This document shows positions 1 through 38,372 of a stretch of DNA of 38,372 bases, in pieces (the stretch's first letter is position 1; every line of letters starts with the position of its first letter). The position numbers and the translations under genes are program-made. The notes under the pieces were generated by a model, which saw only the letters and a list, made by a program, of their open reading frames with translations, ran no database searches and was not told where the DNA came from. Source of the DNA: a virus; the IMG/VR virus record IMGVR_UViG_3300032180_000099, positions 1-38,372 of that record. The stretch is one strand, 5' to 3'.

Positions 1-72
1 AGAGAGTGCCCCCTTCCACCCGTGGTACTCGGCGAGGGTGCCGTCCAGATCGACTGCGATCCAACCCCTCAC
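1..72 (-). CDS. HAD-family hydrolase, N-terminal 24 codons only
   Basis: The first codons of a minus-strand gene run off the left edge. It starts with GTG (complement of 70-72), overlapping the TGA of the TcpE-like gene as GTGA, the same coupling used elsewhere in the window. The visible peptide begins VRGWIAVDLDGTLAEYHGWK. DLDGT is the motif I of the HAD phosphohydrolase superfamily, in which the first Asp is the nucleophile. Phages and actinobacteria carry many such N-terminal motifs in small nucleotide or polynucleotide 3'-phosphatases, but the substrate cannot be told from 24 residues. The overlap suggests it is the next gene of the regulator/membrane-protein operon. Confidence 0.6.
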   Translation of the reverse strand, partial: MRGWIAVDLDGTLAEYHGWKGALS

Positions 73-470
73 GCGGCGCTCCGGAAGGCCAAGCGGTGCC
101 GACGCTCACCCCGGGCGTGATGTGCCTGCCCCCGTGGCTGGCGGTAGGGACGGCCCTTGTAGATCCCCCGCTTCGGGGAGAGGTAGTAGCTGCCGTACCC
201 GACCAGGATCCCGGCGAGTCCCCTGCCCTCAAGGCGCAGGTAGCGGGTTGCCCAAGCGAGCGTGCTCGGGACGGCGATCAGGATCGTCAGGCGGGCGATG
301 CCGGGGAGGAACGCCCCCCAGGCGCTGCGAGTCACCAGGAGCGCCACGAAGGAGCCGATGAAGGCTGCGAGCTGGGTCAGAGCGAGGGTGAACGGCATCG
401 TCCAGCGCCCCAGCTTGCCCAGGACCAGCGGGAAGCGGAGGGCCTCGGTCCAGTTGCGACCATGGCTCAT
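69..470 (-). CDS. TcpE-like conjugal transfer membrane protein
   Basis: A 133-residue protein with an N-terminal cytosolic stretch (about 1-27), two hydrophobic segments (about 29-48 and 52-75) and a basic C-terminal tail. The pattern is a PLVLGKLGRWTMPFT-type stretch before membrane segment 1, a helix-loop-helix membrane hairpin, then YYLSPKRGIYKGRPYRQP. It resembles the TcpE family, an inner-membrane component of the conjugation machinery of Gram-positive conjugative plasmids and ICEs. It starts at ATG 470, one base after the stop of the upstream membrane protein, and its stop overlaps the HAD gene. I see no VirB4/TcpF ATPase in the window, so a complete transfer apparatus is not shown. Alternative: an unrelated two-helix phage membrane protein. 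Confidence 0.5.
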   Translation of the reverse strand: MSHGRNWTEALRFPLVLGKLGRWTMPFTLALTQLAAFIGSFVALLVTRSAWGAFLPGIARLTILIAVPSTLAWATRYLRLEGRGLAGILVGYGSYYLSPKRGIYKGRPYRQPRGQAHHARGERRHRLAFRSAA

Positions 471-471
471 C

Positions 472-786
472 TCAGCAACCCGTGGGAGCGCCGAAGTCGG
501 TCGGCTGGGCGTTGAAGCCAGCGGAGGTCAGAGTCTGCTGGGCCGAGTTCCCGAGGGTGAACACTCCCCCGAGCACGGTCGAGTAGAACACGATGCCCGA
601 GATGGCGAGGGCTCCGATCAGGGGGAGGAAACTCCACTTCGGCTTGGATGTGACGCCGGTCCACAGGACGAAGCCCAGGCAGGCGAGGGTGATCAGGCCC
701 TTGAGGACCCACCAAGCGTCGTTGATCAACTGGTTCGCCCCGCAGTGGATGGGGACGCTGGGCAAGGCTGCAACGAGATGGATCAT
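472..786 (-). CDS. Small membrane protein, pilin/TcpD-like topology
   Basis: A 104-residue protein with a short N-terminal hydrophobic region, then two clear membrane segments at about residues 29-46 and 54-75, and a polar Ser/Thr/Gln-rich tail ending in Cys. The size and two-helix topology match small VirB2/TrbC- or TcpD-like subunits often encoded beside TcpE-type proteins, but no diagnostic motif is visible. It lies directly upstream of the TcpE-like gene with a one-base gap, so the two are almost certainly cotranscribed. Alternative roles, such as a holin-like or superinfection-exclusion membrane protein, are possible. Confidence 0.5.
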   Translation of the reverse strand: MIHLVAALPSVPIHCGANQLINDAWWVLKGLITLACLGFVLWTGVTSKPKWSFLPLIGALAISGIVFYSTVLGGVFTLGNSAQQTLTSAGFNAQPTDFGAPTGC

Positions 787-826
787 GGGGCCCTCCTTCG
801 GGCGGCTGGGATTCCGGCTGGGACGA

Positions 827-1021
827 TCATGGGGTTCGGCTCAATCCCGCCACCCACCGGCGTATGGCCTCCATGTCGGGGGTCCAGCGCCAGAGCTTGC
901 CACGCATCTGGAACGCAACATCCTCCGGCGGCGGTGACTCGTTGGCCCACCTGCGGAGCGTGCCCACGTGGACGCCGATCCGCTTCGCTGTGGCCCGGGA
1001 CGACAACCAATCCTCATCCAT
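827..1021 (-). CDS. Excisionase/MerR-type HTH DNA-binding protein
   Basis: A 64-residue protein with the pattern of small winged HTH proteins of the Xis/AlpA/MerR group: DWLSSRATAKRIGVHVGTLR (turn at about 9-25), RRWANES, then a wing-like stretch and MEAIRRWV as the last helix. Such proteins direct integrase reactions or repress or activate promoters. The gene starts at ATG 1021, just downstream of the PadR-like gene, and precedes the two membrane-protein genes. An operator-like repeat at 1058-1074 lies 37 bases upstream of its start. No integrase gene is in the window, so the excisionase role is unproven; regulator is the safer call. Confidence 0.65.
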   Translation of the reverse strand: MDEDWLSSRATAKRIGVHVGTLRRWANESPPPEDVAFQMRGKLWRWTPDMEAIRRWVAGLSRTP

Positions 1022-1054
1022 GGCGCGTAATGGTAATCAGTCGCAACGATTCGG

Positions 1055-1354
1055 TCAACTTGGAGACAAATCGATCTGCTCCACCCCGTACTCCGTGAGC
1101 GTGTAGGCCCGTCGGTGGCGATGCCCTCTGGCGTCCGGCTCGGCCTCCGCGAGCCACGTCTCCCGCACGAGCCCCAGATCCTCCAGCCGTCGCAGGACCA
1201 CGTAGACGCTCGTTGCCCTGATCCCGGCGCTCCGTGCCAAGGCCGTGCCGAAGTGCTCCACGCCCGGGTCCGCCACGGCCCGGAGCACCCTGCGCTGTAG
1301 GTCCGTGAGCGTGGAAACCAGGAGGCTACTTGTCGACAAATCTACTCCTGGCAT
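1055..1354 (-). CDS. PadR-like winged-helix transcriptional regulator
   Basis: A 99-residue protein with a PadR/winged-helix layout: LTDLQRRVLRAV (helix 1), TALARSAGIRATSVYVVLRR (helices 2-3), LEDLGLVRE, then the wing ending RAYTLTEYGVE. The C-terminal dimer helix of classical PadR proteins is short or absent, as in the small PadR-s2 group. Two near-identical TTGT-N2-ACAA palindromes lie at codons 6-9 (1330-1339) and 12 bases upstream of the start (1366-1375). Autoregulation is therefore likely. The gene is divergent from the MerR-like gene and heads the regulator/HTH/membrane-protein operon. Confidence 0.7.
   Translation of the reverse strand: MPGVDLSTSSLLVSTLTDLQRRVLRAVADPGVEHFGTALARSAGIRATSVYVVLRRLEDLGLVRETWLAEAEPDARGHRHRRAYTLTEYGVEQIDLSPS
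1058..1074. promoter_or_regulatory. Operator-like repeat upstream of HTH gene
   Basis: The 17-mer ACTTGGAGACAAATCGA matches ACTTGTAGACAAAGCGA at 1468-1484 at 15 of 17 positions, in the same orientation. It overlaps the last codons of the PadR-like gene and stands 37 bases before the start of the HTH gene. It is therefore placed to control a second promoter for the HTH/membrane-protein genes. The palindrome is imperfect here (TTGGAGACAA), so binding may be weaker than at the other three sites. Confidence 0.45.
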
Positions 1355-1484
1355 CCTGTATCCCCTTGTCTACAAATCTATTTGGCGCCATCATGTAGGT
1401 ATCTCGACGCATCCCTACACATCATAGGCGAGGTAGTGCCCGGAGTGCCCAGGGCCATCCATTGGAGACTTGTAGACAAAGCGA
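1330..1484. promoter_or_regulatory. Divergent control region with three operator-like palindromes
   Basis: The region between the PadR-like (minus) and MerR-like (plus) genes carries TTGTCGACAA at 1330-1339, TTGTCTACAA at 1366-1375 and TTGTAGACAA at 1470-1479. The first is a perfect palindrome, and the other two are reverse complements of each other. The first two extend to a 16-base direct repeat, CTTGTC(G/T)ACAAATCTA, 36 bases apart. Spacing and position, with one site inside the first codons of the PadR-like gene, fit operators bound by that regulator. A further imperfect inverted repeat (ATGTAGG...CCTACACAT) lies between them. No convincing -35/-10 pair was recognised. Confidence 0.6.
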
Positions 1485-1508
1485 CTTAGAGACCGACATT
1501 CCGGGGCA

Positions 1509-1955
1509 ATGCTGGCCAGGCACTCTAGAATGCCAAGTGTGGACATTCGCACTCTCAGCAGGCCCGAGCCGGGGATCTACCGGGGACCGGTCCTGTGTCG
1601 CCTCGCAGGGATCAGCTACCGCCAAATGGATTATTGGGCTCGAACCGGGATCTTGCGGCCGTCGGTCGCCGAGGCTCAGGGCTCCGGCTCCCAGCGGCTC
1701 TACTCCAGCGGAGACCTTCTCCTGGCGAGGGCGATCCACCGCCTGCTGGACCTCGGCCTCTCGCTGCACCGCATCCGGGATCTGGTTGATCCCTTCCCGC
1801 CCGGGGAGGTGATGGGGCTGCGAGAGGCCATCCGGCGAGGGCGGAAGCGCTGGACCACGGCCCCTCAAGGTGGAGCCGGGATCTGGCTCGACCTGGAGGA
1901 ACTCCGGCGCTGGCTCGATGACGTGGAGACCCGCTTCGAGCCTCCCGCGGCGTAG
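1509..1955 (+). CDS. MerR-family-like transcriptional regulator
   Basis: A 148-residue protein whose N-terminal half has the MerR winged-HTH signature: YRGPVLCRLAGISYRQMDYW (recognition-helix region, about 24-43), ARTGILRPSV, then RLYSSGDLLLARAIHRLLDL and GLSLHRIRDLV. Residues 110-148 hold a second helical block ending LDLEELRRWLDD, perhaps an effector or dimer region. No Cys cluster typical of metal sensors is seen. The start may be ATG 1509 or ATG 1530; neither has a strong ribosome binding site. It is divergent from the PadR-like gene, shares its operator region, and converges on the lysin gene with a 14-base gap. It is probably part of a lysis/lysogeny or transfer switch. Confidence 0.7.
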   Translation: MLARHSRMPSVDIRTLSRPEPGIYRGPVLCRLAGISYRQMDYWARTGILRPSVAEAQGSGSQRLYSSGDLLLARAIHRLLDLGLSLHRIRDLVDPFPPGEVMGLREAIRRGRKRWTTAPQGGAGIWLDLEELRRWLDDVETRFEPPAA

Positions 1956-1969
1956 CCCCGACTACTTCG

Positions 1970-2923
1970 CTAGGAGTGGACTGCTCCGGGCTTGGGGCCG
2001 AACGGCCCGTAATAGTGGAGTTGCCCCGCGGCGTCCTGCGTGACGAAGTAGTAGCAATTGCCGTCGGGGAGCGGGCCGAACATGAACGGTGGCCCGTTGG
2101 GCTGCCCAGCGCCAGCATGCCAATCCCCAACGTGGGTGTTCAGGCCCCCGAAGTAGGTCTGGGCATTCCCGTCCGGGTGGCCCGATGCGTCGAACACGTA
2201 GACCGCCCCGGAGGGGTCGGTACGGTACTGGTAGCCCTTCCACGGGCCGTCGTATGGATGGACGAAACTAAGCACGTAGTCCTCCTCTCCCGAAGGCTGA
2301 ACCACAGGTTGAGACTCTCCCACGTAGGCAGCCCACTCGGCGTCGGTGCCGAGCCACATGGACACATCCACGTAGCCCCCGATCCCATCCACGGCACCCT
2401 TCGACGTGAACTGCCAGAGGAGCACATCCGAGGCCGGGAACTGGGTGGAGGCCCGGACCACCGCGGGATCACCGTGGGGCTTGCCGTCGTTCACCCCATA
2501 GTCGGCCAGCCACACCTTCACCTTCCCGTTGAAGGCTGTCCCGAGCGTGGCGAGGTCTCCCTTGTTGCCATACAGCAGAACCGGACCGGGGGGCAGCAGG
2601 CTCAGGAGCGTAGAGAGTTGAGCCGGCGTCGGCAGCATGCCGTTGTAGCGCTCGAAGTCAATCACCCACCCGAAGCATCCCGGGGTCCCGATGGTGCCCG
2701 TGTACAACTGGACCTGCTGGGCAATCGGCACGTCGTAGGCCATGAAGTGGTAGCAGCCGTGGTGCAGTCCCGCGCCGGGAATGTCCGCGTGGTGCTGGGT
2801 GAAGAGAGCATCCACCCGGTACTGAGTCGCCTTGTGAATGGCGGCCGAGACGCCCGCTGCCTTGACTGTGGCCCAGTCGATCTGACCGTTGCCCTCGAAG
2901 ACATCCACTACCAGAATGGGCAT
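1970..2923 (-). CDS. GH25 lysozyme (endolysin)
   Basis: A 317-residue glycoside hydrolase family 25 muramidase that would cleave peptidoglycan at the end of infection. The family pattern is clear: VVDVFEGNGQIDW with Asp7, HHGCYHF at about 54-60, the catalytic strand WVIDFE (Asp89, Glu91), LLYGN, VWLADYG, and LLWQFTSKG followed by GYVDVSMW. Residues about 215-317 lie beyond the catalytic barrel; they are rich in Tyr, Gly and Pro and may bind the cell wall. There is no signal peptide, so release would need a holin. The start ATG 2923 follows a GGGAGACTGAGGAC stretch. It lies at the distal end of the tail operon, after the DUF1360 gene. Confidence 0.9.
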   Translation of the reverse strand: MPILVVDVFEGNGQIDWATVKAAGVSAAIHKATQYRVDALFTQHHADIPGAGLHHGCYHFMAYDVPIAQQVQLYTGTIGTPGCFGWVIDFERYNGMLPTPAQLSTLLSLLPPGPVLLYGNKGDLATLGTAFNGKVKVWLADYGVNDGKPHGDPAVVRASTQFPASDVLLWQFTSKGAVDGIGGYVDVSMWLGTDAEWAAYVGESQPVVQPSGEEDYVLSFVHPYDGPWKGYQYRTDPSGAVYVFDASGHPDGNAQTYFGGLNTHVGDWHAGAGQPNGPPFMFGPLPDGNCYYFVTQDAAGQLHYYGPFGPKPGAVHS

Positions 2924-2947
2924 GTCCTCAGTCTCCCACGATCCTGC

Positions 2948-3301
2948 TCACATCTGCCCGAGTCGCCCCATTGCACTGTCGACCGTGCTCAGCAGGCCCG
3001 TGGAGGCGCTTAGAGCCCCCACCAGCATCCAGTCCCGGAAGCCGAGCCGCCACGGGGGCTTGCGGGTAGCGAGGCACACCAGCGCCCATGCTACGTGAAC
3101 CGAGATACACCACGGGCAGAGTTCCCACTCACCATCTTCCTCGGTGACGAGAGATGAGTCCTTTCCCACCCAAGCGATGAAGCGGTTCCGCATGGCCTTT
3201 ACGGGAGGCAGGTCATCCTTCGAGAGCAGCCGGACTGCACGGAAGGTCCCGAGGGCGAGCACCACCAGATCCCGCCCAGACAGAAAGCGTTCCTCAGACA
3301 A
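2948..3301 (-). CDS. DUF1360-family membrane protein
   Basis: A 117-residue protein with the DUF1360 pattern: LVVLALGTFRAVRLLSKDDL near the N-terminus, then ELCPWCISVHVAWALVC, which holds the family's CPWC motif, and a second hydrophobic helix (WMLVGALSASTGLLSTV). I choose TTG 3301 as start because it overlaps the TGA of the upstream fibre gene by a few bases, whereas the upstream part of this frame is antisense-like sequence. DUF1360 proteins occur in Firmicutes, actinobacteria and their phages; the function is unknown. Sitting just before the lysin, it could assist lysis, but that is inference. Confidence 0.7.
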   Translation of the reverse strand: MSEERFLSGRDLVVLALGTFRAVRLLSKDDLPPVKAMRNRFIAWVGKDSSLVTEEDGEWELCPWCISVHVAWALVCLATRKPPWRLGFRDWMLVGALSASTGLLSTVDSAMGRLGQM

Positions 3302-3974
3302 GCGCCACCGTCCCAGTCTTGACGGTCCCGGTCGAGTACTTGACCTTGACCGTGAGGGTGTTGCCCCCTTCGTCCAGGTAGAAACTGATCTGGCCGTCCA
3401 CGAGATCCGCATCAGCGATGGCCGTGTTGGGAGCACCGATGAGCGCACGGTGGGGAGCGATCCCGGCCCGCCCACCCGTTCCCCAGCCCGAACCAAGTTG
3501 GATCTGATAGGAGCCGGTGGAGTTGCTGAAGTAGCCCAACGCTACCGATGCGTCGTGTCCGGTGTTGACGTGAGCAGCAGTGCCGATGCTCACTCCCTCC
3601 GGAGCTTCGACGGTCGGTGATCCAGCCCCGAGACCATCCGCAGCGCCAACCGACACTCCGCCCACTTGATCCGCATAGGCTCCAAACCCCCCGACGAAGG
3701 TTCCGACGGCCAACGCATTCGAGACGGCCCCGTAGGCCGTAGCCCTGTCTGCCGAAGCAATCGCACCATCCCCGCCAGCAGTCGAACGTTCACCCGAGGC
3801 AACAGGAGCAACAGCATCCGCCTGGCCTGCCACGATGGTTGAGTTGGTCCCAGATCCGTTGTGAGAGTGAGCGCCTCCCGTGGAGGAGACCGTGCGGCTC
3901 TCAAGCGCCCGGATACGTTGCTCAAGCGCCGCCACATAGGCCGGGAACTCTTGGGGTAGCCCGGTGAAGCTCAC
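3294..3974 (-). CDS. Tail fibre/appendage protein with trimeric-autotransporter-like repeats
   Basis: A 226-residue protein. Residues 8-28 (FPAYVAALEQRIRALESR) form a short coiled coil that could trimerise. Residues about 60-160 are Ala/Gly/Ser-rich with repeating units such as GDGAIASADRATAYGA, ALAVGTFVGGFGAYA and VNTGHDASVALGY, reminiscent of YadA-head/Hep-Hag repeats and some phage fibres. The last 60 residues form a compact beta-rich end domain. The ATG overlaps the upstream minor tail gene stop (ATGA). Position after the minor tail proteins fits a distal tail or receptor-contacting component. Confidence 0.6.
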   Translation of the reverse strand: MSFTGLPQEFPAYVAALEQRIRALESRTVSSTGGAHSHNGSGTNSTIVAGQADAVAPVASGERSTAGGDGAIASADRATAYGAVSNALAVGTFVGGFGAYADQVGGVSVGAADGLGAGSPTVEAPEGVSIGTAAHVNTGHDASVALGYFSNSTGSYQIQLGSGWGTGGRAGIAPHRALIGAPNTAIADADLVDGQISFYLDEGGNTLTVKVKYSTGTVKTGTVALV

Positions 3975-5038
3975 ACAACCACCAGCGGAATGAGGGTCAA
4001 GGTGATCTTCTCCGTTTCCGTGTCGGTCGATGACACATCGATCTTCTGTAGCCGGTACTGGGCAGAGAGAGAACGGTAGCCGACCTGGATAGCCACGTCG
4101 ATCCGGGGACCGGGGGTGAGGGCAGTCAAGTACGCCTCCAGGGTGAAGGGAGCCCCCGTGACAAGCGTGACCGTTAACTGGTGCGGAGTGGGATTGGAGA
4201 ACTGGAGCCTGACGGCAGCAGCGGCAGCAGCCGAGGTATCGTCCAAGACGGTGAGGTCCGTGTATTGCGTCTGCACCAGTCCGTGGGTGTCGAACCCCGT
4301 GGGGGGGCCAGGAACAGACGCGATCCCGATGGGAGGCGGAGAGCCTCCCCCCTTCACCACAACCTGAGTGGAGAGGTTGAGTCCCATTAGTTTCAGGGAG
4401 GGATCGGTTACTGCATCATCGTAGAGGACGCACATGGCGTTCGGAATGGTGATCCGGCCCCCGTAGCGCATCTCCTTGAGGAACATGGCGTAATCCACAC
4501 CGCTACTGGCGAGCTCCCGGAAGGCATCGGCGGCCCGGTTGTAGTCCAGCACGTTCACCGATCTGTTTCCCACGATCCCGCTGTTCACCCCCGTGTTGGC
4601 AGCAGCGAAGCCGAAGGTCGTATCGGTCGTCACCACATCGCCGATGAGGGAGTCGAAGATCAGAGCGAGGTCTTCGGTGAGGTTGAATCCCGTCTTGAAG
4701 AACCGTCGCTCGAGCATATGGGCGTAGTCCCGAGCCTCGATAGCGAGAGCGTCGATGGTATAGGTGAGGTCCGTGAGCATTCCGTACCAGACCGGCACGG
4801 CGTCGTTGCGGTAGATGGCGAGCTGGTAGACGTAGGGCTCGAGGATCGGGATCACTGCGGCGAAGGGGTTGGACTCCAGCGCGTCGACGGTGATCGGAAC
4901 GTTCACGTTGGCGATCCCCACATCGTTCAGCGGGTAGGAGAAGGTGAGAGTGGAGAAGGGAAGCTCAGCGAGGATGTGTGTGCCGGGGTGGTCCATGATG
5001 AACACCCGGTAGTTCCCGATGCCGAGAGGCGTGACCAC
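3971..5038 (-). CDS. Minor tail protein (baseplate-hub type)
   Basis: A 355-residue protein resembling minor tail proteins of actinophages (Gp37-like/distal hub group). An N-terminal beta domain (about 1-130) contains STLTFSYPLNDVGIANVNVP and VWYGMLTDLTYTIDALAIEA, with ARDYAHMLERR at its end. This is followed by a helical insertion, a Gly/Pro-rich linker (about 233-250), and a C-terminal beta region ending TEKITLTLIPLVVV. It starts with GTG 5038, overlapping the TAG of the upstream minor tail gene by one base. It would form the tail tip with the neighbouring protein and the tape measure's distal end. Confidence 0.7.
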   Translation of the reverse strand: MVTPLGIGNYRVFIMDHPGTHILAELPFSTLTFSYPLNDVGIANVNVPITVDALESNPFAAVIPILEPYVYQLAIYRNDAVPVWYGMLTDLTYTIDALAIEARDYAHMLERRFFKTGFNLTEDLALIFDSLIGDVVTTDTTFGFAAANTGVNSGIVGNRSVNVLDYNRAADAFRELASSGVDYAMFLKEMRYGGRITIPNAMCVLYDDAVTDPSLKLMGLNLSTQVVVKGGGSPPPIGIASVPGPPTGFDTHGLVQTQYTDLTVLDDTSAAAAAAVRLQFSNPTPHQLTVTLVTGAPFTLEAYLTALTPGPRIDVAIQVGYRSLSAQYRLQKIDVSSTDTETEKITLTLIPLVVV

Positions 5039-6075
5039 TAGAACTCCCGGTTGATCTGCTCGAGCAGGTAGGTCGCTCCCGCTCCCGCGGTTCCCGGGGT
5101 GACACAGATACAGGTCGCGGTAGCACTCAGGCCGATGTCGAGCCAGAGGAACGGGTCCCCGGCCGTGTTGATGGCGTCGAACCCACCAATCACTTCTCCC
5201 GTGGCGTTATCCGTTACGGTGACACTGCGAGAAACTCCGTCAATCACAAGCGTGTTGCCGGCTGGCACGAGTGGAACAGTCCAGGTGCGGAACGGGGAAT
5301 TGGCACCGGGGCACGAACCCGAGGACACGATGGCGGTAATGACCGTCGTCGTCAGGTCGGCTGAGTTGCCAGCATTGAGCGTGATCCGGGTAGCGGCACT
5401 CCCGGGGAAGTCCACGAGGAACGAGCCGCATACCTGCGTGGCCGAGGCTAGAGAACCGGACGCCTTCGTAATCGGTGCCTCGAAGACATAAGCCAACTCG
5501 GAGGCGATCTGAAACGAGACCTTCTGCACGGACGATTCCGGTAACCCCGCCACGGGAGCGACCAACACCCCATCCACCACTCCCGAGCGGAACATGTACC
5601 GGAGTGGGCTGCGCCCAGCAGTGTTGCACGCCGATAGGACCGTCGTGGTATTGAGGAAGCCGATGATATTCCCGCCCGAGAGCGTGAAGTCCATCCACCA
5701 CCGCCCGTAGTCCATGCCTTGTTTGGAGGCTGCATAGAGCCATCCGGAGGCCAGCACGGTCCTGCCCTTGTTGGCGAGAGGCCCCAGGACTTGTCCTCCC
5801 CCAGCCCGTGCCTTGACCGATCGGGCAACCACCGGAGGTATGTCGATCAGGTCAGGGAGGAAGCCGAGGAAATCCACCGACTCGGGACGGGTCGAGTAGT
5901 ACCAGGGCGCTGGATCCGAGAGGGGAGAGACGAACGGACCCCCCATGGCGGTGCAGTCGCATCCCCCGATTCCCACGATACCCGCTATGGATCCCGCAAG
6001 GCCACGACGGAGATAGGAGGCTACCCGGTCGGCGTTACCCACTTCCACGTTCTCGAAGGCAAGGTAGCGCTCCAT
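5038..6075 (-). CDS. Minor tail protein
   Basis: A 345-residue protein encoded immediately after the tape measure, the usual place of the distal-tail protein in siphoviruses. Visible features are a start MERYLAFENVEVGNADRVAS, a Cys pair GGCDC, the WMDFTLSGGN...FLNTTT stretch, and a beta-rich C-terminal domain (about 220-330) that looks immunoglobulin- or jelly-roll-like. Several Cys residues are spread along the chain, unusual for a tail protein. The ATG overlaps the tape-measure stop (TGATG). No enzymatic motif was recognised. Confidence 0.65.
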   Translation of the reverse strand: MERYLAFENVEVGNADRVASYLRRGLAGSIAGIVGIGGCDCTAMGGPFVSPLSDPAPWYYSTRPESVDFLGFLPDLIDIPPVVARSVKARAGGGQVLGPLANKGRTVLASGWLYAASKQGMDYGRWWMDFTLSGGNIIGFLNTTTVLSACNTAGRSPLRYMFRSGVVDGVLVAPVAGLPESSVQKVSFQIASELAYVFEAPITKASGSLASATQVCGSFLVDFPGSAATRITLNAGNSADLTTTVITAIVSSGSCPGANSPFRTWTVPLVPAGNTLVIDGVSRSVTVTDNATGEVIGGFDAINTAGDPFLWLDIGLSATATCICVTPGTAGAGATYLLEQINREF

Positions 6076-9000
6076 CAGCGTGTCGCCGCAGTGGCTTGGC
6101 GGGTCGAGATGGCGAAGGCCAGTGCATTCGGATCCTGGATCGGAGGAAGGTTGAAGTGGTTCACGATGCTGGGCACACCCGAGTTCGCTGGGGAAGGCGT
6201 GGCTGGCCCGACCAGCACCTGAGCGATTGAGCTAGCAGCCGGGATAGCTACACCCGCGGCACCCACAAGCTTGGCAGCGGAGACAGCGCCCGACGCTACC
6301 TCCACCGTGCTCGCCAGGAGATCGTTCAGGGAGGCGAACACCACGGATGCGTTGTCCGTGATGCCGAGCGCCAAACCGAGGGCGATATTGCGCCCCGGGC
6401 CCTCAGCAAACACGGTCGACGGGGACTTGGCTCCGATCTGCTTGTTGGCAGCCGCAAGGGAGTCCGTAAGGGTCACGCCGAGGGCACCCGAGATCGTGGA
6501 CGTATTGGAGGTGATCCCCTTGGCGATACCCGCAGCGATGGAGGCTCCCAGTGCCGAGGACGACTTGCCAAGGGTACTGTTCTCATCGGTCAGCTTCTGC
6601 TGCGCTGCCGAGACTTGGTCAATCTCGGACTCCAGCCCCTTTACGACCGTCGGGCCGCCGTCCGCGATGGCCTTGGCGAGAGTTGCCGCTTGGGCTGGCC
6701 CTTGAGCTGTCAACCTAGCGGCGAGCTGCGCTCCGCCTTCATCGAATATCCTCTGCACGTTGGCGAAGAACTGTTGTTCGTTGGTCAACTCGGTCTGGAA
6801 CTGGCGGATCAGCGAAGCGTCCAGAGCCCCGCCGAACGCCGTACCGATCTGGTCGGCGTGCAGACGTTCGGCGTCCTGGAGCTTCTCAGCCTTCGTCTCC
6901 ATACCCTGAAGCACAATCGGCGTAGCGGTTGCGAGTGCCGCCGCTTCGGCCGCTCCCTGCTTGGGACCAAGCGCGATAAGTTGGTCCACAAGGGCCTGGC
7001 CGCCCTCGCCGCTGATCTTGCCGACGTTGTCGAAGAACTTCTGCTCAAGGGTGAGGGTGTCATCGAAACTCTTGGAGAGTGCGGCTAGGATCCCGGCGTT
7101 CGAGGTGTCTATCTGCTTCGCCTTGGCAGCCGCGCTTCCGCTCCTGGTCGAGGCGTTCTCCACCTGAGTCAGGTGGTCCTCCGCATCGGCGAGCTTTTGG
7201 ACGGCTGCGGTGTAGGCGACAGATCCGGGCAGGGCATCGGCGAACAACTTGGTCTGTTTAGCCTGTGCGTCCTGTTGGGCCAGTTGTGCTGCCTCAAGGG
7301 CATTCACCGCGTCCGTATGGGCCTGCTCGGCGGTCGTGATAGCCTTCGATCCCGCGAGGGAGTCGTCCGTGAGCTTCTTCTGTGCCGCCTCCGCATCCGT
7401 CCGGGCACGGGTTGCATCGGTCAGCCCGAACTGGGCCTCCTGTAGGGCGATCTGCGCATCCTGCTTCTGGCGATCCGTAGCCCCGGAGAGTTTGGCGAGT
7501 TGATCCACCCGGGCTTGAGCATCAGACAGGGCAAGAGTGGCCTTCTCCTGATTCAGGATGGCCTTGGAGACGTTCTCCTGTGCCAGAGCGGCATTGGCAG
7601 CCGTCGGGCCAGCCCGGAGAGCCTCGAGAGCCTGTTCGGTGTCCAGAACCCGCTGAGCCGCGCTCTGGGTGGTGCTGAAGGCTTGAGCAACCGAGAGTTC
7701 CGCCTTGGCCGCATCCTCCGCCGTCGGGCCAGCCCGCAGCAGGTTGAGAGCGTCTGTGGCGGTCTTTACCCCCGCGAGCGCGTCCCGCAGATCCTTGGCG
7801 TGGGTGGCCTGCGTGGCGATGGCGTTCCCGGCCGCGTTTGCCCCCGAGGCCGTCGACTTCTCGGCCGTATCGATAGCAGTGGCGATGTCCCCGACCACGC
7901 CCGCTACCCCGGGGAGTTTGCCGACGGCGCTTGAGATGGCGGAGGCATTGGCCGACTCCACGGTCTTGAGAGCGGCTCCGACGTCATCCAGTTTGCCGAT
8001 TGCGGCGGAGACGGCATCGCCGAATGTCTTCGCATCCGCTCCCGCAGCGAGGAAAGATCCTCCCGTCCCGTCTGCCGCGGCTGAAGTGGCCTTCAGGGCA
8101 TCGTTGATAGCTCCGCTCTCGGCCGTGAGGGACTTGACATTCGTCTGGAGGTCACGGGTGGACCCAGTGAATCTGCCAATGATGAAGTCCACGTTGCTCA
8201 GGTTCGCCAGCCGGTTCTGGGTCTCATCCAACTTGGTGTTCACTGCGCCCTGCTCTGTCACGAGTTGGCTGGCGGACTGGGTGGCAAGCTGTGTGTTCGA
8301 TGTCAGCCCAGCCACGGCCAGCGAAGCCGAATCCGCTGCTGCCTGAGACTCATGGGGAAGGGCATTAAGTGCGGCAGAGGCCCCAGCGAAAGATCCAATT
8401 GCGGCCCCCAGCCCCAAGAGAAGAGGACCAAGTGCAAAGTCTGCGGCAGTAAGTTCCGCTGTCAGGGCCCCCACCGCCCCATCTAAGAGGCCTATGGCCC
8501 CTACGTCGGCCGTTGCGTTGGCCGCCAAGGTGAACAGGCCAGCAGCAAAGTTGGCAACGGCGTTCAGGGCAAATGCCGCTCCGAGTGCCGTCACGGCCGC
8601 TGTTAGTACTGGAATCGGGACAACGTTAATGACAGAGATCAGATCCCCCAGCACCTTGAGGATGATTCCCAGCACGGCTCCGAGAGGAGCAGCCGATACA
8701 AGCAGATGCCCGATGGTGGTGGCTATCTGTTCCAGCGGGGGAGCAAGCTCGGTGACTAACCGAGTGATCGGGCCGATGAGAGGAGCCCCGACCGCCGCCA
8801 CGGTCTCCTTGAGCACCTCAGTCAGTTTCGGCAGCGCCAGCGCGGCCTCATTGGCACCTTGAGTCACGGCGGTACCGAGTGAAGTCCCCAATTGCTGAGA
8901 CACAATCGAGGCCCCAGCCTGGATCTTGTCGAACTGAGTGACCGCGTTGCCCGCCCCAGCAATGGCCTGCGCATGGGCGTTGAGTTCCTTCGTGGGCAGC

Positions 9001-10076
9001 GAGAGACCATAAATGCTCGCTGCCCGCCCACCTCGCTGGAGGGTACTGGTCAACTGGTTGGCGATCTGGTCAGCCGTGCCCAGAGCGGGGTTCGTCACAG
9101 CAAGGTAGGTGGCGATGGCGAGGATCTGCTTAGAGGTCTCGGCGATCTGAGGGCCCGAAGCACCGGCCGAGTTGCCGATAGCCCCGATCCGAGAAGCCGC
9201 GTTCTCCAAGCCGGGAAGGGACGCGCCGGTCGTGGTAGCAATCTGCTGCATTGTCAAGTTGAAGTTATTGGCTGGTACATTGACCTGCTGGATGCTGTCG
9301 GTCAGATCCCCGAAGACAAACTTGAGTCGGTTCGCTGCGGTCTCCTCATTGACCGCCTCCGTGAAGAATCCCGCTCCTATAGCCGTCACACCTGCGATGG
9401 CCACGCCAAGAGGACCGAAAGCACTTGTGACCCCTCCGACGCTTCCCTCAAGCCCGGCGTTGGCAACCTCGAGCCCTCTGGTGGCTCCGGTGAGGGCGTT
9501 GACCCCTTCCGTGACTCCCGCCACCTCAGCCCCGCTGGCGATGATGCCCTGCGTGTTTCCGACTCCTGCTGCCACGTTGGAGACCTGCGCCTCGAAGACA
9601 GCCTGGGTCGCGGCGTTCCCCTCGGCCTCCAGTTGGCTCGTGTCGGCCTGGAGCACAATCGTCGGGTCGATGGCCTGCACCGCCGTGTCACCCTCTGCCG
9701 TGACCTCCGTACCATCCGCATTCAGCATGACCGTGCTGGGCGCGGCCTCCACCGCCGATCCGATCTCGCTCGTCACCTCCGAGGCATCGCCCGTGATCGT
9801 CACGGTCGTGTCTGCCGCAGCAACGGCCGTGGAGATGGCCGACTCCAACACACCTGTATCGGGGGCGAGAGCGAGAGAGGTATCGGCTCCCTGTACAGCC
9901 TCGGTCAGCGATGCCGTGAGGGCGTTCGGGTCGATGCTCCCCAGGGCTGTCGAGAGCGCATCTGCCAGTCCCGCGCCCGCAGCCTGCACGGCAGCATCCA
10001 GCGCACTCGCCAGTTGCTCAACGCTGGCCAGCGCGGGACTAATGTTGAGTTCGAGGTCTTCGGAGAGAGAGGCCAT
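6075..10076 (-). CDS. Tape measure protein
   Basis: A 1333-residue protein, the longest in the window, sitting directly after the tail chaperones as in almost all siphoviruses. Residues 65-160 are four tandem 24-residue units (for example DTTVTITGDASEVTSEIGSA). Residues about 400-580 hold Ala/Leu/Gly-rich hydrophobic segments that could enter the host membrane. Residues about 750-1000 are long Ala/Gln-rich coiled coils with internal copies of LRAGPTA. Two further related blocks (LTLEQKFFDNVGKI... and LTNEQQFFANVQRI...) follow. A C-terminal SIVNHFNLPPIQDPNALAF stretch is typical of the tail-tip end. Its length should set tail length. No peptidoglycan hydrolase domain was seen. Confidence 0.92.
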   Translation of the reverse strand: MASLSEDLELNISPALASVEQLASALDAAVQAAGAGLADALSTALGSIDPNALTASLTEAVQGADTSLALAPDTGVLESAISTAVAAADTTVTITGDASEVTSEIGSAVEAAPSTVMLNADGTEVTAEGDTAVQAIDPTIVLQADTSQLEAEGNAATQAVFEAQVSNVAAGVGNTQGIIASGAEVAGVTEGVNALTGATRGLEVANAGLEGSVGGVTSAFGPLGVAIAGVTAIGAGFFTEAVNEETAANRLKFVFGDLTDSIQQVNVPANNFNLTMQQIATTTGASLPGLENAASRIGAIGNSAGASGPQIAETSKQILAIATYLAVTNPALGTADQIANQLTSTLQRGGRAASIYGLSLPTKELNAHAQAIAGAGNAVTQFDKIQAGASIVSQQLGTSLGTAVTQGANEAALALPKLTEVLKETVAAVGAPLIGPITRLVTELAPPLEQIATTIGHLLVSAAPLGAVLGIILKVLGDLISVINVVPIPVLTAAVTALGAAFALNAVANFAAGLFTLAANATADVGAIGLLDGAVGALTAELTAADFALGPLLLGLGAAIGSFAGASAALNALPHESQAAADSASLAVAGLTSNTQLATQSASQLVTEQGAVNTKLDETQNRLANLSNVDFIIGRFTGSTRDLQTNVKSLTAESGAINDALKATSAAADGTGGSFLAAGADAKTFGDAVSAAIGKLDDVGAALKTVESANASAISSAVGKLPGVAGVVGDIATAIDTAEKSTASGANAAGNAIATQATHAKDLRDALAGVKTATDALNLLRAGPTAEDAAKAELSVAQAFSTTQSAAQRVLDTEQALEALRAGPTAANAALAQENVSKAILNQEKATLALSDAQARVDQLAKLSGATDRQKQDAQIALQEAQFGLTDATRARTDAEAAQKKLTDDSLAGSKAITTAEQAHTDAVNALEAAQLAQQDAQAKQTKLFADALPGSVAYTAAVQKLADAEDHLTQVENASTRSGSAAAKAKQIDTSNAGILAALSKSFDDTLTLEQKFFDNVGKISGEGGQALVDQLIALGPKQGAAEAAALATATPIVLQGMETKAEKLQDAERLHADQIGTAFGGALDASLIRQFQTELTNEQQFFANVQRIFDEGGAQLAARLTAQGPAQAATLAKAIADGGPTVVKGLESEIDQVSAAQQKLTDENSTLGKSSSALGASIAAGIAKGITSNTSTISGALGVTLTDSLAAANKQIGAKSPSTVFAEGPGRNIALGLALGITDNASVVFASLNDLLASTVEVASGAVSAAKLVGAAGVAIPAASSIAQVLVGPATPSPANSGVPSIVNHFNLPPIQDPNALAFAISTRQATAATR

Positions 10077-10081
10077 AATGG

Positions 10082-10818
10082 CTAGTTCACGAGGTTAGGT
10101 TGAGGGCCGAACTCGGGGGGTGGACGGCCTTCCTTCGCCGCCCGCACCCGGGCCTCCAGGAGTGCCCGACCCGTGAGACCGCTGCGTGGGCTTGGCTGCC
10201 CATTGAGCTTGGCTTCATCCCGGATGAGAAGTGAGGCCAGCTCCCAGAGTTCGCACTCGTCCACCTGGCGGGGAGTCCAGCCCTTGAGATCGTAGAGAGC
10301 GCGGTAGAGGGCCTCGATCTGGCCGAGGCCCACCCGGTACATCTCCGAAGGCGTCTCACCATCGGCTAGCGGGACGAAGAGACCGCTTTTGGGACCGTCT
10401 GCCAGTGGTTCAGCACCTCGTTGGCAAAGGAGGTGGTCTCCATCCACGGGGGCAGTTCATCTAGGGTGGGAGGCTCCTTGGTGCAGACTGCCCGCCAGAG
10501 GTCGATGACCCACTCCCCTCGCCGGTCGAGAGCAGCCATGTGGATCCGGTAACGCTGGCGAGGGGACAACTCCGGTTCCACGTCGGCGGGAAGATCCTTG
10601 CCGTTGGCCTCCCGGTAGGCTGTCCGTGCCTCAGCGTCGATCTCCGCCTGAAAAACATCCCGGGCCTCGTCAAGCCCGTAGAGCCCCTCGTACGCCTTAC
10701 GCAGTATCCCCCCGGTGGGGCATCGCCAAGTGGCGCACTTCCCCCCGATGCAGATCCTGATAGTGCCGTTTGGGTTCGGCGAAAACTCGTCTCCTGGCGG
10801 TGTGTCCCTGTCAACCAT
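10082..10818 (-). CDS. Tail assembly chaperone, frameshifted G-T product
   Basis: Ribosomes that slip by -1 at the CCCAAAA heptamer (10387-10393) would join residues 1-144 of the upstream chaperone to 101 residues of the next frame, beginning SGLFVPLADGETPSEMYRVG and ending at 10082, giving about 245 residues. The extension has no good start codon of its own and contains YRALYDLKGWTPRQVDECEL, a stretch like those in actinophage chaperone extensions. Known G/GT pairs bind the tape measure and recruit tail-tube subunits. The stop lies five bases before the tape-measure ATG. Frameshifting is inferred from sequence only. Confidence 0.78.
10366..10818 (-). CDS. Tail assembly chaperone (G-type, unshifted)
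   Basis: A 150-residue acidic protein starting at ATG 10818 with a GGAGGCAGC ribosome binding site. It has a helical core (RKAYEGLYGLDEARDVFQAE, RYRIHMAALDRRGEWVIDLW) and ends six codons after the slippery site. It lies immediately before the tape measure. In siphoviruses the G-type protein coats the tape measure during tail assembly and is absent from the finished tail. The two CxxxxxC cysteines near residues 23-33 (CIGGKCATWRC) may be a metal or disulfide element, which is unusual for this family. Confidence 0.8.
   Translation of the reverse strand: MVDRDTPPGDEFSPNPNGTIRICIGGKCATWRCPTGGILRKAYEGLYGLDEARDVFQAEIDAEARTAYREANGKDLPADVEPELSPRQRYRIHMAALDRRGEWVIDLWRAVCTKEPPTLDELPPWMETTSFANEVLNHWQTVPKAVSSSR
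10387..10393 (-). promoter_or_regulatory. Programmed -1 frameshift site (C CCA AAA)
   Basis: On the minus strand the zero-frame codons 142-144 of the chaperone read GTC CCA AAA. This gives the classic X XXY YYZ heptamer C CCA AAA, on which both tRNAs can re-pair after a -1 slip. The zero frame ends six codons later, and the -1 frame is open for 101 more codons up to the tape measure. Location in the tail chaperone gene is exactly where such sites occur in siphoviruses. No stimulating pseudoknot was verified. Confidence 0.8.
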
Positions 10819-10831
10819 GCTGCCTCCTCTC

Positions 10832-11329
10832 CTAGCTGCCCTGTGGGGGTTCGCAGCCCACCTGGACGCTCAACGGCACCCGCACCCCTCCCATCCCTCC
10901 ACTCGGCCCGTACGGGGCCGCTCCGCCCAAGCTTGCCATCCGGCAGCCCCCGAACAACGTCCCGGCCTGCATAGCTGCCACAAGGGCGCAGTAGAGCGTC
11001 TCCCCGTCCGTCATGATCTCGATAGCCGTCATGGTGAGGTCGATGGGATCGGGAAACGCTTCGGCTTCCGAGTTGATGTTGGGGACGCACCGGACGGTCT
11101 CGAGGAGGAAGTCCGTCACCGTCACCAACGGCCGCTTGGCTGGCAATGTAGTGGCGGCAGGGAAGGTCTCGGACGGGTAGAGACCTCTCGCCGCCCACGA
11201 AACTGACACTTGCTCGCAGTCATACGCCACGATTCCGGCCGCTAGGAATTGCCGAACCGGGGCCCGCGGGCCGAGGGCCGCGACGGCGAAGTCCAGGATG
11301 TCCTGTGCCACCTCGGCCACAGTGGTCAC
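10832..11329 (-). CDS. Probable tail terminator/completion protein
   Basis: A 165-residue protein located between the HK97 gp10-like gene and the tail chaperones, the usual slot of the tail terminator. The N-terminal helix VAEVAQDILDFAVAAL and the mixed alpha/beta middle (VTVTDFLLETVRCVPN) would suit a ring-forming terminator. The last 40 residues are Gly/Pro-rich (GGAAPYGPSGGMGGVRVPLS). The ATG 11329 overlaps the upstream gene stop (ATGA). No sharp family motif is visible, so the name rests mainly on gene order. Confidence 0.5.
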   Translation of the reverse strand: MTTVAEVAQDILDFAVAALGPRAPVRQFLAAGIVAYDCEQVSVSWAARGLYPSETFPAATTLPAKRPLVTVTDFLLETVRCVPNINSEAEAFPDPIDLTMTAIEIMTDGETLYCALVAAMQAGTLFGGCRMASLGGAAPYGPSGGMGGVRVPLSVQVGCEPPQGS

Positions 11330-11775
11330 CCCGCCGCCTCAAGGATGTCAGGGAATTGAGCCAAAACATCATCCCACCAGGTATTCCTTGGAACACCAGG
11401 ATTGTTGATAACCCACCCCGTGGGACGATGTTCAATATTGCCCGTTCTGGTCCAGAAGAATCGCACTGCCCCAGGACGGCCACTGGCCGAAACGGGCCGG
11501 TTCACCACCCACGAGAACGCGTTGGTTCCCCGGGTAAACGAGGCGTAGGGAGCCGCTGCGATCACCCGGAAGACGAACCTGTCGCCTAGCAGGCGTACCG
11601 AGACCGATATGGAGTCCCGCAGCATCCCGGGCTCATGGGCTTGGAACGGCCGGGGTTGAGCCACGGGAGCGGCACGCTTGAGGCTGTTCTCAAGGGCCTC
11701 CCGTGCGTTTCCTGCCCGTTGGGATTCCACGAACCGGATGCGCTGGGTGAGCTGCTCGGCGAAAGAGAGGCTCAT
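11326..11775 (-). CDS. HK97 gp10-like head-tail connector/tail completion protein
   Basis: A 149-residue protein starting at ATG 11775, overlapping the adaptor stop by ATGA; the longer frame upstream of this start is not protein-like. It begins MSLSFAEQLTQRIRFVESQR. The middle has LRDSISVSVRLLGDRFVFRV, then AAPYASFTRGTNAF, and the chain ends with NNPGVPRNTWWDDVLAQFPD. A surface-exposed APYASF-type stretch followed by a late PG...NPW-like segment is typical of HK97 gp10/minor capsid completion proteins that join head and tail. Its place between the adaptor and terminator supports this. Confidence 0.65.
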   Translation of the reverse strand: MSLSFAEQLTQRIRFVESQRAGNAREALENSLKRAAPVAQPRPFQAHEPGMLRDSISVSVRLLGDRFVFRVIAAAPYASFTRGTNAFSWVVNRPVSASGRPGAVRFFWTRTGNIEHRPTGWVINNPGVPRNTWWDDVLAQFPDILEAAG

Positions 11776-12932
11776 GGCCCCTGTTTCATTAGGCGGTGCG
11801 GGGGCAAATCGGGCGTGAGCACCCTCGCCCGCCTCTTGAGATGGTTGATGTTGGTTGCCGCGATGGCTTGGTCCACGATGGGGATGCCCGTATAGCCCTT
11901 GTCGAGGATGGTGGACACGTCGGTCACGAACGTGGCAGTCACACCTTGACGGGTCATGGTTTGGACGTGGCGGGGGAGCTTGCAGACCGCGGCGGTTGAG
12001 GGGTTGGCCCCGAGCGCCATCTCGCCGGCCAGCACGGCTGCGGCCAGCACCACCATCTGAGGCGGGTCGAACCCGTAGGTGAACGTGACCTCGAAGGTTC
12101 CGGGCGCTCCGCTTGGAGCCGCCGGTGACTCGCAGCAGGGCCACCAGAGCGGGACTCCGTTGGGATCCGGCTGGACCCGGATCAGCCTGCCCCCGGGGTC
12201 AAGCCGGTAGGTGGTGGAATCGACCTCTACCCCGTCGATCTTGATGCTCGTGATCTCCCGGGCGTTTGACCCCAGCAGGATCTCCCACGAGCACCCCAGG
12301 ATCTGGCCCTGGCTCCCCCAGCCGTATCCGAGCCCCCCCCAAGGGGGGCCGATCAGGAATGTTCCCCCGTAGCCCCAAAAGCCCCCTAGCCCAGGCCAGC
12401 CCCAGGAATGAGCCGAGCACCCTCCACTACAGGTACAGACTTCGTGCGAGGGCCGGATGGTGGCGGTGCAGAGGCCGTCGTACTGCCGTCCAGTCAGCGT
12501 CCACAGGATCTGGGACGCCGCCACAATCCATTGGGTAAGGTCTGCATTCGGATCGATCCCCGCGACCAAAGCCCGCACCTGAGTTTCGCTGGTGTAGACC
12601 GAGCACGGCGGGGTCTGGGCTCCCTGCGCGGTAGGGGGCACGATGCTGCCGGGGGTGACGACCTGGAAGGTGTCGGTCCCCTCCACGTTCACACCGTTGA
12701 CCTGGCCGGACCACTGGATGGACCAGTCTCCCAGCAGCGCGTTGGACGCCACCGCATAGTCGTACTCGTAGGTGCCGGAGGGAAGCCGGGTCGGGACAGC
12801 ATTCCCCACGATGACCGTGCCATGAGGATCCAGAATGGATACCCGCGGGTTCACGGGGTCCACCACGTCCCCATTCCCGTCCCGGTAGTTGGCCCGGAGG
12901 GTCGCGGTGCCGCCCTGCGCCACCTGGATCAT
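11772..12932 (-). CDS. Head-tail adaptor with N-terminal Ig-like domain
   Basis: A 386-residue protein. I choose ATG 12932 because it overlaps the upstream stop by ATGA. Residues 1-93 form a beta domain of the bacterial-Ig/BppU kind (VAQGGTATLRANYRDGNGD, YEYDYAVASNALLGDWSIQW). Residues 108-386 resemble gp6-like head-tail connectors of actinophages, with an N-terminal helical part (TQWIVAASQILWTLTGRQYD) and C-terminal ITSIKIDGVEV, FEVTFTYG and GYTGIPIVDQAIAATN. Between them, residues about 166-206 form a Cys-cluster plus Gly/Trp-rich insert, which is odd for this family. The gene would seal the head after packaging. Confidence 0.7.
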   Translation of the reverse strand: MIQVAQGGTATLRANYRDGNGDVVDPVNPRVSILDPHGTVIVGNAVPTRLPSGTYEYDYAVASNALLGDWSIQWSGQVNGVNVEGTDTFQVVTPGSIVPPTAQGAQTPPCSVYTSETQVRALVAGIDPNADLTQWIVAASQILWTLTGRQYDGLCTATIRPSHEVCTCSGGCSAHSWGWPGLGGFWGYGGTFLIGPPWGGLGYGWGSQGQILGCSWEILLGSNAREITSIKIDGVEVDSTTYRLDPGGRLIRVQPDPNGVPLWWPCCESPAAPSGAPGTFEVTFTYGFDPPQMVVLAAAVLAGEMALGANPSTAAVCKLPRHVQTMTRQGVTATFVTDVSTILDKGYTGIPIVDQAIAATNINHLKRRARVLTPDLPPHRLMKQGP

Positions 12933-14698
12933 GACCTGCCCCACTTGGCCCGGTAGGCTTCCCCCGACTCGGCCAGCAAGGTTCCGAGGTTCAGCCCGTT
13001 GGCCTCGTAGGTGGCGTGGCAGGCGTGATGCACCCATGCGCCATGAGCCACGACCAGTCGGTATCCTGCTTCGGAGAGACGCTGGCACAGGTCGTCATCG
13101 TCGTAGCCCCCAAGGCCGAGCGTCGTGTCGAAGCCGCCCACGACGTTGAACGCTTCTGCCCGAACGGCGAGGCAGAAGCCCACGAGGCGCTCCGTGTCGG
13201 TCGTGGCGAGGCCGTGACGAGCAGTCCAGGCGTCGACCCACTCCCTGAGCCTCCCGGGGTCGTAGCCGGTCAGGTCGTCGGCTTGCTGGACACCGCTGAC
13301 AGCGTTGCTCCGAGGCCCCACCGCTCCCACGCTAGCATCAGCGAGTGGAGCGAGCAGACGGTCCAGCCAGCCGGGGGAGACGAGCGTATCGCTGTTGAGG
13401 AAGATCAGGACCGGGCATTCGTTCGCCAGCCAGAGTGCTCCCCTATTGCACGCTGCTGCCCAGCCCTCGTTATCCGGGCGGGTGAGCACGTCGAGAGTGG
13501 GCCAGCGCCCCAGCATCCACGCAAGCCCGTAGGCGGTGCTATCCCGCGAACCGTTGTCCACCACCACCACCCGGTCATCCTGCCTGAGCGTGGGCTGGAG
13601 GGACTCCAAGCAGGCTCGTGTGTGCTCCCAGGCGTTCCAGCACGGTATGACGATCCCCACACGCGGCCTCTCGGACATGGCGGCCTCGTAGTGGCTCAGG
13701 TTGTTCGCCAGTCGCCCATCGGTAGGGTTGGCCTTGTGTGCCGCCCGACCACAGACAAGAGCAGTGAACCTCTCGCCGAGATGATGCGCCGAGATAGCCG
13801 CCAGGTCGTGCAGACCCCACGCCCGAACGCCCTGGTCCGTGAGGTAGTGGGCCGCCAGCGGGCACTCCAGTCCCCGCTTGGCCGCGGAGAGACACCCCGA
13901 CCAGTCGGACCGGTCATGGTGGAAACGGGCCAGCGCGTACCACGCCTCGGCCTCGTTCGGTGCCTCAATAGTCCCCCGTATCAGCCACTCTTCTGTCAGT
14001 TCCCCGCTGGCGGCCCACCGGCATAGCGCTGCCCGCTCAGGAGGCCATCCCGGGAGTGACAGGGCGGTTCTAGCCGCTCGCAGCACCCCGTCCTGGTCGC
14101 CCCGGAACCACCGCTCCCGGGCGAGGTAGGTCCACATGCGGGTATCGTAGGGGTTTTCCTTCACGGCGAGCTCGAGGAGCAGCAGGTAGTTGGTCCGGGG
14201 CTTGGAGTCGTCGGGACGGTGCAGGATGGTGGCTTCCACGTCCACTACCCGCTCAGGCGTGCCGTCGTAGCGCTGGAGAACCTCGTGGACCGGCATGACC
14301 CACCGGACCCCGTGACGGGCATGGACCCGCTCACACCGCCACCATGAGCCCGTGTCAATCCAGGTCCGAGCGATGGTGAACCGCTCGCGCTCCCACGCTT
14401 CCCGGATGGCGTCGAAGAATCCCGGTTGGGCGATCTCATCCATGTCAAGCGAGACACACAGGTCTATGTCGGGGGGCAGGAGAGCCAGTGCAGCGTTGCG
14501 GGCCGTGTCGAACCGCCACGGCCTGACCGTGATGGGAAACACGCTGATTCCCTCATCATCCAGCAGATCCACAGTGCCATCCGTTGATCCCGTGTCGGCC
14601 ACGAGGCGGTAATCGGCATCCCGTGTCGCGTGCGCCCACCGGGCGACATGCTGCGCCTCGTTGAGCGCCACCGTGTAGACCGCTATGCGACAGGTCAT
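12929..14698 (-). CDS. Tandem-domain GT2 glycosyltransferase
   Basis: A 589-residue protein with two family-2 glycosyltransferase domains. The first (about 1-200) has VYTVALNEAQHVARW, ADTGSTDGTVDLL and the metal-binding CVSLDMDE. A helical TPR-like middle (about 165-335) follows. The second (about 345-589) has VGIVIPCWNAWEHTRACLES, VVDNGSRDST, FLNSDT as the DxD-like site, and GGYDDDDLCQRLSEAGYR. It would transfer two sugars or extend a glycan in two steps. It lies between surface proteins and the head-tail adaptor, overlapping both neighbours (ATGA at each end). Virion protein glycosylation is therefore the likely job; host wall modification is the alternative. Confidence 0.85.
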   Translation of the reverse strand: MTCRIAVYTVALNEAQHVARWAHATRDADYRLVADTGSTDGTVDLLDDEGISVFPITVRPWRFDTARNAALALLPPDIDLCVSLDMDEIAQPGFFDAIREAWERERFTIARTWIDTGSWWRCERVHARHGVRWVMPVHEVLQRYDGTPERVVDVEATILHRPDDSKPRTNYLLLLELAVKENPYDTRMWTYLARERWFRGDQDGVLRAARTALSLPGWPPERAALCRWAASGELTEEWLIRGTIEAPNEAEAWYALARFHHDRSDWSGCLSAAKRGLECPLAAHYLTDQGVRAWGLHDLAAISAHHLGERFTALVCGRAAHKANPTDGRLANNLSHYEAAMSERPRVGIVIPCWNAWEHTRACLESLQPTLRQDDRVVVVDNGSRDSTAYGLAWMLGRWPTLDVLTRPDNEGWAAACNRGALWLANECPVLIFLNSDTLVSPGWLDRLLAPLADASVGAVGPRSNAVSGVQQADDLTGYDPGRLREWVDAWTARHGLATTDTERLVGFCLAVRAEAFNVVGGFDTTLGLGGYDDDDLCQRLSEAGYRLVVAHGAWVHHACHATYEANGLNLGTLLAESGEAYRAKWGRS

Positions 14699-14985
14699 GG
14701 TTCCTTGGGGATGCCTGTCAGATCGTCAACAGAGAGGATCTGTGCCTGTGGTGAAGCAACGAGGCTCAGCAGGTAGTCCGTGACTTCATCGGGTGTCATC
14801 CTTCTGGGTGCAGCATCAGGTCGCAGGTGCCCATCCGGCCCATAACTCTCCGGATCGTAGTGATTCAAGATGGCGCTCAACCATCCCTCACCGCTGACCT
14901 CGGACCCGTCGTCACGCAGAACAGTCACACGGATACGGTCGTCGCCAAGATCGGTGATTTCCTTGATGGTGGGCATGGTCGTCAT
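14695..14985 (-). CDS. Hypothetical phage protein, 96 residues
   Basis: The start is ATG 14985, overlapping the upstream stop as ATGA; the longer open frame above it is antisense-like. The protein has an N-terminal beta part (IKEITDLGDDRIRVTVLRDD, GSEVSGEGWLSAILNHYD), a central PDGHLRPDAAPRRMT loop and a helical end (TPDEVTDYLLSLVASPQ). It resembles no family that I recognise. Small proteins of this kind between fibre genes can be fibre chaperones. It is coupled to the tandem glycosyltransferase gene downstream. Confidence 0.65.
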   Translation of the reverse strand: MTTMPTIKEITDLGDDRIRVTVLRDDGSEVSGEGWLSAILNHYDPESYGPDGHLRPDAAPRRMTPDEVTDYLLSLVASPQAQILSVDDLTGIPKEP

Positions 14986-15896
14986 TCTTCGGTTCCAATA
15001 GCATGGATGGTGCATTTGCCGCTCGTGAGTGCTGCCGACAAGTTCCCATTGAGCACGTTGTTGGCCAACGCGCTCAACTTCCCGTTGCCCCAGTCGATCC
15101 AGCCACTCGAGAACCCGTTCCCAAACGCCGTGCCCGCCACGGCCGGGACGAAGCAGGACGCCTTGAAGCCCAGATCGGTCGTGGAGTCCTGGAAGGTGAT
15201 GTCGATTTCCGCCCCGCCCGAGGTTGCAGCGTCGGCGGTCAGCATGACGATGAACCGCATGAGGCGGAACTTCTTGCCAGAAGTGGGGGTCCAGACGGCT
15301 GTGTTGCCGGAGGCGGTGATGCTGGCAGACTTGAAGGTTGTGGGGGTGCGTGGTCGATCCCATGTGGCGCCGTTGAATACGAGAGGAGCGAAACTGGGAG
15401 CACTCGTGCCGTTGCCGGTGACGCCATCCGCTGGACTAGCCGCCTGGATGGTGACGTTGCCATTGATGCCTACGTTGCCTGTCTGGTTGGCAAGCACACC
15501 CGCAATGGCAAAGAACTCAGCGACTCCGGCTATCGTCCCGCTAATGCCGGTGACGTTGACACGGAAGTACCGACAATGCAGGGGGCCGGCGTACATTCCG
15601 GTTGCCGTCGCGGTATTCCCGGCGATGGCGGCGTTAGTCAACCCGAGTTGGAGTACGTTCCAGTTGACGCCATCGTTGGATGCTTGGAACGAAGCGGTGC
15701 CACCACCGAAGGTTGTGAATTGGATCGCGATCCAGCGGTAGTTGGAACAGTCGATGACGCAGACCGCCTGATTAGTGGTGGTGGAGAACGGAACCTCTCG
15801 ACGTCCGCCAGCAGTAATAAGCCCGGTCTGCCCAGCGTCTCCGATTGCCACATCAGGGACGGGCCCTTGGCCGAGACCGAGCAGGACGCCTGGCAT
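14982..15896 (-). CDS. Putative virion surface protein (beta-rich)
   Basis: A 304-residue protein. ATG 15896 overlaps the upstream stop (TGATG), so the longer frame is not used. The sequence is rich in Thr, Ala, Gly and Asn and low in charge. It has a discoidin-like first half (YRWIAIQFTTFGGGTASFQA, SNDGVNWNVLQLG, HCRYFRVNVTGISGT) and a second beta domain with ITASGNTAVWTPTSGKKFRL, EIDITFQDSTTDLGF and GWIDWGNGKLSALANN. These patterns recur in phage appendage and decoration proteins that bind carbohydrates. Its neighbours are other surface proteins. Exact location in the particle is unknown. Confidence 0.55.
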   Translation of the reverse strand: MPGVLLGLGQGPVPDVAIGDAGQTGLITAGGRREVPFSTTTNQAVCVIDCSNYRWIAIQFTTFGGGTASFQASNDGVNWNVLQLGLTNAAIAGNTATATGMYAGPLHCRYFRVNVTGISGTIAGVAEFFAIAGVLANQTGNVGINGNVTIQAASPADGVTGNGTSAPSFAPLVFNGATWDRPRTPTTFKSASITASGNTAVWTPTSGKKFRLMRFIVMLTADAATSGGAEIDITFQDSTTDLGFKASCFVPAVAGTAFGNGFSSGWIDWGNGKLSALANNVLNGNLSAALTSGKCTIHAIGTEE

Positions 15897-16531
15897 CAGA
15901 AGTTGATCCCCCGCCCGAAGGCGCTGACCAACTGAGAGGCCACCATGCTCGTCGCCACGAGCAGCCACCCCGGGGGCAGGAGGAGATACGGGGGGCGGGT
16001 AGCGAAGCGCTGCTGGGCGGCCGTCGTGGAGCCCGAACCTGCGACGAAGGTGAACTGGTCCTCGAGGTGGTAGGTGGTGCCGTCGTACGTGAAGAGGTTG
16101 ACCTCGCCTGCCAGCACGGCTGTGGTGGTGCCGATGCCAATGGCTCCGTACTCAAGCACCTGAGTCCCGATACCGCCCCCGAGCGTGAGGGTGAGCCCCG
16201 TGCCGCTGGCCGTGGCGGGCTGCGAAACGGTGACGGAGGTGGCGGAGGCGACTTTGGTGATGTAGGTGCCCGTCGGGAGGTTTGCATGCGAGATTGGCCG
16301 GCCGATGTCGCCCGAGTTGGCTCCGAGGGTTGCAGAGGTGACGGTCGTGGAGCCGGAGGTCGTGACCCCATCCGTCACCTGACGCGGTGACTGAGCGCCG
16401 AGCAACGTCACCGCGACGGCCGGGGCCGTGTAGGAGGTGTCGGCGGTGGCCGAGACGGCGGATGACCCCATGACCGGGATCCGGCCGAAGTTCGGGCCTC
16501 CGGTGGTGTCGATGACGCTCTCTGTGGACAC
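15896..16531 (-). CDS. Putative virion surface protein, 211 residues
   Basis: A Ser/Thr/Gly-rich, weakly charged protein. The central part carries SGSTTVTSATLGANSGDIGR and GTYITKVASATSVTVSQPAT, a bacterial Ig-like/beta-sandwich style seen in many phage structural proteins. A C-terminal hydrophobic stretch reads PPYLLLPPGWLLVATSMVAS. The ATG is preceded by a GGAGGCGCCC-type site and lies nine bases after the collagen-like gene. It likely belongs to the same fibre or decoration set as its neighbours. Confidence 0.55.
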   Translation of the reverse strand: MSTESVIDTTGGPNFGRIPVMGSSAVSATADTSYTAPAVAVTLLGAQSPRQVTDGVTTSGSTTVTSATLGANSGDIGRPISHANLPTGTYITKVASATSVTVSQPATASGTGLTLTLGGGIGTQVLEYGAIGIGTTTAVLAGEVNLFTYDGTTYHLEDQFTFVAGSGSTTAAQQRFATRPPYLLLPPGWLLVATSMVASQLVSAFGRGINF

Positions 16532-16540
16532 GGGCGCCTC

Positions 16541-18721
16541 CTAGCGGAACAGGGTATAGGCAGACAGGAAGTCGAAGACAGGAGTGGCGGCCCCCAGTGG
16601 TACCCACGTTCCGGACTCCACCTGAGCCGGCACGGGCGGAGAGGTATCGGTGGCGTACCAGATGGATCGATCCCCCGCCGCGGTGGCCGATGGGCGAGAG
16701 GCGACCAGACCGTATCCCGTGGGCGGCAGAGCGAGCGTGATTCGCAGATCCGTGATGTTGGCCGTGACGATGGACGAAGCGTTCGCAGCCACAGACACCA
16801 CCGCCAGCACGGCCTTGTTCGCTGGCACCGCCGGGTAGGCAGGTATTGCGGCTGGCGTGCCCGTGACCACCGCCACCGTCCCAGCGGAATCCACCGTCAC
16901 GAGGTCCAAGCGTGGATTCGTGGCGTCCGCAGCCGTGATGGAGACGCTAGTTGTGGTGGAGACAGCCACCGAACTTGCGTTCACCATCGCCGTACCGGAC
17001 GCCACATCCACAGTCATATTGGCACCCGACACGGGCTGAAGAGCGATGGTCACCCCGACCCACGAGGCGTTCGGGCTTACCGTACAGGTCTGAGCCACCG
17101 ACGCCCCGGCGGCAGCCTGTGCCGTATCGGAGGCGGCGAAGCCGGCGAACGAGCTGCTCCCCGTGAGGCTGACCCGGTTGGTGGCCGGGGGAGTGAGGGT
17201 CTCGGTGCCCTGCGAGTTGTTGGCCGAGGCGAAGAGGCTCACCACGGTTGAGTTGGCGGCCGTGGTGGTGACGCTGGGGGCCGTGACTGTCCCGCCGTCG
17301 CTGCCCGATACCTGTTTGGCCTCAACCGTTGATCCGACATTGCGGTAGGCCAGGAGGGCAAAGACCGATCCGCTAGAGAAGGTGGCAGACACAGTTGCGG
17401 CCCCTCCCGTGTCACCCGATACGGCCGTCTTGGTCCACACCACGAATCCGCACGTCACGGTGCCCGAGCCTGTGCCGCTGTCGAGAGAGGCATAGCCGGA
17501 TGGAGTGGAAGGGACCGAGGAGTTCCAAGCGAGCGCCACCAGGATCAGCAGATCCCCGACCTGCACCGAGGCCGGGATGGTGAGGGTCTTGGAGCCGCTG
17601 GCGGCGAAGATCGTATGTACCTCTGCCACGAACGTAGGCGCAGCGAGGGCATGTTGCGTAACCGCGCATCCCGACACGATCCCCGTGCGATTGAATCCCG
17701 CCACCAACGCCGCAAGGGGATTCGCCACGGACGGTCCCGGATACGCCCCCGCCAGATCCCCCGAAGCCGCCCCAAGCGGACCCGTGGCTCCCGTAGAGCC
17801 TGTCGGACCCGTACTTCCCGTTGGCCCAGTTGCACCAGTGCTCCCCGTGACGCCAGTTGGTCCGGTCACTCCGGTAGTTCCTGTGGGACCAGTGCTGCCA
17901 GTGGGGCCAGCAATCCCCTGGGCACCCGTCGCGCCGGTAGATCCCGTGGGGCCAATCACCCCCTGGATGCCCTGACTCCCTGTGGGGCCTGTCGGACCCG
18001 TAACGCCCTGCGGCCCAGTGGCACCTACCGCCCCGGCGACTCCCTGAGCACCCGTGGGTCCTGTCGGGCCTGCGACCCCTTGGGTTCCTTGACTGCCCGT
18101 TGGCCCGGTACTTCCTGTGACTCCCGTGGGGCCGGTCACGCCAGTTGGTCCGACAGCCCCGTCGGCTCCAGTAGGGCCAGTGCTACCCGTAGGGCCAGCT
18201 ACTCCCTGAATGCCTTGTACCCCGGTAGGCCCGACAACGCCTTGGATTCCTGTGGCTCCGGTAGCACCTGTCGGGCCAGTGGCTCCAGTGGAACCCGCCA
18301 CGCCCTGCATCCCTTGAGGACCGGTGCTACCAGTTGGTCCCGTAACACCCGCCGGGCCCTGAAGCCCCGTGGGCCCGGTCGGGCCAGTCGTACCCGCTGC
18401 ACCTTGGGCACCCGTGGCCCCTGTTGGGCCTACCGGTCCCTGCGGACCTTGGCCTCCGGTTGCTCCTGTGGATCCGGCGACGCCCTGAGACCCTTGAGGC
18501 CCTGTGGGTCCCGTTGCGCCTTGACTCCCTGTTGGCCCGATAGCGCCAGTAGGGCCGCTGACGCCTTGAGTGCCCTGGGACCCCGTGGGTCCTACGGGTC
18601 CAGTTGTTCCTGTTGGGCCTGTACCGGACGCGCCCGTGGCCCCAGAGATCCCAGTCGGTCCCGTAGGACCGGTGGGACCCTTGGGACCAGGGCCGAATAT
18701 CTCAATTTCGGAGACAGCCAA
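16541..18721 (-). CDS. Collagen-like tail fibre protein
   Basis: A 726-residue protein. Residues about 10-319 are almost unbroken Gly-X-Y triplets, mostly GPT, GAT, GVT and GSQ, with one early phase break near residue 33. This region should fold as a trimeric triple helix. A linker [20 protein letters not shown] marks the change to C-terminal beta domains (about 350-560 and 565-726), with [15 protein letters not shown] and [16 protein letters not shown]. Such stalk-plus-head chains are used as fibres or head appendages. The many Thr in the Y position are possible glycosylation sites, of interest beside the glycosyltransferase genes. The start is TTG 18721, right after an in-frame TGA, with a weak ribosome binding site. 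Confidence 0.85.
17765..18694 (-). repeat. Tandem Gly-X-Y codon repeats
   Basis: This is the coding region of about 103 collagen triplets. At the DNA level it is an irregular nine-base-scale repeat (GGN CCN ACN type on the minus strand) with varied third bases. It can expand or shrink by recombination, so its length may differ among relatives. It is explained by the protein and is not a CRISPR or satellite array. Confidence 0.85.
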
Positions 18722-18737
18722 GGCTCACGGTCTCGGA

Positions 18738-18804
18738 TAGAATTGAGAGGCCGGGTAGCGCACGAACGCTCCCGGCCCAGCCGGTCCTACCAAGGAGAAC
18801 CGAC
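18738..18804 (+). promoter_or_regulatory. HNH1 leader: TAGAAT box, stem-loop, RBS hairpin
   Basis: A -10-like TAGAAT (18738-18743) is followed after five bases by a stem-loop at 18749-18777. This has a seven-pair outer stem (GGCCGGG/CCCGGCC), a one-base bulge, an inner AGCG/CGCT stem and a six-base loop. A second short hairpin pairs TCCT (18785-18788) with AGGA (18793-18796), which is the ribosome binding site of the GTG start at 18805. Leaders with the same plan precede the other two HNH genes. No -35 box is clear. Neither stem is followed by a T-run, so these are not ordinary terminators. Confidence 0.65.
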
Positions 18805-19578
18805 GTGCCTGAGCATACCTGTTCCGAGCCCGGATGCGACAATCCCGCCCACTCCCGCGGCTTCTGTCGTAGCCACTACATGACCCACAAACGGGCTGGG
18901 GACTTCGCTGATAACCCCAAGCATCGCCTGAAGCCATCCAAGCCCTGCCGGGAGCCTCAACTTGCAGATGCGCTAGACCCCGTATGCAACAAAGACGCAC
19001 ATTCTCACGGCCTGTGCATCTATCACTACCAGCAACGGCGGAGGCGCGGAATGCCCATGCCAGCGCCAGTCGCCGACACTCCAACCGAGAAACTCTGCCT
19101 AGATTGTGGACTAGTAAAACCTCTCTCCGAATTCTCCCGCATAAGTTCCTACGCTGACCGATACCGCCCCAACTGCAAGCCCTGTCGCGTCGTTGAATCT
19201 CGAAAGTACCGAGAGGCCAATCTTGAGAAGGTGACGGCATACCAGAAGCAGTGGCATCGGGACCATCCTGAAAAGATGAAGGCATATGCGAAGAAATCGA
19301 ATAGTCGTCCCGAGGCCAAGGCGAAAGCAAAGGCACGGCAGTTGGAATGGATAAAAACTCATCCCGGCCAGCGAGGAGCCAAACGAGCGGTCCAGTGGGC
19401 ATTGGAAGAGGGCGAGTTGATACGGCCCGACGCGTGCGACCGCTGCGAAAAGGTCGGGCCCCTACACGCGCACCACTACCGTGGCTACCATCCCACCCAT
19501 TGGCTAGACGTTGAATGGCTCTGCCCTCGCTGTCACTACTTCGCCAACCGGGAACCGAAACCAGACCACTATTTATGA
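18805..19578 (+). CDS. HNH1: zinc-knuckle HNH endonuclease (endonuclease VII-like)
   Basis: A 257-residue protein, GTG start. Domains in order: a Cys3His knuckle (C6, C11, C21, H24); a second, looped knuckle ending C61, C71, H74; a CxxC...CxxC ribbon (C98/C101 and C124/C127, containing KPLSEF); a very basic helical linker (about 130-200); and a C-terminal HNH domain with CDRC (211-214), HAHHYRGY, and WLCPRCHY (C240, C243, H244). The last resembles phage endonuclease VII-type nucleases. It is probably a free-standing homing endonuclease. It runs against the tail operon and its stop overlaps the end of the major tail gene by six bases (19573-19578). Confidence 0.8.
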   Translation: MPEHTCSEPGCDNPAHSRGFCRSHYMTHKRAGDFADNPKHRLKPSKPCREPQLADALDPVCNKDAHSHGLCIYHYQQRRRRGMPMPAPVADTPTEKLCLDCGLVKPLSEFSRISSYADRYRPNCKPCRVVESRKYREANLEKVTAYQKQWHRDHPEKMKAYAKKSNSRPEAKAKAKARQLEWIKTHPGQRGAKRAVQWALEEGELIRPDACDRCEKVGPLHAHHYRGYHPTHWLDVEWLCPRCHYFANREPKPDHYL

Positions 19579-20235
19579 AGCGGGTACGGCGATGGGTTCG
19601 CAGGATGCTACAGGGATGGCGGTGTCGTAGAACCAACCCAGGATGCGGTCCATGCCCAGGCCGGTGGGGCCGAGCGGCCAATCGCCGAAGGGACCGTTGT
19701 AGAAATTGGGCGACTCGTATGCAACAGCATCGACGGGAATAGTAGCAATGGCCTCCTTGAGGTCGATATCCCCTGCCGTCCACACAGTCTTTCCGCAGCC
19801 GAAGCGGATGTAGGGGCGGGTCGGATTCAGGTGCGCGCCGGTCCAGTTCTGCGCCCACACCTCAAAGGCAAGTCCATTGCCCGAAACCTGTCCCAACGCG
19901 GGCTCGTAGTAGCCCTCCACGTTGCCCCCGAACGAGATCAACTCGCCTCCGGTGAGGAATGAGAGCAACTCGGCGTCGAGCTGGCAGAGCGTCATGCTGA
20001 TCGTCATGCCGTCCACCTGGTCCGGCTGCTGGATGCTGACCTTCAGGTTGCCGCACCCGTCGTTCTGCTTGAACTTCGTCCCGGTCGTCTTGGACTTGAC
20101 GAACTTCACTTCGATGGGAGCGTTGGTCACGTAGGCGTTCCCTGCCCCCACCATTGGAAGCCCAAAGGCATCCAGCTTTGCTACCCGAATCGCGCAGGCC
20201 CCGAACGGGGTTCCGTTGCAGGTCAGGTTCGCCAT
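19573..20235 (-). CDS. Probable major tail (tube) protein
   Basis: A 220-residue protein; ATG 20235 is chosen for its strong GGAAAGGAGAG site. The pattern CAIRVAKLDAFGLPMVGAGN near the N-terminus, a middle LKVSIQQPDQVDGMTISMTL, then LCQLDAELLSFLTGGE, and a C-terminal NFYNGPFGDWPLGP segment resemble actinophage major tail proteins. It would polymerise around the tape measure to make the tail tube. It is unusual that it lies about 9 kb upstream of the chaperone and tape-measure genes instead of beside them. Its 3' end meets the oppositely oriented HNH1 gene. Confidence 0.72.
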   Translation of the reverse strand: MANLTCNGTPFGACAIRVAKLDAFGLPMVGAGNAYVTNAPIEVKFVKSKTTGTKFKQNDGCGNLKVSIQQPDQVDGMTISMTLCQLDAELLSFLTGGELISFGGNVEGYYEPALGQVSGNGLAFEVWAQNWTGAHLNPTRPYIRFGCGKTVWTAGDIDLKEAIATIPVDAVAYESPNFYNGPFGDWPLGPTGLGMDRILGWFYDTAIPVASCEPIAVPAS

Positions 20236-20278
20236 GCGATTACTCTCCTTTCCTCGTTCGGTACAGCACAATTACGGT

Positions 20279-20806
20279 TCATGCTGGGGTCACTGTCACT
20301 AGGTAGAGGACTGCCGCGCCCTGAGTCGAGCCGGGATCCAAACCGGCATTCGACCCGTCCTGCGAGACGCACACCTTGATAGGATCGGCGCTGGTGAACT
20401 TGGCAGGCACTTGGCGGATCCCCGTCCCGGGTCCATGTCCTGCAACAGCCGCCGCACTCTGTCCGATGTCGTTGGTCCCGAAGCTGACCAAGCTGGGGGA
20501 TACGCCGAACAGTGGACCGGCCGTGTCGAAGGTGCTGTCTGCCCTGGACATATCGACTCCACCGCCTACGTTCACCCACATGCCGAACGAGGCACTAACG
20601 AAGGTGCCTACATCGCCAGTAGGCGTTGTCCCATTCCAAGCCGTATCAACCTCGATCCATGCATCAAGCAGAATGTCACCAAGCGTCGGTGTGTAGAGCG
20701 CTGCACCTGTGAGGATGCCCGGAGTATCAAAGACAAAGGGGAACTTACGGACCACAGGTGAGCCAGCGCCACCTCCACCACCTCCTGGCGGAAAGGAGAA
20801 ACCCAT
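20279..20806 (-). CDS. Putative structural protein, 175 residues
   Basis: A protein starting with a Gly/Pro-rich stretch (FSFPPGGGGGGAGSPVV) followed by a beta-rich domain: GDILLDAWIEVDTAWNGTT, SASFGMWVNVGGGVD, and a C-terminal AAVLYLVTVTPA strand. This layout (GDxLLDxWIEVxTAW) is met in phage and decoration proteins of unknown role. The ATG directly follows the TAG of the upstream gene, with AAGGAGG inside that gene's last codons as ribosome binding site. It lies between two virion-type genes. It may decorate the capsid or tail. Confidence 0.6.
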   Translation of the reverse strand: MGFSFPPGGGGGGAGSPVVRKFPFVFDTPGILTGAALYTPTLGDILLDAWIEVDTAWNGTTPTGDVGTFVSASFGMWVNVGGGVDMSRADSTFDTAGPLFGVSPSLVSFGTNDIGQSAAAVAGHGPGTGIRQVPAKFTSADPIKVCVSQDGSNAGLDPGSTQGAAVLYLVTVTPA

Positions 20807-21967
20807 CTATGCCTCCTTGGCAGTGAATGCTTGGCCCGTTGTGGCCCCGATAATCGAGATGGCCTCGCTTGAGATCGGGGAATCCTCCATGACGAACGAT
20901 GACGGAGCAGGTGGCAGCCTGAGAGAGGGCTGACCGATCACCGCCGTGGTGGTGAAGTTGAACCACAGATCCCCCGACGACAGATTCTCGATCAGCAGGT
21001 ACCGTCGGCTCGTGTTCGCTGCCATCACGGTCTGAGCAGCCCCGCCGTTGGCGATGGTCCCCGAGTGGTCCACAAGGGCCTGCCCCACTCCCTCACCCCA
21101 CGGCTCTCCCACTCCCACCGCGACTCGGATCCCCAACAGGCAGCAGGGATCGACCACGACCGCGGCGAGGCTCTCGGCCCGGAAGGTCACGTCATTGCGG
21201 TCCCGGGCCACCGCCTGCCACATCGGGTCTCCCTCGTTCGGGTAGACCACAGGCTTGGAGCGGTAGACCTTGGCCGGGGCGGTGGCGTACATCCACTCCA
21301 CCGTTACGGACTCGATCCCCCCGCTCGGGCTCGTTCCGGGGAAGCCAGCGTCCGCCACGATGATGTTGTCCATGTGGGTGAAGGTCTGCTTGGACCCCGG
21401 GGGCCGGTAGAGGCCGGCAGCGAGGAAGAGGTTGAGATACACCCGGGCGGTGCAGTAGATCATCCCTCGGGCTCCGTGGAGGCACTCGCCGAGTTCCTGG
21501 TCGAGCAGCGCCACGGCCTCCGAGGGGATCATGACGGAACCGGGGTTCACGTCCGTCACGGCATTGCCCGCGGCGAGGTGGAAGGAGTTCGGCGCTATCG
21601 CCCCGGTCCAGAACTCATGGGCGATGACGGATGACTCCATTGCCCGGTGCTTGCGCAGTGCCCGCCCTACGTAGTCGTTGTAGGCGAACCCGAAGGTTGA
21701 GCAGGTATCGTCCACCGCCACGACGAACGGGTCCACGTCCTCGAGAACCGAGCGCGTTCCCTCCGGCTTGTGGACAGGGGCGCACACATCGTAGGCAGTC
21801 GGGTCACCCGTGCAGAGGATGGAGCGGAACTCCATCCCCAGTCCCCACCGCTGCCCGATCTCGGCCAGTTCCGCAGCGGTGGGTGAGAACGCCCCTTCGA
21901 TCAGGCTCTGGGTAGGGGGCAGGATGTCCGGGGCGAGGATCGGGACCCGGGGGCCGTTGACGCTCAA
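20807..21967 (-). CDS. Phage structural protein of unknown role with C-terminal beta domain
   Basis: A 386-residue protein with TTG 21967 overlapping the upstream TGA (TTGA). The N-terminal 290 residues contain DPFVVAVDDTCSTFGF, RALRKHRAMESSVIAHEFWT, a helical DQELGECLHGARGMIYCTAR, and strands VTVEWMYATAPAKVYRS and VVVDPCCLLGIRVAVG. The last 85 residues (TVMAANTSRRYLLIENLSSG, LWFNFTTTAV) are a jelly-roll-like add-on found on several phage structural proteins. The N-terminal part vaguely recalls capsid-type folds, but a different gene here is the clear major capsid protein. It could be a head vertex, minor capsid or tail component. Confidence 0.5.
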   Translation of the reverse strand: MSVNGPRVPILAPDILPPTQSLIEGAFSPTAAELAEIGQRWGLGMEFRSILCTGDPTAYDVCAPVHKPEGTRSVLEDVDPFVVAVDDTCSTFGFAYNDYVGRALRKHRAMESSVIAHEFWTGAIAPNSFHLAAGNAVTDVNPGSVMIPSEAVALLDQELGECLHGARGMIYCTARVYLNLFLAAGLYRPPGSKQTFTHMDNIIVADAGFPGTSPSGGIESVTVEWMYATAPAKVYRSKPVVYPNEGDPMWQAVARDRNDVTFRAESLAAVVVDPCCLLGIRVAVGVGEPWGEGVGQALVDHSGTIANGGAAQTVMAANTSRRYLLIENLSSGDLWFNFTTTAVIGQPSLRLPPAPSSFVMEDSPISSEAISIIGATTGQAFTAKEA

Positions 21968-22974
21968 GGTGTCACCCCGGCAGCAAGTCTCATGGCGTCA
22001 GCCTCCTCATCCAGTGCCACGATGGCCGCCGCAGCACGTTCGGCAGACCGACCATCCATGTGGGTGTAAACATGCGACATGTCCACCCGGCCGTAGCCCC
22101 GTAGGGCGTCCCCCACGGCGGGGACCAACTGCCACGGCTCCCGGGCCTCAAGGTAAGGTCGAGAGTGAAAGTCGTGGCCGAACCGGATCCCGTGGTCCAC
22201 GTCCCGGTACCACGGGGGCGTCATCCACACCACCGGCTTGCCCACCGCCATGGCCTCGAACCCGACCGAGCTGTTGTCGGTACAGAGCACATCGGCCGAG
22301 GTCATCACCGTCTCATAGTCGGCCCACACGATCCCGAGGGAGTCGTAGAGCCAGGAGACGAGGTTGCGAGCTCGGGGATGGGCGTGGCCGATGACGGTGT
22401 ACCGCGAGGTCAGATCGGCCAGCGCGGATTTGAAATGCGGCAGGGCCGAGCGGGTCTCGGGACAGAGTTGGTTCTCCCAGTGCCACGCGAGAGCCACGAT
22501 GGGATGAGCGTTCATCGGCTGTGGGGGATTGAGTAGCCACCGATCCAGGACGGGGCAGCCGATCTCTGCTACCGGAGTGTGGGGATACCGCTCCCTCGTG
22601 CGTTGCGCCGGACGTAGGCCGGGCACGAGGAACAGGTCCACCCGGTCCTGGTTGTCCCCGCCGGCATAGGAGGGGCAGCGGTTCACCCCCGGATCGCTGT
22701 CGGCCCCGTAGGACTGACCTGCCCCGTGCTGAGCCAAGATCACCCGTCGGTAGCCCGACACGGCCTGATAGTCGATGTGAGAGGCCACGAGAACCCTCGG
22801 ACCACGGGACATCAGCCTTGAGTCCTTGGGCTTGGCCCCCGCGGCCATCACCCCAGCGTCGTCCAGAAGCCTGCCGCTCACGTAGAGTGTCCCCCGGTGC
22901 TCAGACGGCAGTGCTTCCCAGATCGGCAAGAGATGACGAGCGTACTGAGGCTGGGAGCAGTAGGCGTCGATCAC
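21964..22974 (-). CDS. CDP-glycerol glycerophosphotransferase-like glycosyltransferase
   Basis: A 336-residue GT-B-type protein. The C-terminal half has the hallmark of the TagB/CDP-glycerol transferase group: YTVIGHAHPR, then ADVLCTDNSSVGFEAMAVGK followed by PVVWM. The N-terminal half has RVILAQHGAGQSYG, which matches the acceptor-side HGxG region of these enzymes. Known relatives build or modify teichoic-acid polymers with glycerol phosphate. It starts with GTG 22974 overlapping the upstream gene (GTGA). In this cluster it may put a charged group on virion glycans, or change host wall polymer. The substrate is inferred from family only. Confidence 0.72.
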   Translation of the reverse strand: MIDAYCSQPQYARHLLPIWEALPSEHRGTLYVSGRLLDDAGVMAAGAKPKDSRLMSRGPRVLVASHIDYQAVSGYRRVILAQHGAGQSYGADSDPGVNRCPSYAGGDNQDRVDLFLVPGLRPAQRTRERYPHTPVAEIGCPVLDRWLLNPPQPMNAHPIVALAWHWENQLCPETRSALPHFKSALADLTSRYTVIGHAHPRARNLVSWLYDSLGIVWADYETVMTSADVLCTDNSSVGFEAMAVGKPVVWMTPPWYRDVDHGIRFGHDFHSRPYLEAREPWQLVPAVGDALRGYGRVDMSHVYTHMDGRSAERAAAAIVALDEEADAMRLAAGVTP

Positions 22975-24056
22975 GGGGCCACCAACTCCCTCGCCGCGCT
23001 CTCCAAGACGGCTAGCCAGCGGGGACGAAGAACGTTCCAGTCGATGCTGGCTGCATAGGCATCCGAGGCAGCCGAGAGGCGTGCGACCGTGGCGGGGTTC
23101 TCGACAAGGCGGTCCATAGCGGCTGCCAACTCTCGAGGTACCACGTCCTCGAGGAACATCACCCCGCTCTGAAACCTCGCCGGCCTACCGGGAGTGATGG
23201 GGACCAGCCCCTCCGTGGGCAGGGTAGACGACTCGGGTTCCCGGTTGCCGGCCAGAATCGCCAGCCCACACGACGCGGCCTCCTGAAGCGGCAAGGACAG
23301 CCCTCCGTACCGTCTAGGAGCCACCAGCACGTCGTAGCCCGCATAGAGGTCCCGGGGATCCTCGATATCGCCCTTCAGGATGGCCGGAATACGGTTGCGG
23401 GGCAGCGAGCGGAGGCGGAGGTCCTGGGGGGCCGAGAGCGGCCCCTGGGTCCGGATGGTGAGGTCGATGCGGTTGCGGAGGAACCGCAGGGCGTCCAGCA
23501 CGATCTCCGTCCCGGCCCGGTCCCGCATGGCCTGATGCCCCACGACGTGCAGGAAGCGCGGGGGGTCCCCCAGCGGCCGAGGCGAGAAGGCGAAGACTCC
23601 CCTATCGACCGGCTGGGGGACATGGATGGCACCGGGGATCGTGCCCAGCCGCCAAGGCGAAGGCAGGACGATCTGGTCCGGTCCCACCCCCACAAGCTTG
23701 TCGGGCCCCAGGAATTCCGGGTTTGCTACCAGCACGGTCCGGACCCCCATCTCTCGTGCCCATCCCCATGCCCGGTGGTCGTAGGCGGTCTCGGCCGTGA
23801 GCAGCACATCCACGTCGGTCAGGAGCCAGCGGTAGGCATCCTCGTCTACAGTCCCGGAGTGGCCGTTAAAATCGGCGCTCGGGATGCCCGGATACCACTC
23901 GGCCTGCCGTTCGACGTAGGGCGTCCAGGACCCGTGCGGGTTGGTCATTCGTATGTGGAGCGTCTTGGCCGGGTTCAGGTGACGGAAGTAATCTCTTGTC
24001 TGGGTCCCCAATCCTCTGTGGTCGGACCGAACCAGCAGCGCGATGCGGATGGTCAT
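22971..24056 (-). CDS. GT4-family glycosyltransferase
   Basis: A 361-residue GT-B enzyme. The N-terminal domain starts RIALLVRSDHRGLGTQTRDY and carries DVDVLLTAETAYDHR. The C-terminal nucleotide-sugar domain has FLHVVGHQAMRDRAGTEIVL, LYAGYDVLVAPRRYGGLSLP and LQEAASCGLAIL, the conserved Glu region of GT4 enzymes. It most likely transfers a hexose from an activated donor. It overlaps both neighbours through ATGA/GTGA and belongs to the modification cluster between the capsid and tail-tube genes. Confidence 0.82.
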   Translation of the reverse strand: MTIRIALLVRSDHRGLGTQTRDYFRHLNPAKTLHIRMTNPHGSWTPYVERQAEWYPGIPSADFNGHSGTVDEDAYRWLLTDVDVLLTAETAYDHRAWGWAREMGVRTVLVANPEFLGPDKLVGVGPDQIVLPSPWRLGTIPGAIHVPQPVDRGVFAFSPRPLGDPPRFLHVVGHQAMRDRAGTEIVLDALRFLRNRIDLTIRTQGPLSAPQDLRLRSLPRNRIPAILKGDIEDPRDLYAGYDVLVAPRRYGGLSLPLQEAASCGLAILAGNREPESSTLPTEGLVPITPGRPARFQSGVMFLEDVVPRELAAAMDRLVENPATVARLSAASDAYAASIDWNVLRPRWLAVLESAARELVAP

Positions 24057-24310
24057 TCGAGTAGCCCCGGATCAGGAATGAAGACAACCGTCCGTTCTCC
24101 AGCGGCGTCTTCAACCGCACGCCATGCCTCTACCTCGTTTAGCAGCCGCAGGACATCAAGGCGCGCAGCTTCAGGATCGCCCACGTAGCGATTCGGGTTC
24201 TCCGTGAGACGCCACCGGATCTCCGCCAACTCGTGATGGGAGAGCAGATCGGTCGGCAGATGGTAGGGGTTCTCAGCCCGTCGTCGCCGCTCTGCGGCAG
24301 CCTCGCTCAT
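24053..24310 (-). CDS. Small helical protein, 85 residues, unknown
   Basis: ATG 24310 overlaps the stop of the upstream glycosyltransferase (ATGA), and the stop overlaps the next glycosyltransferase start. The protein is Arg/Glu-rich and mostly helical: AAAERRRRAENPYHLPTDLL, HHELAEIRWRLTENPNRY, RLDVLRLLNEVEAWRAV. No family is recognised. Tight coupling on both sides suggests it supports the glycosyltransferases, for example as an adaptor, but this is inference. Confidence 0.6.
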   Translation of the reverse strand: MSEAAAERRRRAENPYHLPTDLLSHHELAEIRWRLTENPNRYVGDPEAARLDVLRLLNEVEAWRAVEDAAGERTVVFIPDPGLLE

Positions 24311-26025
24311 GCCGGTACCTCGGCCGCCACGTTGGGCCACTTTGGCTCATCCCCCCGGCTGTTGAGGTGGGTTGAGCGCTTCATATCGCCCAAGGGGCTA
24401 TAGATGGCGAGTCTCCAGCGGTTCCAAGCCGGGATGCGGTGGTCGAACCAGTCGTTCTCTGCTGCCTGGTAGAGCCGGTCCTCGATCATCGTGCGCTCCC
24501 GGGGATCGAAGTGGTCCTCCAGGAAGACCTTCAGCGTGACGGCGCGGATCACATGAGGGTGCTGCCACCACGCCATCGTGCGTCGGATCGGAACCCCGTC
24601 CCACGACACAGCGTGGTCCTCGAGCATCAGGTGGGCATGGTCGGGGTGGATCTCTGGGGACTCGTGGAGCCGCACGACGTTCACCCGGCCCGACTGCACG
24701 AGGCCGCAGATCCCGGCCCAGTCGATGATGCCCAAAGGAGGCCGGTCGTGCTCCACGAACAAGATCAGTGGCGTGCGGACCAACTTGAGGGCCTGCCGGG
24801 TCAACTCGGCCTGGGCGAGCCACTCAGGGGCAAGGAACGGAACGGTGTTGCGCCACTCGAAGTTACATAGCCAAGTGACACGACGGAGGTACTCGTCATA
24901 ACTGGCCCGCATGTCCTCCTGCTCGGGCCGTACCCCGTCGGCCGCAATGATGATCTCCGCGTGGGGGAGCTGGTTGCGGATGGCCGAGATCGTCGTGTCC
25001 AGATCGGCCGTCGATGGATGGACCGGTGTAGGGCTGGTGGTGACGATGACACTCAGGAGTTCGTCGGGCGTCTCGGGCTGGAAGGTAGAGCCGCTCACGG
25101 CCCGGAGGTCGTTGTGGAGCTTGTGGACTGTGGAGCGCTTCCACTGCTGCCACCACGCGCTCAGGCGGTTCGCGTTGGTAGGCCAGTCGGCGAGCTCCCG
25201 GCGCAGGATGGCGGGGAAGTCGCTCCACTCCCGGATCCGGGGCAGCGGGCAGTCGTCGCCGAAGCACAGGGCCCAGTAGTCGTAGGACTCGCCCCGGGGC
25301 GTCACGGTGTCCACCACAGGCACGCACCCGGCCTCTAGGGCTTCCAAGGGCCTCGCCGTATCGACCGTGCAGGGACCGGACGGGCAGGGGATGACCTTGG
25401 CGCTGCTCAGGAACGCCATGTACTCGGGCATCGGCACCCCTTGGAGGTAGCCAGCCGTCTCGATCAGGCGGCACGGGAAGTCCGTGACCATGCCCCGCAG
25501 CACCTTCGTTGCCTCCTGCCGGCGTTCGTGCGTCACCTGGCCCCCGAAGAACCAGTCGAGCGGACGGGGACCGAGCACGCCATGCGGGCGGATTCCCTGA
25601 CGGGTCCCGGGATACCAGCCTCCGGGGAGCATCCCATCCATGCCCTCGTGCTCGGGGCGGGGCTGCATACACCAAACGCGCCTGTTCGGTCCCGGAACCA
25701 TGTGGGCTGGGAAGGCCCACTCCTCGTCGCCAGCGAGGATCACCACAGACCACGAGAGGCGCCCCAGTTGCCCTAGGAACCACGCCACGTCCGCTTCCGA
25801 GGCATGGTGGCGGGCGGGCAGCACCACGAGCGCCCCGTCCACATCCGGGAAGGCGTCGGGGTACGTACTGCCCGGTCGGCCCACATCTACGTAGTGCTCG
25901 AAGGTGAAGGCCCCGGGCGGATCCCATACCTGGCCAGCGAGGACGGCTTCGAGGAAGCCCATGTCGGCGTATTTGTGCGATAGCACATCTGTGTGTCTTG
26001 ACACGAAGATGAGAGGGATCCTCAT
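24307..26025 (-). CDS. Exostosin (GT47)-like plus GT2-like glycosyltransferase fusion
   Basis: A 572-residue protein. Residues about 150-260 resemble the exostosin domain: LDWFFGGQVTHERRQEATKV, then MPEYMAFLSSAKVIPCPSGP and ARPLEALEAGCVPVVD. Residues about 315-500 look like a GT2-type domain: LSVIVTTSPTPVHPS, AEIIIAADG, and LILFVEHDRPP in place of the usual DxD strand. A C-terminal tail follows. Exostosin-like enzymes transfer sugars from nucleotide donors. The ATG has an AGGAGGGCAGC site. Residues 1-17 resemble the broken peptide at 27282-27344 on the far side of HNH2. The GT2-like half is a weaker assignment. Confidence 0.75.
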   Translation of the reverse strand: MRIPLIFVSRHTDVLSHKYADMGFLEAVLAGQVWDPPGAFTFEHYVDVGRPGSTYPDAFPDVDGALVVLPARHHASEADVAWFLGQLGRLSWSVVILAGDEEWAFPAHMVPGPNRRVWCMQPRPEHEGMDGMLPGGWYPGTRQGIRPHGVLGPRPLDWFFGGQVTHERRQEATKVLRGMVTDFPCRLIETAGYLQGVPMPEYMAFLSSAKVIPCPSGPCTVDTARPLEALEAGCVPVVDTVTPRGESYDYWALCFGDDCPLPRIREWSDFPAILRRELADWPTNANRLSAWWQQWKRSTVHKLHNDLRAVSGSTFQPETPDELLSVIVTTSPTPVHPSTADLDTTISAIRNQLPHAEIIIAADGVRPEQEDMRASYDEYLRRVTWLCNFEWRNTVPFLAPEWLAQAELTRQALKLVRTPLILFVEHDRPPLGIIDWAGICGLVQSGRVNVVRLHESPEIHPDHAHLMLEDHAVSWDGVPIRRTMAWWQHPHVIRAVTLKVFLEDHFDPRERTMIEDRLYQAAENDWFDHRIPAWNRWRLAIYSPLGDMKRSTHLNSRGDEPKWPNVAAEVPA

Positions 26026-26042
26026 GCTGCCCTCCTAAGAGA

Positions 26043-26120
26043 TAGAATGGAGGGCACTAAAGACCCCGCGACGTGGCAACGCCCGGGGCCGTGGCCGATC
26101 CCTTGTGGGAGGAATCGACA
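26043..26120 (+). promoter_or_regulatory. HNH2 leader: TAGAAT box, stem-loop, RBS hairpin
   Basis: TAGAAT at 26043-26048 is followed after 13 bases by a stem-loop at 26062-26090. This pairs GACCCC with GGGGCC and GACG with CGCC around a six-base loop, with one A-C mismatch in each arm. Its layout (outer stem, bulge, four-pair inner stem, six-base loop) matches the HNH1 and HNH3 leaders. TGGCCGATCC follows, shared with HNH3. TCCC (26099-26102) can then pair with GGGA (26107-26110), part of the GGGAGGA ribosome binding site. The A-C mismatches make this copy the weakest of the three. Confidence 0.55.
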
Positions 26121-27281
26121 ATCAGTAAGCCTACCTGTTCCGTCTCTTGGTGCGACCGAGCGAGTGCCACCCGGGGACTGTGCGCCTCTCACTACGCCAG
26201 ACTTCAGCGTGGCCAAGAACTCGAGACTCCTTGGGACACGCGTCGCCTGAATAATCAACGGAACAACAAGCCACCCAAGATCTGCTCTGTAACCGGCTGC
26301 GACAAACCCGCGCGGGGGCGAGGCTGGTGCTGGACCCACTACGCGCGCTGGCAGGCATCCGGAGATCCAGGTTCCGCCGAATTGGTTCGTAAACCTAAGG
26401 GCACCGTACTTTGCTCTGTGGACGGATGTATCTTGCCGACCAAGGCCCGAGGGTGGTGTGCCTCCCATTACGCCCAGTGGCGAACCGGTCGACCGCTTAC
26501 TCCGCTGCCGTCGAAATCGGTGCGCCCCTTGTGCTCCCGATGTGGTCTGCCTATTGAGACACGGAGTCACAGTCCAAAACGGCACGCGGCCTGCCGTTGG
26601 GACGACGCACGAGAGAAATCCGCTGCCAAGCCCATACAGGAGTGCTCTGTCAATGGCTGCTCCCGACCAGTACACGGACGTGGGTGGTGCGCCGCTCACT
26701 ACGAACGCTGGGCTAACCATGGAGTGGTCTCCCCATTGGAGCCGATTCGGAATCGAATCGTGGGAATACATGAGTGCACCGTCGACGGATGCGCTAAGCC
26801 TGCCAACGTTAAGGGCCTTTGTGACATGCACTACGCGCGTCAGCGGCGATGGGGTGTACCAGGTGGGCCCGCTCTCCTCAAGGAGTACCGCCGGTTCGAT
26901 CTCGGCACGCCCGATGAGCGATTCTGGGGCTTGGTCCGTCGAGGTGAGACCGGCTGTTTGGAATGGCAAGGATGCGTCAAGGGAACCGGGTACGGCTGGT
27001 TCACTGTCTACGGTCGTAAGATGTCTGCGCATCGGTGGTCGTACGAGCGGTTCCTTGGCCCTATCCCCGTTGGCTTGCATATTGACCATACATGCCACAC
27101 CAATGATTTGACCTGTCCCGGAGGGCCTTGTCGGCATCGAAGGTGCGTAGATCCGATGCACCTCGAGGCAGTCACCCCGGCGGAGAATGCCCGTCGTGCT
27201 CGCAGACGAGAGGCCGGACTGAACCCCTACATTGATTCTGTCTACGCAGCCGCCTTCGAGGCGTCGCGACTCAGGATCTGA
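26121..27281 (+). CDS. HNH2: multi-knuckle HNH_3-type endonuclease, ATC start
   Basis: A 386-residue protein if it begins at ATC 26121. It carries five good Cys3His knuckles (C6/C11/C21/H24, C55/C60/C70/H73, C98/C103/C113/H116, C175/C180/C190/H193, C219/C224/C234/H237), typically CSVxGCxxPxxxRGWCxxHY, plus one decayed copy near 138-155. The C-terminal domain (about 268-360) is HNH_3-like: FWGLVRRGETGCLEWQGC, then SAHRWSYERF, GLHIDHTC, and CVDPMHLEAVTPAENARR. The ATC is placed exactly where HNH1 and HNH3 have GTG, and the first knuckle then has the same residue numbers as in HNH1. Upstream in-frame GTG (26073, 26091) or TTG codons exist but would translate the hairpin region. Confidence 0.75.
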   Translation: MSKPTCSVSWCDRASATRGLCASHYARLQRGQELETPWDTRRLNNQRNNKPPKICSVTGCDKPARGRGWCWTHYARWQASGDPGSAELVRKPKGTVLCSVDGCILPTKARGWCASHYAQWRTGRPLTPLPSKSVRPLCSRCGLPIETRSHSPKRHAACRWDDAREKSAAKPIQECSVNGCSRPVHGRGWCAAHYERWANHGVVSPLEPIRNRIVGIHECTVDGCAKPANVKGLCDMHYARQRRWGVPGGPALLKEYRRFDLGTPDERFWGLVRRGETGCLEWQGCVKGTGYGWFTVYGRKMSAHRWSYERFLGPIPVGLHIDHTCHTNDLTCPGGPCRHRRCVDPMHLEAVTPAENARRARRREAGLNPYIDSVYAAAFEASRLRI

Positions 27282-27298
27282 TCCTCGGCTCAGGATCT
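27270..27298. repeat. Short direct repeat CTCAGGATCT
   Basis: CTCAGGATCT occurs at 27270-27279 and again at 27289-27298, spanning the HNH2 stop codon. The copies are exact and 19 bases apart. They may be a scar of the recombination that placed HNH2 here, but a ten-base repeat can also arise by chance. Confidence 0.4.
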
Positions 27299-27344
27299 CC
27301 GCTCGCCTGCTAACCCAGAGCGTGGGGATCTTGATGGCCCTCAC
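27282..27344 (-). pseudogene. Broken 5' end of a glycosyltransferase gene
   Basis: Starting at GTG 27344, which overlaps the stop of the small Cys-rich gene (GTGA), the minus strand encodes VRAIKIPTLWVSRRAEILS. This aligns with MRIPLIFVSRHTDVLS, the first residues of the GT47-like protein beyond HNH2, with seven identities and about five conservative changes in 16 positions. The match ends at the HNH2 stop codon, after which the frame runs antisense through HNH2. It looks like the original or a paralogous start of the glycosyltransferase gene, separated from its body by the HNH2 unit. Confidence 0.5.
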
Positions 27345-27457
27345 CTTGCCTCCTTGGGGCCAGAGCGGATGACGCCGTGCTTGGGGCAGGTGGCCACGCC
27401 GAAGCGGTAGACGATCCGCTCCTTGCAACCCTTGGCAGGACAGGAGATCGTCACCAT
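27341..27457 (-). CDS. Small zinc-ribbon-like protein, 38 residues
   Basis: This is an ATG 27457 frame overlapping the FkbM-like gene stop by seven bases. The peptide contains CPAKGCKERIVYR and ATCPKHG, giving C6, C11, C24 and H27. This is the same C-x4-C-xn-C-x2-H order as the HNH knuckles, though without the terminal Tyr. The tight overlap, strand and metal-ligand pattern argue that it is a real gene despite its size. Its function is unknown. Confidence 0.55.
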   Translation of the reverse strand: MVTISCPAKGCKERIVYRFGVATCPKHGVIRSGPKEAR

Positions 27458-28284
27458 GAGGCGTCTTCCCGCCGTAGCCACACCGATTCCTGCCGCCACC
27501 CGTTGACCGTCCCGGCCACGTCTCCCGTCAGGCGGGTCAGGTCTCGCTCAGGGTCCTTCAGGCGGTGGGGAGGGATTGCCTTGGGCGGCAATGTGTAGAC
27601 CACGTACCCGAGCGCCATGACGGACTCCACCAGCTCGCCATAGCCGGGAGCGAAGACTGGGGAGCACTCGACCAGCAGGTGATCCACGAGGCCGACCTCG
27701 AGCGACGGGCGCAGGATCCGGATGCCGTCGAACTCGGCTCCTTCGAGGTCCAGCTTGGCGAGGCGGTACTCCGCTGCCGGCAGGGGGATGGTGTCGGGCC
27801 CGAGGCGGAGATGCCAGGGGTGGACGAGGCTGTCCCACCCGTTCCGCTTCGCCGAGTCGGCAAGGAGCCGCAGCGGTTCCGGGTCGGCGTCCACCGAGAT
27901 CGCCTCGTGGCCATAGGAGGCTGCCAGCAGGGAGTACCACCCGATCTGCGCTCCCAGGTCGATAAACACAGACCCCGGGAGCGCAGACTCGAACACCGTG
28001 AGGGCAAGGATTGTCTCGGGGGGCTCCCAAATCCCCAGCAGGTCGATGGTCTCGGAGACCGCATCGTGGCCGGGGCAGTAGGGGCCGTCGCCGTATTCCC
28101 GCCACTCGAAGACGCACATCTCGAAGTCCCGGGCGAACCGGGCAGGAACGGGAGGGTAGTCGTGGTAGCCGCTCTGGCCTCCCAATCGCACCTCGGCCAA
28201 CTTGTATAGGTGGGCGTCGTGGCCTCGCTGGCAGGCGATATCGGCCCAAACGCTCATGTCGTTCGGGTGCGGAGCCGTCTTCAC
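27451..28284 (-). CDS. FkbM-family SAM-dependent methyltransferase
   Basis: The core is a Rossmann methyltransferase: VFESALPGSVFIDLGAQIGW (motif I), AISVDADPEPLRLLADSA, then AKLDLEGAEFDGIRIL, the FkbM KxDxEGxE motif, and VDHLLVECSP. FkbM enzymes O-methylate sugars or polyketides, which fits a glycan-modifying cluster. I prefer GTG 28284 (277 residues), which overlaps the upstream stop as GTGA. A GTG at 28374 would add 30 plausible residues (YDARLWEFLRQHV...) and a longer overlap. The stop overlaps the small Cys-rich gene. Confidence 0.8.
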   Translation of the reverse strand: MKTAPHPNDMSVWADIACQRGHDAHLYKLAEVRLGGQSGYHDYPPVPARFARDFEMCVFEWREYGDGPYCPGHDAVSETIDLLGIWEPPETILALTVFESALPGSVFIDLGAQIGWYSLLAASYGHEAISVDADPEPLRLLADSAKRNGWDSLVHPWHLRLGPDTIPLPAAEYRLAKLDLEGAEFDGIRILRPSLEVGLVDHLLVECSPVFAPGYGELVESVMALGYVVYTLPPKAIPPHRLKDPERDLTRLTGDVAGTVNGWRQESVWLRREDASW

Positions 28285-28559
28285 AGTGCCTCCCGAGGTC
28301 CGACACCAAGGGGCGACATGCTGACGCAGAAACTCCCACAGCCGGGCGTCATATGGTGATGAAGTTTGGCCCACTCCACATTGACCGGTCGGCACCACGC
28401 CCCTTGGCAACATGGCGACTGGAGTGCGTCCATGCAGTATTGGATCTGCTCCCGAGGGAACTCCTGCCAGCACTCGGTACAGATCAGGGTCGATGCTGGG
28501 ATGGAGGCAACTACCTCCTCCACATACACATCCCACGCGTTGGCAGGTGGTGGTCTCAT
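28281..28559 (-). CDS. Small Cys-rich protein, 92 residues
   Basis: ATG 28559 overlaps the upstream methyltransferase stop (ATGA). The protein has ICTECWQEFP (CxxC) followed by a CMDALQSPCCQGAWC cluster, a probable zinc-binding unit, then a His-rich LHHHM stretch. The last 25 residues are in a region where the downstream methyltransferase frame may also be coding, so the exact end is uncertain. The family is not recognised. Its position between two methyltransferases suggests a helper role. Confidence 0.5.
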   Translation of the reverse strand: MRPPPANAWDVYVEEVVASIPASTLICTECWQEFPREQIQYCMDALQSPCCQGAWCRPVNVEWAKLHHHMTPGCGSFCVSMSPLGVGPREAL

Positions 28560-29200
28560 GGTTTTCCCGCGGTCACCCACGCCCACGACTCGTCCACGTT
28601 CCCGAAGTCCACCATCGTCACCGCAAGCCCAGCGTCTCGGCACCAGCCCTCAACGGCGGTGACGCGTACCCCGTGCGAGAGGAAGTGATCCACCTCGGAC
28701 ATGACGAACTGGAGCCGCACCACCCCGTCTGGCTCGAGCTTGGCCGCAATGGACCGGACGTAGCCTTCCTGCGCCTCAGCCGGGAGGTGCTGGAGGGTCA
28801 GGACCGAGAAAGCCCCGGCTAGGCGAGCGAGAGTCCGGGGAAGCGTTCGTCCGTTCCCGATCATGAACCGGGTATTGGGGACTCCCATCTCCTCGGCGAC
28901 ATTGCGGGCCGTGTGAATCATCTTGGGCGAGAGGTCCACGCCGATGATGGTGGCGTCTGGGAAGCGCTCGGCAAGGGGAAACGTGAGGCGGCCAGGGCCG
29001 CAGCCGAGGTCGAGAATCCTGCCTCCCTTGCGGAGTGCCGGCGTCAGGGCCGGGACGATCTGGGCGAGGCAGGCGTCGATCCCGGCCTCCCACCCGTCGA
29101 TGCCGGGGACCGAGAAAAGTTCGCCCCGGCCATTCCCCACAGCGGAGGCATCCCAATAGGCGCGTTCCGCCTCCACGTCTTCGGTCATCGCCACACTCAC
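28556..29200 (-). CDS. Class I SAM-dependent methyltransferase
   Basis: A 214-residue protein with a standard methyltransferase fold: GGRILDLGCGPGRLTFPLAE (motif I, SAM binding), ATIIGVDLSPKMIHTARNVA, FSVLTLQHLPAE and LEPDGVVRLQFVM. The upstream part YWDASAVGNGRGELFSVPG is typical of small sugar or lipid methyltransferases. The GTG 29200 overlaps the glycosyltransferase stop (GTGA); ATG 29188 is an alternative. It probably methylates a glycan made by the neighbouring transferases. Confidence 0.82.
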   Translation of the reverse strand: MSVAMTEDVEAERAYWDASAVGNGRGELFSVPGIDGWEAGIDACLAQIVPALTPALRKGGRILDLGCGPGRLTFPLAERFPDATIIGVDLSPKMIHTARNVAEEMGVPNTRFMIGNGRTLPRTLARLAGAFSVLTLQHLPAEAQEGYVRSIAAKLEPDGVVRLQFVMSEVDHFLSHGVRVTAVEGWCRDAGLAVTMVDFGNVDESWAWVTAGKP

Positions 29201-30291
29201 GGCACCGCCACTTTCCGCCGCTCGTGGGCCTCTAAGGCCATCGGGACGACCCAACTAAGGCGTTCTCTGTACGTGTGGTTCTCCCGTACGTGCGCCTGTC
29301 CCTGCTCGGCGATCTGGCGTCGTTCGTCCTTGTGCTTGAGGTAGTGGGCGATCAGCCGGTCCAACTCGGCCCAGTCCCCGAGCGGCCAGTAGCGGAGGTG
29401 AACCCCGTCCTGGTACAGATCCTCCAACCCCTCGTTGTAGGGGTGAAGAAAAATAGCGGTATTTGTCCTCGCCAGCGTTTCTGGAATGCGGTCCGAATGA
29501 AACGCTCTGCTCCCCGGCGTCATGAACGAGTCCCCAATCACCACGTCAACCGAGGCGTAGAGGTCCGAGAGAGCCGCACCCCGGATCTGCTCCCGCTTGG
29601 GCCAGAATCCCGTCTGGGGCCATCGGCGCTGAAGGTGGTTCACCAAGTCCATCCGGTGAGTCCACTCGGGATGGTAGTGGCCCCGCCACGACCCTACGAA
29701 CGCCACGGGAGCCCGGTACTCGGGCCGGGGAGTACCCGAGACCGCCTCGGCATGGTAGACGGCTGGCGGGCACCACACAGCGTTGATCCCCGCCTCCTGC
29801 CATCGTCCCCCACCCTCGTCCGCGGTACAGAACAAATCGGACCTGAAAAAAGCCTCCGTGGGAATGCGGTCTGCTCGCCCGTCCCGCACGTCCCACCACT
29901 TGTCGAGGTGGTAGGAGAGGGTGGGGATGCCCGAGGCCCGCAGATCCGCGATGGCTTGGTGCCGTTCCTCGCTCGTGCCCCCCGTGACTGCGAACCCGTA
30001 CGTCTGGACCCAGCAGAACAGGTCGGTACCGAAGTCCCGCGCGCGCTGGCACACGTCCACGGCCCGCACCTCGCCTTCCTGGAGCCGTTCGACGGTATGG
30101 CCGAGCGACTCCAAGGACAGGGCGAGATGCACCTCTGTGGCCCACCTCGTGGGATGAGTCGGGCTGGGCTGAAAACCGGGCTGGTGATTTCCCCAGAGAG
30201 CAATACGGAGACCGGCCGCGCCCGAAGCCACCGGGGCGAACTGCTCGGGCACGACCGTCTCCTGTCCCACCTCTATGCCGCCCTCGAACAT
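29197..30291 (-). CDS. CgeB-like (GT4-type) glycosyltransferase
   Basis: A 364-residue protein starting at ATG 30291, preceded by AAGGAACC. The N-terminal half has LRIALWGNHQPGFQPS and THPTRWATEVHLALSLESLG. The C-terminal half has VAFVGSWRGHYHPEWTHR, LYASVDVVIGDSF, RIPETLARTNTAIFLHPY, and DERRQIAEQGQAHVRENHTY. The HTY end and the FVGS...R strand are hallmarks of CgeB/DUF3880-type glycosyltransferases, which also occur in virion- and spore-glycosylation loci. It is the first gene of the modification cluster, separated from the capsid gene only by the opposing HNH3 unit. Confidence 0.75.
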   Translation of the reverse strand: MFEGGIEVGQETVVPEQFAPVASGAAGLRIALWGNHQPGFQPSPTHPTRWATEVHLALSLESLGHTVERLQEGEVRAVDVCQRARDFGTDLFCWVQTYGFAVTGGTSEERHQAIADLRASGIPTLSYHLDKWWDVRDGRADRIPTEAFFRSDLFCTADEGGGRWQEAGINAVWCPPAVYHAEAVSGTPRPEYRAPVAFVGSWRGHYHPEWTHRMDLVNHLQRRWPQTGFWPKREQIRGAALSDLYASVDVVIGDSFMTPGSRAFHSDRIPETLARTNTAIFLHPYNEGLEDLYQDGVHLRYWPLGDWAELDRLIAHYLKHKDERRQIAEQGQAHVRENHTYRERLSWVVPMALEAHERRKVAVP

Positions 30292-30342
30292 GAGGGTTCC
30301 TTCATGCTCCACTTTGGGCGCTTGGCTGTCGGCACGCAGCCG

Positions 30343-30410
30343 TAGAATGGAGCGGTCCCCACAGCGTTATCGCGCTTGGGGACCTGGCCGATCCTGATAG
30401 GAGGACCGAC
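30343..30410 (+). promoter_or_regulatory. HNH3 leader: TAGAAT box, stem-loop, RBS hairpin
   Basis: TAGAAT (30343-30348) is followed after five bases by a stem-loop at 30354-30384. Its outer stem is GGTCCCC/GGGGACC, its inner stem AGCG/CGCT, with a six-base loop and small bulges. TGGCCGATCC follows, then TCCT (30392-30395) pairing with AGGA (30399-30402), which is the ribosome binding site before GTG 30411. The outer stem differs from that of HNH1 at most positions while keeping its pairing, and the inner stem is identical. No clear -35 is present. Confidence 0.65.
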
Positions 30411-31508
30411 GTGCCCAAGGGTACACCGAACACCGAGCCGTTCTGCTCGTTCCCCAACTGCGGCAAGCCCAACCGGAGCAAGGGTCTGTGCGGTGGGCAC
30501 TACGCCCAACTGCTCAAGGGCAAGCCCCTGACGCCTCTCGTCAAGCCCCCGCCCGATCCGACCTTGCCCCGGGAGTGCCTGACCTGCCATGAGGTCAAGC
30601 CGATCTCCGAGTTCTACATGCGGTCGGACGGGTTGCCTGACCGGCACTGCAAGCGGTGTGCTGGCGATGCCATGAAGCCCGGAGCAGCCAAGCGACGTCG
30701 GGAAGCGGGGATGAAGGAACGGCGCCTGCGGGTAGTGACCACCATCAACGGCACCGAAGGACAAGAGTGTTCGTGGTGTCGAGAGTGGAAACCCCTGACC
30801 GACTACTACGCCTTTACGTCCAAACGGGACGACTACGCAGGACATCTGGCCGAATGCAAGGAATGCACCAAGGGCCGACGCAAGGTCGCCGCACGGCAGA
30901 GAGAAGGGTTCCGGCCCAACATGCCCGCGATGGGTGAGGATCCCCTGATCGTTGCGGCTCGACAGGTTCGTTTCCAGCAAGCTGGCAAGGGCGCTGAGGC
31001 GTACCGGAAGGGTAGAGCCAAGGATCCAGAACGGTACCGGAATTACAGCCAGCAGCGGAGAGCGCTGGTTGCGAACGCGCCTGTGAACGACCTGACCGGC
31101 GAGCAGATAGCCGAGTTGATGACAGCGCAGGCTGGCATCTGCGCCTACTGCCACCACTTCGCCACGCCTCTTGTGGTCGAGCACATCGTGCCTCTGGCCC
31201 GTGGAGGCTCCCACACCCTGTCGAACGTGGTGGGAGCGTGCGACCGGTGCAACGGCGAGAAGCACAACCGAACGCCGGAAGAGTGGGCCGCGGCCCGTCG
31301 GCGCAAGGCGATTCGGATGGGGATGGATCCTGATGCCCTCTTCCACATCTACGATCCCCGGGACATGCAGGGACAGAGCCAAGAGGCCCCATCCCTGCAA
31401 ACGCCCGGTGAGGATTACGAACCTCCGCAAGCGGCCAGCGTCGTCGGGGCTGAAGTCCACCCATTGGGGCATACGGTGAAACTCAGACCAAGTGCCTCAA
31501 CACCGTGA
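30411..31508 (+). CDS. HNH3: zinc-knuckle classical HNH endonuclease
   Basis: A 365-residue protein, GTG start. An N-terminal Cys3His knuckle (C12, C17, C27, H30) is followed by two CxxC...CxxC ribbons (C56/C59 with C80/C83, and C120/C123 with C149/C152), each with a KPxxxxY/F element. A basic region follows, then a classical McrA-type HNH domain: CAYC (244-247), VEHIVPLARGGSH, LSNVVGACDRCNGEKHNR. It is probably a free-standing homing endonuclease. The last 31 codons overlap the 3' end of the major capsid gene on the other strand (31415-31508), so its extreme C-terminus is constrained by the capsid sequence and may not be functional. Confidence 0.82.
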   Translation: MPKGTPNTEPFCSFPNCGKPNRSKGLCGGHYAQLLKGKPLTPLVKPPPDPTLPRECLTCHEVKPISEFYMRSDGLPDRHCKRCAGDAMKPGAAKRRREAGMKERRLRVVTTINGTEGQECSWCREWKPLTDYYAFTSKRDDYAGHLAECKECTKGRRKVAARQREGFRPNMPAMGEDPLIVAARQVRFQQAGKGAEAYRKGRAKDPERYRNYSQQRRALVANAPVNDLTGEQIAELMTAQAGICAYCHHFATPLVVEHIVPLARGGSHTLSNVVGACDRCNGEKHNRTPEEWAAARRRKAIRMGMDPDALFHIYDPRDMQGQSQEAPSLQTPGEDYEPPQAASVVGAEVHPLGHTVKLRPSASTP

Positions 31509-33253
31509 AACGCGACTGCCTCGAATGACTCTAACTGCGCAGCTACGTTATTTTGCTGGTCCAGCGTCCAGTCCCGAATTTCCGTTCCGAGGTCCAGCAC
31601 CCCGCCATCCAAGTGGAGGAATGACCCGGGGGAGAACATGAAGGCTTGGATCTTGGACGGAAAGCCCTCAAGCGGACCCGCTCCCTGGCTCGTGAACACC
31701 TGATTGACGCCTGTGCTGGGGGTGTCGAGATACCACGTCACCTCAAGGTTCGATGCTGCCAGGTAACCGTCGATCTCGGAGTCTGCGAGCTGCACAGCTT
31801 CGTCGCCTGGGTGCTGTCGGGTGAAATCGGCCCGCATGATGTCTCGTGTCCATGCTGGGAGAAGGACTTGCAGGATCTCGTCGTCCTCCATGCGGTTGCG
31901 GGAGCGGTAACCGGCAGCGGCGGTACCTAGGTGGACCAGGATGTCCCGTGCAGCACCCAGGTCCTGAGCGGACGTGGTGGCGACCGAGGCTGCGGCAATT
32001 TGGTCCAGCAGACGCCCATCGGCGAAGCGGGCGAACTGGACCTGAGCCAGTTGCCACCAGGCGGCGAAGTGCTCGGGGAACGTCATGCGGTCGAAGTTTC
32101 CCACCACCATGCCCAAGACAATCGCGTCCACCTGCACGACCGTTTCGACTCCGCATTTCACGATCACGTAGGGCTTGGTGGCCGCTCCAGTGGTCCATGC
32201 CGCGTCGGTCTGGTGGGTCCAGAGATTCACGCCTGGGGCCACATCGCTGAGGTGCGGCGGGGTGATGAACCTGATACCTCCTCGCTCGGCTCCGAAGCGG
32301 ACCAGAGCGTCCCGGACGGGCCTGCGAGGCGTACCGAGGGTCATGAGCGAGTAGTCCACCGCCACGGGGGCGCAGAGCCCGCCAGCGGCCACCACTGCCT
32401 TCGGGGTGTCCTTGTGGACCGTCAGGCCCCTCGTGCGGGCTCCCGAGGCCGTGACGGCGTTGACCTGTTCCTCGGTCGCTGAGGCGGTGTTGCGGGGCGA
32501 GAGGTGACGGTCCTCGGGGTAGTCGATCCGCATGGAGATGACGTTCGCCGATGACCCTTCACGACCGGACGCCAGCAGCGCGTGGGCCTTCTCGGCGAAG
32601 GCCCGGCCGATGTCGGCTTCCTCAATGGGCATGCCGGCGGAGAAGCCCGGGATGTCCCCCCCGGCCGTCAGCGTGACGGTCGAACCCGTAGGAGCGAGGT
32701 TCGGGCGGGCCTCGGGGCGCTTGGCGCTCTGGGGGATGTCCGTCACGGACGGGGCACGGGGACGGGTCCGGACGGGCTGGGTCGGGGTGGCAGCGGCAGC
32801 AACCGCTTCGACTGACGGGGCCTCAGGTGCTTCCGGCTCGGCCTCAGGCTCCTCGGTCTCGGGCTCTTCGGGTGCTTCCGGGTCCGTCTCAGCTGCGGGC
32901 TCAAGAGCCGCCATGAGCTCGGCTTTCTCGGCCTCATGCTGGGCGGATTCGTCGGCCCGCCTCTGCACCTCGGCCCGTACCTTGCCGAGTGCGTCCACCA
33001 CTTCCCGAAGCTCCGCCACGGTCTCAGCGGAGGCGGGGGCGTCCTTGATGCGGTTGCCCTTCTTGAGCAGGTCCGCTTCGGTCTTCGCCAGCGCCTTCGG
33101 GTCGAGCGTGGAGAGGTCATCGGGAATCAGGGGCTGGGCTTGGGTAGTGCCGGTGTCCGTCGGGGGAGCGTGGAGGACTCGGAACGGGTGGTCCAGTGGG
33201 AACGTGCCGGGGGGGAACGCGAATCGACCGCTTGGGGTCGGGGGGTGCTTCAC
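31415..33253 (-). CDS. Major capsid protein with N-terminal scaffold-like region
   Basis: A 612-residue HK97-fold-type capsid protein. Residues about 35-115 are a charged coiled coil (KALAKTEADLLKKGNRIKDA) and residues 116-175 an acidic Pro/Glu/Ala stretch; together they resemble a fused scaffolding region that the capsid protease would remove. The mature part starts near 190. Features typical of actinophage capsids are CAPVAVDYSLMTLG, GIRFITPPHLSDVAPGVNLW, and the C-terminal PGSFLHLDGGVLDLG with LESFEAVAFHGVEALG. It starts with GTG 33253 behind AAAGG. The HNH3 gene enters its 3' end from the opposite strand. Confidence 0.88.
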   Translation of the reverse strand: MKHPPTPSGRFAFPPGTFPLDHPFRVLHAPPTDTGTTQAQPLIPDDLSTLDPKALAKTEADLLKKGNRIKDAPASAETVAELREVVDALGKVRAEVQRRADESAQHEAEKAELMAALEPAAETDPEAPEEPETEEPEAEPEAPEAPSVEAVAAAATPTQPVRTRPRAPSVTDIPQSAKRPEARPNLAPTGSTVTLTAGGDIPGFSAGMPIEEADIGRAFAEKAHALLASGREGSSANVISMRIDYPEDRHLSPRNTASATEEQVNAVTASGARTRGLTVHKDTPKAVVAAGGLCAPVAVDYSLMTLGTPRRPVRDALVRFGAERGGIRFITPPHLSDVAPGVNLWTHQTDAAWTTGAATKPYVIVKCGVETVVQVDAIVLGMVVGNFDRMTFPEHFAAWWQLAQVQFARFADGRLLDQIAAASVATTSAQDLGAARDILVHLGTAAAGYRSRNRMEDDEILQVLLPAWTRDIMRADFTRQHPGDEAVQLADSEIDGYLAASNLEVTWYLDTPSTGVNQVFTSQGAGPLEGFPSKIQAFMFSPGSFLHLDGGVLDLGTEIRDWTLDQQNNVAAQLESFEAVAFHGVEALGLSFTVCPNGWTSAPTTLAACGGS

Positions 33254-33422
33254 GGGGAAGGGCCTTTCGTACGCGCCGACAAGATATCCGGGGCCAGTCG
33301 GGCTCCCAGGTGCTTCGCTTGCCGGACGCCTTCGAGACGCCCTCGCCCCCTACGCCCATCTGGACGCTGGGGAACTTCCGGAGAGTCTCGCACCTTGCAC
33401 CGTTTCGTGCAACCGTTCTCCG
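33254..33422 (-). other. Untranslated leader of the major capsid gene
   Basis: A 169-base gap, by far the longest between minus-strand genes here, lies just upstream of the capsid gene. It contains the inverted repeat TTGCAC (33395-33400)/GTGCAA (33407-33412) with a six-base loop. A capsid-specific promoter or mRNA-stabilising leader would be expected here. I could not identify a convincing -35/-10 pair, and no conserved coding frame is seen. Confidence 0.45.
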
Positions 33423-33803
33423 CTACTCCCGCCGCATAGCCAGTCGGCCCAAGTCTCGGGCATCCCTCCACCACCGACCGAGACGACTATACCTGAGCCA
33501 CCCACGCCAGCCGAGGATGGGGCCGAGGTCCAGCATCCCGCCCTCCATGTGCAGATAGCCTCGGGAGTCCGTCAGGTAGACACCCATCCCGCCATCGTGC
33601 CACTCCACCTGCACGTTGCCGACGCCTTCAAGGTCCGTGAGGCCCCTGACGAGATGCTCGGGACCGATGATCTTCACCGGCTCCGAGTCGGCCATGCCGA
33701 ACCTCTCCCTATAGGCACGGATGGCCTCCGGTATGGACTCTCGGTAGCTACGGCGCAGCAGCGCGCCCGTGCCTTCGAGGTCCCCTAGGTTCTGTCTCGT
33801 CAC
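33423..33803 (-). CDS. 126-residue head-region protein with capsid-like motif
   Basis: The start is GTG 33803. The N-terminal half is helical (YRESIPEAIRAYRERFG). The middle has VKIIGPEHLVRGLTDLEGVG and VQVEWHDGGMGVYLTDSRG, then YLHMEGGMLDLGP. That last motif copies the major capsid C-terminal FLHLDGGVLDLG, and the DNA agrees at about 28 of 34 positions (33523-33556 against 31587-31620). The C-terminus is Arg/Trp-rich (RGWLRYSRLGRWWRDARD). It may be a capsid-derived accessory or pentamer protein, or a gene built partly from a duplicated capsid segment. It sits between the protease and the capsid gene. Confidence 0.55.
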   Translation of the reverse strand: MTRQNLGDLEGTGALLRRSYRESIPEAIRAYRERFGMADSEPVKIIGPEHLVRGLTDLEGVGNVQVEWHDGGMGVYLTDSRGYLHMEGGMLDLGPILGWRGWLRYSRLGRWWRDARDLGRLAMRRE

Positions 33804-33818
33804 CGTAGTAGTCGGGCG

Positions 33819-34031
33819 TCAGAGGTAGAGCACGAGGAAGGTTGTCACGCCGATCAGTCCCTCAATCACCGTCAGCCGCCACGCCATCTGGCGAGAGGAG
33901 ATATCGATGAAGTGCTTGGTCCACCATCCACCATTCCAGCCCAGCGTCAGATTGAGGCCAGCCCACACGACTGCCGTACCCGCCACTGCAAGGAAGGCCA
34001 GCGACAGGGCTGCCCAGAGAGGCGCTCTCAC
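33819..34031 (-). CDS. Small two-helix membrane protein
   Basis: A 70-residue protein from GTG 34031, overlapping the protease stop (GTGA). Hydrophobic segments are at about residues 5-28 (LWAALSLAFLAVAGTAVVWA) and 54-70 (LTVIEGLIGVTTFLVLYL), separated by a Trp-rich loop (GWNGGWWTKHF). The size and topology suit a class II holin-like protein, but it lies among head genes far from the lysin. The role is unknown. Confidence 0.6.
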   Translation of the reverse strand: MRAPLWAALSLAFLAVAGTAVVWAGLNLTLGWNGGWWTKHFIDISSRQMAWRLTVIEGLIGVTTFLVLYL

Positions 34032-36565
34032 CGCACCAGTGCCCCCAGCCGCTCCTTCTCCCGAGCGTGGGCCGAAGCCAAGAGAGCGCCCTCTTCGGCA
34101 AACCGTCGAAGGTAGAGATCCCGAGTCAATTCGACCACAAGGGCATCTGTCGTCGGGGGAGTGGATGCCTCGGGGGTGTCCACTCCGGCATCGGCAGGAG
34201 CCTGTGAGGATGCGGTCAGGATCAGCGTCTTGAGTTCCCCGCCGGCCGAGAGGGCGCGCATGGGCGGGAAGCCGCCGCGGGGCACGACCGGGAGTGCGAT
34301 CAGGTGCAGCCTGCCGTCCTCCAGTTCCCGGTAGTCCACCGATACCTCTCCCGCTGCCCGCATCTGCTGTACCTGGCCCTCGGTGGCGGTGTGTTGGATC
34401 GCCCCCGCCATCCACGGCGCTCCCGCCTTCTCGTCCCACGTGATCCGGACATTGGCGATCACGCTGTCCGTGTCGTCGTAGTGCTTCCGGGCGTCGGCCG
34501 CTCCGAGACGGGTGTCGGCATGACCCCCTGCGAGCGTGACCTGCCCCACCTGGATCAAGTCTCCCTCGGCCGTCTTGATCCCCCGGTGCTTGCCGTCCAG
34601 CCCCTTGTGGAAGACACGGAAGTCCCGGTCCAGCATGTCGTCGCTCACCCGCAGGCACGTCCCGGGGATGCCGATATGGCAGGTACTGCCCGAGGCGTGG
34701 CCGAACACCTGCCCCTCGTCCGTGTAGGTCGGGCCGACGATCTCGCCATCGTTCGGTGCAGGGGTCTCGAACCACGACCGGGGCGGATAGAGGGGAGCGC
34801 CGAACGACTCTGCACCGCAGGCCACCACCGCGGAGGCCGCAACCGGCACCTCTGCGGGAATCGTCTCGGGCATGGCCTCCGGAGGCGTCAGGGCGGTGTC
34901 AGAGGCCGAGCGGAACCACGTGAGCCACTCTCCGGTGTCCGTGGAGTGCTGAGCCTCGTAGGGCAGGACCACGAAGCCCGCTATGGAACCGGACAGCAGG
35001 GTTCGGGCGGTCTTGCCGTCGGCGTCGGTGGTGATGTCCCAGACATCGGAGGCACCCAGGTCAATCGACGGCGCGATGGCAGCCCCGTTGTCAACCGCCG
35101 CCTTGAGGAATCCGGCGGCTGGGTTGTCGGCGTAGGGGCCACGGGCCAGGATCCGGTCTCCCTCCCGAGTGACCGTCAGGGCGTTGCACGCGATGGGGGC
35201 GTTGGCGTGGCCCATGTCAGCAGGATTGCCCATCTCGTCCATTGCGAAGCCACCAGGGAGCGGAGGGGTGCGCCACGTCAGCACGCCAGGAGGGATCAGC
35301 CGTCCCATGACCGTCATGTCGCCGTTCTCGTCGGGGAACACCTCGTCAGTCGGGACGCCCTCAGTAACCAGGCATGCCTCGAACATGCCCAGCGGGCCCG
35401 GAGCGGGGATGGTGCGGCCTTCACCGTCGGTAGCTGGGGCCACGTCGGGCGCGAGTTCCTCACTCGTCTCGCCGGCCACTTCCATCACGCTGTCCGGGGG
35501 GTCCTCCTTGAGATCCTTCGTGTAGTGGCTGCGAAGGTGGCCCTTGGCGGTGGCTACCGCGTCCGGGCTTCGTCCCGAGAGGGAGCCGACGCGCTGCGCG
35601 GCAGCATGCACGCCATTACGGTTGATCGTCCCGTCTGGCTCATGGTGAGGTAGGAAGCATGCCGTCTTCGGCGGGCCCTTGCTCGCTGGATCGCATCCTG
35701 CCGCTGCCCGCTTGTACTGATCGTCGTTGAACCTGCTCGCTGAGCCATCCCAGGGCTTGTCCGTGACACTGCCCCCGGTTGCCCCGAGCGGGAGGTCCGT
35801 GGCAAGTCCCATCGCGGGTGGGGTGGCACCGGCGGGAGCGGGAGCCTCCACGTCGTCTCCAGCGTCGGCCGTCCCCGCCAGGGGCATGGTGGTGAGGTTC
35901 GCTGCCACGCTGGGGTCTCCCCAGGCAAGCGTGACGGAATCGAAGGTCACGTCGACCATCGGGGGCGGGGGAAGAGGGATCGGGTCCGTGTCGGAACCCT
36001 GCACGTACTGAATCGTGCAGTGGGGGACGAACCCGTGGGTATCCTCGGGGAAGTCCAGAATGGCGTGGAGTCCCTCGGCGAGATCGGCCCGGAAGTCGTC
36101 AAGCCCGGGGGCGTCGAGGGTGAGCACGATGGGGGTACCCGAGCCGTCCGGGTCCTCCGTGGCGGTGAAGCGGGCCACGCCGTTGAACACTCCCTTGATG
36201 TTGTCGGAGTCGGACTGGCCCGCGGCGGCTTCCTCGGTGTCCTCGTCCTCATCCGCGGCCGAGAGGACGGCGTTGAGGGCCTGCTCCACTTCGGTGCGGT
36301 CCAGCGTGGTCGTGGCATCGGGGCCGAGATAGACGAGTGTGATGTGGAGTTTCTCGGGCGGCAGTCCCCCGTCCACGGCCAGCTTGGTGGCCACGTCGGG
36401 GGGGATCATGAAGGCCACCATCGCGGCACCGCCCACGTCGGGCTGATCGCCTGTCGGAGCAGTGTCGTCCGGTGGGGCGGGTGCGGGCGCATCCGGCACG
36501 GGTGGGGGAGGCGTGGCCGCGGTCACGGCCCGTCGGGTCTTCGTTGCCGCTGGTTTCACGGTCAT
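34028..36565 (-). CDS. Capsid maturation protease with N-terminal 2H-phosphoesterase-like domain
   Basis: An 845-residue protein from ATG 36565, overlapping the upstream small gene (ATGA). Residues about 48-228 look like a 2H phosphoesterase: MVAFMIPPDV, first motif HITL (74-77), second motif HCTI (182-185). Residues about 268-360 are the KPWDGSASRFNDDQYKRA domain common on actinophage proteases. Residues about 400-800 are the prohead protease: TWRTPPLPGGF, MGHANAPIA, AIAPSIDLGAS, then YPPRSWFETP, VFGHASGSTCHIGIP, ARKHYDDTDSVIANV and WMAGAIQHTATEG. The protease should clip the capsid scaffold. The role of the 2H domain is unclear; tRNA or cyclic-nucleotide cleavage is possible. Confidence 0.78.
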   Translation of the reverse strand: MTVKPAATKTRRAVTAATPPPPVPDAPAPAPPDDTAPTGDQPDVGGAAMVAFMIPPDVATKLAVDGGLPPEKLHITLVYLGPDATTTLDRTEVEQALNAVLSAADEDEDTEEAAAGQSDSDNIKGVFNGVARFTATEDPDGSGTPIVLTLDAPGLDDFRADLAEGLHAILDFPEDTHGFVPHCTIQYVQGSDTDPIPLPPPPMVDVTFDSVTLAWGDPSVAANLTTMPLAGTADAGDDVEAPAPAGATPPAMGLATDLPLGATGGSVTDKPWDGSASRFNDDQYKRAAAGCDPASKGPPKTACFLPHHEPDGTINRNGVHAAAQRVGSLSGRSPDAVATAKGHLRSHYTKDLKEDPPDSVMEVAGETSEELAPDVAPATDGEGRTIPAPGPLGMFEACLVTEGVPTDEVFPDENGDMTVMGRLIPPGVLTWRTPPLPGGFAMDEMGNPADMGHANAPIACNALTVTREGDRILARGPYADNPAAGFLKAAVDNGAAIAPSIDLGASDVWDITTDADGKTARTLLSGSIAGFVVLPYEAQHSTDTGEWLTWFRSASDTALTPPEAMPETIPAEVPVAASAVVACGAESFGAPLYPPRSWFETPAPNDGEIVGPTYTDEGQVFGHASGSTCHIGIPGTCLRVSDDMLDRDFRVFHKGLDGKHRGIKTAEGDLIQVGQVTLAGGHADTRLGAADARKHYDDTDSVIANVRITWDEKAGAPWMAGAIQHTATEGQVQQMRAAGEVSVDYRELEDGRLHLIALPVVPRGGFPPMRALSAGGELKTLILTASSQAPADAGVDTPEASTPPTTDALVVELTRDLYLRRFAEEGALLASAHAREKERLGALVR

Positions 36566-36696
36566 CCTCCTCGCTCTCTTCGACGGATTGAGATGGTCTC
36601 CTTGACGTAGCCCCACAGGAATGCACCGACGCTCCAACCTAGAAGCATGCCTAGGCCCCCGGTCAGCAACTGCCAGCCCGTCAGGTCGATGTGCAA
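36562..36696 (-). CDS. Small single-span membrane protein, 44 residues
   Basis: This short frame starts at TTG 36696 behind AGAGGA. It encodes a hydrophobic segment (LLTGGLGMLLGWSVGAFLWG) followed by a basic tail (SIRRRERGG). Its TGA overlaps the protease ATG (ATGA), and its start lies within the 3' end of the upstream membrane-protein gene. This tight packing, the membrane helix and positive-inside tail support a real gene. Function is unknown. Confidence 0.5.
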   Translation of the reverse strand: MHIDLTGWQLLTGGLGMLLGWSVGAFLWGYVKETISIRRRERGG

Positions 36697-36974
36697 CTCA
36701 TGGATTCCTCTCGAGCTTCAACCAGCCTTGCAACCGCTCGCTTGGCTCGTCGGGGACCTTTCAGGTTGAGGGCTTCCTTGGCCTCCCGGATCTGGCTTCT
36801 CTGCCAGTCAGCGGAGTAGGTGGACCAGTCGAAATCGAGCCTCAGCCACACCTGTGCCCGGATGAGCCCATAAGGAACAGTCCACAGCCCGTATCGCTCA
36901 TCCAGCCAACTGAGGAACGTCCATACTGCGAAGAATCCGAGTCCGGCAGCAGGGATGCCAACTAGAACTATCAC
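36681..36974 (-). CDS. Small membrane protein, 97 residues
   Basis: ATG 36974 overlaps the stop of the Cys-rich gene (ATGA). One membrane helix lies at the N-terminus (IVLVGIPAAGLGFFAVWTFL), followed by an amphipathic, charged remainder (SADWQRSQIREAKEALNLKG, RRAKRAVARLVEAREE). No family is recognised. It is part of the run of tiny genes between the portal/MuF gene and the capsid protease. Confidence 0.6.
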   Translation of the reverse strand: MIVLVGIPAAGLGFFAVWTFLSWLDERYGLWTVPYGLIRAQVWLRLDFDWSTYSADWQRSQIREAKEALNLKGPRRAKRAVARLVEAREESMSCTST

Positions 36975-37156
36975 GGCTCGCCCTCTCCCTTGTGGCAGTC
37001 ACACCGGCACTTCTCGGGGCAGAACTTGCAGACCTTCCGACAGGTCTCGTGCTCATCATGCTGGCATGCGGTCGAGAAGTAGTGGGGCCGGTGGGCGACG
37101 GTCTCACCGTCCACCGTGACATAAAGCGGTGGCTGGATCACCGCTGGCCCGGTCAC
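36971..37156 (-). CDS. Cys/His-rich small protein, 61 residues
   Basis: GTG 37156 overlaps the portal/MuF-like stop (GTGA). The C-terminal half holds CQHDEHETCRKVCKFCPEKC followed by RCDCHKG, with seven Cys and several His, enough for two zinc sites or a disulfide-rich fold. The N-terminal part (IQPPLYVTVDGETVAHRPHY) is beta-like. No family is recognised. It may be a head-assembly factor or small DNA/RNA-binding protein. Confidence 0.6.
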   Translation of the reverse strand: MTGPAVIQPPLYVTVDGETVAHRPHYFSTACQHDEHETCRKVCKFCPEKCRCDCHKGEGEP

Positions 37157-38372
37157 GCTTCCGCTCCTACCAACTCGGCTTCCGCCCCTACGTCTTCGGT
37201 CGAAACGGCTATTGGATCCGCACTGCACGAACAACCCGAATGGTCCCCTACTGAGTAGAACTCCCCTATCCAGTCATCTTCCGGTTGTGTCGCTAACTGG
37301 TCATCGTCCCATGACGAGAAGGTGATGCCGTCAAGGGCAAGATGGCCAGGGAAGGTCGTTCGGGCAAGGTCGTTGTAGGACCACGTGAACCCGTCTGTGG
37401 TGGCGTCTCCCGAAGCCAGAGCGTCCTGAGCCATCGGACCCCAGCCTAAGCCCGGACGGGGCGTCTCGGACGTATCCCCGCCTCCCGCGAGGGCCAGGGC
37501 GTCCCGGATAGCACCACGGGGGGCCACGATGTCCGAGACCTCACCGGGGCCGGTCTGGGGGACGGGGGAGAACAGGAACCGGCCCGCTTCGGCGAGGAAC
37601 CCGGCCGTCAGGACTCCCGCCGCGGCTTGGAGCCAGTCCGTGCTACCGCTCGCCACGTCTGCCATGAGTTCGTCCGGGTCCTGGTCCGTCGCTTCGGCGA
37701 TGCGGGCGATGACGGCCTGCTGGGCGTCCGAGAGCCACGGGGTGGCCTTGTCGGCGAAGGATCGGGCGGCCTGGTCGATCAGGAGCGTCTCGTCCAGCCC
37801 CAGTTGGTGGACGTTGGCAGGCCCCAGCATGCGGGGGACGTAGAGCGGGTCCTTCACTCCGTTGAGGCTCGCCCGGAGCAGCGGTCTGCCCTGAGCGGCC
37901 GAGCGGAGCTTGTTGCCAGCGGTGCGCACGACGGCATGGAGCCTCTCGTCCGCCAGTACCGAGATGCGCTGGAGAAGCGAGCGGTCCACCGCCCCCAGCT
38001 TTGCCCCCAGCGCCTTCAGCTTGGCCCGCCTGCGGTCCAGCTTGCCGGGTTTTACTCCTGTCCTATATGTCGCCGTGGGCAAACCGTCGCGGCCTGCCTT
38101 GTGGCCGTTTCCGTGTCCGTTCCCGGACGCCGCTACGGCCGGGGTGGGCGGGCTGGCGGCAGGTGCCGGTGGACCACTCGGAGGCGCGGGGTTCGGCGGG
38201 CCGGGTTTGGGGGCGACAGGTGCCCCCGGCACTCCTGTTTCGTTGCCTGCCTCTTCGGCGACAGGACCTTCGCCCGGAATACCCTTCTCGGTCTCGGTCA
38301 CTCGGGTGGCGATGCGGCCCGTGGCCTTACCCCAAATTTCGGGGTCTCCACCGGCCGAGGCCAGTCCCGGGT
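37153..38372 (-). CDS. Portal/MuF-like head protein, C-terminal part
   Basis: The frame is open to the right edge (the first visible residues include GGDPEIWGKATGRIATRVTE), so the GTG at 38301 is probably internal and the gene is truncated by the window. A Pro/Ala/Gly-rich linker is followed by a helical region (KLKALGAKLGAVDRSLLQRI, PWLSDAQQAVIARIAEATDQ). The end has WSYNDLARTTFPGHLALDGI, TFSSWDDDQLA and FYSVGDHSGCSCSADPI. This matches the C-terminal pattern of MuF-type head-morphogenesis domains, often fused to actinophage portals. Without the N-terminus, portal fusion and separate MuF protein cannot be told apart. Confidence 0.6.
   Translation of the reverse strand, partial: PGLASAGGDPEIWGKATGRIATRVTETEKGIPGEGPVAEEAGNETGVPGAPVAPKPGPPNPAPPSGPPAPAASPPTPAVAASGNGHGNGHKAGRDGLPTATYRTGVKPGKLDRRRAKLKALGAKLGAVDRSLLQRISVLADERLHAVVRTAGNKLRSAAQGRPLLRASLNGVKDPLYVPRMLGPANVHQLGLDETLLIDQAARSFADKATPWLSDAQQAVIARIAEATDQDPDELMADVASGSTDWLQAAAGVLTAGFLAEAGRFLFSPVPQTGPGEVSDIVAPRGAIRDALALAGGGDTSETPRPGLGWGPMAQDALASGDATTDGFTWSYNDLARTTFPGHLALDGITFSSWDDDQLATQPEDDWIGEFYSVGDHSGCSCSADPIAVSTEDVGAEAELVGAEA

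Follow-up and report, generated by a model that had tools for sequence, protein, structure and literature searches.

The nearest analogue in place and host to the leader described here is the SAS/ESAS system of cluster K mycobacteriophages, which consists of a fixed 13-bp consensus, GGGATAGGAGCCC, and 17-bp imperfect repeats, for whose pairing as RNA the authors see little support (PMC3203893, PMC11373665). Homing endonuclease genes of the T4 type, i.e., I-TevI, I-TevII, I-TevIII, segB, and mobE, carry RNA hairpins, and a late promoter is placed such that late transcripts lack one arm and cannot form the hairpin (PMC2988022). In Aeromonas phage 25, a stable hairpin is located just upstream of the SD of the homing endonuclease gene seg43(25) (PMC2988022).

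The window analyzed here, i.e., the whole stretch of 38,372 nucleotides of the viral record IMGVR_UViG_3300032180_000099, contains three HNH genes on the plus strand amid capsid, tail, and glycosyltransferase genes on the minus strand (Table 1). An HNH or related nuclease domain, the domain by which free-standing homing endonucleases are recognized, was found in the window genes. A collagen-like repeat protein (Pfam Collagen; 16541-18721, minus strand) is encoded divergently from HNH1, and the ORF at 34028-36637 (minus strand) combines an N-terminal 2'-5' RNA ligase superfamily domain with a C-terminal portal-protein match. The ORF at 1055-1354 (minus strand) was considered as a leaderless endonuclease VII and rejected; its translation is a winged-helix protein, and thus it is unusable as a control.

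Table 1. Leader features and HNH genes in the window.
Feature	Position	Strand	Remarks
TAGAAT, likely -10 box of HNH1	18738..18743	+	exact in all three leaders
HNH1 hairpin 1: 7-bp outer stem, 1-base bulge, AGCG/CGCT inner stem, 6-base loop	18749..18777	+	fold z -4.61, covariation
HNH1 hairpin 2 over SD: CG..TCC/GAA..CG, one C.A mismatch	18782..18802	+	register from 8-copy alignment
HNH1 start GTG and conserved coding bases GTGCCTGAGCATACC	18805..18819	+	motif A+8, T+12, A+13
HNH1: zinc-knuckle N-terminus, endonuclease VII/phrog_2340-type core	18805..19578	+	
TAGAAT, likely -10 box of HNH2	26043..26048	+	
HNH2 hairpin 1, two A.C mismatches	26062..26090	+	covariance model 60 bits (HNH2 is a seed member)
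HNH2 hairpin 2 over SD, CGAT..ATCG	26096..26117	+	register from 8-copy alignment
HNH2 start position: ATC in place of ATG/GTG, then coding motif ATCAGTAAGCCTACC	26121..26135	+	
HNH2: five knuckles, HNH_3 core	26121..27281	+	
TAGAAT, likely -10 box of HNH3	30343..30348	+	
HNH3 hairpin 1	30354..30384	+	fold z -6.02, covariation
HNH3 hairpin 2 over SD, CG.TCC/GGA.CG	30389..30408	+	register from 8-copy alignment
HNH3 start GTG and conserved coding bases GTGCCCAAGGGTACA	30411..30425	+	motif A+8, T+12, A+13
HNH3: knuckle N-terminus, HNH_5 core	30411..31508	+	

The leaders of HNH1, HNH2, and HNH3 share one order: a TAGAAT box, a bulged stem-loop (hairpin 1), an SD-covering hairpin (hairpin 2), and the start. 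A sequence-only reading had placed TAGAAT before each HNH gene and a stem-loop at each of the hairpin 1 positions in Table 1, and both placements hold. With both strands searched, the window has a single extra TAGAAT copy, at 1526, and exact matches of TAGAATNGAG are restricted to the three HNH leaders. The box stands at a fixed distance in the three leaders, similar boxes occur in the leaders of two relatives, G001 and G003 (see below), and no clear -35 box was found; TAGAAT is likely the -10 box of the three genes. The same reading had also claimed that pairing is kept while the sequence changes. This agrees with the three-leader alignment, in which 6 of 15 pairs show double changes, a number matched by one of 500 shuffles. 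All three also share a single bulged base on the 5' side where outer and inner stem meet, a feature absent from that reading. The claimed identity of HNH1 and HNH3 extends to the inner stems, whereas the loops (CACGAA versus TTATCG) are equal in length only. Taken singly, the hairpins 1 of HNH1 and HNH3 fold far better than shuffled sequences (z -4.6 and -6.0); hairpin 1 of HNH2 alone, with its two A.C mismatches, is no better than shuffles (z -0.85).

For the search of relatives, covariance models were built from the three window leaders (R1), six leaders (R2), and eight leaders (R3). The sequence-only reading had called for such a search, and it yielded further leaders with more compensating changes. 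R1 scores 50.8 bits on L012, a leader that precedes an endonuclease VII gene in a phage contig without portal match to the window (one of the downstream proteins scanned below matches Pfam Endonuclease_7). In G001, a relative of the window (capsid 72%, portal 78% identical), R1 finds two leaders, one before a TnpB gene and one before a 59-aa ORF. G001 also matches both the 2'-5' RNA ligase and the portal parts of the window ORF 34028-36637. Its TnpB gene leaves one contig end and resumes at the other (L134, L256), so that the contig likely is a circular or circularly permuted whole genome. G003, a second close relative, has two leaders by R2: one, beside the capsid gene, precedes a counterpart of HNH3 (58% identical) at the same place as HNH3, the other a broken HNH1-like gene. 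Over four metagenomic phage records, eight leader matches reach at least 31 bits, with the next best at 19.6.

Among 27 annotated phage records scanned with R3, six copies were found in cultured phages: Microcystis phage MinS1 (42 bits; before an HNH gene), Gordonia phage Malisha (41, 41, and a weak 27 bits; before gp15 endonuclease VII, gp34 HNH, and gp60 of unknown function), Brevibacterium phage Rousseau (35 bits; before an HNH gene), and Arthrobacter phage Sarge (29 bits; before gp64 GIY-YIG). These leaders end at annotated starts or in frame with them. In Malisha (L344), the annotated starts of gp15 and gp34 are 9435 and 26678 and the leader implies 9450 and 26750; the annotated starts are probably 15 and 72 bases too far upstream, in frame. 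R3 gives no match at other HNH genes of these phages (Malisha gp29, Sarge gp50 and gp66). A weak match in Jinkies (25 bits with R2, 21 with R3) was discarded, as it appears to be a common long hairpin upstream of a glutaredoxin-like gene.

In viral contigs, an exact DNA pattern of the full leader has no match outside the window, a looser one returned L012 among chance matches, and two more pattern scans gave, besides L012, only chance matches at the patterned site. Blastn of the leader against phages found nothing relevant. With HNH3 alone as query, no relative was found in viral contigs, and HNH3 together with its G003 counterpart retrieved only that counterpart; the TnpB search returned only the G001 gene itself. 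A scan with R2 of 38 capsid relatives of the window gave G003 as the sole positive.

The register of hairpin 2 was tested on eight sequences. The pairing TCCT/AGGA of the sequence-only reading, 71% paired and without a double change, was dropped in favor of NCC/GGN', three bases further 3', which is 92% paired and covaries; its outer pair occurs as U-A, A-U, and G-C among the eight copies. The broader claim, a leader of two covarying hairpins that covers the ribosome binding site, is confirmed at scale. In an alignment of 79 copies, which was fitted to the model, standard pairs fill 97.2% of 1240 cells, and compensatory double changes, 217 cells in all, are seen in 14 of 16 pairs. None of 500 shuffles, which ignore phylogeny, equals the pairing or the covariation score, and slid controls reach at most 51%. 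The 14 phage copies by themselves, likewise in model-fitted alignment, are 94.4% paired with double changes in 11 of 16 pairs. The outer pair of the SD hairpin reads AU in 41, UA in 19, CG in 7, and GC in 6 of the 79 copies. ATG or GTG stands exactly where the model ends in 73 of the 79. Of about 1200 paired cells, only 6 are G-U, an unusually low count for RNA that may in part reflect the seed model.

Since the covariance model stops at the start codon, conservation beyond it provides an independent check. The combination of A+8, T+12, and A+13 is present in 90% of 73 leader genes versus 0.4% of 458 control ORFs from the loci of leader genes, often accompanied by C+14 and G+15. T+12 is a third codon position, and hence, the constraint acts on the nucleotide. 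Bases +8 to +15 have no evident pairing partner within the leader. In HNH2 no ATG, GTG, or TTG fits the leader at 26121-26123 (plus strand), and the frame is open for 385 codons. The ATC found there is followed by the same coding motif and thus marks the start position of the gene; it seems to be a rare start codon, the mark of a silenced gene, or a sequencing error.

In total, about 90 copies of the leader were found in actinobacterial phages and genomes. In an Acidimicrobiaceae MAG (L257), R3 scores 49.9 bits upstream of an ArdC-like gene. Two tandem c-di-GMP-II riboswitch matches (L257:2454-2763; 55.5 bits, and 38.1 bits, just below the cut-off) lie shortly downstream of that gene. In the Acidimicrobiales-type order, 50 of 397 genomes match at E <=0.01, with about 75 copies and a maximum of five per genome; in a sample of its phylum, matches at E 0.001 were obtained in 24 of 396 genomes. 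At E 1e-5, 28 of 397 genomes of the order match, versus one of 395 in the class of a Streptomyces genome. Upstream of hairpin 1, near the likely -10, many chromosomal copies (L277, L279, L280, and L304) carry a perfect palindrome with arms of 7-8 bases, e.g., GCTTGACG..CGTCAAGC, whose sequence differs from copy to copy. These palindromes are possible operators.

The genes behind the leader are more varied than the sequence-only reading had assumed. Its link to endonucleases stands in phages, where HNH, endonuclease VII, GIY-YIG, or TnpB genes, including one remnant, follow 12 of the 14 copies; restriction to knuckle-HNH genes does not, given the other nuclease types and, in genomes, HTH, integrase, ArdC-like, and many unknown proteins. 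The proteins encoded downstream of the leader (64 in all, of which bacterial genomes contribute 61) were scanned against Pfam, with matches to HTH_17 (11), XRE-type HTH (6), phage integrase domains, ArdC-N, NERD, HNH, and endonuclease VII. Many of the 64 have no Pfam match, and several of these look, by eye, like tyrosine recombinases. With genome cargo this broad, the label mobilome is partly assigned by eye. One weak copy (L343) precedes a pyruvate:ferredoxin oxidoreductase gene, plainly non-mobile, and may be a chance match. That the nuclease opens the leader with its own zinc knuckles, as had been suggested, is unlikely, given such varied cargo and the lack of knuckles in most downstream proteins.

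No Rfam 15 family matches the leader, neither at the gathering threshold for the window and L012 nor at E 1 for eight loci, and a search of full-text literature, with most subscription papers outside its coverage, found no description of it; the suggestion that it is unrecorded stands. Like SAS/ESAS, it is an actinophage start-codon element that recurs in front of different genes, with an upstream inverted repeat, a short conserved SD element adjoining the start, and a promoter inside or next to it. In contrast to the fixed consensus there, sequence varies here while pairing is kept, and the element enters the coding region. The window SD regions AAGGAGAACCGAC, GGGAGGAATCGAC, and AGGAGGACCGAC do not match the SAS consensus with up to two mismatches at the start, and fixed-consensus 17-bp repeats of the ESAS type were not found; the leader arms vary with pairing kept. 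The likeness to the T4 type is an RNA hairpin hiding the SD of a phage endonuclease gene, as part of the SD falls within the predicted hairpin 2 stem. However, the late-promoter layout is absent: TAGAAT, the likely promoter, lies upstream of both hairpins in the window leaders, and here a single family recurs across cargo types. The hairpin of seg43(25) resembles hairpin 1 in position, but it is an isolated case, and no second hairpin is described for it.

We read the leader as a cis-acting mRNA element that controls translation of mobile genes in actinobacteria and their phages, with a probability of roughly 0.6 on sequence grounds. A likely sigma-A-type promoter lies immediately upstream of each copy, and the transcript would therefore start at hairpin 1 or a short distance before it. 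Hairpin 1, in which a one-base bulge separates a variable outer stem from a 4-bp inner stem with a 6-8-base loop, is followed by hairpin 2, whose stem (NCC/GGN') includes part of the SD and would occlude it in the cell; the element continues past the start codon to about +15 (NTG NNN RAN NNT ACG). It thus covers the ribosome initiation site, on which a repressor or an activator of translation would act. The structure and its place at the start codon are shown by the sequences, and the regulation is inferred. An element between likely promoter and start codon that spans this site makes translation control the simplest reading. Up to five copies per genome before unrelated genes most likely imply a shared trans-acting reader. 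This putative RNA-binding protein or small RNA would keep nucleases and recombinases low or timed. The imperfect hairpin 1 of HNH2 and the scarcity of G-U pairs speak against translation control.

A leader without regulation would be a ready-made expression cassette, its 5' hairpin protecting the mRNA and its initiation site fixed and efficient. Hairpin 1 lies near the likely 5' end, and promoter, leader, and start move together, in front of genes and in phages that are unrelated to each other, as such a cassette would. For an efficient start site, however, a hairpin that covaries and includes part of the SD is unexpected, as are the conserved bases +8 to +15, and we consider this explanation unlikely, if a serious one. 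The inverted repeats might instead act in DNA, as folded single strands or protein sites, e.g., when recombination exchanges the cargo downstream of an unchanging 5' end. The mobile context with cargo exchanged behind one leader would fit, as would the near absence of G-U pairs; such a role is nevertheless improbable, since hairpin 2 is built round the SD, the register with SD and start codon is fixed in 73 of 79 copies, and the varying arms leave no single duplex binding site. A ligand-binding riboswitch would likewise be a 5' leader with conserved structure, but the element is short and conserved in stems rather than loops, its genes share no metabolic theme, and no Rfam riboswitch matches it, which makes this very improbable. 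Chance hairpins in GC-rich DNA, which the HNH2 fold alone would allow, are refuted by the covariation in the 79 and in the 14 phage copies and by the coding motif outside the model; their likelihood is negligible.

Under translation control, the leader probably sets how much of nucleases and other gene-moving proteins is made. More tentatively, and at clearly lower confidence, one translational operator, composed of two hairpins and the first five codons and read by one conserved host factor, may restrain the mobilome: phage endonucleases and integrase, excisionase-like, and other mobile genes in several actinobacterial groups. If true, these genes would form a regulon whose defining mark is an RNA element at the start codon. 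Structured RNA families tied to mobile genes as a group are few, and this recurrent, strongly covarying leader family suggests a mobile-gene regulon. A separate puzzle is posed by the conservation of bases within the coding region. As the leader is present in cultured phages of laboratory hosts (Gordonia terrae, Arthrobacter globiformis), its function is testable now. It is usable as a start-codon marker and provides a handle on how phage nucleases stay harmless until needed.
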